53,378 bases of DNA, from positions 1 to 53,378 of the forward strand of contig NZ_JAFHKK010000019.1 in assembly GCF_016937535.1 (NCBI RefSeq), given 5' to 3'. Positions 1 to 53,378 of this stretch are shown here, piece by piece (positions within the stretch are counted from its first letter, which is position 1; each line of letters starts with the position of its first letter). Under the pieces are notes generated by a model that was not told where the DNA came from, did not search any database, and saw only the letters and a program-made list of their open reading frames with translations. Source of the DNA: Sulfurospirillum tamanense (GTDB lineage: Bacteria; Campylobacterota; Campylobacteria; Campylobacterales; Campylobacteraceae). The translations under genes were made by a program, and so were the position numbers.

Positions 1-1
1 A

Positions 2-823
2 ACGGCCAATATTGCCATGAAAGAAGCCAAAACACAGCGAGAAGACATTGCTATTTACAGTATTGACTACTCGCGCCAAAAAGAGTACGAATCCAACATT
101 GCTTGGGGAGCAAAACTGCATGACGCATTGAGGCATGGCCGCATTGTTCCTTATTATCAACCTGTTGTAAACAACAAAACCCTCCAATGGGAAAAATTCG
201 AAGCCCTGGTACGCCTTGTAGAGCACGAGGGAAAGGTCTATTCTCCTTTTTACTTTTTAGACATTGCCAAACAAACCAAACAATACAAAGCCCTCACCCG
301 CGCCGTTGTAGAAAAAACCTTTGAAACCTTTAGTCACCGCCTTGAAGATTTTTCTATTAACCTTTCCATTGACGATATTTTAGACACCTCCACCCGTAAT
401 TTCTTGTTTGATACCATCAAGCGCTACAATGTTGGCAAACGGTTGGTGCTTGAGATTGTAGAGTCTGAGGGTATTGAAAACTTTGAAGAAGTCACTGCGT
501 TTATCGATGACGCCAAGGCACTTGGGTGTCAGATTGCCATCGATGATTTTGGCACAGGGTATTCTAACTTTGCCTACTTGCTCCGCTTAAAGGCAGACTA
601 CATCAAAATTGATGGCTCGATGATCGAAAACCTTGCCACAGACAACAACAGCCGCTTGATTGTCCAAGCCATTGTAAGCTTTGCAAAATCCATTGGACTT
701 AAAACCATCGCTGAATTTGTCAAAGACGAAGCCACGTTTAACGAAGTGGTCAAACTTGGCATTGATTATTCCCAAGGGTACTATTTCAGCCCGCCTCTTC
801 ACGAGCCTCTCAAAACATCTTAA
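2..823 (+). CDS. EAL-domain c-di-GMP phosphodiesterase, C-terminal part (cut by window start)
   Basis: Partial gene: the frame is open from base 2, and the first residues (TANIAMKEAK) look like the end of a GGDEF domain, so the intact protein is probably a GGDEF-EAL hybrid starting upstream. The EAL domain hydrolyses cyclic di-GMP to pGpG in the cytoplasm. Counting from the ATG at 17, the residues that bind metal and substrate are present: EAL at 62-64, N115, E146 and E149 in EIVESE, DD at 176-177 in IDDFGTGYS, K197 in YIKID, E233, and Q253 in DYSQGYYF. The domain therefore looks catalytically competent. The stop codon overlaps the next start as TAATG. A PilZ receptor gene lies at 8.2-9.3 kb. 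What the N-terminal part senses cannot be seen. Confidence 0.93.
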   Translation, partial: TANIAMKEAKTQREDIAIYSIDYSRQKEYESNIAWGAKLHDALRHGRIVPYYQPVVNNKTLQWEKFEALVRLVEHEGKVYSPFYFLDIAKQTKQYKALTRAVVEKTFETFSHRLEDFSINLSIDDILDTSTRNFLFDTIKRYNVGKRLVLEIVESEGIENFEEVTAFIDDAKALGCQIAIDDFGTGYSNFAYLLRLKADYIKIDGSMIENLATDNNSRLIVQAIVSFAKSIGLKTIAEFVKDEATFNEVVKLGIDYSQGYYFSPPLHEPLKTS

Positions 824-2157
824 TGCGATTTTTGGGTCTATTTTTAATCAGCGTTTCTTTTGCTTTTGGGTGCGCTTTATGCTCGCTTTATACCCCCACT
901 ACCCACGTATCAATGGCTTTTTCCGTAAGTGACAACACCATCAATGAAATTAGCATTACGTGGGAATTTTCCGAAGAGTTTACTCAACAAACCCTGCAAA
1001 ATTACGACGCCAATGGCAACGAAACCTTCGACCCGCCAGAGCTTGAAACCGTCAAAGGAGTGCTTTTAGACTACCTCGTAGGTAAAAATTACGTGACCGA
1101 ACTCTCTCACTATACCGGCACCGAACACAACACGCGCATTCCTTTACATGTAAAGCATGACAACTTAACCATTCAAGCCAAAAAACTCTTTTACGCCTAT
1201 AGCGTTCCCGCTTCTGTTCCTTTGCATCCTGGCCTTGTCATCAAAGGCGAATTTCACGATGCGGGCGGGTTTTTTGATTTTCGCATAGCCCCCCAAAGCC
1301 CCTATAAAATAACCCCAAGCCTGTGGGTTTCAGTAAATATTAATAACTTTGTAGGCTATTATAAATTTGACACCTCACCCACCCACTATGCCTACGCCCC
1401 ATCTCCTGAAAAGGTTACCCCTGAACGCTCGTCCTATCTGACGTTTTTAGAAACCAAACTCCTTGCTTATACCGACCAACTCAAAGCCTTGCTCAAAGAC
1501 GCAACCCAAAGCCCAAGCCTTAGCACGCTTTTCCCTTTGGTGTTAGTCGCATTTTTATACGGGTTTTTTCATGCGGCTGGACCAGGCCATGGCAAAACCT
1601 TGGTGGGAAGCTATTATGTCGCCCAAGGGGGACGCTGGCGGGAAGCCTTGTGGCTAAGCTTACGCATTGGCGTGGTGCATGTGTTGGGGGCGTTTTTGTT
1701 AGTGTTAGTGAGTTTTTACGGGATTCAGACCTTTGTGAGCAAACTCTTAAGCGACGTCACCCTTTATACCACCCGCCTGAGTGCAACCTTTATCATCTTG
1801 ATTGCCTTTTGGATGCTCGCCACCCGGCTTGTCAAGCGCGATCACGAACACGCATGTGGCTGTCAGGCGTGCCGCCCCAAATCTGGCTGGGGCATTGTCC
1901 TAGCCGCGGGGATGGTGCCTTGTCCTGGAACCGTGGTGATTTTCATCCTCACCTTTACCTTAGGGAGTTACACCGCAGGGATTCTTGGGGCGTTAAGCAT
2001 GGCACTGGGTATGAGTACGGTGATTTTTACCGCGGCGCTGTTGGGCCAATCCATCAACACCTCGTCCAGATGGAAGGGCCTTTCTGTAATTCTTGAATGG
2101 GCCGCGATTGTGTTGCTTTTGGGACTAGGCATTTTAATGCTCCTTGCCTCCTTCTAG
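823..2157 (+). CDS. DUF1007-NicO fusion: putative metal (Ni/Co/Zn) permease
   Basis: 444 residues. A signal peptide (about 1-18) is followed by a periplasmic DUF1007-like domain (about 20-210), then a NicO/RcnA-type membrane domain (about 230-444). The membrane part has the hallmark HAAGPGHGK in the first helix, a Cys/His-rich cytoplasmic stretch (HEHACGCQAC) and a GMVPCPG motif. NicO proteins move Ni2+ or Co2+; DUF1007 fusions often sit beside zinc or manganese ABC transporters, as here, so zinc is also possible. In the periplasmic domain, DANGNETFDPPE resembles a calcium-binding EF-hand loop. The start overlaps the upstream stop (TAATG). It contains one TTACATGTAA element at 1144. Substrate and direction are inferred. 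Confidence 0.85.
   Translation: MRFLGLFLISVSFAFGCALCSLYTPTTHVSMAFSVSDNTINEISITWEFSEEFTQQTLQNYDANGNETFDPPELETVKGVLLDYLVGKNYVTELSHYTGTEHNTRIPLHVKHDNLTIQAKKLFYAYSVPASVPLHPGLVIKGEFHDAGGFFDFRIAPQSPYKITPSLWVSVNINNFVGYYKFDTSPTHYAYAPSPEKVTPERSSYLTFLETKLLAYTDQLKALLKDATQSPSLSTLFPLVLVAFLYGFFHAAGPGHGKTLVGSYYVAQGGRWREALWLSLRIGVVHVLGAFLLVLVSFYGIQTFVSKLLSDVTLYTTRLSATFIILIAFWMLATRLVKRDHEHACGCQACRPKSGWGIVLAAGMVPCPGTVVIFILTFTLGSYTAGILGALSMALGMSTVIFTAALLGQSINTSSRWKGLSVILEWAAIVLLLGLGILMLLASF
1144..1153. repeat. TTACATGTAA element (in NicO gene, LHV frame)
   Basis: Exact copy with T/A flanks, inside the DUF1007-NicO gene and read PLHVKH. Confidence 0.9.
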
Positions 2158-2181
2158 TTTTGATAACACTAAGTTCAACTT

Positions 2182-2208
2182 TGCAACCCAGTTGCATTTT
2201 GGTATACT
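2182..2208 (+). promoter_or_regulatory. Candidate operator and -10 element before znuC
   Basis: TGCAAC-CCA-GTTGCA (2182-2196) is a perfect inverted repeat with 6-base arms. A -10-like TATACT follows at 2203-2208. A dyad at this place could be an operator for a metal-responsive repressor such as Zur or Fur, but the word does not match a consensus I can name. TATACT lies only 7 bases before the znuC ATG. Confidence 0.35.
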
Positions 2209-2215
2209 TCCATCC

Positions 2216-2989
2216 ATGAATGCTTTACATGTAACCGACCTTTCCTTTGCTTATGGCACACAATCTGTCTTAGAACATGTTTCACTCACCTATACATGTA
2301 AAGACCTCCTAGCCATCATCGGCCCCAATGGCGGGGGTAAGAGCACTTTGCTTAAACTCATTTTAGGACTCATTGAACCCCAAAGTGGCACCTTGCAAGT
2401 CTTTGGCAAATCCCCCAAAGACGCCACAAGTGACCTTGCCTATGTTCCCCAAAACACTAACACTAACTTGCACTTTCCCATCACCGCCTTTGAAGTGGTC
2501 CTCATGGGATGCTTGAAACCACGCAGTTTTGGGTTTTTCTCCAAAGCCGACAAAGACAAAGCCGCTGATGCGCTAGCGCGTGTGGGGATGAGTGCCTTTA
2601 GCAACGCCAAAATCGGTGAACTCTCAGGCGGCCAACGCCAACGGGTTTTTATCGCCCGCGCCTTGTGTGCCCAAGCAAAACTCTTGCTCCTAGATGAACC
2701 CACAGCGAGCGTGGACACCGAAGGCCAACGGCATATTTTTGAACTCTTGCAAACCATCAACAACACCATGGGTGTCATCGTGGTGAGTCATGACATCAAC
2801 GTCGTATTGGGCTATGCCACTAAAATCGCCCACATCAACCGCCAACTCTACATGCACGATGCACCCTCGCAAGCCACCAAAGAGGCCATTTTATCCACCC
2901 TGCACAATGCCCAAGGCCACCTGTGCCCCGTGGAGCTTATCAGCGCGCACACATGCACCCATCCTGACCACAAGGCACCCCATGCTTGA
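2216..2989 (+). CDS. znuC: Zinc/manganese ABC transporter ATP-binding protein (ZnuC-like)
   Basis: 257 residues from the ATG at 2216. An upstream in-frame start at 2144 would add 24 residues that match nothing in the family. Walker A is GPNGGGKS, the signature is LSGGQRQR, Walker B is LLLLDEPTAS, and the switch His lies in VVSHDIN. The His-rich tail (CTHPDHKAPHA) is usual in zinc-family ATPases. It would power import of Zn2+ or Mn2+ through the ZnuB-like permease, whose start overlaps this stop by 8 bases. No Shine-Dalgarno sequence is visible before the ATG. It carries an exact TTACATGTAA at 2225 and a one-mismatch copy at 2292. The metal is inferred from family only. Confidence 0.87.
   Translation: MNALHVTDLSFAYGTQSVLEHVSLTYTCKDLLAIIGPNGGGKSTLLKLILGLIEPQSGTLQVFGKSPKDATSDLAYVPQNTNTNLHFPITAFEVVLMGCLKPRSFGFFSKADKDKAADALARVGMSAFSNAKIGELSGGQRQRVFIARALCAQAKLLLLDEPTASVDTEGQRHIFELLQTINNTMGVIVVSHDINVVLGYATKIAHINRQLYMHDAPSQATKEAILSTLHNAQGHLCPVELISAHTCTHPDHKAPHA
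2225..2234. repeat. TTACATGTAA element (znuC start, LHV frame)
   Basis: Exact copy covering codons 4-7 of znuC (MNALHVT). The 3' flank is C, one of two departures from YTTACATGTAAR. Confidence 0.9.
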
Positions 2990-3785
2990 GATGCTTTCTT
3001 TCACCTTCATGCAACACGCCCTCCTAGCAGGGGTGTTTGTGAGTATTTTATGTGGGGTAATCGGCACGCTAGTGGTGGTCAACCGCATGGTGTTTATCGC
3101 GGGGGGCATTGCCCATGGTGCATACGGAGGTATTGGGATTGCCTTTTTTATGGGGCTTTCGCCCTTGCTTGGCGCGGGGGCATTTGCTTTTATTTTGGCA
3201 CTCATTATTGCGGCGATTACCTTTAAAAACAAAGAGCGTATTGACGCGGTTATTGGAGCGTTATGGGCCTTTGGGATGGCCGTTGGGATTGTTTTTATCG
3301 ACCTCACCCAAGGGTACAATGTGGACTTGATGAGTTATTTGTTTGGGAGCATTTTAAGCGTCCCACAAAGCGACGTGTGGGCCATGGGTGGTATCACGTT
3401 ATTGGTCGCTAGCGTAGTGAGCGCCTTTTACAAAGAACTTCAAGCCATGAGTTTTGACCCCGAATTTGCCCAACTTCGGGGCGTTCCGGTGAAGCTTTTG
3501 TATTATGTGTTAGTGGTGTTAGTGGCTTTGTGTGTAGTGGCAACCATCCGCGTAGTGGGCTTGGTGCTTGTAATTGCCCTGCTGACCATCCCCCCGTACA
3601 TCGCCGAGGGGTTTTCTTCAAAACTAGGCGTGATGATGGTGCTTTCTGCCCTTATGGCGACCTTTTTTACCCTAGGGGGATTGTGGCTTTCTGTGGCTTA
3701 CGACCTCACCTCTGGCGCGTCTATCATCCTTGTGGCGTCGCTCTCCTTTTTCCTTACTCTTGGGGCAAAACGTTTTAAAACATAG
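2982..3785 (+). CDS. znuB: Zinc/manganese ABC transporter permease (ZnuB-like, ABC-3 family)
   Basis: 267 residues from ATG 2982, the usual family length; ATG 2991 is an alternative. The longer open frame back to 2790 only shadows znuC. About eight hydrophobic helices are visible. The FIAGGIAHGAYGGIG region and a cytoplasmic loop (FDPEFAQLRGVP) that contacts the ATPase are typical of the ABC-3 family. It is translationally coupled to znuC. No ZnuA-type binding protein gene lies on either side, so the solute-binding partner must be encoded elsewhere. The 3' end overlaps the convergent DMT gene by 11 bases. Confidence 0.87.
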   Translation: MLEMLSFTFMQHALLAGVFVSILCGVIGTLVVVNRMVFIAGGIAHGAYGGIGIAFFMGLSPLLGAGAFAFILALIIAAITFKNKERIDAVIGALWAFGMAVGIVFIDLTQGYNVDLMSYLFGSILSVPQSDVWAMGGITLLVASVVSAFYKELQAMSFDPEFAQLRGVPVKLLYYVLVVLVALCVVATIRVVGLVLVIALLTIPPYIAEGFSSKLGVMMVLSALMATFFTLGGLWLSVAYDLTSGASIILVASLSFFLTLGAKRFKT

Positions 3786-4674
3786 CCTTTTTAGTTTCGC
3801 GCTTGGTGCGCAGATACGTGCCAAGTTCCGCTGTTAAAATCCCCACCAAAATCAACGCCGCGCCAGTAAGTTGGGCGGCATTAAGCACTTCATTGACCCA
3901 CAAATAGCCCGCAATGCCCGCGCTCACAGGCTCCATGGTAAAGATGATGGCCGTTTTTGCGGGCGTGGTAAAGCGTTGCATAGCGGTTTGGACAAAAAAG
4001 GCGAATACTGTCGCAAACACGGCCGTGATAATAATGGCTTCAAGGAAAATCCCCTCAAAAGCCGCAGGCAACAGTTGTCCGTCAAAGACAAGGGCGCCCA
4101 CGAACGACAAAAAAGTCACAACAGCAAACTGCACCACCACAAGCACATAAATGTTGCAATGCTTCACATAATACGCCGTGCAGGAGATCTGAAGAGCAAA
4201 CAGCACCGCACAAACAAGCGCGTACACTTCGCCAATACCCAACCCAATCTCCCCTTGGGCCGAGAGCAGATACAGCCCCACCGCAGCAACTAACGCACCA
4301 AATACAGAATAAACAGTGGTACGTTTTTTAAAAAGTACGTAAACCAAAAAAGGGACAATTACCACATTCAACCCCGTGATAAACGCAACCGTAGAAGAGT
4401 AGGTGTAGGTTAAAGCAAAGGTTTGAAAGGCAAAAGCAAGAAATAAAAACGTCCCAAGCACCATCCCGCCCACCACACTAGCCCGATCAAGGACACGTAG
4501 GTTTTTTGCAGCCAGCAGTGCCATCAAGAGTGTGGCGCACAAAAAACGCCAAAACAAAAACACATACACCGGAGTCTCTTCCACCGCTTGTTGCACCGGC
4601 ACAAAAGTCAACCCCCACGCAATGGCCACCAACAACAACGAAAAGTCCGCACCAAATTCTCTTAGCTTCTCCAC
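3775..4674 (-). CDS. EamA-family (DMT superfamily) permease
   Basis: 299 residues with about ten hydrophobic helices arranged as two EamA repeats (roughly 10-140 and 150-290), the fold of drug/metabolite exporters. Typical features are an early AWGLTFVP helix and a FTMEPVSAGIAGYL helix in the second repeat, with a basic cytoplasmic tail. The start is a GTG at 4674 preceded by AGGAG at good spacing. The substrate cannot be told from sequence; relatives export amino acids, nucleosides or other metabolites. It is convergent with znuB and appears to be monocistronic. Confidence 0.85.
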   Translation of the reverse strand: MEKLREFGADFSLLLVAIAWGLTFVPVQQAVEETPVYVFLFWRFLCATLLMALLAAKNLRVLDRASVVGGMVLGTFLFLAFAFQTFALTYTYSSTVAFITGLNVVIVPFLVYVLFKKRTTVYSVFGALVAAVGLYLLSAQGEIGLGIGEVYALVCAVLFALQISCTAYYVKHCNIYVLVVVQFAVVTFLSFVGALVFDGQLLPAAFEGIFLEAIIITAVFATVFAFFVQTAMQRFTTPAKTAIIFTMEPVSAGIAGYLWVNEVLNAAQLTGAALILVGILTAELGTYLRTKRETKKAMF

Positions 4675-4839
4675 GCGCCACTCCTGGGTGTTTTAAAAGC
4701 GACATTGTAGCGCACAAACTCAAAAAAAGGATTATTTTTACGCACGCAACGCGCGGTGTTTTGTCTTTTATCTGCTTTACATGTAGAGGATGTCAGCCAC
4801 TATTGCCAACACCCTTACATGTAAAGAGTGTTTTAGGGG
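4675..4839. repeat. Intergenic spacer with two TTACATGTAA-type elements
   Basis: This spacer follows the SatP-like gene and precedes the DMT gene. It holds a one-mismatch element (ttacatgtag, 4777-4786) and an exact one (4815-4824). The exact copy sits in an imperfect inverted repeat (ACAC...GTGT) just downstream of the SatP stop, which might act in 3'-end formation. No T-tract follows it, and no small gene is visible. Confidence 0.5.
4815..4824. repeat. TTACATGTAA element (intergenic)
   Basis: Exact copy just downstream of the SatP-like gene. Confidence 0.9.
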
Positions 4840-5454
4840 TTAATGGGTTTTAAAAATTCCCAGAGGTTTGCCAAGGGGTAAAAACTCTTTTCCAAAATGG
4901 CGGTTGAGCACTATGGCGCCTGAGCCGTAAAAAGAGAGCAGCGCAATGCCAAGTTCCGCCCACGCCGCAAGCGCATGCGCCCCTGTAAAAAGACCAAAAA
5001 CATCGCCGATGAGCCCCAAAAAAAGCAGGTCAATGAGGATGAAAATCCCCAACAAAACCTTGTTGGTTTCCACCGCACCTAGGGTCATAAAAAGGGTAAA
5101 GACAAGGTATCCCACAAAGGCAAAACCTAGCTGTTTGATGTCCGCTTGGGAAGCCAACACCTCGCCAAAGGCTCCCATTTTTATCAACCACGACAACGCC
5201 ACCCCAAACCAAAAAAAGGCGTAGGCGCCAAAGGCCGTCGCCCCAAACACGTTGTTGTGTTTAAAATCAAAAATACAGGCAATCAGCTGTACAAACGCAC
5301 CCAAAAAAATAGCCCATGGCAATACCAATGAGAGCCCTTCTGTGAGCCCTAATTTTTGAGAGGAGGCCACCAATGTGACCATCGCCAAGCCAAAAAGTCC
5401 CAACGGCGTTGGATCAGCAACCACTGTTTTCGTGTAATGAATATCTTGTGCCAC
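4840..5454 (-). CDS. satP: GPR1/FUN34/YaaH-family acetate/succinate transporter (SatP-like)
   Basis: 204 residues from a GTG at 5454 with GGAG just upstream. A longer frame to 5508 exists, but its first codons contain the probable -10 box, so the GTG is preferred. Six hydrophobic helices are visible. The N-terminal DPTPLGLFGLA matches the family signature (NPAPLGL type). The family moves acetate, succinate and ammonium across the inner membrane. With malate synthase G in the same window, acetate uptake is plausible but inferred. The gene stands alone. Confidence 0.85.
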   Translation of the reverse strand: MAQDIHYTKTVVADPTPLGLFGLAMVTLVASSQKLGLTEGLSLVLPWAIFLGAFVQLIACIFDFKHNNVFGATAFGAYAFFWFGVALSWLIKMGAFGEVLASQADIKQLGFAFVGYLVFTLFMTLGAVETNKVLLGIFILIDLLFLGLIGDVFGLFTGAHALAAWAELGIALLSFYGSGAIVLNRHFGKEFLPLGKPLGIFKTH

Positions 5455-5488
5455 GAGAATCTCCAATTTGAAGTAAAATAAATGGCGT

Positions 5489-5494
5489 ATTATA
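5489..5494 (-). promoter_or_regulatory. Candidate -10 box of the SatP-like gene
   Basis: TATAAT on the minus strand, 34 bases before the GTG start at 5454. No convincing -35 is visible, which is common for vegetative promoters of Campylobacterota. Confidence 0.45.
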
Positions 5495-5662
5495 ATGCGC
5501 ACTTCCAATATTCATGTGACAAAAGGCGCAACACGCTTTTTACCTTTTTCATCTGTTTCAAAACCAGCACCACACCCTGCCGTGTTGAAAAAATAGGCGG
5601 TATGCAGGGCTAAATTTTAGAAACTTTCGCTAGAATTAACTACTTTTTATGGAAAGGTAGCC

Positions 5663-6403
5663 ATGAGTGACCCCATCATTCAGATGAAAAACGTTCAAAA
5701 ATTTTTCGGAGATTTTCACGCCCTCAAAGACATTGATTTTCATGTTAACCAAGGTGAAATCGTCGTTGTTTGCGGCCCAAGTGGCAGTGGAAAATCTACG
5801 CTGATTCGTTGCATCAACCGCCTTGAAGAAATTGACAGCGGTGAAATTACCCTAGACGGGCACGATATTTATGACAAAAAAAGCAACATCAACCAAATCC
5901 GCGCAGAAGCGGGAATGGTATTTCAACATTTTAATTTGTTTCCCCATTTAACCATCATTGAAAACATCTCCATCGCGCAAATGAAGGTGAAAAAAACCTC
6001 TAAAAAAGAAGCTAAGGCTACCTCTATGAAACTCCTAGAGCGCGTTGGCCTCGCCCACAAGGCAGATGGCTACCCTAACGAACTCTCCGGTGGTCAAAAA
6101 CAGCGCGTAGCCATCGCACGTACGCTAGCCATGAAACCCAAAATCTTACTCTTTGATGAGCCTACCTCTGCTTTGGATCCAGAAATGATTGGCGGGGTAC
6201 TAGACGTGATGCGCGAATTGGCTAAAGAAAACTACACCATCGTATGCGTGACCCATGAAATGGGCTTTGCTAAAGAGGTGTGTAACCGCGTGGTGTTTAT
6301 GGATGAGGGGGTGATTTTAGAAGAAAACGACCCGGAGAGCTTTTTTGCTTCCCCTAAAACCGACCGTGCGAAGAAATTTATTCAAGAAGTGTTAGTCCAC
6401 TAA
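5663..6403 (+). CDS. Polar amino-acid ABC transporter ATP-binding protein (GlnQ-like)
   Basis: 246 residues, the standard length. Walker A is GPSGSGKST, the signature is LSGGQKQR, Walker B is [13 protein letters not shown], and the switch His is in CVTHEMGF. The run into SALDPE and then the CVTHEMGFA motif is typical of the glutamine/histidine/arginine family (PAAT). It starts at ATG 5663 after AAAGG. It is the first gene of a three-gene import operon with a binding protein (33 bases on) and a permease. A possible -10 (TAGAAT) lies at 5631-5636. The exact amino acid is not readable from the sequence. Confidence 0.92.
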
Positions 6404-6436
6404 TTGTTGTTACCAATACTTTAATAAGGAGTTTGT

Positions 6437-7237
6437 ATGCGTAAATTACTGGTTGCCCTAGCGATGCTTATTGGCATCAATGGCTTGGCAGACGACATCG
6501 AGCTGTGGAAAAAATCCACTCTCAATCAAATTGTTCAGCGTGGCGAGTTAATTGTAGGCTTGGAGCCTGGCTATATGCCCTTTGAAATGAAAGACAAACA
6601 AGGGAATATCATTGGTTTTGACGTCGATATGGCCAACGAAATGGCTAAATCCATGGGTGTTAAGCTTACTCTTGTGCCAACGGCATGGGATGGCATCATT
6701 GCAGGACTTTTGGCAGGCAAATACGACATTATCATGTCTGGTATGACCGTCACCCAAGAGCGCAATTTAAAAATTAACTTTGCCAAACCTTACATTAGCG
6801 TAGGCCAAACCCTACTTGTGGCAAAAAAACATGCGGGTAAAACATGGCGCGACCTTGACACTCCAGAACACACCATTGTTACCAAACTTGGTGTTACTGG
6901 CGAAATTGCAACCCGCAGAATGTTTAAGCGTGCCAACATCCGCACCTTTGAAACCGAAGCCGATGCTGCGCAAGAGCTTCTCAACGGCAACGCCGATGCG
7001 TTTGTGTATGACAAGCCCTACAACGCTATCTTTATGGCTGAAAAAGGTAAAGACCGCTTAATTCACCTAGACGAAGATTTAACATTTGAACCTCTTGGAT
7101 GGGCAGTGCGCAAGGGTGATCCTGATTTTTTAAATTGGCTTGACAACTTCCTGACTCAAATGAAGGGCGACGGACGCTACGATCGTATTTATGACCGTTG
7201 GTTTAACGACGACGCTTGGTTAAAACGAGTACTGTAG
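6437..7237 (+). CDS. Amino-acid ABC transporter periplasmic binding protein (SBP_bac_3)
   Basis: 266 residues with a signal peptide ending near residue 18 (INGLADD). The family-3 binding-protein signature follows: GELIVGLEPGYMPFEMKD, then GFDVDMANEMAK and YDIIMSGMTVT. It captures a polar amino acid in the periplasm and hands it to the permease encoded 3 bases downstream. AAGGAG precedes the ATG. No lipobox Cys is present, so the protein is soluble. The ligand is undetermined. Confidence 0.92.
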   Translation: MRKLLVALAMLIGINGLADDIELWKKSTLNQIVQRGELIVGLEPGYMPFEMKDKQGNIIGFDVDMANEMAKSMGVKLTLVPTAWDGIIAGLLAGKYDIIMSGMTVTQERNLKINFAKPYISVGQTLLVAKKHAGKTWRDLDTPEHTIVTKLGVTGEIATRRMFKRANIRTFETEADAAQELLNGNADAFVYDKPYNAIFMAEKGKDRLIHLDEDLTFEPLGWAVRKGDPDFLNWLDNFLTQMKGDGRYDRIYDRWFNDDAWLKRVL

Positions 7238-7240
7238 TCC

Positions 7241-8206
7241 ATGGCTAAACAGCATCAATCTTTGCTCAAAAACAAAACATTCGGCCACGTTGTGGCCGTT
7301 TTGTTTTTTGTGGTGATTGGGTATGCTTTTTTTATTTCCGCTTCCAATATGAACTACATTTGGAAGTGGAATAGCATTCCTAAATACTTTGCCCATGAAA
7401 AAACCGTGATTATTGACGCACCTTTTGACGGTGTTGTGAGTGTAAAGGAAAATAAAATCACCCTTGAAGGGTCCGATGGTGAACAGACCATTGTCATCCC
7501 AGATGGGTACGACATTAAAGTCTTTGATGGGGCTTCCCTTTTTGAGTACGATGTCATTGCCTCCACCACCCAATGGGAACCTGGACCCCTTCTGCTTGGG
7601 CTTTGGGTCACCCTGAAAGTCTCAGTCATTTCAGCATTGCTAGCACTGTTTATCGGTATGTTTGTGGCATTTATGCGTATGTCTAGCTACCAATTCCTAA
7701 ACGACATTGCTGCTGTGTACATTACGGTGATTCGAGGCACGCCACTGTTGGTGCAGATTTTTATATTTTACTTTATAATCGCAACCATTTTCGAACTTGA
7801 CCGTTTTGTGGCGGGTGCGCTGAGCCTTGGGATTTTCTTTGGGGCGTACATTGCCGAAGTTTTGCGTGGTGCCATTCAGTCTATTGACAAAGGCCAATAC
7901 GAAGCAGCCAAATCTTTGGGGATGAATTACGGGCAAACCATGGCCTTTATCATCATGCCTCAAGCCCTAAAGCGTGCCCTTCCTACTTTGGTGGGTGAAA
8001 TGATTGCTCTAGTCAAAGACTCATCTTTGGTCTCGGTGATTTCCATTACCGACCTTACTAAGGTGGGGCGCGAGATTGTCGCCAATACCTTCTCACCTTT
8101 TGAAACATGGCTAGTGATTGCGGGAATGTATTTTGGAATTACGGCAATTCTTTCGTATATCGGACACCGCATTGAAAAAAAGATGAAACAACAAGGGGGC
8201 ATGTAG
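7241..8206 (+). CDS. Amino-acid ABC transporter permease (HisM-like) with a periplasmic insert
   Basis: 321 residues, about 100 longer than typical PAAT permeases. TM1 (about 17-35) is followed by a polar stretch of some 75 residues (about 45-115) rich in beta-type sequence, which should face the periplasm. The usual permease core begins near LLGLWVTLKVS. The EAA loop that docks on the ATPase is visible as EAAKSLGMNYGQTM...PQALKRALP. It forms the membrane channel for the two genes upstream. The gene ends just before a strong hairpin shared with the convergent PilZ gene. Confidence 0.9.
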   Translation: MAKQHQSLLKNKTFGHVVAVLFFVVIGYAFFISASNMNYIWKWNSIPKYFAHEKTVIIDAPFDGVVSVKENKITLEGSDGEQTIVIPDGYDIKVFDGASLFEYDVIASTTQWEPGPLLLGLWVTLKVSVISALLALFIGMFVAFMRMSSYQFLNDIAAVYITVIRGTPLLVQIFIFYFIIATIFELDRFVAGALSLGIFFGAYIAEVLRGAIQSIDKGQYEAAKSLGMNYGQTMAFIIMPQALKRALPTLVGEMIALVKDSSLVSVISITDLTKVGREIVANTFSPFETWLVIAGMYFGITAILSYIGHRIEKKMKQQGGM

Positions 8207-8214
8207 CCTCTTCT

Positions 8215-8245
8215 TTACATGTAAGGATTTTTTCCTTACATGTAC
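8215..8245 (+). terminator. Hairpin built from two facing TTACATGTAA elements
   Basis: The arms 8216-8227 (TACATGTAAGGA) and 8233-8244 (TCCTTACATGTA) are perfectly complementary over 12 bases around a T5 loop. Each arm holds one palindromic element (8215 exact, 8236 with one mismatch). It lies after the amino-acid permease and overlaps the stop codon of the convergent PilZ gene, so it may end transcription from both sides. The stem is AT-rich and has only a short T-run (8248-8250) after it. Confidence 0.6.
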
Positions 8246-9303
8246 TCTTTTAATTGCTTTTTGAGTTTTCCAATAGCTTCATTTTCACGTTCGCGCACAT
8301 ACTTCACAACAGCTTCATGCATCAAGGCATCTTTTGGCAAAAAGCGCATGCAAAAACGGTACGCATCTTCGTATTCGATAACATCAAGCACTTCTGCCTC
8401 TGTTTCCACGGAGACATTTTCATCTTCTTTCAAATCCAAAAAAACCCGCACATGTGCCCCAGCAACTATCCCTTCATTTGTTTTGCTAAGCACGCCCAAT
8501 CCTCCCGTTGAAATGTCAAACATAATGCCCTCAACCCCAACTCTTTTTTCCAAATCCACAAGCACAGCAGGTGTTGCTTTCCTGGGATGAACCCGCGCAG
8601 AATCACGCATGGCTGCAGGCATGTTTAGCAAATACATAAAGTTTTTAAGAGTAACTTCATGCTTAGGGATATTACAAACAACAACGTCCGCTTTTACTGG
8701 TTTGTTAAAAAATTCATTTTGTAAGATGTACGCTTTGTTGTCATTTTTCATGGCCAATTCTTGAAGTGGATCCATTCTAAACACCACTTCATCCTCGCCC
8801 ACTTCCACTACCGTTGCCTCCGAGGCAATGGGTACTCCTTCGTACAAATTCAAAAAAGTAATGGTGGCATTTTTATTATAAATGCCCGTAAACACATCAA
8901 GAATATTATTATGGATAAAAAATCCCGCCTCTTCTCCAAAAGAAAAACTCTTTACATGTAAAGGTGCCACAGAAGTCTCATTGGCATCAACATGAAAACG
9001 TGACGAAGAAAGGGTTTGGATGAGCTCTATCACCCAAGGTTCGTATTTTGCTTGGTTTATCAGATACAGCCATCCGCGTGCTAAAACCAACGAAGCCTCC
9101 ACCACACCAAGCGAACCAAGTAATTTTTCTCCTGAAGGAACGACGGGAAGGTAAATTGCTTCATAGAAACCCAAAAGCCCCTCTGTTATTTCAGGAGTTC
9201 GCTCATGCGCTAAAACATCAAAACAGTGTTCTAAAAAACTTTCTTTTTGGGATTCAAAAAAAGACTTCACTTCAGGACGCTGAAGAGGATGGGAGATTTG
9301 CAT
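8236..9303 (-). CDS. PilZ-domain protein, putative c-di-GMP receptor
   Basis: 355 residues, cytoplasmic, no membrane segment. The C-terminal third carries the two PilZ binding motifs: RVHPRK (RxxxR type, near 243) and DISTGGLGV (D/NxSxxG, near 266). The N-terminal 220 residues form an uncharacterised helical and beta region seen with PilZ in other Campylobacterota proteins. It would bind cyclic di-GMP and act on motility or surface behaviour. The gene stands alone, with AAGGAA before the ATG. It has an exact TTACATGTAA at 8952 read as LHV. The link to the EAL protein is by shared ligand only. Confidence 0.8.
   Translation of the reverse strand: MQISHPLQRPEVKSFFESQKESFLEHCFDVLAHERTPEITEGLLGFYEAIYLPVVPSGEKLLGSLGVVEASLVLARGWLYLINQAKYEPWVIELIQTLSSSRFHVDANETSVAPLHVKSFSFGEEAGFFIHNNILDVFTGIYNKNATITFLNLYEGVPIASEATVVEVGEDEVVFRMDPLQELAMKNDNKAYILQNEFFNKPVKADVVVCNIPKHEVTLKNFMYLLNMPAAMRDSARVHPRKATPAVLVDLEKRVGVEGIMFDISTGGLGVLSKTNEGIVAGAHVRVFLDLKEDENVSVETEAEVLDVIEYEDAYRFCMRFLPKDALMHEAVVKYVRERENEAIGKLKKQLKEYM
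8952..8961. repeat. TTACATGTAA element (in PilZ gene, LHV frame)
   Basis: Exact copy read PLHVKS. Confidence 0.9.
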
Positions 9304-9351
9304 GGGTATTCCTTGGTGTACGCATGTTAGAAAATGAATAACGGTTAGAGA

Positions 9352-10197
9352 TTATAACGCATCTTTTCCATTTTTAACGAGAATGGGCTCAAGGTGCAAA
9401 CACACCTGTGTGCCCGTGTGTTTTTTTGAAATAAGCGTAATAAAAATTCCATGTCCGTCACAGTAAGCCTTCACCATACTCAGGCCCAAGCCATAGCCCG
9501 TTTTATGTGGATGCGCCTGATAGTAACGGTCAAAAACACGAAACCGCGTCTCTTCATCCATGCCGATACCGCCGTCTTTTACAGACAATACACCTTTTTC
9601 AAGGCACACCTCAACCCAGCCCTTAGGGTGGTTGTACTTGTAAGCATTGCTCAGCAAATTAGAAACACTTTGTTCAAACCCTATTCTGTCTGTGTGCACG
9701 TATGTTGAAGTGAGCTCCACATGCACATTGACTCCTTGTTGCATTCCGCTACAGCGACCCAAACAGGCTTCAACTGCCTCTTTAGCATCAAACATCTCTT
9801 CTTTCACCAAGCGAATCTCACGCTTAATATAATACTCCATTTGTTCATACAGCGCATAAAGGTTGGTACATGCTTGGGTAATCCGTCCAAGGCGCGTGAG
9901 GGATTTTGGCTCTTGGGTAGTTTTTTCCAACAGGTGCACATTGGTCTTGATGGTTGCTAGTGGCGCATTGAGCTCGTGCAAGGTTTCGCGCACAAGACGC
10001 TCTAAAAGATGGTTCGTTTGAAACAAAGGAGAGAGAAGGTAAGACGTCACAAAAGGGCTCATCAGTGCTCCCAGCCCCAATGCCACGCCCCATCCAGCCC
10101 AAAACCCCCATGCCCAAGCTACACCAAACCCTATGCTTGTCACTATTGCTAAGGCACCAAAAAGCACACCTGTCTCCCGCCAAATACTACGCTTCAA
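9352..10197 (-). CDS. Sensor histidine kinase without an extracytoplasmic sensor domain
   Basis: 281 residues from a TTG at 10197 that overlaps the regulator stop by 11 bases. An open frame to 10266 exists, but it would overlap the regulator by 80 bases. Two close hydrophobic helices (about 12-52) leave only a few residues outside, so it probably senses within the membrane or through a partner. The H-box is ETLHELNAPL, the N-box SNLLSNAYKYN, G1 KDGGIGMD, G2 GYGLGLSMV. It autophosphorylates on the His and phosphorylates the adjoining OmpR-type regulator. It is last in the operon glnB - hydrolase - regulator - kinase. The signal is unknown. Confidence 0.85.
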   Translation of the reverse strand: MKRSIWRETGVLFGALAIVTSIGFGVAWAWGFWAGWGVALGLGALMSPFVTSYLLSPLFQTNHLLERLVRETLHELNAPLATIKTNVHLLEKTTQEPKSLTRLGRITQACTNLYALYEQMEYYIKREIRLVKEEMFDAKEAVEACLGRCSGMQQGVNVHVELTSTYVHTDRIGFEQSVSNLLSNAYKYNHPKGWVEVCLEKGVLSVKDGGIGMDEETRFRVFDRYYQAHPHKTGYGLGLSMVKAYCDGHGIFITLISKKHTGTQVCLHLEPILVKNGKDAL

Positions 10198-10849
10198 AGC
10201 GATACCCAAGCCCCCGCACGTTTGTAATGGCTTCTTTGCCAAAAATTTTTTTGAGGTTATTAACATACACCCGCAAAGCCCCTTCGCTTGGCTCTTTGGA
10301 CGCGCTCCATAAGTGCTCTATGATCATCTCTTTGGTTACCACTTTGCCACGGTGTTGAACCAAAAGAGTCAAAAGCTCTATATCTTTTGGATTCAAATCC
10401 ACCTCTTTTCTCTCTTTTAACAACCGTTTATGACGCATATCAAGGCAAAAGGTTTCATTAATAAAAAGTGGATTGCGCGAAAAGCCGCTGCGCAGGAGCA
10501 AAGCGTCAATGCGACACTGTAACTCCTCTAACTCAAAAGGTTTTTTGACATAATCATCCGCTCCCACGGCGTACCCTTTGAGCAATGTGGGTGTGTCTTT
10601 GGCAGAAGTGATGAACATGGCAGGCGTCGTATCGCCGCCTTCACGCAACAAACGCAAGCACTCAAGGCCACTCATATCAGACAAATTGATGTCCAAAAGG
10701 TACACATCAAAACGTGTGCGGTAGCTCGCCTCTAAGGCTTTTGCTCCTGTGTCAAACACATGCGCTTGGTACCCACAACACTCTAAAAAATCCTGCAATG
10801 TTTCGCCCAAAAGCACGTCATCTTCCAGCACCAAGACATTAGCATTCAT
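10187..10849 (-). CDS. OmpR/PhoB-family response regulator
   Basis: 220 residues. The receiver domain (1-120) has the acidic pocket LEDD, the phospho-acceptor Asp in YLLDINLS, the conserved Thr/Ser in FITSA and the Lys in YVKKPFEL. The C-terminal winged helix (about 130-220) has the WSASKEPSEGALRVYVNNLKK recognition region and ends GLGYRFEA, typical of OmpR regulators, which bind direct repeats spaced about 11 bp. It starts at ATG 10849 after AAAGGA and is coupled to the kinase downstream. Its targets are not shown here, but see the 11-bp repeats at 21.48 and 30.92 kb. Confidence 0.92.
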   Translation of the reverse strand: MNANVLVLEDDVLLGETLQDFLECCGYQAHVFDTGAKALEASYRTRFDVYLLDINLSDMSGLECLRLLREGGDTTPAMFITSAKDTPTLLKGYAVGADDYVKKPFELEELQCRIDALLLRSGFSRNPLFINETFCLDMRHKRLLKERKEVDLNPKDIELLTLLVQHRGKVVTKEMIIEHLWSASKEPSEGALRVYVNNLKKIFGKEAITNVRGLGYRFEA

Positions 10850-10858
10850 TGTAATCCT

Positions 10859-11626
10859 TTAAAAGGTGAGAACTTTTTTCATAATACTTTCCTTTTCAAA
10901 GGCATGAAGCACTTCGCCGTGGGTGGTTTGATCAAGGGTTACATGTAAAGCAAGATGGGAGATTTTTTCAATGAGCGCCAAGGTGTGTTTGTGGGGCGTT
11001 ACAGTGTCTTTTTCCACTTCTACAACAAAAACAGGTGCAGTAACATAGGACATATAGTGCGTAGATTCAAAGGGGTGTTTAATCAACCAATCAATGGGAA
11101 AATAAGGATAAGAGGCTTTTGCCAAAGCGCGAATAGAATCATAAGGGGTAATCAATACAAGCTTTTGCACCGCACGGTTGGCTGCGAGGTAGGTCGCCAC
11201 TCCTGTACCCAAACTGCGGCCCATGACTATCACATTACGCCCCTTAGCAAAGGTGTCGTAAATCTTTAAAGCATCGGCAAAAAGGGCTTCCTGAGAGGGT
11301 TGGCCACCAGATTTTCCATACCCTCGGTAGTTAAAAGCCACCACCTCTACAGCAAGGGCTGGGTTTAGATGGAGCAAAATGCGTGTCGCGTCGTCTGCAT
11401 TGCCGCCAAAGTAGAGCAACACAGGCGCCTCTTTAAAAGGGCGATGCAACCCCTCCAACACAACATCAGAGGCAACTTCAAGGCGCAGTGTTTCGCAAGG
11501 GTAACAGGGAAAATCAAGAGGGGTTTGAATGGACGAAGCGTTAAAAATCTGACGCTCTTGGGTCAGGTATACATAGGCTAACGCGCCAAGGTATACCACC
11601 AACCCAAGAATTAGCCATTTAAGCAT
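10859..11626 (-). CDS. Alpha/beta hydrolase, membrane-anchored (ABHD13/YqkD-like)
   Basis: 255 residues. An N-terminal helix (MLKWLILGLVVYLGALAYVY) probably anchors it in the inner membrane. The hydrolase fold follows: oxyanion region YFGGNADD, FNYRGYGKSGG, nucleophile elbow GRSLGTG, acid Asp in EKDTVTP and His in TTHGEVL, so the Ser-Asp-His triad is complete. Natural substrates of this group are mostly unknown. ATG 11626 and GTG 11629 are both possible starts. It lies 8 bases after glnB and 9 before the OmpR regulator, so it is in one operon with them. It has an exact TTACATGTAA at 10939 read as LHV. Confidence 0.85.
   Translation of the reverse strand: MLKWLILGLVVYLGALAYVYLTQERQIFNASSIQTPLDFPCYPCETLRLEVASDVVLEGLHRPFKEAPVLLYFGGNADDATRILLHLNPALAVEVVAFNYRGYGKSGGQPSQEALFADALKIYDTFAKGRNVIVMGRSLGTGVATYLAANRAVQKLVLITPYDSIRALAKASYPYFPIDWLIKHPFESTHYMSYVTAPVFVVEVEKDTVTPHKHTLALIEKISHLALHVTLDQTTHGEVLHAFEKESIMKKVLTF
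10939..10948. repeat. TTACATGTAA element (in hydrolase gene, LHV frame)
   Basis: Exact copy read ALHVTL. The 5' flank is G, the other departure from the 12-base consensus. Confidence 0.9.
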
Positions 11627-11634
11627 CACTGTTA

Positions 11635-12051
<417 letters not shown>

Positions 12052-12056
<5 letters not shown>

Positions 12057-12573
12057 TAATTGTAATACTAAGAATTGTTTGGTTTTCAACAGGGCGGTCC
12101 CTTTGACCTACGGCAGTACGTTCGATTTTGCGCACCACATCCATCCCCTCAACCACTTCCCCAAAAAGCGTGTGGCGGCCGTTGAGCCATGGGGTGGGAA
12201 CGGTGGTGATGAAAAACTGGCTTCCATTGCTGTTAGGGCCCGCATTTGCCATGGCTAAAATACCCGGACGATCAAAGACAACATTAGGACGAAACTCATC
12301 TTCAAAAGGCTCTCCCCATAGGGAAACACCACCACGACCTGATGCGGTTGGGTCGCCACCTTGAATCATAAACCCTTTAATCACACGGTGAAATACAGTA
12401 TTGTCATAATAGTTCTTTTGCGCCAAACCCACAAAATTCTCTACCGCTTTGGGTGCAATCTGCGGAAACAATTCGACCACAATGTCTCCTTGGCTTGTGT
12501 GAAGTACCGCCGTGCGCGCCCACGCGCCCAATGCCAATGCCACTATCAAAAAGGCTATTTTCATTACTTTCAT
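12052..12573 (-). CDS. Cyclophilin-type peptidyl-prolyl cis-trans isomerase, exported
   Basis: 173 residues. A signal peptide (about 1-19, AFLIVALALGAWA) sends it to the periplasm. The catalytic core is complete: FHRVIKGFMIQGGDP with the active Arg, GSQFFIT, and LNGRHTLFGEV; the Trp of the cyclosporin site is in TPWLNG. It catalyses proline isomerisation during protein folding. The start overlaps the stop of the response regulator as ATGA, so it is probably the last gene of the binding protein - kinase - regulator operon. A long inverted repeat follows its stop. Confidence 0.93.
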
Positions 12574-13235
12574 GCCTCTTCCTTTCCTATAAGTTCACTT
12601 TGCTTAAAACGGTACACTTTGTTTTTCACTTTTTCCAAAATTCCTGCTGCTATCATTTGTTTAAACATATTTACCACCGTAGGCTTACTCACCCCCACTT
12701 CTTCCATAATCTCATGGTACGCGCCGTGAAAGACGTTGTTTTGATCCCGACGGTCAATCATGTAGCGTAAAATGGCTATTTTTTTTCCACCAATGAGTGC
12801 TGAAAGTGCTTCTACTACGTGAGCACACCCTTGAAGCTTTTTATCTTGAATTTTAGGCAAAACAGCCGAATAAAGAGCGTTGATGAGCTCTTTGATATTC
12901 AGAGGTTTTGTGATAAATCCTTCCACTCTCAACCGAATGGCCTCTATCAAATACGCGGTTTCTGTAAAGGCAGTGGTGATAATCACGGGTGTTGTTTGGT
13001 GGTGCTCTTCACGCAAAGCACGCACCATCGCAATACCATCAAGCTGGGGCATCATAATGTCAGTAATAATCACATCAAACTCGCGCTCTAAGGCTTTTTC
13101 AAGACCCTCTTTGCCGTCCTTTGCAACCACGACCTCTTTGACAAAATCTGCCAAAATCAAGCACGTTTGCTCCCGTGCGCTAGCTTCGTCTTCCACGTAT
13201 AGCACCACGCACTCTTTTAGGCTATCTAAATCCAT
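12570..13235 (-). CDS. Response regulator with a winged-helix output (RepL/Crp-like)
   Basis: 221 residues. The receiver (about 8-125) has YVEDE, the Asp in DVIITDIMMPQ, TTAFTE and the Lys in ITKPLN. The output (about 150-215) is not of the OmpR, NarL or NtrC type: the stretch around HEIMEEVGVSKPTVVNMFKQ followed by AGILEKVKNKVYRFK reads as a helix-turn-helix plus wing and resembles RepL or Crp-family winged helices. The assignment is by eye. It overlaps the kinase stop by one base (TAATG) and the cyclophilin start by four, so it belongs to the three-gene sensing cassette. Confidence 0.85.
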   Translation of the reverse strand: MDLDSLKECVVLYVEDEASAREQTCLILADFVKEVVVAKDGKEGLEKALEREFDVIITDIMMPQLDGIAMVRALREEHHQTTPVIITTAFTETAYLIEAIRLRVEGFITKPLNIKELINALYSAVLPKIQDKKLQGCAHVVEALSALIGGKKIAILRYMIDRRDQNNVFHGAYHEIMEEVGVSKPTVVNMFKQMIAAGILEKVKNKVYRFKQSELIGKEEA

Positions 13236-14842
13236 TATTGTCCTTTTATTGGTATTTCACCTGTTGGAATTTTTATCTCTATCTTTGCGCACGATGGATA
13301 CTCTTTTCCCTTAAAAAAATAGGTTGTATTTGAGGCACGAATGGTGCCTTGCATCTGGTTTTCAATGATTTGTTTAGACATGTACAATCCAATTCCCGTG
13401 CCACTAGCTTGGTGCTTGGTGGTAAAATAAGGATCAAACATGCGCTCTAACACTTCAAGGGGAATTCCTCCGCCATTGTCGATAATTCCAACGCAACTGT
13501 ACGCCTCTTCCTGGGTAATCTCCACCACAATCCACCGCTTGCCTTCTCTTTTTTCAAGAGCGTCTTTGGCGTTAGAAAAGAGGTTCATGATAACTTGCGA
13601 AAATTCATTAGCGTATCCAAATGCTTGGCAGGCACCTTTACATGTAAGGGAAATTTCAATGGCATCTTTAGCATAAAAATCACGCATCATTGCGACAGTA
13701 TGGTTGATGTTTTCACAAAGGTTAAAAACCCCTTTTTCTCTGCCGGTGTGAAAATAGTTGCGAAAATCATCAATCGTTTTTGACATGCTGTTGGCAAGCA
13801 TGACCCCCTGGGCCACTTGTGCATCCACAAAAGCTTCATCCAACTTCCCATGCATCTGCTTGGTTTGAAAACTTTGGACAAGCAAGGCCAAGGCATTAAG
13901 AGGCTGGCGCCATTGGTGGGCAATGTTGCCTATCATTTCACCCATGGCCGCAAGGCGTGACTGACGGTACATAATCTCATCTTTTTGGCGGCTTTGCTCA
14001 ATTTCTTCGGCGATGCGTTTTTCAAGACCCTCGTTTAGCTTCACCAATTCTTTTGTTTTTTCTTCGACAGTTTTTTCCAAATTGGCATACAAGGCACGTA
14101 TGTGTTGCAAGATAACCGCGGCAAACAAAGCTGCTACAATAATCGCGAGCACAACTCCTGCAATAATCCATTCAAAAGTGGTGGTGTAAACTTGTTCAGT
14201 ACGTCGCTTACCCCCATTGGCCGCTTCTAGGGAAAAATCGATGAGTTGGGTAAGGTGGATGTTGACCGAATGAATCGCAGGATAAAGGGATTCACGTAAC
14301 AGCATAAAAGCTTTTTGTGTTTCATACTTTTCAAAGTGCTCAAACATAGCCTCCAAGATTCCGTTAACGCGCGCGATGCGCTCTTCTGTGCGAAACACTA
14401 AATCTTGCTTAAGCGCTAAAGGGATGGCTTCTCTACCCTCATCAGAGGTTAACCCCAAATTACGAAACACACGTACCATCCAATCGCCCTCGTCCGCCTC
14501 TAAACTTCCCTTGTATTCCCGCCAACTGCGGTGCACCAACTCTTGGGCCAGTTCTATTACCCGCTTACCGTCCCGCACACCAACTTCATTGGCTTCAATC
14601 TCGCGCAAGGTGTCAAGGATGTTGACCGTGTAGACGTCTTTAAGGTTTTCAAGCTGAATCATGGGCAAGGTGTATTTGCTGTATAAAATGTCAAATTCGT
14701 ACTTCATGCGACTAAGCCCTAAGTGAGCAAAACTCCCTACAAGCAACATCCCACTCACCAAAATCATAAACAAAAGGGTTGTTTTGCGCGGTACACTCAT
14801 GGCTTGAAAAGAGGATAATACGCTCATATACCATTTACTCAT
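13235..14842 (-). CDS. Sensor histidine kinase of a binding-protein sensing cassette
   Basis: 535 residues. TM1 (about 18-40) and TM2 (about 228-250) enclose a helical periplasmic domain of roughly 185 residues (four-helix-bundle type). A coiled coil (about 255-290) leads to the HisKA domain with NIAHQWRQPLNAL, the H-box style common in Campylobacterota, and an HATPase domain with MNLFSNAKDAL, DNGGGIP and GTGIGLYM. It should phosphorylate the regulator encoded next. The gene upstream encodes a periplasmic ligand-binding protein overlapping by 8 bases, which probably presents the ligand to this kinase. It has an exact TTACATGTAA at 13638 in the rarer LTC frame. Confidence 0.9.
   Translation of the reverse strand: MSKWYMSVLSSFQAMSVPRKTTLLFMILVSGMLLVGSFAHLGLSRMKYEFDILYSKYTLPMIQLENLKDVYTVNILDTLREIEANEVGVRDGKRVIELAQELVHRSWREYKGSLEADEGDWMVRVFRNLGLTSDEGREAIPLALKQDLVFRTEERIARVNGILEAMFEHFEKYETQKAFMLLRESLYPAIHSVNIHLTQLIDFSLEAANGGKRRTEQVYTTTFEWIIAGVVLAIIVAALFAAVILQHIRALYANLEKTVEEKTKELVKLNEGLEKRIAEEIEQSRQKDEIMYRQSRLAAMGEMIGNIAHQWRQPLNALALLVQSFQTKQMHGKLDEAFVDAQVAQGVMLANSMSKTIDDFRNYFHTGREKGVFNLCENINHTVAMMRDFYAKDAIEISLTCKGACQAFGYANEFSQVIMNLFSNAKDALEKREGKRWIVVEITQEEAYSCVGIIDNGGGIPLEVLERMFDPYFTTKHQASGTGIGLYMSKQIIENQMQGTIRASNTTYFFKGKEYPSCAKIEIKIPTGEIPIKGQ
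13638..13647. repeat. TTACATGTAA element (in kinase gene, LTC frame)
   Basis: Exact copy in the rarer frame, read SLTCKG. Confidence 0.9.
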
Positions 14843-15971
14843 TACTCACCACCTCAAAAGCTTCGTTGCGGTATTGGGTAATGTAGACTTTTTCTAAACA
14901 TCCGCAATGGCTTTCTTCCTTCTTTAAATTACGCTGTTTTGACACCTGTGTTGCCATGGCTTTTATAAAGGCTTTTTTGCTAAAACGTGGACCAAGAGAG
15001 GCAAACAGCTGTGCTGTTTCTTGTGCCGCAAGATACCCTTCCAAAGAGGCAAATCCAACAGACGCTTTAGAGTAGTGGCGCTCCATGCTTTGACGGTAAC
15101 GCTCCAATGCTTCCCCTTCATTCCATGGCAAGGGTACGACTTGAGAAAAAATCAAATTAGAGGCCACGCACTGCAAATCAATCATAATCGTCTGAGCCGA
15201 AGCAAAAGAGACGATTGCCTTGGTAGCGCGGCTCAATGATGTGGTCACAGAACGCCGAATGAATTCAACCACCGGTCGCGCTGCGCCAATCATAATCACC
15301 GCATCAGGGTGAGTGGCTTCAAGCTCATAGATGGCATGGCCCACGGCCAGTGTGTTGCGTTTGTAACTCCCCTCTCCCACCAAGCGCATTCCGCGCTCTT
15401 TGAGCAACTCTTTCACCGAATGCAATCCCCCATGTCCAAAGCTGTCGTTTTGGTAAAACACGGCGATGCGCCCAAAACCCTTTTCATCAATCAAATGAGA
15501 GAGCAATGCTTTAATTTCCTGATGGTACCCTTTGCGTACATTTAAAATCAAAGGGTCATACGGGTTGCGCAAAAATGAAGCCCCAGTAACAGGGGCAATA
15601 AGCGGGGTCTCATAAGCGTGTACTAAAGGCAAAATTGACTCAACAGTAGGCGTTCCCACCACTCCAAACAAGGCAAATACGTGCTCATTTTTGATTAAAT
15701 CTTCTACGTTTTCAAGGGTAATTTTTGGTTCATACTGGTCATCTTTAGCAATGAGTCTAATGGTTCGTCCATGCACGCCACCTTTGGCATTAAGGTCTTT
15801 AAAATAAGCGTCTGCCCCTTGGTAAAAGCTTTGGCCAAGCCCACCAAGGTCGCCCGAGAGGGCCGCAGACATGCCTAGGCGTATTTCATTTTCTTGGTAG
15901 GTATCGTAGTGGCGAAATACCAACCATAACGAAAAAAAGGCAAGGCTGAGGACGAAAATAAGCTGTTTCAT
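14835..15971 (-). CDS. Periplasmic ligand-binding protein (LivK/type-1 fold) of a sensory cassette
   Basis: 378 residues from ATG 15971; an open frame to 16052 adds 27 residues without family match. A single N-terminal helix (MKQLIFVLSLAFFSLWLVF) could be a signal peptide or an anchor. The body matches branched-chain amino acid/urea binding proteins: RLGMSAALSGDLGGLGQSFYQGADAYF, then FALFGVVGTPTVESILP and AVFYQNDSFGHGG. No transporter genes are near; instead it overlaps the histidine kinase gene, so a sensing role is more likely than uptake. The C-terminal HCGC near the end is unusual. The ligand is unknown. Confidence 0.87.
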   Translation of the reverse strand: MKQLIFVLSLAFFSLWLVFRHYDTYQENEIRLGMSAALSGDLGGLGQSFYQGADAYFKDLNAKGGVHGRTIRLIAKDDQYEPKITLENVEDLIKNEHVFALFGVVGTPTVESILPLVHAYETPLIAPVTGASFLRNPYDPLILNVRKGYHQEIKALLSHLIDEKGFGRIAVFYQNDSFGHGGLHSVKELLKERGMRLVGEGSYKRNTLAVGHAIYELEATHPDAVIMIGAARPVVEFIRRSVTTSLSRATKAIVSFASAQTIMIDLQCVASNLIFSQVVPLPWNEGEALERYRQSMERHYSKASVGFASLEGYLAAQETAQLFASLGPRFSKKAFIKAMATQVSKQRNLKKEESHCGCLEKVYITQYRNEAFEVVSNE

Positions 15972-15979
15972 GATGATGG

Positions 15980-16004
15980 TATAATAGCACCCAAAACGTA
16001 TAAA
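15980..16004 (+). promoter_or_regulatory. Candidate promoter elements before xth
   Basis: TATAAT at 15980-15985 and TATAAA at 15999-16004 both precede the xth ATG at 16027. The divergent binding-protein gene starts at 15971, so its own signals must overlap this region. There is no clear -35. Confidence 0.35.
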
Positions 16005-16026
16005 ATGACTTAATAGGTAAAGCAAA

Positions 16027-16788
16027 ATGAAACTTTTTTCATGGAATGTCAACGGAATCCGCGCTATTGCAAAAAAAGATGCCCTTTTACATGTAGAGGC
16101 TTTGGAGCCAGATATCCTCTGTTTTCAAGAAATTAAGGCGGAAAAAGAGCAAATACCGCCGCTGTTCTCCACCGCTTTTTTAGAAACCCACATTAACCCC
16201 GCGCTCAAAAAAGGGTACTCGGGCACCATGACGCTCAGCAACCGCGCCTTTACCAAAACCGATACCGCCTTGCACATCGACCACACCCACGAAGGGCGCA
16301 TTTTAGAGCACCATTTTGACGATGTGGCGCTGTTTAATGTCTACTTCCCCAACGGCCAACAAAGCGAAGAACGCCTCGCCCACAAGCTAAAATTTTATAA
16401 AGATTTTCTCGCCTACTGCGAAGCCTTACGCGCACAAGGAAAAAGCATCATCATCTGTGGCGATGTGAACACAGCCCACCGCGAAATCGACCTTACCAAC
16501 CCAAAAGCAAATGCGGGCACGTCTGGCTTTTTGCCCATTGAACGGGCGTGGATTGACGCGCTACTTGGCCTTGGCTACATCGACACCTTTCGGCACGTGC
16601 ATGGGGAAGTGAAAGAGGTCTACTCGTGGTGGTCGTACCGTTTTGGCGCGCGGATGAAAAACATCGGGTGGCGGATTGATTATTTTTTTGTTTCTGAAGA
16701 TTTAAAAGACGCCCTTGAAGATGCCTTTATCCTCGACCACATCACAGGGTCCGACCACTGCCCTGTGGGGATTTCCATTGACTTGTAA
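16027..16788 (+). CDS. xth: Exodeoxyribonuclease III
   Basis: 253 residues, standard length. Catalytic motifs of the AP endonuclease/exonuclease III family are all present: WNVNGIRA, FQEIKAE with the metal Glu, GDVNTAHREIDL, SWWSYRFGAR, GWRIDYF and the C-terminal GSDHCPV with the active His. It cuts at abasic sites and degrades 3' ends in base-excision repair. It is followed, with an 11-base overlap, by a methyltransferase gene. It holds a one-mismatch element at 16087, again read as LHV. Confidence 0.95.
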   Translation: MKLFSWNVNGIRAIAKKDALLHVEALEPDILCFQEIKAEKEQIPPLFSTAFLETHINPALKKGYSGTMTLSNRAFTKTDTALHIDHTHEGRILEHHFDDVALFNVYFPNGQQSEERLAHKLKFYKDFLAYCEALRAQGKSIIICGDVNTAHREIDLTNPKANAGTSGFLPIERAWIDALLGLGYIDTFRHVHGEVKEVYSWWSYRFGARMKNIGWRIDYFFVSEDLKDALEDAFILDHITGSDHCPVGISIDL

Positions 16789-17401
16789 GTGCTGCGGGGC
16801 AAATACAAAAGCATTTTACGGAGACTATTTTCGCTGCCTTACATGTAAAGCCATTTTTCTTCACCCAAGCCATCACCTCTCCTTTGAAGCTGAAAAAACC
16901 CACTATGCCTTTCATGAAAATCGCCTTGAAAACGAAGGCTATGTGCGCATGTTTGAGCAGTTTTTAACCTTTGTGGACGGCTTTGACCCTTACGACGAGC
17001 ACGTGTTGGATTTTGGCTGTGGGCCCAGCCCTGTGCTAGCCCACTTGCTCCAAACATCCGCTAACACCGTCCGCTATTTTGACCCCTATTTTTTTCCAGA
17101 TACTGCCTATACTTCCCACCAATACGACCTCATCACCTCCACAGAAGTGTTTGAACATCTCGCTAACCCTAATGCTGTGTTAGCCCACCTTGCCAGTTTA
17201 CTTGCCCCCAAGGGCCACCTTGCCTTGATGACCCATTTTCACTACGATGACCCTGAACGTTTTGCCGCGTGGTGGTACCCCAAAGACCCTACCCATATCA
17301 CCTTTTACACGCCCTACACTTTTGAAGTGATGGGAGCAAAAACGGGCTTACATGTAAAGGGCCACAACGGTAAAAATGTAATCGTTTTGACAAAAAATTA
17401 G
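16778..17401 (+). CDS. Class I SAM-dependent methyltransferase with N-terminal zinc ribbon
   Basis: 207 residues from a TTG at 16778, 11 bases inside the end of xth; the open frame back to 16715 would overlap by 74 bases. Four cysteines at the N-terminus (CKCCG and, about 16 residues on, CLTC) look like a zinc ribbon. SAM-binding motif I is VLDFGCGPSP, motif II region YDLITSTEVFEHL, then a family-typical LLAPKGHLALMT. The fold is that of a small-molecule or RNA methyltransferase; the substrate is unknown. It has exact TTACATGTAA elements at 16839 (encoding the second ribbon Cys pair, LTC frame) and 17348 (LHV). Confidence 0.82.
   Translation: MTCKCCGANTKAFYGDYFRCLTCKAIFLHPSHHLSFEAEKTHYAFHENRLENEGYVRMFEQFLTFVDGFDPYDEHVLDFGCGPSPVLAHLLQTSANTVRYFDPYFFPDTAYTSHQYDLITSTEVFEHLANPNAVLAHLASLLAPKGHLALMTHFHYDDPERFAAWWYPKDPTHITFYTPYTFEVMGAKTGLHVKGHNGKNVIVLTKN
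16839..16848. repeat. TTACATGTAA element (in methyltransferase gene, LTC frame)
   Basis: Exact copy read CLTCKA; it encodes a cysteine of the putative zinc ribbon. Confidence 0.9.
17348..17357. repeat. TTACATGTAA element (in methyltransferase gene, LHV frame)
   Basis: Exact copy read GLHVKG, 500 bases after the previous one in the same gene. Confidence 0.9.
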
Positions 17402-17486
17402 ACAAAACGTCGATTTTTTACAAAATATCAACTTCTTGTCATGAAACTGTGCTAGGCTTTTGGTATTTATTGCCCAAGGAGTTTTC

Positions 17487-19610
17487 ATGCATACTGTTGG
17501 AAAGTTAACCATCGATCCTCTTCTTTACGCCTTTGCCGAACACGAACTTCTGCCAAAACTTGGCATTACTAGTGCCTGTTTTTGGGGAAATTTTGAAGTG
17601 CTTTTGCACCGTTTTACGGACGCCAACGCCCTAGCTCTAAAAGAACGCGACACTTTGCAAACACAAATCGACCAATGGCACCTTTCTAATCCCAACCCAA
17701 AAACCCAAAAAGCGTTTTTGCAAGACCTTGGTTATTTACTCCCGCCCCCTGCTCCCTTTTCTATCCAAACCCAACACCTTGACCCCGAGGTTTCTGTTTT
17801 GTACGGCCCTCAACTTGTCGTCCCAGGAGATAACGCGCGCTATATTCTTAACGCCGCTAATGCCAGATGGAGCAGTTTGCTCGATGCTCTTTATGGCACA
17901 GATATGGTATCAAGCACGGGCGATTTGGCACCGCAAAAGACCTATAATCCCTTACGTGGTGAAGCTGTTTTTGAGGAAGTCTTTGGGTTTTTGGACACTC
18001 ATTTTCCCCTTGAAAAAGGAACATTTAGCCAAGTAAGTGGGATTTTTATCCGCGAGGGTACGCTTCATCTTGCTTTGGCTGAAGGGAAACATACTTGTTT
18101 GCAAAACAACGCTGGGTTTGCAGGCTACCAAGGTAGTCAAGAAACCCCAAGTGCTGTGTATTTGTGCCACCATGGTTTGCATGTCATGCTTCGCCTAGAC
18201 CCCACACACCCCATTGGCAAAACCAACGCTGCGGGAATTTGTGATGTGCTACTTGAAGCTGCACTCAGTGCCATTGTAGATTTTGAAGATTCTGTGGCTG
18301 CAGTGGATGCCCAAGACAAAACCCACCTCTACCGCAATTATTTGGGGCTCATGCGCGGGGATTTATCGGCCTCTTTTGAAGCCAAGGGCAAACACATTAC
18401 GCGCACATTGGCGCCTGATTTTCCCCTCACAACACCTGAGGGCACATCGACTTTTCTCAAGGGACGCGCACTTTTGTTGGTGCGTAATGTAGGGTTACAC
18501 ATGGAAACAGACGCGGTGTTGTTTGAAGGAAAGCCTATTTTTGAGGGGATGCTAGATGGGTATTTGTGCGTAGCGTGTGCCTTACACGACCGAACACAAA
18601 ACCGCAACAGCACCCAAGGGAGCATCTATATCGTCAAGCCAAAGTGTCATGGGCCCAAAGAGATTGCCTTGGTGTGTGATTTCTTTGAAGCAGTTGAAAA
18701 GGCATTTAACCTCCCTCTTCATACGGTCAAACTAGGCATCATGGACGAAGAACGGCGCACCAGCGTCAACCTAGCCCACTGCATCAACGCAGCCAAAGAA
18801 CGGGTCTTTTTCATCAACACAGGCTTCCTTGACCGCACAGGCGATGAAATCCACACCTGCATGAAACGCGGCCCTGTGCTTTCCAAAGAAGGGCTAAAAA
18901 AAGCCTCTTGGCTAGGTGCCTATGAAGCGCAAAATGTCGCCATAGGCCTTGCTAGCGGCTTTGGAGGACGGGCGCAAATTGGCAAAGGCATGTGGACGTT
19001 GACTGAAAAAATGCGACGTATGGTGGAGGAGAAGATTGCCCATGTCCAAAGCGGGGCCTCCACCGCGTGGGTGCCTTCCCCTGTGGCGGCTTGTTTACAC
19101 GCGCTCCATTACCACGCCGTAGATGTATCGCACGTGCAAAAAACCCACAAACACGGTGGAGACTTTTTAGAAGCCTTGCTTACACCGCCCCTGCTGGAGA
19201 GTCCTTTAAGCGAGGAGGTTAAACAACATGAGTTAGAAAATGCCGTTCAAAGCATCCTAGGTTACGTGGTGCGGTGGGTGGATCAGGGTATCGGGTGTTC
19301 CAAAGTCCTTGACCGCAACAACGAAGCCCTCATGGAAGACCGCGCCACCTTGCGCATCAGCTCCCAACTTCTTGCCAACTGGCTCCATCATGGGCTTATT
19401 TCCAAACCCCAAACCGAAGAAGCCTTTGAGAAAATGGCAGTCGTCGTGGACGCACAAAACGCGGATGACCCCAAGTACCGCTCATTGCTTCGGTCCAACG
19501 CCTTTGCCATGCACGCGGCCAAAGCCTTGGTGTACGAGGGCGCTACCCAGCCCAACGGTTATACTGAGTTTATCTTGCACGCGTGGCGAAAACGGGCCAA
19601 AGGCGCCTAA
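17487..19610 (+). CDS. glcB: Malate synthase G
   Basis: 707 residues from ATG 17487 with AAGGAG upstream; GlcB proteins are about 720. It condenses glyoxylate with acetyl-CoA to malate. Family and active-site motifs are clear: VDFEDSVAAVDAQDK, GLMRGDL, KPKCHGPKEI, GIMDEERRTSVNL, RVFFINTGFLDRTGDEIHT split over the catalytic core, and the C-terminal NAFAMHAAKALVYEGATQPNGY region. No isocitrate lyase or glycolate oxidase gene is in the window, so the glyoxylate source is not shown. Its stop overlaps the convergent rhodanese gene by four bases. Confidence 0.96.
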   Translation: MHTVGKLTIDPLLYAFAEHELLPKLGITSACFWGNFEVLLHRFTDANALALKERDTLQTQIDQWHLSNPNPKTQKAFLQDLGYLLPPPAPFSIQTQHLDPEVSVLYGPQLVVPGDNARYILNAANARWSSLLDALYGTDMVSSTGDLAPQKTYNPLRGEAVFEEVFGFLDTHFPLEKGTFSQVSGIFIREGTLHLALAEGKHTCLQNNAGFAGYQGSQETPSAVYLCHHGLHVMLRLDPTHPIGKTNAAGICDVLLEAALSAIVDFEDSVAAVDAQDKTHLYRNYLGLMRGDLSASFEAKGKHITRTLAPDFPLTTPEGTSTFLKGRALLLVRNVGLHMETDAVLFEGKPIFEGMLDGYLCVACALHDRTQNRNSTQGSIYIVKPKCHGPKEIALVCDFFEAVEKAFNLPLHTVKLGIMDEERRTSVNLAHCINAAKERVFFINTGFLDRTGDEIHTCMKRGPVLSKEGLKKASWLGAYEAQNVAIGLASGFGGRAQIGKGMWTLTEKMRRMVEEKIAHVQSGASTAWVPSPVAACLHALHYHAVDVSHVQKTHKHGGDFLEALLTPPLLESPLSEEVKQHELENAVQSILGYVVRWVDQGIGCSKVLDRNNEALMEDRATLRISSQLLANWLHHGLISKPQTEEAFEKMAVVVDAQNADDPKYRSLLRSNAFAMHAAKALVYEGATQPNGYTEFILHAWRKRAKGA

Positions 19611-20053
19611 AAGGGCTTGTGGGTTGGATACCCTCTTCCAACCCAACCGTCCATCCCTTTATCGAGCACCAACACACGTTTAAAGCCGTACTCCCTGAGC
19701 GTTTGTGCCGCCAAAAAAGAACGGATACTATTGCGACACATCACCACCACCTCTTCTTCCACATCAAGACCAAGTCCCACAAGGGACAATTCCAATCTCC
19801 CGCGGCTTACATGTAAATACTTTTCCCACACAGGTGCACCTGTGTGCTCCACCTCTTCTTTATCACGTATATCTAACAATACAAAGGACTCTTTACGTTG
19901 TATTTTTTGAAACAGCGCATCCACTAGAAGAAGTGTTGCTTGAGCCCGCGCCTCTTTGAGTTTGGTTTGAAAAATGCGATCAAAGGCCACATCATCAGCC
20001 AATGCACTACCAGCCGCTAGCAAGAGCGTCAGTGCTATTATCATTTTACGCAT
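19607..20053 (-). CDS. Periplasmic single-domain rhodanese-like protein
   Basis: 148 residues from ATG 20053, five bases after AAGGAG. A signal peptide (about 1-20, ending SALADD) directs it to the periplasm. The rhodanese domain shows LLDIRDKEEVEHTG, VVVMCRNSIRS with the active-site Cys loop, and GMDGWVGRGYP near the end. Such proteins carry sulfane sulfur as a Cys persulfide. In an organism with polysulfide/thiosulfate reductase a role in periplasmic sulfur transfer fits, but the gene is 11 kb from psr. It has a TTACATGTAA at 19807 read as LHV. Confidence 0.88.
   Translation of the reverse strand: MRKMIIALTLLLAAGSALADDVAFDRIFQTKLKEARAQATLLLVDALFQKIQRKESFVLLDIRDKEEVEHTGAPVWEKYLHVSRGRLELSLVGLGLDVEEEVVVMCRNSIRSFLAAQTLREYGFKRVLVLDKGMDGWVGRGYPTHKPF
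19807..19816. repeat. TTACATGTAA element (in rhodanese gene, LHV frame)
   Basis: Exact copy read YLHVSR. Confidence 0.9.
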
Positions 20054-20234
20054 ATGCACTCCTTACACTAGAATGCCCTATGGTAGTCAACCCTCCCTAA
20101 AAAGAGGTTAAAATGTTTTGAGTTGCGTATATATCACTCATTTTTTAGAATTTATCGGACACCTAGGTGGTTTATCAGGTGCTTGTCATGGTTTTTTTAT
20201 ACAATCAACAATATCATGCTAAAGGGGGACCACG
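20054..20234. other. Divergent intergenic region, rhodanese / ferritin-like gene
   Basis: It holds a perfect 10-base palindrome CACCTAGGTG (20160-20169), and an AT-rich stretch with TATACAAT (20198-20205) that could be the -10 of the plus-strand gene at 20235. No small ORF with a ribosome binding site is visible. Confidence 0.35.
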
Positions 20235-20735
20235 ATGAATGTTTACGAATACGCCATGAAGGTTGAAGAAGAGGGAGAGAAGTACTACCGAGATTTGGCC
20301 CAAAAAACAGACGATGCTGGCCTTAAGCAAGTTTTGACGATGCTTGCTGATGAAGAAGTGAAGCATTATGCGACTTTTGAAGCCATGCTAAAAGGGGCGT
20401 CCTTGCCAACGCAGCCTACAGTAGATATTTTCAAAGGGGCAAAAACTATTTTTCAAAAAATGAAAGTGACTAATCCCACGGCTTCTTTCACAAAAGAACA
20501 AACCGATTTTTATTCACATGCATTAGCCTTGGAAGAAAAAAGTTACGCTTTGTATGTTGAAAAAGCAGCGCTTTTAGAAAACGCGGAAGAAAAAGCGGCA
20601 TTTTTGCGCATTGCTGAAGAAGAAAAACAACACGCGGCCTTGCTTGAAAACCTCATTGACTATATCACTTATCCAGAGCGCTGGATTGAAGATGCGGAAT
20701 TTAACCGCTTGGATGAAACCCGTGCGCGCCTGTAG
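20235..20735 (+). CDS. Ferritin-like diiron protein (rubrerythrin/YciE type)
   Basis: 166 residues, all-helical. Two repeats of the diiron pattern are visible: Glu near 11-15 with DEEVKH (40-44) in the first pair of helices, and LALEEKS with EEEKQH in the second pair. That is the rubrerythrin N-terminal domain pattern, but the C-terminal rubredoxin domain is missing. Such proteins usually handle peroxide or iron. AAAGGGGG precedes the ATG. A strong terminator follows directly. Confidence 0.87.
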   Translation: MNVYEYAMKVEEEGEKYYRDLAQKTDDAGLKQVLTMLADEEVKHYATFEAMLKGASLPTQPTVDIFKGAKTIFQKMKVTNPTASFTKEQTDFYSHALALEEKSYALYVEKAALLENAEEKAAFLRIAEEEKQHAALLENLIDYITYPERWIEDAEFNRLDETRARL

Positions 20736-20737
20736 GT

Positions 20738-20768
20738 ACTAACACGGGAAACCCCGTGTTAGTTTTTT
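20738..20768 (+). terminator. Rho-independent terminator after the ferritin-like gene
   Basis: Stem ACTAACACGGG (20738-20748) / CCCGTGTTAGT (20753-20763), 11 perfect pairs, with a four-base loop and a T-run after the stem. It also contains the stop codon of the convergent cytochrome gene. Confidence 0.92.
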
Positions 20769-21058
20769 AGCCCTGTTATGTATTCAGACACTGCTTGGAT
20801 TTCTTGATCTGAATAGTTAGCTACTTGGCCTTTCATAAGGGCTTTCATGGGGCCACCGTACGTGCCGTCTTTGTAGCCTTTCAAGGCGGCTACGTTTTTC
20901 TCAACACTCCAATTTGCAATCACTTCACTTTTTCCCAAGGCTTTCTTTTCTGCATTTGCCCCGTGGCAAGAGAGGCATTTTTGATACAACGCCGCGCCAT
21001 CGGCCGCCATTAAAGAAGCGCTTGCCAAAAGTCCTAGTGTCATTATCCATCGTTTCAT
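20759..21058 (-). CDS. Small periplasmic c-type cytochrome (class I, c553-like)
   Basis: 99 residues from ATG 21058, with AAGGAG upstream; the longer open frame to 21346 is an artefact over the neighbouring gene. A signal peptide ends near ASLMAADG. The heme site CLSCH is near residue 27, and the sixth ligand is likely a Met in GGPMKALMKGQV. The C-terminal YSDQEIQAVSEYITGL helix is typical of monoheme cytochromes c. It carries one electron between periplasmic partners. It lies 10 bases downstream of the basic exported protein gene and so is probably co-transcribed with it. Confidence 0.92.
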   Translation of the reverse strand: MKRWIMTLGLLASASLMAADGAALYQKCLSCHGANAEKKALGKSEVIANWSVEKNVAALKGYKDGTYGGPMKALMKGQVANYSDQEIQAVSEYITGLKN

Positions 21059-21068
21059 TTTTTTCTCC

Positions 21069-21410
21069 TTAGCGTTCAATGATAATCGTTTTGCGCGTGT
21101 AGGGCTCATAACGGTCGTAGTGGCGATCATAGCGGCGGTCATTGTAACGGTCGTTAGCATAACGGCGTTTTTGCGGCGCGCGCTCCACATACACAATCTC
21201 TTTGCGCACCACAGGCTCGTGATGCACCACGACGGGCTGAGTATTTTGCGCGCCAAACAAGTTCCCCATATTTTGACTAAGTGTTGGCAAAAGCAGTAAA
21301 ATCCCAGCACCCATAAGGGCTCCTTGTTCGCGTTTTCCAATGGCATTGGCGTTCACAACCGCCAAAGAGCTCACTAACAACATCGCTAACGCGGGCTTGA
21401 AGAGCTTCAT
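21069..21410 (-). CDS. Exported protein with Arg/Tyr/Asp-rich tail, function unknown
   Basis: 113 residues from ATG 21410, preceded by the strong site AAAGGAGG. A signal peptide ends near VVNANA. A Gly/Ala/Leu hydrophobic stretch (GALMGAGILLLLP) follows, and the last 35 residues are low-complexity with RYxDRRYDRHYDRY-like repeats. I do not recognise the family. The hydrophobic stretch could insert in a membrane, with the charged tail exposed. It is first in an apparent pair with the cytochrome c gene and is divergent from a small membrane ORF, with paired 11-bp repeats between them. Confidence 0.72.
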   Translation of the reverse strand: MKLFKPALAMLLVSSLAVVNANAIGKREQGALMGAGILLLLPTLSQNMGNLFGAQNTQPVVVHHEPVVRKEIVYVERAPQKRRYANDRYNDRRYDRHYDRYEPYTRKTIIIER

Positions 21411-21451
21411 CGCTTCCTCCTTTAGATTTGATAGCAGTAGTCTAACAGCCG

Positions 21452-21471
21452 ATTGTGAAGCCATTGTGAAG
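21452..21471 (-). promoter_or_regulatory. Direct repeat ATTGTGAAG x2, 11-bp spacing
   Basis: ATTGTGAAG occurs at 21452-21460 and 21463-21471, one 11-bp step apart (CTTCACAAT on the minus strand, toward the gene starting at 21410). This is the geometry of OmpR-family sites. No regulator is known for this word. Confidence 0.45.
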
Positions 21472-21474
21472 TGG

Positions 21475-21505
21475 TTACGTAAAATTTACGCAGATTAGAT
21501 AGAGT
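21475..21505 (+). promoter_or_regulatory. TTACG direct repeats (11-bp spacing) with a -10-like hexamer
   Basis: TTACG at 21475-21479 and 21486-21490 are 11 bp apart. The second is part of TTTACGCAG, and after six bases comes TAGAGT (21500-21505). The psrA promoter has the same order and spacing. It could drive the 39-residue ORF at 21534. Confidence 0.5.
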
Positions 21506-21514
21506 ACTGTCACT

Positions 21515-21524
21515 TTACATGTAA
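21515..21524. repeat. TTACATGTAA element next to the small ORF ribosome site
   Basis: Exact copy whose last bases run into AAGGAG, the ribosome site of the 39-residue ORF. Folding of the element could influence access to it. Confidence 0.9.
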
Positions 21525-21533
21525 GGAGTGAAA

Positions 21534-21653
21534 ATGGAGCTTATTATTGGATTGTATTCAGGGGGTTTTGCAGGACTTGTGGTTGGTCAACGCTTTTTGG
21601 CAGGCCTTGGTCTTTTGATGATTAGTGCCGCGACTGCTCTTACGTTATTTTAA
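21534..21653 (+). CDS. Small hydrophobic membrane protein, 39 residues
   Basis: ATG 21534 is preceded by AAGGAG at seven bases. The product begins MELIIGLYSGGFAGLVVGQR and ends ISAATALTLF: one or two short hydrophobic helices with a Gly-rich zipper-like start and a single Arg. The Shine-Dalgarno sequence directly abuts a TTACATGTAA element (21515-21524). The 3' end overlaps the convergent cytochrome gene by nine bases. I do not recognise it. Support comes from the ribosome site, coding-like composition and a possible regulated promoter; similarity evidence is lacking. Confidence 0.6.
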   Translation: MELIIGLYSGGFAGLVVGQRFLAGLGLLMISAATALTLF

Positions 21654-21980
21654 CCGTCCCATAAAGGTATAGGTTTCCCAATAGGTATCAATCGCCTCTT
21701 CTAGGGCTGCTTCGCCAAGGGTCCACGGGGCTTTGATGCCGTATTTCTCCACCAAGCCTTCGGGCAAAAGGGTTTTTTCCTTCATGGGGTGCATGAGATA
21801 ATCTTTCAGCGCTGCTTTCACTGACACTTCGGAACTAAATACCAAGACGTAACGGTAGAAAAATTTGTCAATCCCCACGTCCAAGTCCTGATGACACCCC
21901 ACGCACTCTTTTTCATACACGGTCGCCCCAAGGCTTACATGTAAGGCCAACATAAGGCCTACCACAAAACGCGTACGCAT
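21645..21980 (-). CDS. Small periplasmic c-type cytochrome, atypical
   Basis: 111 residues. A signal peptide (about 1-18) is followed almost at once by the heme site CVGCH (near 27), then a mainly helical region with LMHPMKEKTLLP, where a Met may be the second axial ligand. The sequence does not follow the c553 pattern and I cannot name a subfamily. It starts 22 bases inside the end of the kinase gene, so it is translationally coupled to it. A role in redox signalling to that kinase is possible but inferred. Confidence 0.83.
   Translation of the reverse strand: MRTRFVVGLMLALHVSLGATVYEKECVGCHQDLDVGIDKFFYRYVLVFSSEVSVKAALKDYLMHPMKEKTLLPEGLVEKYGIKAPWTLGEAALEEAIDTYWETYTFMGRLK
21935..21944. repeat. 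TTACATGTAA element (in cytochrome signal peptide, LHV frame)
   Basis: Exact copy read ALHVSL inside a signal peptide, where His is unusual. Confidence 0.9.
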
Positions 21981-23155
21981 GTTCCCTCTCCTTTGGTGGA
22001 TTCAAGGGCAAGCTTAAGCCCATACTCTTTAGCAATCATCCCCACGATGTTTAGCCCGATGCCAAACCCGCCCGCACTCTCATGGCACCGCACGTAACGG
22101 TCAAACACGCGCGCTAGTTTGGACGCGTCAATCCCGATACCCGTGTCTTTGATTTCCAACACACCTGGCGCAACCTTTACATGTAAACTTCCGCCCACGC
22201 GGTTATATTTGATAGCATTTGAAAGCAAGTTGTCCACTAAACGCGTCAATGCCCCTTGGTCAATCCACAACGCAGCAGGGGCTGTGTCCACCTCCCAAGT
22301 GATTTTTTTCGCCTCCAAACTAAGGGCAAAATACTCCACCCGCTCTTGCGCTACCACGTCTACTTGCACCTCGCTCTCATGGCGCGCTTGATGGCGTCCA
22401 AGGGTCAAATAGGTCAAGTCTTTATACAGGTGCGATACACTCTGCGCGCCCAAGCGAATGCGTTCAAGTTTGCGCGCGGTTTTAGGCTCTAGGGTCTGCA
22501 GGGGAATCATCTCGATGTTTGATAAAATGGCGTGAATTGGGGTATTAAGCTCATGGGTGGTGTCTTTGATAAAACGGTCCAAAAGCGCGATGGCTTCCCG
22601 CATAGGACGCAACAACAAGCGCAATAAAAAATACCCCCCAACCGCCAAAAAGAGAAAAATCCCCCCGCCAAACCACGCCATGTTTCGCAAGGCTTCGTGG
22701 TGCCACGCCCCATCATCTTCCACTTCCAAGACCAAGTATTGCGTCCCCAAATAGTGGGCTTCGGGCTCTTTAATGTAGTGAATCATGCCCTCTTTGAGGT
22801 AGATGATACGCGAGAGCAAGGGGCTTACATGTAAGAGGGAAAAAATCTCCACCGCCGCTCCATCAAAAATCCCTGAGCGAAAAGCTTCATGGCGCGGGTA
22901 TTCTTGGGTTTTATCAAAGGCGACGTGCAAGGCGCGCAAGGCTTTGACGTGCTCATTTGCCAGTGCATTAAGCTCGCCCCGTTTGAGGCTTAGCATCGCT
23001 TCTTTTTGGAGGGCATAATACCCTGCGCCAAACAAGCCCAAAATCGTACACGAGAGGGTTAAATACAGTGCCAAAAACGCCACAAGCGTGCGTCTTTCAC
23101 GCCGTTGTAAGTTTGTATCCCAGTTTTTTGAAACTGACAATTTTTTCTTTTCCAA
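21959..23155 (-). CDS. Sensor histidine kinase with a periplasmic sensor domain
   Basis: About 398 residues if the TTG at 23155 is used; TTG 23140 or GTG near 23080 are alternatives, because the regulator stop is at 23097. TM1 (about 24-47) and TM2 (about 158-180) flank a periplasmic loop of some 110 residues. The H-box is KDTTHELNTPIHAI, N-box DNLLSNAIKYN, G1 DTGIGID, F-box VFDRYVRC, G2 GFGIGLNIV. It is paired with the OmpR regulator just upstream and overlaps a cytochrome c gene downstream. Three elements (22177, 22825 within it, 21935 next door) are all in the LHV frame. Confidence 0.9.
   Translation of the reverse strand: MEKKKLSVSKNWDTNLQRRERRTLVAFLALYLTLSCTILGLFGAGYYALQKEAMLSLKRGELNALANEHVKALRALHVAFDKTQEYPRHEAFRSGIFDGAAVEIFSLLHVSPLLSRIIYLKEGMIHYIKEPEAHYLGTQYLVLEVEDDGAWHHEALRNMAWFGGGIFLFLAVGGYFLLRLLLRPMREAIALLDRFIKDTTHELNTPIHAILSNIEMIPLQTLEPKTARKLERIRLGAQSVSHLYKDLTYLTLGRHQARHESEVQVDVVAQERVEYFALSLEAKKITWEVDTAPAALWIDQGALTRLVDNLLSNAIKYNRVGGSLHVKVAPGVLEIKDTGIGIDASKLARVFDRYVRCHESAGGFGIGLNIVGMIAKEYGLKLALESTKGEGTCVRVLW
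22177..22186. repeat. TTACATGTAA element (in kinase gene, LHV frame)
   Basis: Exact copy read SLHVKV. Confidence 0.9.
22825..22834. repeat. TTACATGTAA element (in kinase gene, LHV frame)
   Basis: Exact copy read LLHVSP; second copy in the same kinase gene. Confidence 0.9.
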
Positions 23156-23765
23156 TCAATTTTCGCAGGTTTTTGATGTAGGTGCGAAGGGCCGTCTCAC
23201 TAGGCGTTTCCTCGTACGACCACAGGGCTTCTTGCAGGGCTTCATGGCTTAGCACTTCCCCGCGGCGTTTTAAAAAATAGGCCAACAATTGGGCCTCTTT
23301 GCGCCCAAGGGGATGGGTCTGGCCCTTTACATGTAAGGCATTGCCCACCGTGTCAAAAGCCACTTCCTCGCCCAAAGCCACCACCGCACTGCCCACATGC
23401 CCAAACTCACGGCGCAACAAACTGCGAACACGAAGCAATAACTCCTTAAGAGCAAAGGGTTTGCGAATGTAATCATCACACCCGCTAGCAAACCCACTCT
23501 CCACATCCGCCAACCCATCCCGCGAGGTGATGAAAATCGCAGGGGTAGCCACCGCGGCCTTTCTGGCTTCCTTTAGGAGGGCAAAGCCGTTAATATTGGG
23601 CACATTTACATCCAGCAGTAGCAGATCGAACTGCTTTTCATACAAGGCCTCTTGGGCTGCTTCACCCTCGTACACACACACCACTTCAAACCCCTCATCC
23701 TCCAAAAATTCACACAAGGTTTGAGAGAGGTTCATGTCATCTTCTAGCAACAATAGCCGTGCCAC
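23097..23765 (-). CDS. OmpR/PhoB-family response regulator
   Basis: 222 residues from GTG 23765. The receiver shows LLEDD, the phospho-acceptor in LLLLDVNVP, the Thr in FITSRD and the Lys in YIRKPFAL. The winged helix (about 130-222) includes the ETALRTYIKNLRK recognition region and ends KLGYKL. It overlaps the DUF1104 stop by one base (TAGTG) and the kinase start by up to 59 bases. The 11-bp-spaced repeats 1.6 kb away (21.45-21.50 kb) have the geometry this family binds. It has an element at 23327 read as LHV. Confidence 0.92.
   Translation of the reverse strand: MARLLLLEDDMNLSQTLCEFLEDEGFEVVCVYEGEAAQEALYEKQFDLLLLDVNVPNINGFALLKEARKAAVATPAIFITSRDGLADVESGFASGCDDYIRKPFALKELLLRVRSLLRREFGHVGSAVVALGEEVAFDTVGNALHVKGQTHPLGRKEAQLLAYFLKRRGEVLSHEALQEALWSYEETPSETALRTYIKNLRKLIGKEKIVSFKKLGYKLTTA
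23327..23336. repeat. TTACATGTAA element (in OmpR regulator gene, LHV frame)
   Basis: Exact copy read ALHVKG, at the receiver/output linker region. Confidence 0.9.
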
Positions 23766-23980
23766 TAGCGCTTCTCTTTGATGGCGCGTTCAAATTGTTG
23801 GCGCTCGTTGGGCGAAAAGGTGGGCTTGCGGCTTTCGAGTTCTTTTAGAAGCAAAGGGCGTTCGTTTGGTTTCACGTACCCAATGAGGGCGATGAGCTCT
23901 TGGTTGCTTAGGGCTGAAAAATCCGTCCGCGCCACAAGGCATCCTAGTGCCAACAAGAGCACCAAGAGGATTTTATGCAT
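23765..23980 (-). CDS. Small exported DUF1104-like protein
   Basis: 71 residues. A signal peptide (about 1-18, LLVLLLALGCLVA) is followed by TDFSALSNQELIALIG, the start expected for DUF1104, a family of short periplasmic proteins known mainly from Campylobacter and Helicobacter. The rest is a charged helical segment. The function is unknown. It overlaps the AI-2E-type gene by eight bases and the response regulator by one, so it is read in the same transcript as both. It may be the periplasmic partner of the kinase (inference). Confidence 0.78.
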   Translation of the reverse strand: MHKILLVLLLALGCLVARTDFSALSNQELIALIGYVKPNERPLLLKELESRKPTFSPNERQQFERAIKEKR

Positions 23981-25046
23981 CGTTTTTTAACTTTTTAAGG
24001 GGAATCACCGAACTCTCTTCGGCTTTAGACGCCGCCGTTTCCCCACGGTAATCGCTCAAAATCATTGCAATCCACCGCGTACGCGGGTTGGCATCAAGGG
24101 CAATTTTCACGCTCATGGTCAAAGGAACAGCTAAAAACATTCCCGCTGGCCCCAAAACCCATCCCCAAAAGAGCAACGACATCACGACCACCAAGGTAGA
24201 AATCCCAAGGCCGCGCCCTAAAAAACGCGGTTCGATAAAATTGCCAATGGCGATATTGACCACCACAAATACCGAAAGTACCCACAATGCCGCGCCCACG
24301 TCCAATTCTACCAATGTCACCAACACCGCAGGAATCGCTGCTAAAATCGACCCAATGGTGGGAATGTAGTTGAGCAAAAAGGCCAGCAAGCCCCACAACA
24401 GTGCGTATTTCACTCCCATCACAGAAAGTGCCGCACCAATGAGCACTCCTGTAACAAAACTTGCCATGGTTTTAATAGCAAGATAGCGTTTGAGGTTTTG
24501 AATAAACGTCTCAGCAATGTGCAAATTTTCAGGATTTTTTTGGGCAAAAAAACCCACCTTCGCACGCATACTTACTGTTTCAAACAACATAAAGGTGACC
24601 ATCAAAAAAATCAAAAAAGAGTTGGAAAGAATCTGGCTCATAGAGCGCAAAAAGGCTCCCGCTGTCGTGATGGCACTGGAAGGGTCAAACCCTTGGGGTG
24701 GCGCACTCATATCAATAGGAACACCCATCTCTTTGAGCCACATTATCCCATCATTGACCACAAAAGAGAGCTTGCGCTGAATTTCGGGCAACGAACTTAA
24801 AAAGCCGTTCATGGAGTTACCCACAATGATGCCCACTCCCATCATAATCCCCACCACACCCGCAAGGACAATCAAAAAAGACAAGATGCGCGGCATGCCA
24901 AGTTTTTCGAGCAAAAGCAACAAAGGCGCGCTGATAATGGCAATAAACACCGCTAATAAAAACGGCACCATAATCACCTGCGCCGCCCTCACGCCTGCAA
25001 TCACAATCACAAATGCCGCCAACGCCATCAAAGCACTAGGACGCAT
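23973..25046 (-). CDS. AI-2E family transporter (YdiK/PerM-like)
   Basis: 357 residues with about seven to eight hydrophobic helices: an N-terminal pair, a polar segment (about 80-140), then the core with the family region KYALLWGLLAFLLNYIPTIGSILAAIP and the later EPRFLGRGLGIS plus LFWGWVLGPAGMFLAVPL motifs. The family includes exporters of AI-2 and Na+/H+ antiporters; function cannot be chosen from sequence. AGGAG before the ATG lies inside the upstream lipoprotein gene (11-base overlap). It sits in the mla-type operon. Confidence 0.88.
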   Translation of the reverse strand: MRPSALMALAAFVIVIAGVRAAQVIMVPFLLAVFIAIISAPLLLLLEKLGMPRILSFLIVLAGVVGIMMGVGIIVGNSMNGFLSSLPEIQRKLSFVVNDGIMWLKEMGVPIDMSAPPQGFDPSSAITTAGAFLRSMSQILSNSFLIFLMVTFMLFETVSMRAKVGFFAQKNPENLHIAETFIQNLKRYLAIKTMASFVTGVLIGAALSVMGVKYALLWGLLAFLLNYIPTIGSILAAIPAVLVTLVELDVGAALWVLSVFVVVNIAIGNFIEPRFLGRGLGISTLVVVMSLLFWGWVLGPAGMFLAVPLTMSVKIALDANPRTRWIAMILSDYRGETAASKAEESSVIPLKKLKNDA

Positions 25047-25629
25047 CAGGTTCTCCTAGCCACAGAGTAAGTTCTCTCACCCAAGCCTCAAAGGCACGGT
25101 TATAGGCCTCTAGTGCGCCCGTAGGTGTTTGGACAAGCACAGGGATTTCAATGCGAAACACCCGATGGGCAACCGAAGTATTCTCTGCAACGTCCACCAC
25201 CCGCGTCCTTACATGTAAGCGCACCACAGACGTGCTATCTTGCAACAAATACTGCTCAAAGGCGGACACACTGTTTTCCAACACACGCTGTGGGCGCACC
25301 TTGCTTGTAGTGCTTGTAACATCTTCGAACATTTCGCTTTGGGCTAATGCTAGCACTACTAGGTGTTGCATTTGCCTAGAAAGCGGTTTTTCCCACTGGT
25401 GGTGAGCATAGGCACGGCGCAATCCTTCTGGGGTTTGGTACACAAGCTTAGTAGAGTCTACATTACCCGCCACGGGGCGCACTTGCAAAACATACGAAAA
25501 ACGCTGCGCAAACACAGGCATTAGTCCAACTTCCCCGAGGCGAAATTGTGCCATAGGCTGCGAAAGGGTGGGTTTTACTGTACAGCCCATCATCACAAGG
25601 GCAGTACTCAACAGAACAATCCAACGCAT
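25036..25629 (-). CDS. ABC-transport auxiliary lipoprotein (PqiC/MlaD-associated type)
   Basis: 197 residues from ATG 25629 (GTG 25635 is possible but AGGAG fits the ATG). The lipobox LVMMGC places the acylated Cys at about 16, so it is a lipoprotein of the inner or outer membrane. The middle and C-terminal parts (PVAGNVDSTKLVYQTPEG, LHVRTRVVD) match the PqiC/YmbA-like auxiliary component of MCE transporters. It lies two bases after the MlaD-type gene. It would bridge the MCE ring to the outer membrane. It has an element at 25209 read as LHV. Confidence 0.83.
   Translation of the reverse strand: MRWIVLLSTALVMMGCTVKPTLSQPMAQFRLGEVGLMPVFAQRFSYVLQVRPVAGNVDSTKLVYQTPEGLRRAYAHHQWEKPLSRQMQHLVVLALAQSEMFEDVTSTTSKVRPQRVLENSVSAFEQYLLQDSTSVVRLHVRTRVVDVAENTSVAHRVFRIEIPVLVQTPTGALEAYNRAFEAWVRELTLWLGEPDAS
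25209..25218. repeat. TTACATGTAA element (in lipoprotein gene, LHV frame)
   Basis: Exact copy read RLHVRT. Confidence 0.9.
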
Positions 25630-25631
25630 AC

Positions 25632-26624
25632 TCACTCTCCTGGTCCTAAGGGTTTGGGGGTAGAACGGTATAAGATATCTGAGGGGCTCTCCTCAAGGCG
25701 CTGTGCCAATTGGCGCAACTGCGTCATAAGTATCTCAAGCTCATACAAAGTGTGCTGGGCTGGCATCAACGCATCCTCAGCAATACGCGCCACATCAAAC
25801 ATCCCCTCATCTACTTTTTGGTCAATTTTTTGCATCACCCCTTGTACGCTTTGGGCTGAGGTTTTTACCTTATCCATCATCGCGACCCCTTGGTGCTCAA
25901 CCACTTGCGAGAGAGCTTCTGCTGCTACTTTAACGCTCTTAGCCGCATCAATAACCTCCTCTTCAAGCACTACACCTTGACGAATCAGTGTCCCCAAATG
26001 CTCACGTTCTTTGGCTACTTCTTGGGCAATAAGTGCTAGTGACTGAGTGGTTTTAGCACTGTTTTCTAGTAAAACTTGAATGTGGTGTATGTTGGTCTCA
26101 TCCAGCAGAAGATGGGTTTTTTCTGCCACGCCTGTAGCGTGCTCTAAAATCCTTTCTACTTTTTCCATGGCATGGCTAAACGACTGGTCTACCCGTGAGA
26201 AGAGTGAGGGTTTTGTGAGAATGATTCCCATGGATTTTTCCTCATAGCTTGTTGCCAAAATTGGTGCATCACGGGTGCCTCCTTCTAATTGCAAATAGCT
26301 AAGTCCCGTAATTCCTTGGGGCTCAATGAGCGCATAAGTGTCTGTTTTAATAGGGGTATCGGATTTAATTTTGATGATAATACTCACTTCTTCGCTATTT
26401 TGAGGGTTAATAAATAACCGCTCCACCTCACCCACATTCACACCCCGAAGTTTCACAGGTGCTTTGTCGTTAAGCCCAGCAACAGATTCGGTTGTATTGA
26501 CTTTATAATAATCATACACGTCATTTTGGGCATATTTCCCTTGCCATAAGATAAACCACACCCCAGCAATCCCTACCCCAAAAACAAACAAACCCAACAG
26601 CAAATAGCGTACACGGTGTTCCAT
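25632..26624 (-). CDS. mlaD: MlaD-type MCE protein of a lipid transport system
   Basis: 330 residues. One N-terminal membrane helix (about 7-27, YLLLGLFVFGVGIAGVWFI) anchors it in the inner membrane. The MCE domain follows (about 38-115): APVKLRGVNVGEVERLFI and YALIEPQGITGLSYLQLEGG. The remaining 200 residues form a long helical and coiled-coil region, longer than in E. coli MlaD (about 180 residues in total), as in MCE proteins that form tunnels. It binds phospholipid in the periplasm, with MlaF and MlaE. GGAG precedes the ATG. Confidence 0.9.
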   Translation of the reverse strand: MEHRVRYLLLGLFVFGVGIAGVWFILWQGKYAQNDVYDYYKVNTTESVAGLNDKAPVKLRGVNVGEVERLFINPQNSEEVSIIIKIKSDTPIKTDTYALIEPQGITGLSYLQLEGGTRDAPILATSYEEKSMGIILTKPSLFSRVDQSFSHAMEKVERILEHATGVAEKTHLLLDETNIHHIQVLLENSAKTTQSLALIAQEVAKEREHLGTLIRQGVVLEEEVIDAAKSVKVAAEALSQVVEHQGVAMMDKVKTSAQSVQGVMQKIDQKVDEGMFDVARIAEDALMPAQHTLYELEILMTQLRQLAQRLEESPSDILYRSTPKPLGPGE

Positions 26625-26626
26625 TA

Positions 26627-27349
26627 TTACTCCATAAAGCGTTTCATCAACTCAGAGTGCGTACCCATAAGCTCGGTATACGACCCTTGTGCTTGCACTT
26701 TTCCCTCACCCAAAATCACAAACCTGTCTAACACATCCCTAATGGTATCTTTATCGTGGGTTACCATCACAATCGTTATCCCCAAAAGCTCTCGAAGTTC
26801 CAATATGAGCGTATCAAATCCCCTTGCACTTGCAGGGTCTAATCCCGAAGTTGGCTCATCTAAAAAGAGAAGTTTTGGGTCTAGTGCCAATGCACGTGCA
26901 AGCCCTGCGCGTTTTTTCATCCCACCGCTAAGTTCTGAGGGCCACAAAGATGCGGCATGTTCGGGCAGACCAACCATTTTAAGCTTCATCCGCGCCATCT
27001 CTTCAATGAACCCACGGGGAAGCGCGGTGTATTCTTGTAAAGGAATCATCACGTTTTCCAACACCGTCAATGAACTAAACAAGGCGCCAAATTGAAACAA
27101 CACGCCCCACTGAAGACGCAAAGCCTGTTTGGCTGCTTCATCCAATGTTGCCAAGGAGCACCCAAGCACTTCAATGCGACCACTTCTGGGCTGATTGAGC
27201 AAAATCATTTCTCGCATCAATACGGTTTTTCCGCTACCACTTCCCCCCAGGAGTCCAAAAATCTCTCCTTTGTTTACATGTAAGCTTACACCGTTGTGCA
27301 CCACGTGGCTCCCAAAGGCCGTGACCACATTATCAACAACGACCATCAT
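26627..27349 (-). CDS. mlaF: MlaF-type ABC transporter ATP-binding protein
   Basis: 240 residues. Walker A is GGSGSGKT, signature LSGGMKKRAGLARA (the GGMKKR form is diagnostic for the MlaF group), Walker B KLLFLDEPTSGLDP, and switch His in VTHDKD. It powers lipid movement by the MlaE permease. Its start overlaps the mlaE stop as ATGA, and the mlaD start follows two bases after its stop. It contains a TTACATGTAA at 27274 read as LHV. Confidence 0.93.
   Translation of the reverse strand: MMVVVDNVVTAFGSHVVHNGVSLHVNKGEIFGLLGGSGSGKTVLMREMILLNQPRSGRIEVLGCSLATLDEAAKQALRLQWGVLFQFGALFSSLTVLENVMIPLQEYTALPRGFIEEMARMKLKMVGLPEHAASLWPSELSGGMKKRAGLARALALDPKLLFLDEPTSGLDPASARGFDTLILELRELLGITIVMVTHDKDTIRDVLDRFVILGEGKVQAQGSYTELMGTHSELMKRFME
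27274..27283. repeat. TTACATGTAA element (in mlaF, LHV frame)
   Basis: Exact copy read SLHVNK, shortly before Walker A. Confidence 0.9.
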
Positions 27350-28464
27350 ATCCCAAGCTCCGTTAAAAGAACCGAAAATAAAGCATTAAAGGCGATGACC
27401 CAAAAAATAGCGTTAACGACACTAATAGTCGTGTATTTACCCACGCTTTCAGTAGAAGAGCTAATCTGAAACCCACGATAACACCCAATGAGTGCAATAA
27501 TAATACCAAAAATAGGAGCCTTAACCAGACCAATTACAATGTGCTTAAGCGCGACAGTCTCTTGGAAGCGGTCTATAAACTCCACAAAACTTATTCCTAA
27601 CTCTCCTCGCGCTACCAACATTCCCCCAAAAATAGCCACCCCATCACCCAGTAGCACTAAAAGAGGCATCGCCACCACCAGCGCCACCACACGCGGCAAG
27701 ACCAAAAATTCCCACGGCCCAAAACCCATGGTCTTCATGGCATCCACCTCATCGGTGATTTTCATGACCCCAATTTGCGCCGCAAAGGCCGAAGCGCTCC
27801 GCCCTGCGATGACAATAGCAACTATCATAGGCGCAAGCTCCCGCGTAGCCGCAATTCCAACCATCTCCACGATGAAAATATTGGCCCCAAATTTTTCCAA
27901 CTGCACCGCGCCTTGGTAGGCAATCACCACACCAATAAGTAATGCGGTAATGATGATGATGGGAAGGGCGTTTAGACCGCTTTGTTCCAAATGGTACAAG
28001 GTTGCACGAAACCGTATCTTGTGAGGCCTTGTAAGGGTTTTAAGTAAAGCGTACATCGCGCCCCCCGCAAAGGACACAAACGACAAAAAAGCGCGCCATA
28101 ACGCTTCGGTTTGTTTTCCTAAAACCACAAACCCTTCACTAAAGCCAAAAGAGGGAGGGGTTGTTTTGAGGGAATGGCGGGAGTGGATTTGGCACAGGGA
28201 AATTAATTTTTCCATTTTTTTTGGGATTCCCACCTTTTCAACACTCACGCCTCTTACTTCAAGCTCTTTTTTTATACGAAGCCACGCCAATGCTCCAGCT
28301 GTATCCATAGACAAAACTTGCGAAAAATCAAAAACCGCTTTTTGCTTAACCTCTCCCCACGCTTTAGCCCCAAGCACTGAGCTCACAAAGGCATGCGTCC
28401 ACTCTCCTTGACACACAATGCGACAACAAGAAGGTGTGACATCTAGCACAAAAAGCTTTTGCAT
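27346..28464 (-). CDS. mlaE: MlaE-type permease with N-terminal STAS domain
   Basis: 372 residues. An N-terminal STAS-like domain (about 1-95, with VFDFSQVLSMDTAGALAW) corresponds to a fused MlaB, explaining the lack of a separate mlaB. The membrane domain (about 150-372, five helices) has the MlaE hallmarks GVVIAYQGAVQLEKFGA, VGIAATRELAPM, AGRSASAFAAQIG and MKTMGFGPWEFLVLPR. It moves phospholipid across or out of the inner membrane. It is first of nine tightly packed genes. A 7-base inverted repeat (28479-28485 / 28507-28513) lies in the upstream region. Confidence 0.93.
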   Translation of the reverse strand: MQKLFVLDVTPSCCRIVCQGEWTHAFVSSVLGAKAWGEVKQKAVFDFSQVLSMDTAGALAWLRIKKELEVRGVSVEKVGIPKKMEKLISLCQIHSRHSLKTTPPSFGFSEGFVVLGKQTEALWRAFLSFVSFAGGAMYALLKTLTRPHKIRFRATLYHLEQSGLNALPIIIITALLIGVVIAYQGAVQLEKFGANIFIVEMVGIAATRELAPMIVAIVIAGRSASAFAAQIGVMKITDEVDAMKTMGFGPWEFLVLPRVVALVVAMPLLVLLGDGVAIFGGMLVARGELGISFVEFIDRFQETVALKHIVIGLVKAPIFGIIIALIGCYRGFQISSSTESVGKYTTISVVNAIFWVIAFNALFSVLLTELGI

Positions 28465-28585
28465 AGGCCCTCTTTTTTGGGATTTGAAAGTATTTTAGCA
28501 TATTTTAAATCCCCTCATACTATGATGCGAAATGTACAGAGGTGCTTTTTTGAACTGGGGTAATTTTACACAAAAAGGACACATT
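28465..28585. promoter_or_regulatory. Divergent promoter region mlaE / msrA with inverted repeat
   Basis: GGGATTT (28479-28485) and AAATCCC (28507-28513) are perfect inverted arms separated by 21 AT-rich bases. Within the spacer, TAAAAT on the minus strand could be the mlaE -10. No small ORF is visible. Confidence 0.35.
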
Positions 28586-29113
28586 ATGGACCACGACACT
28601 ATCGTCCTTGGAGGCGGTTGTTTTTGGTGCTTAGAAGCAGTTTATGAAGAAGTCATAGGTGTTCGTGAAGCCCTCAGTGGCTACATGGGTGGCACCCAAG
28701 AAGAGGCCACTTACACCCAAGTGTGTACAGGCCAAACGGGACACGCAGAAGTGGTGCACCTCTCTTTTAATCCTAAAGTTGTTTCTCTTGAGAAACTTTT
28801 GGCTATTTTTTGGAATATTCACGATCCCACCACGCCAAACCAACAAGGTCATGATAAAGGTCCGCAGTACCGCTCTGTTATATTTTACTCCAATGACGCC
28901 CAGTTCCAATGTGCCCAACACGCCAAAGCTGAAGCCCAAAAAAGATTTAGTGCGCCCATTGTTACCCAAATTGTTCCTGCTTCTATTTTTTACGAGGCCG
29001 AAGCGTACCATCGGCACTATTTTAAAAACAATCCTGAAGCAGGATATTGCCAAGCAGTTGTTGCTCCAAAAGTAAAAAAATTTCAGCAAACCTACCCTGA
29101 TTTACGGCGCTAA
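28586..29113 (+). CDS. msrA: Peptide methionine-S-sulfoxide reductase A
   Basis: 175 residues from ATG 28586, with AAAGGA upstream. The catalytic motif GGCFWCLEA is at about 9-17, followed by GYMGG, the TGQTGHAEVV region and IHDPTTPNQQGHDKGPQYRS split over the substrate pocket. It reduces the S-epimer of methionine sulfoxide using thioredoxin. There is no signal peptide, so it is cytoplasmic. The final bases overlap the convergent hemerythrin gene by four. MsrB is not in the window. Confidence 0.96.
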   Translation: MDHDTIVLGGGCFWCLEAVYEEVIGVREALSGYMGGTQEEATYTQVCTGQTGHAEVVHLSFNPKVVSLEKLLAIFWNIHDPTTPNQQGHDKGPQYRSVIFYSNDAQFQCAQHAKAEAQKRFSAPIVTQIVPASIFYEAEAYHRHYFKNNPEAGYCQAVVAPKVKKFQQTYPDLRR

Positions 29114-29556
29114 AGGTCAGTGATTTCATCTGGCGCAATGGGTTTAGCCTGCGCCTCTTCACGGCGTTTTGCCTTGCGCCATTTTTCGTACTGCATGTCA
29201 TGGACTAAAATATGCTCCATAAGCCACACCCGAACGATTTTGCGCAGGGCAGCTTGAATCTCTAAAAACGAGTGGCTTTGCTGCAAGATACCGTTCATGG
29301 CTTCGATAATATCTGCGTGCAAAGCACCGTGTTCCTCGCGATTTTCATAGCCAATCTCTTCCATGTACGCCTCTTCTTCTTTAAAGTGCTCTTTCATGTA
29401 CATGTAAAAGTTTTTCAGCAAGGTGCGTACTTTTTCTTTGGTGGCACGCTGCGGGCTAAGGGTGTATACTTCTAGAGCCAAACGAAATAACTCTTGGTGC
29501 TGGGCATCAAGAAGCGAATGGTTAACACTGTATTGGGGCTTCCATGTAGGCAACAT
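29110..29556 (-). CDS. Bacteriohemerythrin
   Basis: 148 residues. The diiron ligands of hemerythrin are all in place: H20, H57 and E61 in EHFKEEE, H76 and H80 in EEHGALH, H115 and D120 in MEHILVHD. It binds O2 reversibly. The last 20 residues are a charged tail. Campylobacterota carry many such proteins for oxygen handling or storage. It contains a one-mismatch element (gtacatgtaa, 29398-29407). It is convergent with msrA and divergent from bacterioferritin. Confidence 0.92.
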   Translation of the reverse strand: MLPTWKPQYSVNHSLLDAQHQELFRLALEVYTLSPQRATKEKVRTLLKNFYMYMKEHFKEEEAYMEEIGYENREEHGALHADIIEAMNGILQQSHSFLEIQAALRKIVRVWLMEHILVHDMQYEKWRKAKRREEAQAKPIAPDEITDL

Positions 29557-29658
29557 GCGATTCCTTTTTTTGGTGAGGTATCCTAAACTATTGTGGGTAA
29601 ATTTCGCCTTAGAGAGATTATGCTACACTTGCTCAAATATACCTCAAAGGAGATTTCT

Positions 29659-30153
29659 ATGCATAAAAAAAGTATTGAATTACTCAACGCCGCTGTGGCG
29701 GATGAGCTAAGTGCCGTACACCAGTACATGTATTTCCATTTTCACTGTGACGACCAAGGCTACAACCTGCTCTCAAGCCTCTTTAAACGCACCGCCATTG
29801 AAGAGATGATTCATGTGGAAAAGCTAGCAGACCGCATCTTGTTCTTGGGCGGGGATGTAAACATGGAGCCCCAAGACCCTGTAAAACGCGTTAAAGACGT
29901 TAAAGAGATGCTTGAAATGGCATGTAGCATGGAAGAAGCAAGCGCTAAAGACTACAATAAAATGGCCTTAGAGTGCTCTGCCAATGCTGACTCGGTATCT
30001 AAAAAGATTTTTGAAGAACTCGTAGCAGACGAAGAGCGCCACTATGACGCTTATGACCGTGAGCTTGACAATCTTAAACGTTTTGGCGACAAATACCTTG
30101 CCCTTCAATCCATGGGTGGTGGTGCCGAAGCTCCTACAGGTCGCCCACAATAA
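29659..30153 (+). CDS. bfr: Bacterioferritin / ferritin-like iron storage protein
   Basis: 164 residues from ATG 29659, with AAAGGAG upstream; the longer open frame to 29593 has no support. The ferroxidase ligands match Bfr: E16, E49 and H52 in EEMIH, a Glu near 92-93, E125 and H128 in DEERH. M50 corresponds to the heme-binding Met of bacterioferritins. It oxidises and stores iron in the cytoplasm. A -10-like TATGCT is at 29619-29624. A 28-base perfect palindrome follows the stop. Confidence 0.9.
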   Translation: MHKKSIELLNAAVADELSAVHQYMYFHFHCDDQGYNLLSSLFKRTAIEEMIHVEKLADRILFLGGDVNMEPQDPVKRVKDVKEMLEMACSMEEASAKDYNKMALECSANADSVSKKIFEELVADEERHYDAYDRELDNLKRFGDKYLALQSMGGGAEAPTGRPQ

Positions 30154-30158
30154 GCCTC

Positions 30159-30186
30159 TTGGGTGCTTTACATGTAAAGCACCCAA
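30159..30186 (+). terminator. 28-base perfect palindrome after bacterioferritin
   Basis: TTGGGTGCTTTA-CATG-TAAAGCACCCAA is self-complementary over its whole length and contains an exact TTACATGTAA (30168-30177) at its centre. As RNA it would fold into a 12-base-pair stem with a CATG loop just after the bfr stop. An A-run rather than a T-run follows on the plus strand, so for bfr it is more likely a 3'-end stabiliser or Rho-type site than a classical terminator. Read from the minus strand it has no role near the tRNA cluster beyond possible termination. Confidence 0.6.
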
Positions 30187-30262
30187 AAAAGACTCGAACA
30201 CAAATGTAACATAAAAAAGATTGGTTATAAAAAGAAGTTTTGTGGTCACCTTTTAAAAAAGG

Positions 30263-30347
30263 TGGTGCGGATGAGAGGACTCGAACCTCCACACCGTCAG
30301 GCACCAGATCCTAAGTCTGGCGTGTCTACCAATTTCACCACATCCGC
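30263..30347 (-). tRNA. tRNA-Leu (anticodon TAG)
   Basis: Read on the minus strand: acceptor stem GCGGATG/CATCCGC, anticodon loop CTTAGGA with TAG, long variable arm as in type II tRNAs, T-loop GGTTCGAGTCC, discriminator A and encoded CCA. It is last in a five-tRNA cluster. Confidence 0.96.
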
Positions 30348-30369
30348 ATAGTAAAGAAGAACATTTCAG

Positions 30370-30446
30370 TGGTACGCCCGTCAGGATTCGAACCTGAGAC
30401 CTACGGCTTAGAAGGCCGTTGCTCTATCCAACTGAGCTACGAGCGC
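30370..30446 (-). tRNA. tRNA-Arg (anticodon TCT)
   Basis: Minus strand: anticodon stem ACGGC/GCCGT with loop CTTCTAA (TCT), D-arm AGCTCAGTTGGATAGAGC, T-loop GGTTCGAATCC, encoded CCA. It reads AGA/AGG codons. Confidence 0.96.
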
Positions 30447-30470
30447 ATCTCTTAACTGAACTGTAAATAA

Positions 30471-30547
30471 TGGTGCGCCCGATAGGAGTCGAACCTATAA
30501 CCTACAGATCCGAAGTCTGTTGCTCTATCCAATTGAGCTACGAACGC
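30471..30547 (-). tRNA. tRNA-Arg (anticodon TCG)
   Basis: Minus strand: anticodon stem ACAGA/TCTGT with loop CTTCGGA (TCG), D-arm AGCTCAATTGGATAGAGC, T-loop GGTTCGACTCC, encoded CCA. It reads CGA/CGG codons. Confidence 0.96.
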
Positions 30548-30566
30548 AAACGCGCTTTAGAAAAAA

Positions 30567-30644
30567 TGGGGTGAGTGATGGGAATCGAACCCACGGCCCT
30601 CAGAACCACAACCTGATGCTCTAACCGACTGAGCTACACCCACC
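30567..30644 (-). tRNA. tRNA-His (anticodon GTG)
   Basis: Minus strand: loop TTGTGGT with GTG, T-loop GGTTCGATTCC, encoded CCA. The discriminator is C, opposite an encoded G at position -1 (30644), both identity elements of tRNA-His. Confidence 0.96.
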
Positions 30645-30665
30645 ATCTCAAAAAGCCTTAATCAG

Positions 30666-30743
30666 TGGTCGGGGTGAAAGGATTCGAACCTTCGGCCCCT
30701 TGGTCCCAAACCAAGTGCGCTAACCAGGCTGCGCTACACCCCG
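30666..30743 (-). tRNA. tRNA-Pro (anticodon TGG)
   Basis: Minus strand: acceptor CGGGGTG/CACCCCG, anticodon stem CTTGG/CCAAG with loop TTTGGGA (TGG), T-loop GGTTCGAATCC, encoded CCA. It is first of the cluster, just downstream of the promoter at 30785-30813. Confidence 0.96.
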
Positions 30744-30784
30744 AAATTTCGGGTAACATTTCCCACAGACGTTTTGAGGACGTA

Positions 30785-30813
30785 ATTTTAGACAAATTTA
30801 CTTTTTTTGTCAA
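30785..30813 (-). promoter_or_regulatory. Promoter of the tRNA cluster
   Basis: On the minus strand, TTGACA (30808-30813), a 17-base spacer and TAAAAT (30785-30790) make a near-consensus vegetative promoter about 40 bases before tRNA-Pro. This is stronger than other promoters here, as expected for stable RNA. Confidence 0.85.
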
Positions 30814-30919
30814 GGAAAATTTGTTCTTTTTGGGCTCTGACGATAATAATATTTCTTTTTAATAGTTATTGCGCCAAAAGTAGAGATTTTTTTGACGAAT
30901 TAACTTTTTTGATTAAGAA

Positions 30920-30951
30920 TTTACGCTCAGTTTACGCAGCTAGTCTACTAT
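30920..30951 (+). promoter_or_regulatory. psrA promoter: TTTACGC direct repeats (11-bp spacing) and -10
   Basis: TTTACGC at 30920-30926 and 30931-30937 are exactly 11 bp apart. The second, extended as TTTACGCAG, is followed after six bases by TACTAT (30946-30951), a -10-like box 32 bases before the psrA ATG. No good -35 accompanies that -10, as expected for an activator-dependent promoter. A separate weaker pair, TTGACG (30892-30897) and TAAGAA (30914-30919), lies just upstream. Confidence 0.6.
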
Positions 30952-30983
30952 GCGCTCATCATATCTTAGAAAAAGGATGAAAA

Positions 30984-33272
30984 ATGACTCAAACGCTTAG
31001 TAGAAGAAGCTTTTTAAAGCTCTCTTCCGGAGCAGCGGCTGCGGTTGGTCTTTCGACCATTCCAGGGACGCTAGGCGCATTAGGCAACAAGCCACAGGCG
31101 ATTTCTGGTAGCGCCAAATTTGTTCCTAGTGTATGTGAAATGTGTACGAGCTCCTGTACTATTGAAGCTCGTGTAGAAGACGGTAAAGGCGTCTTTATTC
31201 GCGGTAACCCTAACGACAAAGGTCGCGGCGGAAGAGTGTGTGCAAGAGGGGGCTCTGGCTTTAACCAAATGTACGATCCAAACCGCTTGATTAAACCTAT
31301 CATGCGCACGGGTGAGCGAGGCGAAGGAAAGTGGAAGGAAGTCAGTTGGGACGAAGCTTACACTTTTATTGCCAAAAAAATGGACGAAATAAAGCAAAAG
31401 CATGGTGCGCACACTATGGCATTTACAGCGCGCAGTGGATGGAATAAAGTATGGTTTCACCATCTTGCACAAGCGTATGGTTCGCCCAATATCTTTGGTC
31501 ACGAAGCTACTTGTCCTCTCTCTTATGGTATGTCAGGAAAAGATGTATACGGTAGCAGTATCGGACGCGATTTTGCCAAAGCAAAATACATCATCAATAT
31601 GGGGCACAATGTTTTTGAGGGCATTGTTATCTCCTATGCACGCCAATACATGAGCGCATTGCAAAATGGTGCCAAAGTTGTTACTTTTGAACCACGCCTT
31701 TCTGTTATGGCTTCCAAAGCAGGCGAATGGCATCCGATTAAACCAGGGCATGATTACCCGTTTGTACTGGCTTTCTTAAATGTTCTTATTAATGAAAACC
31801 TTTACGATAAAAAATTCGTTGAGAAAAACTGCGAAGGATTTGAAGAGCTTAAAGCCTCTGTAGCCGAATACACTCCAGAAAAAATGGCCCCAGAGTGCGA
31901 CATTCCAGCAGATACCATCCGCCGTGTTGCACGCGAATTTGCTGCAGCGGCCCCTAAAGCTATCTTTGATTATGGTCACCGCGTTACCCTTTCATCCCAA
32001 GAGCTTGAACTACGCCGTGCCATCATGATGTGTAATGCCCTTGTAGGTGCCGTAGAAAAAGATGGTGGCTACTATTTGCCAAAAAATGCAAAACTTTACA
32101 ACTCTTTCATGGGTGAAGAGGACGCTAAAGCTCCAGGGCTTAAAAAACCAAAAACCCCTGCATACCCTAAAGTAGAAGTGCCACGCATTGACCGCATCGG
32201 AGAAGAAGATTGTGAATTTTTCCTAGCTAGCAAAGGCCAAGGCATTACAACACTCGTGCCAAAAGCTGCACTTAATGAGCTTCCAGGCGTGCCTTACAAA
32301 ATTCACGGTTGGTTTATTGCACGTAACAATCCTGTAATGACCTATTCTAATACAGAAACAGTCATCAATGGCATGAAAGAGATGGATCTTGTTGTTGTTG
32401 TGGATTATCAAGTTTCAGATACTGCTTGGTATGCTGATATTGTACTACCAGACACAACGTATCTTGAGCGTGATCAAGAGCTTACTGCTGGTGGGGGCAA
32501 GAATCCAAGCTACAGCATTGGACGTCAAAAAGTGGTTGATCCTATCGGTGATTCGCGTCCGGGCTGGAGAATCGCTAAAGAATTGGCTTCGAAAATGGGT
32601 CTTGATGAATATTTCCCATGGAAAGATGTTGAGGATTACCGCTTGCAACAAGTGGGTGGTGATGTCAGCCTTTTAGCAGAACTTAAACTCAAAGGTTTAA
32701 AAGGCTACGGGGTGCCTCTCATGCTTCAAGAGAAAGCCAGTGTAGCTAAATTTGTAAAGCAATTCCCAGGTGCTGCCGCAAATGTTAACGAAGATGGCGT
32801 GTTTGATTTGCCAAAGAAAATTCAACTGTTTAGCCCTAAGCTTGAAAAAGTTTCTGGAACAGGTGGCTTAAAATACAACCCATTTAAGTATAAAGAAGCA
32901 GATGAGCTCTATTTTGTTAACGGAAAATCTGCAGTACGCACCAATGGTGCTGGCGCCAATAACGAATGGCTTAACAACCTTCAAACTGATGGCGGCGCGT
33001 GGATTCATCCAAATACAGCCAAGAAACTAGGTATTAAAAACGGCGATACCGTTGAAGTATACAACAAGTATGCCACTGAGCGCGGCACAGCGGTTGTTAC
33101 AGAAGGAATTCGTGAAGATACTATCTTTGCTTATATGGGCTTTGGACACATTAGTAAAAAATTACGCTACCACGGCAATGGGATTAATAGCAATGCGCTA
33201 TACCCATCATTCACTGGACAAAACTCCGGTATGGATTTGCATGTTGTTGGCGTTAAAATTAGAAAAGTATAA
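30984..33272 (+). CDS. psrA: Polysulfide/thiosulfate reductase catalytic subunit, molybdopterin oxidoreductase
   Basis: 762 residues. A TAT signal RRSFLKLSS (7-15) exports the folded enzyme to the periplasm. Cysteines 51, 54, 58 and 86 (CEMCTSSC and RVCARGG) bind a [4Fe-4S] cluster. [10 protein letters not shown] supplies the Cys that coordinates molybdenum in PsrA/PhsA enzymes. The remaining bis-MGD binding regions follow, with a C-terminal domain including DTVEVYNKY. It reduces polysulfide or thiosulfate to sulfide with electrons from PsrC through PsrB. The two substrates cannot be separated by eye; PhsA is the alternative name. AAAGGA precedes the ATG. Confidence 0.93.
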
Positions 33273-33286
33273 GGAAGGGATCAATC

Positions 33287-33862
33287 ATGGCTAAAAAATA
33301 TGGAATGATTCACGATGAAAATCTGTGCATCGGTTGCCAAGCATGTAACATTGCGTGTCGGTCTGAAAACGACATCCCTGAAAGCGTTTATCGCCTCCAA
33401 GTATGGGTTAATGGCCCTAAAAAGCTTGCTGATGGGAACATGGTTTTTGAATACCACCGCCAATCTTGCGTCCACTGCGACGACACACCTTGTGTAAAAG
33501 TATGTCCTACCAAGGCATCTTATATTGATGAAAATGGCATTTCTTTGGTTAACGTTGACCTGTGTGTAGGTTGTCTCTACTGTAATGCAGCATGTCCTTA
33601 CGATGCGCGCTATGTGCATCCTGAGCACAAAGCACCAGATAAATGTACTTTCTGTAAAGAGTCACGTCTAGGACGCGGGGAAGAGCCTGCGTGTGTGACC
33701 GTATGTCCTACGGATGCACTTGTCTTTGGAGACATTAACGATCCAAAAAGCAAAATTAGCAAAGTGCTTTCCCAGCGTGTCACATACCGCCAAAAAGCAC
33801 ACCTTGGCACAGAGCCAAAAATGTTTATCGTACCTAACAAGAAGGGAGGAGTTCAGTCATGA
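33287..33862 (+). CDS. psrB: Polysulfide/thiosulfate reductase iron-sulfur subunit
   Basis: 191 residues. Sixteen cysteines in four ferredoxin-type clusters are visible: CIGCQACNIAC, CVHCDDTPCVKVC, CVGCLYCNAAC, and CTFCKES...CVTVC. It passes electrons from the membrane subunit to PsrA. It has no signal of its own and travels with PsrA's TAT signal. It is 14 bases after psrA and overlaps psrC by four. Confidence 0.95.
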   Translation: MAKKYGMIHDENLCIGCQACNIACRSENDIPESVYRLQVWVNGPKKLADGNMVFEYHRQSCVHCDDTPCVKVCPTKASYIDENGISLVNVDLCVGCLYCNAACPYDARYVHPEHKAPDKCTFCKESRLGRGEEPACVTVCPTDALVFGDINDPKSKISKVLSQRVTYRQKAHLGTEPKMFIVPNKKGGVQS

Positions 33863-34812
33863 GTCCAATGTGGGGATCTACCGTACAATACGGCGGTATC
33901 GTTTGGCCTTGGCCAATCGCAGTGTACCTCTTTTTAGCAGGTCTTTCAGCAGGTGCGATTATTTCAGCAATCGTGATTAAGTGGATGAAAGGGAATGACA
34001 GTTCTCCTTGGGATGGCATTATTAAAGCAGGTGCGATTCTTGCACCCGTGACTATTGGTGCGGGTTTGTTGCTTTTGATTGTTGACCTTACCCGTCCGCT
34101 TCATTTTTGGAAGTTGCTTATTAACTATAACTTTGGCTCGATGATGACTATCGGTGTATTGGCTTTGTTTGCTTACTTCCCAGTCATTATTATCTTTTTC
34201 TTGGGCATTTTTCGCAAACCACTCATCGACGAGGGTCCTTTTGGCTTCTTGGCGCCTTTGGCAGACATTGCTAAAAACCAAGCCAAGCTTCTTGAAGTAA
34301 TTACCCTTGTCTTAGCAGTAGGTGTTGGTGCATACACTGGCTTCTTGCTTTCCGCAATGAATTCGTATCCACTACTTAACACACCAACCTTGCCATTGCT
34401 TTTCTTGGCTTCTGGTATTTCAGCGGGCATTTCTGCCAACCTTATCGTAGGGCTTGTATTCTTTAAAAGCACTACCGGTGAAGAAAATGTCAGCTACTTG
34501 CACGGCCTTGACTTTAAAGTCATTCTAGCCGAAATGTTCATCTTGGTTGCCCTTTTTAGCGGCATGTACTACCAAGGTGGTGCAGCAGCTAGTGTTGCCG
34601 CAGCGGCACTCACTACAGGTGGCTTTGCAACCTTGTTTTGGGTAGGTGTTTTTGGGGTTGGTCTTGCGGCTCCAGTAGGCTTAAATATCGTCATGCCTCA
34701 CAGCGTGAAACACTCTACTGCCTTCATCATCTTCAACGCTTTCTTGGTGCTTGCGGGTGTTATGGCACTACGTTTTTACATCCTCTACGCTGGCCAAACG
34801 TTCGTCGGCTAG
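33859..34812 (+). CDS. psrC: Polysulfide/thiosulfate reductase membrane subunit (NrfD family)
   Basis: 317 residues with eight or more hydrophobic helices, of the NrfD/PsrC family. The first helix region, WPWPIAVYLFLAGLSAGA, is a family hallmark. It anchors the PsrAB dimer and takes electrons from menaquinol or methylmenaquinol. It overlaps psrB by four bases (ATGA). A terminator follows seven bases after the stop. Confidence 0.93.
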   Translation: MSPMWGSTVQYGGIVWPWPIAVYLFLAGLSAGAIISAIVIKWMKGNDSSPWDGIIKAGAILAPVTIGAGLLLLIVDLTRPLHFWKLLINYNFGSMMTIGVLALFAYFPVIIIFFLGIFRKPLIDEGPFGFLAPLADIAKNQAKLLEVITLVLAVGVGAYTGFLLSAMNSYPLLNTPTLPLLFLASGISAGISANLIVGLVFFKSTTGEENVSYLHGLDFKVILAEMFILVALFSGMYYQGGAAASVAAAALTTGGFATLFWVGVFGVGLAAPVGLNIVMPHSVKHSTAFIIFNAFLVLAGVMALRFYILYAGQTFVG

Positions 34813-34818
34813 CTTCTT

Positions 34819-34845
34819 AGGAGCCTCCAAGCGAGGCTCCTTTTT
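34819..34845 (+). terminator. Rho-independent terminator of the psr operon
   Basis: Stem AGGAGCCTC (34819-34827) / GAGGCTCCT (34833-34841), nine perfect pairs with a five-base loop, followed by TTTT. Confidence 0.92.
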
Positions 34846-34878
34846 CCTCTTTTAAGCTTCTTTTAAAATCAAAACTTT

Positions 34879-35667
34879 TTAACTTCTTCCAAATTCAATG
34901 AGGCCTTCTGTGGGCGAACTTGCCGTAGCGAAGGGTTTTTTCAAAATGCGCCCGGCCAAAAAGCTTTCGCGCCCTGCAATAACCGCGTGTTTCATGGCGC
35001 GCGCCATACGAATAGGGTCCCCGGCTTGGGCGATGGCCGTGTTAGTGAGCACACCATCCGCGCCAATCTCCATCGCAATCGCAGCGTCACTCGCACACCC
35101 AATCCCTGCATCCACAATCACAGGCACCTTGACCGCTTCTTTGATAAACAACACGTTATACCTGTTTTGGATGCCCAAACCGCTTCCGATGGGTGCGGCC
35201 AATGGCATGACCGCGTGAGAGCCTGCATCTTCAAGGCGTTTGGCCATAATAGGGTCGTCGTTGGTGTAGGTCATGATAGTAAAACCATCGCGCGCTAAGA
35301 CTTCGCACGCTTTGAGGGTTTCCATGACATCGGGGTAGAGGGTTTTGGCCGTGTCGCCGATGACTTCGAGTTTAATAAGGTCGATGCCCGTGGCTTCGCG
35401 CACCATGCGAAACAGGGTGATGGCTTCTTCAGCGGTAGTGCATCCTGCGGAGTTTGGCAAGAGCTTAATGTTGGTGTCTTTAAAATAATCTAACAAATTC
35501 TCTTCATTGGGGTTAGTGATATTCACACGGCGCACCGCTACGGTGATGAGTTCAGACCCACTCTCAATCGTCGCGTCTCGCGTGGTTTGAAAGTCGGGGT
35601 ATTTGCCACTGCCTACGATTAACCGGCTACCTAGCGTTACCTTTCCAACAATTAAAGTATCGTTCAT
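34879..35667 (-). CDS. thiG: Thiazole synthase
   Basis: 262 residues, standard length. The Schiff-base Lys is in [11 protein letters not shown], with upstream [11 protein letters not shown] and downstream [11 protein letters not shown] and [12 protein letters not shown], all characteristic of ThiG. It makes the thiazole ring of thiamine from deoxyxylulose phosphate, dehydroglycine and ThiS-thiocarboxylate. It is alone here: no thiS, thiF or thiH nearby. AAAGGATG precedes the ATG. No TPP riboswitch is visible upstream. Confidence 0.96.
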
Positions 35668-35688
35668 TTTACATCCTTTGTGTTATCT

Positions 35689-35698
35689 TTACATGTAA
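35689..35698. repeat. TTACATGTAA element (intergenic, thiG / MATE)
   Basis: Exact copy between the MATE stop and the thiG start, close upstream of thiG. Confidence 0.9.
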
Positions 35699-35705
35699 GG
35701 GATTT

Positions 35706-37049
35706 TTATACCACACGGCCACTTAAAGCCCTATATGTCACCCACCCCATAAACCCAGCCGCCGAATAGACAATAAAAAAGAACCCAATCCAAATGGCCA
35801 CATAGGGCATCTGTAGCCACGTAACGATGATGGAAAAAAGGGCGATTTTAGCAAAGATTTGGCGGTAAAGTCCCACCGCGACGATGACTTTTGGCTGCTT
35901 GATGCCTTGCATGGTCGAAACACAGATAAACAAAATGACATACCCAAAGAAGATAAACACTTCGATATACAAGTAGGTCATGGCATACTCCACTACCGCT
36001 GGCGTGGCATCAAAGCGGGAAACCACCCACTCGCCCACGGTGTAACCTAATACCACCCCAAGGGCACAGATGGCAAAGCCGTATTTTAAGGCCAATACCA
36101 CGGTTTCTTTGACCCGCGCGTACTGCTTGGCACCAAAGTTATTGGAGACCAACGAAAGCACCGCGGAACTGATGCCAAGGGCGGGTAAGAGCATGATTTG
36201 TTCCACCCGAAAGGCAATCCCATACCCCGCGACCGCTTGGTAGCCGTACTGGGCCACGTAGTAAATGGTAATGACCGAACCCATAGACATGGTGAGCATA
36301 TTAAGGCTTGGCGGAAGTCCTTGGGATAAAAAAGTGCGGTAGATGCGAAAATCTGGCAAAAATAGCCGCGGGCATTGCCACTGGAGCATCCCCGCTTGAC
36401 GGACTTTTAGCGCCAAATAGACCACACTCACGCCTTGAATACACACCGTCGCTAGCGCAATTCCTCTAATCCCAAGGGCAGGCAAGGGGCCAAAGCCGTA
36501 GATGAACAGTGGGTTCAGCATAAGGTTGAGGAAAAACCCCACAATGAGCATGTTGCGGTAGGTTTTGGTATCACCAAGAGCTACTAAGATGGCATTAAGT
36601 GCGTAGGTTCCCATAAACAACGGTGTCGCCACCAAAATGGTTTGAATATACGCAAGTGCCAAGGGTAAATAGTTCTCTTGTGCCCCTAAAGCACGCAACA
36701 CCCACGGCGCACTCCATGCCCCCAAAAGGGCTAACACGGAGCCTAACACCACCACAAACACTAACCCTTTGTGGGCATAAAGGGTGGCTAAAAAGGGGCG
36801 TTTTTTTCCTAACGCATTGCCAATGAGCGCCGTGATGGCTGAACCAAACCCAAAACCCACACCCACCACTGCAAAGTAAAGAAAAAAACTCACCGAAAGC
36901 CCCGCCACCGCCTCCGTGGAAATAAGCCCCGCATAAAAAGTGTCTACTACATTATAGAGGGTGTTAAACAAAATCCCCGTACTCGCAGGAATAGCAAGCT
37001 CTTTTAAAAGCTGGGGAATAGGCTGGGTAACAAGACGATTATCGCGCAT
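35706..37049 (-). CDS. MATE-family efflux transporter
   Basis: 447 residues with twelve hydrophobic helices in two halves. The N-terminal IPASTGILFNTLYNVVDTFYAG and the mid-protein GLPPSLNMLTMSMGSVITIYYV are the matched repeat starts of MATE exporters. It exports drugs or metabolites against Na+ or H+. No good ribosome site is visible; the upstream bases are the TTACATGTAA element at 37056. The substrate is unknown. Confidence 0.92.
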   Translation of the reverse strand: MRDNRLVTQPIPQLLKELAIPASTGILFNTLYNVVDTFYAGLISTEAVAGLSVSFFLYFAVVGVGFGFGSAITALIGNALGKKRPFLATLYAHKGLVFVVVLGSVLALLGAWSAPWVLRALGAQENYLPLALAYIQTILVATPLFMGTYALNAILVALGDTKTYRNMLIVGFFLNLMLNPLFIYGFGPLPALGIRGIALATVCIQGVSVVYLALKVRQAGMLQWQCPRLFLPDFRIYRTFLSQGLPPSLNMLTMSMGSVITIYYVAQYGYQAVAGYGIAFRVEQIMLLPALGISSAVLSLVSNNFGAKQYARVKETVVLALKYGFAICALGVVLGYTVGEWVVSRFDATPAVVEYAMTYLYIEVFIFFGYVILFICVSTMQGIKQPKVIVAVGLYRQIFAKIALFSIIVTWLQMPYVAIWIGFFFIVYSAAGFMGWVTYRALSGRVV

Positions 37050-37055
37050 GAGGGC

Positions 37056-37065
37056 TTACATGTAA
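37056..37065. repeat. TTACATGTAA element (intergenic, MATE / KAP)
   Basis: Exact copy in the 20-base gap after the KAP stop and before the MATE start. Confidence 0.9.
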
Positions 37066-37069
37066 AGTT

Positions 37070-38365
37070 TTATTTGCTAGGCAATACAAATTTATCTATC
37101 CATTCACAAAATTGAGGAACAACTTCATCGCTACTCCAAATACCTATTCTATTGCACAAGCTACTGTAATCAGTCCCCTCAGCTACTTCTCCCGAGAGAA
37201 CATATTTCCAAAATTCATAAACTCTCTTGTTTTTCTGCAAATAGCATAATATATTGCTGTTTTTTTCCAAATCCGAAAGTGTTAAATTTTCACTTTGTGC
37301 TTTTTGATAAAGTTCAAAATCTTTTATTTTCAAAACACACAACAATGAGTACAGCCACATAAACTCCTCGTTTTCTCCCCTTCCTACTACGCATAAAGCC
37401 AATTGCATAAAAAGATGGTTCATTTCTCTTGGAGTTAGACCCGCTGACGCGCATAGTTCTTTTAAACTATCATGATGTTCCCCCTTGAAGCCATGTCCAT
37501 TAAACAAATATGCTACGTATGCGTCATACCCCTTTCCTGAAAAATCTTTCTTGGTTTTAGTAAGCCCAAACTCCAAAGAAATAAATTTTTGCAAATATTC
37601 ATTCGCATCAATATTTCCATAAACTGAACAGATGGAGTGTTTGAGTTGTTGTTTATTAACACCCAAAACGAATACAACATTATCCACATCAAAAAAGTGT
37701 TTTATTTTTTCCAATAATTCAACTGCGTAGTTCGGGCGACAACGGTCAAGCTCATCTACAATAACCACCAAAGGATAGCCAGTCTCAGACTTTAATTTTT
37801 CTGAAAGTTTTTTTAGTGCCTCTTTAAAATGCTTTATAGCTTGGTCGGAAGTTTTATAATTTTCAAGCGACTCATTTATAAAATGGTCGACCAATTCTCC
37901 TGAGTTTATCTTTGCTTCTTCTATAGCACTTTGCATACACTCAGAGCCCACTGCATTTGCTGATAAAACCCTAAGTCCTACGCCAAGGCCTATCTTTGTG
38001 GCAACTTTCAGAACTTTTTTACCTGCTACAACAAAACTCTTCTTTTCTTTAGATAAGCGCGTGAGTGGTTCCAGTTCAGCACTGATTGCTCCAATAAAAC
38101 TCGTAAAAATATCTTCTTGATAATCATGCAAAAAGGCATCAAACATAACCACCTTTGCACTTTCGTTTTTTAAATCCGCTTCCCACATTCTTAAAAAAGT
38201 ACTTTTCCCTTCGCCCCAACCTGCATTGATACTGATAGTCAGTGGGTCTTCAAAATTTTTCACGAGGCTTATTAATGTTTCACCAAGTTCTTGGCGACCT
38301 TTCAAAACATCTTTTTCATAGGGATTGCTTGGATTAATGTCCAAAGCTGGCAATACTAGTCTCAT
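37070..38365 (-). CDS. KAP-family P-loop NTPase
   Basis: 431 residues. Walker A is GWGEGKS (49-55). Walker B with the KAP signature VVIVDELDRCRP is near 208-219, followed by LEKIKHFFDVDNVVFVLGVNKQQL. A hydrophobic patch (about 130-150) between the two motifs is where the KAP family inserts membrane helices. The family occurs sporadically in bacteria and some members act in phage defence; the role of this one is unknown. AAGGAG precedes the ATG. The gene is visibly more AT-rich than its neighbours and has no obvious partner, so it is probably transferred. Exact elements lie at both edges (37056, 38393). Confidence 0.88.
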   Translation of the reverse strand: MRLVLPALDINPSNPYEKDVLKGRQELGETLISLVKNFEDPLTISINAGWGEGKSTFLRMWEADLKNESAKVVMFDAFLHDYQEDIFTSFIGAISAELEPLTRLSKEKKSFVVAGKKVLKVATKIGLGVGLRVLSANAVGSECMQSAIEEAKINSGELVDHFINESLENYKTSDQAIKHFKEALKKLSEKLKSETGYPLVVIVDELDRCRPNYAVELLEKIKHFFDVDNVVFVLGVNKQQLKHSICSVYGNIDANEYLQKFISLEFGLTKTKKDFSGKGYDAYVAYLFNGHGFKGEHHDSLKELCASAGLTPREMNHLFMQLALCVVGRGENEEFMWLYSLLCVLKIKDFELYQKAQSENLTLSDLEKNSNILCYLQKNKRVYEFWKYVLSGEVAEGTDYSSLCNRIGIWSSDEVVPQFCEWIDKFVLPSK

Positions 38366-38389
38366 AAAGCTCCTTATTTACACAAAGCC

Positions 38390-38405
38390 TCTTTACATGT
38401 AAAGA
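38390..38405. repeat. 16-base palindrome with TTACATGTAA (intergenic, KAP / purN)
   Basis: TCTTTACATGTAAAGA is perfectly palindromic and lies between the purN stop and the KAP start; the core is at 38393-38402. Confidence 0.9.
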
Positions 38406-38407
38406 AG

Positions 38408-38980
38408 TTAGCACAAGAGTTTAATCACCGCTTTTGGCAGTAATTGATGCTCGATAGCGCGGATTTTAGCTTCAAAGGCCTCGTAAGACATGTTTGCCTC
38501 TTTGACAAACGCTTCTTGCAGGACAATCGCACCTCCATCTAGCTCTTCACTCACACAATGCACACTCACGCCCGCTTCTTTAACCTTTGCTTCGTAGCTT
38601 TCTTTGATGGCATTGGCGCCCTTAAACAACGGCAACAACGAAGGGTGCAAGTTGATGGCGCTAACTTGCTGTGTAAACACAGGCGTCAATATGCGCATAA
38701 ACCCTGCTAACACCACCAAATCTACATGTGCGTTTTGAATCACCTCCACCACCGCTCCATCAAAAGCCTCGCGGCTTTCAAATTGGGTATGGTCAATCAC
38801 CACAGGTTCGATGCCGTAGTGGCGAGATTTTTCAATACCCCCCGCATTAGGTTTGTTTGTTAGTGTGAGCACAACCTTTAACGTTGTGCCACTAAAATTA
38901 TGCCCGTGCAAGGTTCTAAGCAACGACTCAAGATTGCTCCCCTTTCCACTAAACAACACCGCTAGGCGTTTTTCAGGCAT
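38408..38980 (-). CDS. purN: Phosphoribosylglycinamide formyltransferase
   Basis: 190 residues, standard length. The nucleotide-binding FSGKGSNLESL, catalytic Asn/His region INLHPSLLP and the Asp in ELDGGAIVLQ are present. It transfers a formyl group from 10-formyl-THF to GAR in purine synthesis. AAGGAG lies before the ATG, inside the end of the nnr gene (19-base overlap). Confidence 0.95.
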   Translation of the reverse strand: MPEKRLAVLFSGKGSNLESLLRTLHGHNFSGTTLKVVLTLTNKPNAGGIEKSRHYGIEPVVIDHTQFESREAFDGAVVEVIQNAHVDLVVLAGFMRILTPVFTQQVSAINLHPSLLPLFKGANAIKESYEAKVKEAGVSVHCVSEELDGGAIVLQEAFVKEANMSYEAFEAKIRAIEHQLLPKAVIKLLC

Positions 38981-40341
38981 GCCACTCCTTCAATCAAACG
39001 CTCAGGGGTGAGCGCGTATGTATTTCCCTCATAGGCTTCCGCGGCTAACGCATGGGCTAACACTGCAGTGATAGCGGCTTCTTTGGGCGCATAACCTTGT
39101 GCCAAAAGTGCCCCTATCATGCCCGCTAGCACATCGCCACTTCCCCCTTTAGAAAGGGCAGGAGAGCCAAAAGGACAGAGGTAAACTTCCCCCTTATGGG
39201 CGACTAACGTATGCACCCCTTTAAACACTAACACGCTCTTGCTTCCAAGGGAAAACTGGCGTGCAAGAGCGAGGCGATTAGCCTGTACTGTTTCCACGTC
39301 CACCTCCCCTAGTCCCACGCGTTTCATGAGCGCGCAAAATTCCTTGGGATGAGGTGTAAAGACCACAGGCTTTTCGTGGGCATACAACATCTGCGCTAGA
39401 GGCATGTCGCACACATCCGCATCCGCTACCACGGCACACGCACTCTCCACAAGCAACGCTTTGAGTGTGGTCTCTTTATGGGTATTTCCAAGCCCCATTC
39501 CCGCAACAACAGCAGTGGTTTTAGGAGGTAAAGAAGCCGTTTTCATGAGGTGCGGTGGCAAGAAGGCTTCCCCCAAATAACTCACCAACCCCGCCCCAAA
39601 AGAAAATGCAGCCATGGCGGCCAAGATGCCCGCCCCTTCTTTTTCGCCCCCTACGACCAACACGTGGCCAAAATCTCCTTTGTGAGATACGGGGTTGGCA
39701 CGATGGGGCAAACGCATGTCTTGAACGCTTAAGACCTGCGTTTGACTTGGTACTTCGTACATGCAACGGGGCACACCAAGTTCGGCTACCTCTATCTTGC
39801 CTACCACGCTTTTGGCGTTTTCCAAGAACAATACTTCCTTGAGCGCGCCCATGACTACTGTCACATCCGCTTGAAACACAGTTGTACCCGTACCTAGTCC
39901 CGTGGGAATATCACAAGCAATCTTGCGCGCATCTTGTGCATTCAGGGTTTCTATTAATGCAACCATGGGTGCCTCTAGCGGACGGGTTTGACCACTTCCA
40001 AAGAGCGCGTCCACCACCGCATCTGCTTTTTCTACCGCCTTAACAATCTTTACATGTAAGGCAATGGCACGCGCATATTGAAGTGTTGCCAAAGGGGATT
40101 TCACCCCCAAAGGAAGCAACACCTTAACCTCGCACACGCCGCACAAAAGCCTCGCACACGCCAAGCCATCGGCGCCGTTATTTCCAGGGCCACACACGAT
40201 GAGGACAGAGATGAGTGGTTTTTCCAAGACCGCTTTACAAAGGGCAAGGGCAGCGTGTTCCATGAGTATTTCTTCGCTTAATCCAAACACTTCGCAACAC
40301 CGCTTATCTAGCGTTTCGACCTGTTTATAGAGAGGGTGCAT
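38962..40341 (-). CDS. nnr: Bifunctional NAD(P)H-hydrate epimerase / ADP-dependent dehydratase
   Basis: 459 residues. The N-terminal epimerase domain (about 1-205) has CGPGNNGADGL and a DALFGSGQTRPLEAP motif. The C-terminal dehydratase, a ribokinase-like fold (about 210-459), has VVVADADVCD, FTPHPKEF and SKGGSGDVLAGMIGALLAQG. It repairs hydrated NADH and NADPH. It overlaps purN downstream and follows comM by ten bases. It has an element at 40050 read as LHV. Confidence 0.94.
   Translation of the reverse strand: MHPLYKQVETLDKRCCEVFGLSEEILMEHAALALCKAVLEKPLISVLIVCGPGNNGADGLACARLLCGVCEVKVLLPLGVKSPLATLQYARAIALHVKIVKAVEKADAVVDALFGSGQTRPLEAPMVALIETLNAQDARKIACDIPTGLGTGTTVFQADVTVVMGALKEVLFLENAKSVVGKIEVAELGVPRCMYEVPSQTQVLSVQDMRLPHRANPVSHKGDFGHVLVVGGEKEGAGILAAMAAFSFGAGLVSYLGEAFLPPHLMKTASLPPKTTAVVAGMGLGNTHKETTLKALLVESACAVVADADVCDMPLAQMLYAHEKPVVFTPHPKEFCALMKRVGLGEVDVETVQANRLALARQFSLGSKSVLVFKGVHTLVAHKGEVYLCPFGSPALSKGGSGDVLAGMIGALLAQGYAPKEAAITAVLAHALAAEAYEGNTYALTPERLIEGVACLKNA
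40050..40059. repeat. TTACATGTAA element (in nnr, LHV frame)
   Basis: Exact copy read ALHVKI. Confidence 0.9.
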
Positions 40342-40351
40342 AGGGTTTCCT

Positions 40352-41860
40352 TTAGCGTTGACGAAAGCTAAGCGCCTCTAAAATATGCGCTTCCATGAGC
40401 TCCCCACTTCCCTCTAAATCTGCAATCGTACGGGCGACTTTGAGGGTTTTGTTGATGGCGCGGTGGCTAAGCCCGTAGCGCGAAGCTGCTTTTTCCAAGA
40501 CCACTTTGGCCTCCGGAGCAAGCGTACACACACGCGTCAATTCTTGATCGTTAAGTTTACCGTTAAGTTCTTGTTGTCCACGCTCTTTTTGCCGTATAAA
40601 TGCTTCGAGCACGCTTTGGTGTAAGGTTTCTGAAGAAACCGACGCACTTCCACGTTCTTCGTCCATTTGCACGTATAAGTCAATGCGGTCCAAAAGTGGA
40701 CCAGAAAGGCGTGCTTTATAGCGGGCTATTTCGACTTCCGAGCATCGGCACGGCTTTGCCAAACTAAAGCGATGCCCACATGGGCAGGGATTTTGGGCCG
40801 CCACAAACACAAACTTTGTAGGATAAGTCACCTTGGTATTAACCCGTGAAATTAGTACTTTTGCATCCTCTAAAGGTTCACGCAAACTTTCTAGTACCTG
40901 TTTCGTAAAATGGGGAAATTCGTCAAAAAACAAAATCCCATGATGCGCCAACGCCACTTCGCCTATCTTGGCTTGACCACTTCCACCCCCAAAAATCGAA
41001 GGGCGCGAGGACGTGTGGTGGGGGCTTCTAAAAGGGCGCAACGGTTCAAACTCCGCGTCTTCTCCATCCAAAGAACGGTGCGCTGTTGTCTCAAGCACCT
41101 CAGCCACACTCATGGGCGGCAAGATGTAACGTAACCGCTTGGCACTCATGCTTTTACCACACCCCGGGCTTCCTTCAAACAAGATATTGTGCATCCCTGC
41201 TGCGGCGATCAGTGCGGCACGTTTGGCGCGCTCTTGCCCTTTGATGTCTGCAAAGTCCAAGGGGTAATGAGTGTTGTGCACATAAGGCGCTCCTGCGATC
41301 CACACGGGCGCGCCAAAAAGCGGATGGGTGTTTACATGTAAGGCATTTTCTTGAGTGCTTGGGTCTTGAAAAAACACCAGAGCCTCGTGTAAGGTTTCTA
41401 CGCCGTACACATGGAGTCCTGGGATTTGTGAAGCGCGTGAAGCGATGCTTAAAGGCACCAAGACCTTTGCATTTTCCACCACAGACGCGAGAGAAAGTAG
41501 CAATGAAAACAAGGTTGCTGTAGATTTTACCGCGCCATCGAGCCCCAGCTCTCCAAAGACAAAAAACGCGCCAAAATCAACCCGCTCTTTTTGCAAAGCA
41601 ATCAGCAAGGCCACGCCTAAGTCAAAATGGCTCCCTTCTTTGCGCAAATCCGAAGGCGAAAGGTTGATGGTAATTTTTTGTGCGGGGAAGGCAAAGCCCA
41701 CACCCAAAAGCGCGGATTTGATGCGGTCTTTACTCTCTTGAATGGCTTGGGAAGGAAGCCCTACGATGGAAAACCCAGGCAGGGCGCGCACGAAAGCAGA
41801 TTCCACCTCCACCACATGGGCAGTGTTGGCGTCTAGCGTGGCACACCCAAGGCGTTTCAC
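40352..41860 (-). CDS. comM: ComM/YifB-family AAA+ ATPase (Mg-chelatase-like)
   Basis: 502 residues from GTG 41860. The N-terminal LonC-like domain begins with the ARD family start (ANTAHVVEVES). The AAA+ domain has Walker A GSPGCGKSMSAK, Walker B FFDEFPHF and an inserted zinc site CPCGHRFSLAKPCRC. The C-terminal Mg-chelatase domain follows (SHRAINKTLKVARTIADL). ComM is a branch-migration helicase that helps integrate DNA during natural transformation in Vibrio and Haemophilus. It is three bases from def. It contains an element at 41332 read as LHV. Confidence 0.93.
   Translation of the reverse strand: MKRLGCATLDANTAHVVEVESAFVRALPGFSIVGLPSQAIQESKDRIKSALLGVGFAFPAQKITINLSPSDLRKEGSHFDLGVALLIALQKERVDFGAFFVFGELGLDGAVKSTATLFSLLLSLASVVENAKVLVPLSIASRASQIPGLHVYGVETLHEALVFFQDPSTQENALHVNTHPLFGAPVWIAGAPYVHNTHYPLDFADIKGQERAKRAALIAAAGMHNILFEGSPGCGKSMSAKRLRYILPPMSVAEVLETTAHRSLDGEDAEFEPLRPFRSPHHTSSRPSIFGGGSGQAKIGEVALAHHGILFFDEFPHFTKQVLESLREPLEDAKVLISRVNTKVTYPTKFVFVAAQNPCPCGHRFSLAKPCRCSEVEIARYKARLSGPLLDRIDLYVQMDEERGSASVSSETLHQSVLEAFIRQKERGQQELNGKLNDQELTRVCTLAPEAKVVLEKAASRYGLSHRAINKTLKVARTIADLEGSGELMEAHILEALSFRQR
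41332..41341. repeat. TTACATGTAA element (in comM, LHV frame)
   Basis: Exact copy read ALHVNT. Confidence 0.9.
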
Positions 41861-41862
41861 GT

Positions 41863-42378
41863 TTACGCCTTTTCGCGTTGGCGTTTTTTAAACTCTTTGT
41901 CAAATTTTTTACGCTTGAGATAGGAAATCTTTTCAATAAACAATTTACCCGCCAAATGGTCCATCTCATGTTGCATCGCAATGGCCCACAAATCTTCCAG
42001 TCTTTCTTCAATCACCTTACCAAAGCGGTCTTGGTAGCGCACGGTAATCGCCTTAGCACGCTCCACTTCCTCATAAAACTCAGGCACACTCAAGCACCCT
42101 TCTTTATAGACTGTGGTGCCATTTTTTTCTAAAATCACTGGATTAATGACCTCTTTAAGCTCGGCTTTGTCTTGAAAGCCCTCTTCGTTGACAAGGTTAA
42201 TAATGAGCACATTCAACGGCACCGCTACTTGGATGGCCGCAAGACCGATGCCATCTCGTGCCAACATGGTTTCATACATATTATCAAGTAACGCATGCAA
42301 AGAACCATCAAACACTTCCACGGGCTTAGAGACTTCCCACAAGCGCTTATCAGGATAAGTAATAATTTCTAAAACCAC
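41863..42378 (-). CDS. def: Peptide deformylase
   Basis: 171 residues from a GTG at 42378 with AAGGATGG upstream; the open frame to 42429 adds 17 residues not in the family. Three catalytic motifs are present: GIGLAAIQV, EGCLSVP with the metal Cys, and QHEMDHLAG with the two metal His and the Glu. It removes the formyl group from nascent proteins. In I-recall gene order, Campylobacter has def next to clpP; here a GGDEF-like gene intervenes. Confidence 0.95.
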   Translation of the reverse strand: MVLEIITYPDKRLWEVSKPVEVFDGSLHALLDNMYETMLARDGIGLAAIQVAVPLNVLIINLVNEEGFQDKAELKEVINPVILEKNGTTVYKEGCLSVPEFYEEVERAKAITVRYQDRFGKVIEERLEDLWAIAMQHEMDHLAGKLFIEKISYLKRKKFDKEFKKRQREKA

Positions 42379-42388
42379 TATACCATCC

Positions 42389-43447
42389 TTAAAGCGTACC
42401 CACAGCATACGCTTCTTGTTCGCGTCCACTCAAAGGAAGCGCATCAAGGGCAGCAATAAGGCTTTCTTCAACCCCTTTGTCTCCTTGAAGCTCCACAATA
42501 GCAAGTTCAATATCAATATCCAATTCCATTTCTCCAATAAAAAAACTTGTCGCATAAATAAGCTCTGCAATCCGCTCACATGCTTTTTTGGCACTTTCAA
42601 TGTTTGTATGCTTCATCGCCATCGCAAAAACACCCTCGCCATAGTGCGCCACAACGTCACTTCGCCTAGAGGTTTTGAGCAAGAGCTTTGAGATGTTACG
42701 CAGTAATACTGCACGGTCTTTTGAATTAACAATGCGGCTCAAAGCAGCATCTTTAACCTTTAGCAACATCAATGTGCTAGAGTAGCCGTATTTTTTAATG
42801 CTCTCTTTTTCACTTTCTATTGTTTTAATCAAATAGCGCTTATTGTAAATGCCATAACGCGTATCAAAAATTGCCTCTTGCTCAATGGATTTTAGAGTTG
42901 CGCCTGCTCTTTCATATCCCTCTTTAAGGCCCGCAAGTTGCCGCTCCATTAAAGCGCTTAGCTTACCCAAATCTCCACTAAAAGCAGTGATGACATTTTG
43001 AACAGCCAGTTGACTGGTGTTAACATTTAGCTCATCTTGCCGCTTTTTTGCCAACCCTTTCATGACGGTTAGGTTTTTATAAATTGTCGCAATTCCTTGC
43101 AACATGGTTTTTATTTGCGTAAACCCTTCTTTGATTTCCCGTTCAATTTTGGCCCGTTGCTCATCGTCGTTGGCCGTGTCTACTTCAAGCAGTTCATTAA
43201 TGCGTTTGCGAAAAGAGAGAGGTTTTTGTTCGAGAAGTTTTTCAAAATATATTTGAAAATTAACAGGGGTTGGTGGAACATTCTCTTCAATCAGCTGCTT
43301 AAGCACATAATGTGAAAACTTTTCAAGGTCGCTCCCTTCTGGAGGAGGAGAAGCGGGTGCTTCGGTGGGTGGTTTTGCAGGTTCAGGATCCTTAACTGCG
43401 GCCCTCGTGAGCGTTCCACGAATTTTGTTTTTATCCAATCGCACCAT
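42389..43447 (-). CDS. Degenerate GGDEF-domain protein
   Basis: 352 residues, cytoplasmic. About 190 N-terminal residues are helical, with coiled-coil stretches and a proline-rich segment near 20-37. The C-terminal domain has the diguanylate cyclase fold (IFDTRYGIYNKRYLIKTIE), but the active-site loop reads GEGVF where GGDEF is expected, so it should not make c-di-GMP. It may serve as a regulatory or dimerisation module. It lies between def and clpP and is probably co-transcribed with them. Confidence 0.85.
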   Translation of the reverse strand: MVRLDKNKIRGTLTRAAVKDPEPAKPPTEAPASPPPEGSDLEKFSHYVLKQLIEENVPPTPVNFQIYFEKLLEQKPLSFRKRINELLEVDTANDDEQRAKIEREIKEGFTQIKTMLQGIATIYKNLTVMKGLAKKRQDELNVNTSQLAVQNVITAFSGDLGKLSALMERQLAGLKEGYERAGATLKSIEQEAIFDTRYGIYNKRYLIKTIESEKESIKKYGYSSTLMLLKVKDAALSRIVNSKDRAVLLRNISKLLLKTSRRSDVVAHYGEGVFAMAMKHTNIESAKKACERIAELIYATSFFIGEMELDIDIELAIVELQGDKGVEESLIAALDALPLSGREQEAYAVGTL

Positions 43448-43467
43448 TGCTTCTCTCTCCTTGGAAC

Positions 43468-44055
43468 CTATTTGAAACTTTTTTCTAGCACCTTATCAAT
43501 CAATCCATACTCTTTGGCTTCTTTAGCACTCATAAAAAAATCACGATCAGTATCTTTGGCAATTTTTGCCACACGCTGGCCTGTGTTTTTTGCCAAAATA
43601 TCATTAAGTGTACTTTTGAGACGCAAAATCTCGCGAGTTTGAATCTCAATGTCTGTCGCTTGCCCTTGAGCACCACCCAAAGGCTGATGAATCATAATGC
43701 GTGCATTAGGAAGAGCATAGCGCTTGCCTTGTGTACCACAACTAAGCAAAAACGCGCCCATGGAGGCCGCCTGACCAATGCAGATGGTGCAGATGTCAGG
43801 CTTGATGTAATTCATCGTATCGTAGATACTAAACCCGCTAGTGACAACGCCACCAGGAGAGTTGATGTACAAATAAATATCCTTATCAGGATCCTCTGCT
43901 TCCAAAAAAAGAAGTTGCGCCACAATGCTGGAAGCTACAGGATCATTGATTTCGCCACTAAGCATGATAATGCGGTCTTTCAAGAGCCGCGAATAGATAT
44001 CGTAACTGCGTTCTCCGCGTCCTGTTTTTTCAACAACATAAGGAATGTAGCTCAT
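43468..44055 (-). CDS. clpP: ATP-dependent Clp protease proteolytic subunit
   Basis: 195 residues, standard length. The catalytic Ser in [11 protein letters not shown], His in [10 protein letters not shown] and Asp in the [11 protein letters not shown] region form the triad. It assembles as a double heptamer and works with ClpX or ClpA. The start overlaps the tig stop (TAATG). Confidence 0.97.
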
Positions 44056-45359
44056 TACTTCGCCTTACTCTCTTTGTCAAAAAGTTTTGTAAACAGTTTG
44101 TCTTCAATCAACGCCATTTTTACCGCGGGAAGCACGCCTTGGTTTTTGTACATTTCCACATACTGCTTGGGGTCTTGGCCTTGTTGCATTGCTTCGTAGT
44201 ACAGAGTTTGAAGCACCTCTTGGTCTGCTACAGTAATTTCATTAACCTTAGCAAGCTCATCTACAATAAAGGTTAATTTGACGCTTTTTACCGCTTCTTC
44301 ACGGAAAGTTTCACGTTTTTCTTGTACTTTGTCTGGGTTGGCACGGAACTCTTCTGTCTCTTCTTCGGTAAAGTTTTGCCATTGGTTTCTAAATTGCATA
44401 TCAATTTCTTGCTCAACAATGTTTTCAGGCAAGTCAAACGTAAGCTTCTCAACTACTGCATCAATGAACTTGGGTTTTAACTCATCGTTCATCAATTTGG
44501 AAACTTTTTCATTTTTGATTTGCTCTTTGATGCGTTGTTCGAGCAGCTCTGCGGTTGCGTTTTCTTCGCCTGGAAGCAAGCGCTTTAGCGTCTCTTCATC
44601 AGGGGTTTTAGCGATAACTTTGCCTTGAATTTCATGGAGTTTTACTTTAAATATGGCTTCTTTTCCCGCAAGGTGTTTCGCGCCGTATTCTTCAGGAAAA
44701 TTTACCTTCACGTCGCGCTCTTCGCCCGCTTTGAGTCCCACCATGCCTTCTTCAAAACCAGGGATAAACTGATTGCTTCCAATATCAAGAAGGTATTTTT
44801 CTGCTTTTCCACCTTCAAAAGGCTCACCGTCGATAAAACCTTCAAAGTCGAACAATGCAGTATCGCCTGTTTGAAGAGCACGGTCTTCTTCGATTTTTTG
44901 CAAAGGTGCAGCCATTTCAAGCAATTTCTCCATGCGCTCACCAATCTCTTTCTTAGTAACTTTAGGAGTGGCGTACTCAGGAATACATGCTTCATAGCCT
45001 TCTACCGAAACCTCGGGCCTAAAAGAGATTTTAACTTCTACGTCCAACCCTGCATCAGTACGGTCAAATTTGCTCACCTGAGGCTCGCCTACGATATTTT
45101 TCGTCTCTTTTCCTACTGCTTTTACACCTTCATCCAAAAGTGCTTGCAAAGCTTCTTGCTCCGCGTCTTGTTTGATTTTATCCCCAAAGCGTTTCATAAT
45201 GACAGCCATAGGCACTTTCCCAGCCCTAAATCCATCGACCTTTGCGTCTTTTGCTACCGATTTAGCGATTTTTTCTTGCTTTTTTGCAAGATCCTCTTGG
45301 CTTATTTTGGCTGATGCAGTTGCATTTGCACCGTCTGTCATTTTCGCTGTAACTTCCAT
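44055..45359 (-). CDS. tig: Trigger factor
   Basis: 434 residues from ATG 45359; an upstream start at 45377 adds six residues and is less likely. The ribosome-binding signature is [12 protein letters not shown] (near 45). The FKBP-like domain (about 150-240) has [20 protein letters not shown] and [17 protein letters not shown]. The C-terminal helical arms follow. It receives nascent chains at the ribosome and catalyses proline isomerisation. It heads tig - clpP - (GGDEF-like) - def - comM. Confidence 0.96.
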
Positions 45360-45428
45360 AGAGTCCCTTTTTTTCAAAAAAATTTTTTATAATATAGCAG
45401 ATTTTTGCTTATCACTGGATAATTCCAG

Positions 45429-46652
45429 TTACGCCACATTTTCTCTTTCAAACTTCCAGCTCTTTGTGCTCTTTTTTATCACTGTAAATACCAAGGCAGT
45501 AAAAGCCATCGTGGGCAACACAGCCCCTATTTCTAAATCCATCCCTTTAAACGCATAATACGCTCCAACCCCTATAATCCAAACCACCAAAGCGTTTACA
45601 TGTAAGAGTAATTTTGGATTTAACGCACGGTTTTGAAAGAAAAAATAATCACACAACACAATCGCAAACAAGGGACCAAAAACCGATCCAATAGCGTATA
45701 GAAAGTGTTCGTACTGGTGCATTGGAACCCAAAGAGCCAAACATAAGCCCACAAATGCCATCCCTACTGCCGCATGACGTTCTTTTATTTTGGGGAAAAT
45801 TGCCGTGGTGCTCACCCCTGCAGAATAGGCATCTAAAAACGTTGTGGTCACTGTTGAGAGTACCACAATACTCAAAGCAAACAATCCTAAATTGGCCGCG
45901 AGCATCATCTGAGAAGGGTCGGCACTTCCTGAGTGCAAAGCAGCCCCAAGCCCAATAATATACATCAGCGTACTTCCTAAAAAATACCCCGTTGTAGCAC
46001 CCCAGACCCCGGCAGTTTTATTTTTAGCAAAACGGGTATAATCCCCAATCAACGGAAGCCAAGAGAGCGGCATGATGATACTAAGCTCCAACGCCAACCC
46101 CATCGAAAAAGAAGCCCCAGAGGTAGCTTTAGTGTGATGCGCCCCCGTATCAAAGACCACATAAGCCAGTACCAACGTCAATGCAAAAAGCAAAACAACA
46201 GCAACAACATTGAGCTTTGTAAATCCCTCTGCTCCCAGCCAAATCCACGCCATGATAGCAATACCAAGAGCCAACGCCCACGCCAAATGGCTACTCACAC
46301 CCATGACCAACTGACTAATCTCATTGGCTGCGTTTGCCCCGCTGATAATCATAATGGCTGTCCAGCCAATAAGCTGTAAAATATTGAGCACCGCAAACAA
46401 ACGAGACCCCACCAAGCCAAAGCTCAAACGTGTGCTCACCATCGAAGGCAGGCCGCTTTGCGCACCAATGGTGCCACCCAAATAGAGCAACACAGCCCCC
46501 AAAAGATGGCCCACCATAATCCCCACAAGCGCGGGTGAAAATCCCATAGGTGCTAGCAATCCCCCTGTCATAATCTCTGCAATAGATACCGATGCGCCAA
46601 ACCATAAAACAACCAACGTCATATTGCCAAATGTACCGCTTTTGGGTTCCAT
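45429..46652 (-). CDS. cytX: NCS1-family permease, CytX-like (putative hydroxymethylpyrimidine carrier)
   Basis: 407 residues with about twelve hydrophobic helices. The N-terminal TLVVLWFGASVSIAEIMTGG is typical of the CytX branch of nucleobase:cation symporters, which is thought to import the thiamine precursor HMP. AAGGAG precedes the ATG. thiG lies about 10 kb away, but no TPP riboswitch is visible here, so the thiamine link rests on family only. It is inserted between tig and folE. It has an element at 45596 read as LHV. Confidence 0.8.
   Translation of the reverse strand: MEPKSGTFGNMTLVVLWFGASVSIAEIMTGGLLAPMGFSPALVGIMVGHLLGAVLLYLGGTIGAQSGLPSMVSTRLSFGLVGSRLFAVLNILQLIGWTAIMIISGANAANEISQLVMGVSSHLAWALALGIAIMAWIWLGAEGFTKLNVVAVVLLFALTLVLAYVVFDTGAHHTKATSGASFSMGLALELSIIMPLSWLPLIGDYTRFAKNKTAGVWGATTGYFLGSTLMYIIGLGAALHSGSADPSQMMLAANLGLFALSIVVLSTVTTTFLDAYSAGVSTTAIFPKIKERHAAVGMAFVGLCLALWVPMHQYEHFLYAIGSVFGPLFAIVLCDYFFFQNRALNPKLLLHVNALVVWIIGVGAYYAFKGMDLEIGAVLPTMAFTALVFTVIKKSTKSWKFERENVA
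45596..45605. repeat. TTACATGTAA element (in cytX, LHV frame)
   Basis: Exact copy read LLHVNA inside a hydrophobic helix. Confidence 0.9.
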
Positions 46653-46672
46653 CTATCTCCTTACTAAAGGGC

Positions 46673-46682
46673 TTACATGTAA
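46673..46682. repeat. TTACATGTAA element (divergent region cytX / folE)
   Basis: Exact copy 20 bases before the cytX start; the rest of the 109-base region holds TATACT-like AT-rich sequence and the folE ribosome site. Confidence 0.9.
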
Positions 46683-46761
46683 AAGGGAGAATTATACTCT
46701 TTTTAGAAACTAAAAAGGAACCATCCGCTACAATAATGCTCTTTTCATTCCAAGGACTTTC

Positions 46762-47340
46762 ATGGACACACAAGCCAAATTTGAAGAAGCTGTTCGCACG
46801 ATTTTAACCCTTATTGGCGAAGATGTCACCCGTGAAGGGTTGGAAAAAACCCCTGCGCGCGTTTTTAAAGCCTTTGAGTTTATGACGCAAGGCTACACCC
46901 AAGACCCCAAACAAGTCCTTGGTGACGCACTTTTTGAAAGCACCAATGACGAAATGGTACTCATCCGTGATATCGAATTTTATTCCATGTGTGAACACCA
47001 CCTTCTGCCCATCATCGGACGAGCCCATGTGGCGTACATTCCCAACAGTAAAGTCGTAGGGCTTTCTAAAATTCCCCGTATGGTTAATGTCTTTGCCAGA
47101 CGCCTTCAAATTCAAGAACAACTCACCGAACAAATCGCCGAAGCTATTCATGATGTCATCAAGCCCAAGGGGGTTGGTGTGGTGCTTCAAGCACGCCACA
47201 TGTGCATGGAAATGCGTGGGGTGGAAAAAATCAACTCCACCACCACCACTTCAGCATTACGGGGTTCTTTTTTAAAAAACCCCGACACCCGGCGCGAATT
47301 TTTTTCTCTTATTAATTCGCCACAAGGAATGCGCTACTAA
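46762..47340 (+). CDS. folE: GTP cyclohydrolase I
   Basis: 192 residues. Zinc ligands C-H in CEHHLLP and C in [10 protein letters not shown] are present, and the central [17 protein letters not shown] motif is diagnostic. It makes dihydroneopterin triphosphate for folate. AAGGA precedes the ATG. It is directly followed (TAAATG) by fliI. Confidence 0.97.
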
Positions 47341-48666
47341 ATGAGCCTTTTGCATCTCAAGTCTAAACTTCAAAATTGCGCTTCCCTTTCACCTATCTTT
47401 GGTACTATTACCAACATAAGCGCTACCACTATCGAAGTTTCGGGGTTGCGGCCTAGCATTGGTGACATTGTACGTCTCGTCTCACGGGATGGTTTGCGCA
47501 GGGAGCTTGGGATGGTTACAGAGATTAAAAGCAACCGTTTTTTTATCTCGCCATTTGGTTTTGTGGAAGGGTTTAAAACAGGAGACAAAGTTTTCATTAG
47601 CGAACAAGGCATGATGATTCCTGTGGGAGAAACCCTTTTGGGGCGCGTGGTTGATCCCTTTGTTAACCCAAAAGATGGCAAAGGGCCCCTTAACAGTGCC
47701 ACTTATGCTTCCATTATCAAGCCTCCACTGGAAGCCATGAAACGGGGTCTTATCGATGAACCTTTTGAAGTGGGTGTGAAAACCATCGATGGGCTTTTGA
47801 CCTGCGGAAAAGGCCAAAAAGTAGGCATTTTTGCTGGCAGTGGCGTAGGCAAATCAACCCTTATGGGCATGATTGTGCGTGGCTCCAAAGCCCCTGTTAA
47901 AGTGGTCGCCCTTATCGGCGAGCGCGGGCGTGAGGTACCAGAATTTATCCAAAAAAACCTTGGCGGTGACCTTACCAATACTGTGATTGTCGTGGCTACC
48001 AGCGATGATTCGCCGCTTATGCGCAAATACGGGGCCTTTTCTGCCATGACCATCGCAGAGTATTTTAAAGACCAAGGGCAGGACGTGCTTTTTTTGATGG
48101 ATTCTGTGACCCGCTTTGCTATGGCACAACGGGAAATCGGCCTTGCTCTTGGCGAACCCCCTACCTCCAAAGGCTATCCGCCCTCCGTGCTCACCCTTCT
48201 CCCCCAGCTCATGGAGCGGGCAGGCAAAGAAGAAGGCAAGGGGTCTATTACCGCATTTTTTACCGTCCTTGTGGAGGGTGATGACATGAGTGACCCGATT
48301 GCAGATCAAAGTCGAAGTATTTTAGATGGGCACATTGTGCTTAGCCGCGACCTCGCAGATCTTGGGATTTATCCACCCATTAACATCCAAAACAGTGCCT
48401 CGAGGGTAATGGGGGATGTCATTACGCCTGAACACCAACGTTATGCTATGCGGTTTCGACGCCTCAACTCCCTCATTAAAGAAAATGAAATTTTATTACG
48501 TATCGGGGCTTATCAAAAAGGGGCAGACAAAGACCTTGACAGCGCCATTGAAAAACGCACATTTATGGAACAATTTATGCAACAAAATCCCAAAGATGCC
48601 ATTCCTTTTAGTGCAATGATTCAAGAACTCCAAAAGATTGCTCCTCAGGCTAGTGGCCCCACTTAA
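47341..48666 (+). CDS. fliI: Flagellum-specific ATP synthase FliI
   Basis: 441 residues. Walker A is GIFAGSGVGKST, with GERGREVPEF, the FLMDSVTRFAMAQREIGLA region and RSILDGHIVLSRDLA, all typical of FliI-type secretion ATPases. It powers export of flagellar subunits. It abuts folE without a gap, an arrangement known in Campylobacter. No other flagellar gene is in the window. Confidence 0.95.
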   Translation: MSLLHLKSKLQNCASLSPIFGTITNISATTIEVSGLRPSIGDIVRLVSRDGLRRELGMVTEIKSNRFFISPFGFVEGFKTGDKVFISEQGMMIPVGETLLGRVVDPFVNPKDGKGPLNSATYASIIKPPLEAMKRGLIDEPFEVGVKTIDGLLTCGKGQKVGIFAGSGVGKSTLMGMIVRGSKAPVKVVALIGERGREVPEFIQKNLGGDLTNTVIVVATSDDSPLMRKYGAFSAMTIAEYFKDQGQDVLFLMDSVTRFAMAQREIGLALGEPPTSKGYPPSVLTLLPQLMERAGKEEGKGSITAFFTVLVEGDDMSDPIADQSRSILDGHIVLSRDLADLGIYPPINIQNSASRVMGDVITPEHQRYAMRFRRLNSLIKENEILLRIGAYQKGADKDLDSAIEKRTFMEQFMQQNPKDAIPFSAMIQELQKIAPQASGPT

Positions 48667-48724
48667 AGAGTTTTTAATGAAGAGTATTCTACCATTCGGA
48701 AAAGATTAATAAGATAAAAAATAT

Positions 48725-49951
<1,227 letters not shown>

Positions 49952-49963
49952 AAAGGATTTATC

Positions 49964-50953
49964 ATGGCAAAAAATAGTTTAATCGGCGGCTCTATCTGGG
50001 AAGAATACAGTCAAAAAGTACAAGATTTAATGAACAACCCTAAAAACATGGGCCAAATCACCGAAGAAGAAGCTAAAGCTATGGGCGGTAAACTCATCGT
50101 GGCAGACTTTGGTGCAGAATCCTGCGGGGATGCTGTGCGCCTTTACTGGGTTGTCAACGAAGAGACCAATGTTATCATGGATGCAAAGTTTAAAAGCTTT
50201 GGGTGTGGCACCGCCATAGCCAGTTCCGACACCATGGCAGAACTGTGCAAGGGAAAAACTGTCGATGAGGCAGTTAAAATCACCAACATTGATGTGGAAA
50301 AAGCGATGCGCGATCACCCCGACACCCCTGCTGTTCCCCCTCAAAAGATGCACTGTTCGGTCATGGCGTACGACGTCATCAAAGCAGCTGCTGCTTCCTA
50401 CAAGGGTGTCAATCCTGAAGATTTTGAAGATGAAATCATCGTGTGCGAATGCGCGCGCGTAAGCTTAGGTACCATCAAAGATGTTATCAAAATCAACGAT
50501 TTAAAGAGCGTTGAAGAGATTACTAACTACACCAAAGCGGGCGCTTTTTGTAAATCTTGCATCAAGCCCGGCGGACATGAAGACAGAGAATACTACCTTG
50601 TGGACATCCTCAAAGATGTGCGTGCCGAAATGGAACAAGAAAAACTCAAAGCCCAAGCGGATGCAAAAATTACAGGCTCTGGTGACATGGTCCCTTTTGA
50701 AGACCTAACTGTTGTTGGACAACTCAAAGCCGTAGAGACAATTATTGATGCAGATATTCGACCCATGCTTATCATGGACGGGGGAAATTTAGAGATTATT
50801 GACATCAAGCCTTCCGAGGGCAATATCGATATCTATATTCGCTATTTGGGCGCTTGTAGCGGATGTGCTAGCAGCTCTACAGGAACACTGTATGCTATCG
50901 AATCGGTGCTACAAGAAAAGCTTTCCCGCGCTATTCGTGTTTTGCCCATTTAA
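49964..50953 (+). CDS. nifU: Fe-S scaffold protein NifU
   Basis: 329 residues in three domains. The IscU-like N-terminus (about 10-130) has ESCGD, FGCGTAIASSD and a later Cys in KMHCSV. A central [2Fe-2S] domain (about 150-210) has CECARVS and FCKSCIKPGG. The C-terminal Nfu domain (about 245-329) has MDGGNLEII and the cluster motif GACSGCASS. It builds and delivers Fe-S clusters, here probably also for PsrA/PsrB and the ferredoxins. AAAGGA precedes the ATG. Confidence 0.96.
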   Translation: MAKNSLIGGSIWEEYSQKVQDLMNNPKNMGQITEEEAKAMGGKLIVADFGAESCGDAVRLYWVVNEETNVIMDAKFKSFGCGTAIASSDTMAELCKGKTVDEAVKITNIDVEKAMRDHPDTPAVPPQKMHCSVMAYDVIKAAAASYKGVNPEDFEDEIIVCECARVSLGTIKDVIKINDLKSVEEITNYTKAGAFCKSCIKPGGHEDREYYLVDILKDVRAEMEQEKLKAQADAKITGSGDMVPFEDLTVVGQLKAVETIIDADIRPMLIMDGGNLEIIDIKPSEGNIDIYIRYLGACSGCASSSTGTLYAIESVLQEKLSRAIRVLPI

Positions 50954-50974
50954 GGATGCACCATTAAGCCTTTA

Positions 50975-51823
50975 GTGCGTTTTTTCTTTACATGTAGTGC
51001 TATTTTTATTCTCTTGTTGGTATTGTATATGGGGCATCGGTACCAACAAGAACTTCTTCATAATGACGCCAAGCGCTATTTAAACCATCAAATTTTTCTC
51101 TTCACCAAAACCCTAGAGGAAGAAAAAAGCTTAGCCCTCTCCATGGCCGTGCTGCTCTCTCAAAACCCCCTTGTGGCTCAGTGTATTCACACCAAAGACA
51201 AAGAAGGCTGCCTTACGATTGCAAACGATACTCTTCACTCCTTGTCTCCCCTTACCCATTACGCCATTCGCATTCACATGCACACAGCAGATTTTAAAAG
51301 CCTCTTGCGCGCGTGGAATTTAGAACGCAGCGGCGATAGCTTGGAGTCTTTTCGCCACTCTTTAGTGCAAGTAAAAAACACCAAAACACCCCTTTCGGGA
51401 GTAGAAGCAGGAAGAGAGGGGCTTTTTTTGCGGGGCGTTTCTCCTGTTTTTGATCAAAATACATATATTGGTTCTTTAGAAGTTATTTTTGATTACAAGC
51501 ACATTACCAATCTGCTCTCGCATCAAGGGGTAGCACTTTATGTCTTACTAGACAAAAAGCTCTCCACCATCTCCGATACTTTCAAGCCCCACCAAATAGA
51601 CCTTTTAGAAAGCCATATTATCGTTAACAAAGAGGCAGATTTCGACAAAGCTTACCTGCTCTCCTCTCTTGATTTTACACACAAAACAACTCTGCATAAA
51701 GAAAACCATTTTTTTGCCTCTTTACCTATTCGTGATATTTCAGGAGAAGAGATAGGCTACTACGTGCTTGTTGTTGATACTCAAAAAAAGGCCCAATGGG
51801 GAAAAGTGGTGCAACGCTTTTGA
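50975..51823 (+). CDS. Membrane protein with Cache-like periplasmic sensor region
   Basis: About 282 residues from GTG 50975. In the same frame an ATT at 50963 lies six bases after AAGGA and would add IKPL; it could be the true start. One N-terminal membrane helix (SAIFILLLVLYMGHRY) is followed by about 250 periplasmic residues of dCache-like pattern (a long helix with KTLEEEKSLALSMAVLLSQNP, then two beta domains, RGVSPVFDQNTYIGSLEVIFDY and FASLPIRDISGEEIGYYVLVVD). There is no kinase, GGDEF or MCP domain after it, so it may sense for the adjacent convergent kinase. It contains a one-mismatch element (50988) in the LTC-type frame. Confidence 0.75.
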   Translation: MRFFFTCSAIFILLLVLYMGHRYQQELLHNDAKRYLNHQIFLFTKTLEEEKSLALSMAVLLSQNPLVAQCIHTKDKEGCLTIANDTLHSLSPLTHYAIRIHMHTADFKSLLRAWNLERSGDSLESFRHSLVQVKNTKTPLSGVEAGREGLFLRGVSPVFDQNTYIGSLEVIFDYKHITNLLSHQGVALYVLLDKKLSTISDTFKPHQIDLLESHIIVNKEADFDKAYLLSSLDFTHKTTLHKENHFFASLPIRDISGEEIGYYVLVVDTQKKAQWGKVVQRF

Positions 51824-51826
51824 TGC

Positions 51827-53002
51827 TTAGGCGTCCTCTAATTTATCAAGCCAGCGCTCTTCATACAAAGGAATAAGGTAAACAAACGTGCTTCCTCTGG
51901 CTAACACTGAACTAACATGGTAGCTGATGCCGTATTTTTGGCAAATGTTTTTCACAATATTAAGCCCCAAACCAAAGCCTCCTTGGATTAAGTCTTCTCG
52001 CTCGAAACGCTCGAAAATGCGTTTTGTGTCTTTGATGCCTTTGCCAAAATCTTCTACACGAAAAGAGGCTTGACCGTCTTTTTCTACCAACTCCACAATG
52101 ACGCTTGAAGCAGGATTGGAGTACTTAATCGCATTAGAAATTGTATTGTCAATAATGCGCTGAAGCTCAATTTTATTCATAAATACAATGAGTTTTGGCG
52201 CAATCGTTGGTTTGAGCAAAATTTGCTTTGCACGGGCAATATCTTCAAAAAACCGCACTCTTTCGCCCAAGTAGTGAGACAAATCCACTATTTCCGAGTT
52301 AAAACTAGAGCGAGTGTGCTTGATGTAGTACTCCACGTCTTCGTAGGTCATTTGCATTTGCTTTGTGGCGGCCTTCATGCGCCCAATGTATTTTGATTCA
52401 GACTGGGTCGCTTCCAAGAGTTCTAGGTTAATGTGAATGACTCCTAGTGGGGTTTTAAGCTCGTGCATGGCGTCATTAAAAAACGTATTCATATAATCTT
52501 GCGTTTGCTGGTAGGGTTTAATGCTGTGCATAATCATAAAATGGGCAGTAACATACACCACACACAAGGTGAGCAACAAAATAACTGTTCCCATGAGAAT
52601 AATTTTTGTATTGCTTACAGGCATTGCCACAACCAAATACAAAGCGTTTAACGGGTTGGAATCAAGTACGGTTTGGTAATAAAAATATCCATTTTCCCCC
52701 CGTGCACTAAAGGCGAAGGTCGAAGGCTCTTGTGTAAGGGTTGAATAGAGAATGTTGCGCGCACTATCATACAACCCAAAGGTATACACCACAGAACTTG
52801 GAAGCTTTACATGTAAAGCTTCTTTATCCTTCGAAGTAGCTACAGCTTCTTTTGCCAAAGCAGACCACTGCATCAGCTCAAGGCTGTTATTTGTGTGTTG
52901 CTCCTTGAGTGTGAGTTGCAAGACCTGAAACCCAGGAATGCAAAATAACAATCCAATAATGAGGGTGTAAATAATGGGGGACTTAAGGCTCTGTTTTAAC
53001 AT
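51827..53002 (-). CDS. Sensor histidine kinase
   Basis: 391 residues. TM1 (about 11-31) and TM2 (about 134-157) bracket a periplasmic loop of about 100 residues. The H-box is DAMHELKTPLGVIH, N-box DNTISNAIKYS, G1 DFGKGI, G2 GGFGLGLNIV. It overlaps the OmpR regulator by 20 bases, so the pair is coupled. The 3' end lies three bases from the convergent Cache-like gene. A perfect 22-base palindrome (52801-52822) with TTACATGTAA at its centre lies inside the gene, read as ALHVKL. Confidence 0.91.
   Translation of the reverse strand: MLKQSLKSPIIYTLIIGLLFCIPGFQVLQLTLKEQHTNNSLELMQWSALAKEAVATSKDKEALHVKLPSSVVYTFGLYDSARNILYSTLTQEPSTFAFSARGENGYFYYQTVLDSNPLNALYLVVAMPVSNTKIILMGTVILLLTLCVVYVTAHFMIMHSIKPYQQTQDYMNTFFNDAMHELKTPLGVIHINLELLEATQSESKYIGRMKAATKQMQMTYEDVEYYIKHTRSSFNSEIVDLSHYLGERVRFFEDIARAKQILLKPTIAPKLIVFMNKIELQRIIDNTISNAIKYSNPASSVIVELVEKDGQASFRVEDFGKGIKDTKRIFERFEREDLIQGGFGLGLNIVKNICQKYGISYHVSSVLARGSTFVYLIPLYEERWLDKLEDA
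52801..52822. repeat. 22-base perfect palindrome with TTACATGTAA (in kinase gene)
   Basis: GAAGCTTTACA-TGTAAAGCTTC inside a coding region, core at 52807-52816, read ALHVKL. The arms extend far beyond the 10-base core. Confidence 0.9.
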
Positions 53003-53378
53003 TAATTTTATACCCTAACCCTCGAAATGACTCAATAAAATCTGGGCTTGTTTTTTGGCGAATTTTTCGCACATGCATGCGAATATCTGCATGGTGGATA
53101 GCTTTTCCTTCCCACACTTCCTCGCGTAGCATTTCGATACTTGCATATGCGTTTTTATTGCGGACAAGGTACAAGATAAGCTCTTTTTCTTTGGCCGTAA
53201 GGGCTATTTCTTTACTCTCTTTATACAGTAGTCCTTCAACAATATCAAAACGGTACACCTCATCAATCACCACACAATTTTTATTGTTAGTGGAATAAAA
53301 AGTATTAACCAGCTCCAACACACGGTACTTTAACTCCACTAAATCAAAGGGTTTTTTGAGGTATTCATTACAGCCAAG
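52983..53378 (-). CDS. OmpR-family response regulator, C-terminal part (cut by window end)
   Basis: Partial: the frame is open to base 53378. The first visible residues, GCNEYLKKPFDL, are the end of a receiver domain with the conserved Lys. The winged helix follows (about 50-130 of the visible part), with LTAKEKELILYLV, the DIRMHVRKIRQK recognition region and GLGYKI. The start and phospho-acceptor Asp lie outside the window. It is coupled to the kinase downstream. Confidence 0.9.
   Translation of the reverse strand, partial: LGCNEYLKKPFDLVELKYRVLELVNTFYSTNNKNCVVIDEVYRFDIVEGLLYKESKEIALTAKEKELILYLVRNKNAYASIEMLREEVWEGKAIHHADIRMHVRKIRQKTSPDFIESFRGLGYKINVKTEP

Follow-up and report, generated by a model that had tools for sequence, protein, structure and literature searches.

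A paired TTTAC box upstream of psrA and three other promoters, probably the docking site of a psr-linked OmpR-type response regulator

The window, the whole stretch of 53,378 nucleotides that was analysed, carries psrABC, an operon for a polysulfide/thiosulfate reductase. The product of its first gene matches the NCBIfam PhsA model with 1078 bits (cut-off 694), and 4Fe-4S domains are present in PsrB. The operon and its promoter comprise the following features.

30920–30937, plus strand: box upstream of psrA, with TTTACGC at 30920–30926 and 30931–30937 in an 11-bp period; kept in relatives
30946–30951, plus strand: psrA −10 element TACTAT, starting 15 nt beyond the second repeat's first base, as in all box-bearing psrA promoters
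30984–34812, plus strand: psrABC, with PsrA/PhsA at 30984–33272, PsrB at 33287–33862 and a PsrC/NrfD-like protein at 33859–34812

About 9 kb away, a small open reading frame is preceded by a box that shares with the psrA promoter the form TTTAC-N6-TTTAC, as read from the sequence, and a second promoter faces the other way.

21474–21491, plus strand: box upstream of the small ORF, with GTTACG at 21474–21479 and TTTACGC at 21485–21491 in an 11-bp period; kept in genome G001, weaker in genome G152
21500–21505, plus strand: small-ORF −10 element TAGAGT, with the 15-nt spacing seen at psrA
21534–21653, plus strand: small ORF, a predicted membrane protein of 39 amino acids, MELIIGLYSGGFAGLVVGQRFLAGLGLLMISAATALTLF, whose conservation is described below
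21455–21470, minus strand: leftward box TTCAC-N6-TTCAC, kept in G001 (one change, outside TTCAC), G152, G136 and G151
21439–21444, minus strand: TAGACT, the −10 element of the leftward promoter, starting 15 nt beyond the first base of its second repeat
21069–21410, minus strand: divergent gene for an exported protein of 113 amino acids, with a small cytochrome c gene after it
21959–23765, minus strand: a two-component pair, with the response regulator (RR) at 23097–23765 and the histidine kinase (HK) at 21959–23155; not favoured for the TTTAC box

In both the psrA and the small-ORF promoters, the −10 element TANNNT begins exactly 15 nt past the point at which the second TTTAC begins, and the repeat period is 11 bp at the two sites as well as in relatives. 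At the small ORF, TTACG occurs at 21475 and 21486, TTTACGCAG occupies 21485–21493, and the first half-site, at 21474, has a G instead of the first T. The product of the small ORF has no protein family match. It is 87% identical in G001, the one other genome of its genus that was compared, where 15 of the 20 changed codons are synonymous, and a homologue with a similar box is present in G152. Because of this identity, the synonymous bias and the homologue, the small ORF is judged to be a real gene.

The single word TTTACGC is not enriched in the window (12 occurrences versus 8.5 expected), and loose 11-bp pairs of TTACG with 2 mismatches are at chance level within it, so the claim rests on the paired form. 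Whole-genome scans, performed by pattern matching, gave exactly two matches to TTACG-N6-TTACG-NAG in the 2.46-Mb genome, namely the psrA and small-ORF sites, where a first-order Markov (dinucleotide) model leads one to expect 0.15. The anchored form TTACR-N6-TTACR-N9-TANNNT has four matches in the genome versus 0.24 expected under the dinucleotide model, and the spacing of TANNNT is fixed at 15 nt in 4 of 4 sites as well as in all box-bearing psrA promoters. When the anchored pattern was reversed as a control, one match was obtained in this genome and none in G001. Matches to the paired pattern with one mismatch are fewer elsewhere in the genome than those of the reversed control, and one of them, on contig C32, lies inside a coding sequence. 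The repeats and their common distance to the −10 element had been pointed out in an earlier, sequence-only reading of this DNA; both read as it described them. The paired box is confirmed as a real feature beyond chance.

A PsrA/PhsA homologue is encoded in 70 of 153 genomes of the family. In G001, the psrA promoter shows no difference over the box and the −10 element. Among 68 distinct psrA upstream regions, drawn from family members, Sulfurospirillum MAGs and Helicobacter, 31 contain TTTAC-N6-TTTAC, whereas dinucleotide shuffles contain about 0.1 in total. In a score over 10 positions that admitted only boxes with TANNNT at the fixed spacing, those reaching 9–10 are situated 48–65 bp before the psrA start codon, and each of these scores was matched in 0 of 100 shuffles. 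The box with its fixed −10 element precedes psrA in the window's own genus, in Sulfurospirillum and in most Campylobacter lineages, and several Campylobacter-type genomes whose PsrA is only 40–45% identical have exact matches to the pair close upstream of psrA. The half-sites are TTTACAT in Sulfurospirillum and TTTACG or TTTACA in Campylobacter. Conservation upstream of psrA in relatives was a test on which the sequence-only reading had staked its claim, and the claim passed it: the repeats are present there from G001 to Campylobacter. No box is found upstream of psrA in Helicobacter and C. jejuni-type lineages. In Sulfurospirillum, psrA1 has the box, and the second psrA copies (psrA2, next to RR and HK genes) have none within 220 bp.

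The four anchored matches in the genome lie before psrA, before the small ORF, before a gene for a methyl-accepting chemotaxis protein, and before an operon of a HemN-like gene, psrB2, psrC2, an RR gene and an HK gene. G001 contains exactly four matches, orthologous to these. In Sulfurospirillum genomes the pattern is found before psrA, before the HemN-like gene and before a chemoreceptor gene with a like N terminus, and some other matches in these genomes are seemingly unrelated; in G152 it also occurs before a rhodanese gene. The content of the regulon fits sulfur respiration and taxis. One could still suspect that the repeats arose by chance or as a by-product of A+T-rich promoter composition, given that the motif was selected after both sites had been seen and that neither the single word nor the loose pairs exceed expectation. 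This is extremely improbable in the face of a psrA box kept over several genera at a fixed spacing, with top scores that the shuffles never reach, and of four out of four orthologous sites in the congener; for the psrA box, conservation rules it out.

The geometry of the repeats next to a −10 element supports a regulator of the OmpR/PhoB class, as the sequence-only reading held, and the three OmpR-type regulators that it listed in the window (10187, 23097 and the partial 52983) were confirmed. This list of candidates could be narrowed, and the best supported is the partial RR at 52983 with its HK, both at the window end.

52983–53378, minus strand: C-terminal part of the OmpR-family RR linked to psr, whose 93 N-terminal codons are found at the end of contig C7, also from this genome
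51827–53002, minus strand: HK with an extracytoplasmic segment of about 100 amino acids between two predicted membrane segments, and with HisKA and HATPase domains

Upstream of the RR on contig C7 lie psrC2, psrB2 and the HemN-like radical-SAM gene (NF006385, 598 bits, cut-off 355), and the promoter of this operon reads TTTACACTCAATTTACACAGCCTCGT-TACAAT. In G001 these three genes, RR and HK form an uninterrupted series after the same box, from which we infer that C7 joins the window end, with the RR gene spanning the contig gap. In G152 the box is followed, with order and spacing unchanged, by psrB2, psrC2, RR and HK, and the RR/HK operon thus begins with the box in all three genomes. The operon on C7 and in G001 was considered as a second psrABC, and this was rejected: it has no psrA, and psrB2/psrC2 stand without a catalytic subunit in the lineage of the window, with the HemN-like gene in its place.

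Orthologues of the HK and of the partial RR are encoded directly downstream of psrABC in most box-bearing Campylobacter genomes; in Sulfurospirillum they lie downstream of the second such operon. Ten psrA-bearing genomes that have no box have no such kinase, and the box is missing from kinase-free genomes, among them Helicobacter. The recognition helix of the RR, ADIRMHVRKIRQKT, is nearly unchanged across box-bearing lineages and differs from that of the other two RRs in the window. The OmpR-type RR accompanies the box and is linked to the target genes. Exceptions occur in a single Campylobacter subclade, about 15 near-identical genomes, that retains the RR and HK and has a degenerate psrA box. 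The RR of this subclade shows the changes RQKT to RNKT and RGLGYK to RRIGYK, and some box-bearing relatives have the same changes. Genus g6 retains a more distant homologue of the kinase and has no box at psrA. Because its orthologues adjoin psrABC and the box opens its own operon, RR 52983 is the best candidate, and the boxes are likely to be the docking site of this RR, split between the window end and C7, acting with the HK at 51827.

The RR at 23097 with the HK at 21959 was initially assumed to read both TTTAC boxes, and RR 10187 is another conceivable reader. RR 23097 is of the OmpR type and is encoded 1.5 kb from the box of the small ORF, and the synteny of its locus is kept in G001. In genomes G136, G151 and G135, on the other hand, the RR 23097 operon is accompanied by TTCAC-N6-TTCAC and by no TTTAC box, RRs of this type in Campylobacter genomes with a psrA box are only about 45% identical and lie elsewhere in the genome, and the recognition helix of RR 23097 is unlike that of the psr-linked RR. 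With the RR/HK pair linked to psrABC, the synteny of the TTCAC box and the recognition helix in view, the assumption was dropped, and we consider either of these readers very unlikely.

A separate role for RR 23097 is suggested by the leftward promoter. The 11-bp phase is continued by two extra repeats that the sequence-only reading had not pointed out, TTGTG at 21453 and 21464; on the other strand they read TTCAC-N6-TTCAC, so that four half-sites share a single 11-bp phase across about 40 bp. The leftward promoter reads TTCACAATGGC-TTCACAATCGGCTGT-TAGACT and faces the gene at 21410 on the minus strand. Its TTCAC box is conserved next to the RR 23097 operon in G001, G152, G136 and G151. A TTCAC-N6-TTCAC direct repeat was reportedly described by Wosten in 2010 for DccR of Campylobacter jejuni (DccRS). 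The conserved motif next to a −10 element at the leftward promoter resembles this repeat. We read the site as two promoters of one class that stand back to back, each served by a different OmpR-type regulator, with RR 23097 probably reading the leftward box. The proposed tie between polysulfide respiration and the small-protein/cytochrome locus is supported for the small protein, whose gene has the same box as psrA, and is not supported for the cytochromes: the TTTAC box points at the small ORF, and the gene at 21410, after which the cytochrome c gene lies, has a TTCAC box of its own.

For the psr-linked RR, a mechanism can be proposed in which the HK at 51827 would sense a cue of sulfur respiration at the cell surface and phosphorylate the RR. 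Two RR molecules would then occupy TTTACR-N5-TTTACR across the −35 position, in head-to-tail orientation and separated by one helical turn, and would recruit RNA polymerase to the −10 element, whose distance of 15 nt from the first base of the second half-site is fixed. In this way the RR may turn on psrABC, the membrane microprotein, the chemoreceptor and its own operon of HemN-like gene, psrB2, psrC2, RR and HK. The same RR could instead repress transcription by covering the −35 region, since the box overlaps the place where that element would be. Promoters of the Campylobacterota often lack a −35 element, so its absence is no proof of activation. The phase to the −10 element is invariant over a large divergence, and HP1043, an activator, is placed similarly (PMC8345958). 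For these two reasons we infer activation, and repression seems unlikely. The kinase operon bears the box itself, an arrangement that agrees with activation as well as with repression.

Sulfur respiration is widespread in the Campylobacterota, and the only psr regulator that we found described is the AraC-type PsrR of Wolinella. In the literature searched, mostly open access, no description of this box and no two-component regulator of psrABC in Campylobacterota was found. The architecture is of a known kind, and the OmpR-type regulon appears to be new. The outcome is a candidate regulator, an exact DNA site and a four-promoter regulon that includes a chemoreceptor and an unstudied membrane microprotein. 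Tentatively, and as a possibility rather than an expectation, a dedicated two-component system may command a sulfur-respiration regulon of Campylobacter and Sulfurospirillum that couples reductase, chemoreceptor and membrane microprotein, in which psrB2/psrC2, without a catalytic subunit, may be the quinone- or redox-sensing partner of the kinase and not a reductase.

AraC proteins, too, recognise repeats with a spacing of about one turn. PsrR of Wolinella succinogenes, the described psr regulator, belongs to the AraC family and controls psrABC (PMC6682613), and a similar activator might bind the direct repeats found here. The psr-linked RR is of a different family, and AraC proteins are missing from several box-bearing genomes: G059, G133, G067 and G079, which are 99–100% complete, encode no AraC domain, and in other box-bearing genomes no AraC gene adjoins psrA. 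The four AraC-free genomes exclude such a protein as the general reader, which leaves this explanation next to no probability; a species-specific role is possible.

The HP1043/HsrA box of Helicobacter pylori (CosR in C. jejuni) consists of two T-rich TTTAAG hexamers with a 5-bp spacer, overlaps the promoter and is bound by an activator (PMC8345958). The TTTAC box shares with it the 11-bp period, the overlap with the promoter and the OmpR/PhoB type of regulator, and this orphan regulator, general in the Campylobacterota, might be supposed to read the TTTAC boxes too. Unlike TTTAAG-N5-TTTAAG, the half-site here is TTTAC[G/A], with C and not A as the fifth base, at positions that HP1043 needs, and the published CosR consensus also differs (PMC3139631). 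HP1043/CosR is present in Helicobacter and C. jejuni-type lineages, yet psrA has no box there, and the distribution of the box tracks the psr kinase instead. In addition, there are only four sites in the genome, and the candidate is a phosphorelay pair with its own kinase. A reading by HP1043/CosR therefore has little probability, and the psr-linked RR is preferred.

A further parallel in layout is PmrA of Salmonella and Klebsiella, an OmpR/PhoB-type RR that is bound head to tail on two hexamers 5 bp apart (PMC3973317). The TTTAC box is unlike the PmrA box in half-site sequence and regulon and like it in its two-hexamer geometry. Its position, spacing and repeat geometry match those of OmpR-type activators.

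The box associated with psrA, a TTTAC-N6-TTTAC direct repeat at a fixed spacing from the -10 element, also precedes a chemoreceptor gene in the window's own genome, in the congener genome G001 and in Sulfurospirillum genomes. The features considered here are as follows.

21439-21505, TTCAC box leftward and TTTAC box rightward
21645-21980 (-), small protein that has a single CxxCH haem motif and is encoded last in the operon of response regulator (RR) 23097 and its histidine kinase (HK)
37070-38365 (-), KAP-family P-loop NTPase gene, adjoining a MATE transporter gene
53378, probable resumption of the HemN-like operon from contig C7:1-3201 (region L228) of the same genome
C25:16468 of the same genome (region L229, 4529-6136), and separately regions L253 and L240, chemoreceptor gene with box

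At 21439-21505, two divergent promoters stand back to back, each with a different OmpR-type direct-repeat box. All four half-sites share one 11-bp phase, and the arrangement is kept in G001 and, in a weaker form, in the related genome G152. The CxxCH protein matched no Pfam family and is retained together with the RR 23097/HK operon in five other genomes.

The window end cuts the RR gene of an operon that lacks a catalytic psrA2 and consists of a HemN-like radical-SAM gene (NF006385), psrB2, psrC2, RR and HK. The KAP-family gene bears no relation to the box or its regulon.

The psrA homologues of G042, G037 and G040 each carry one in-frame stop codon; these are three Campylobacter-type genomes from the degenerate-box subclade.
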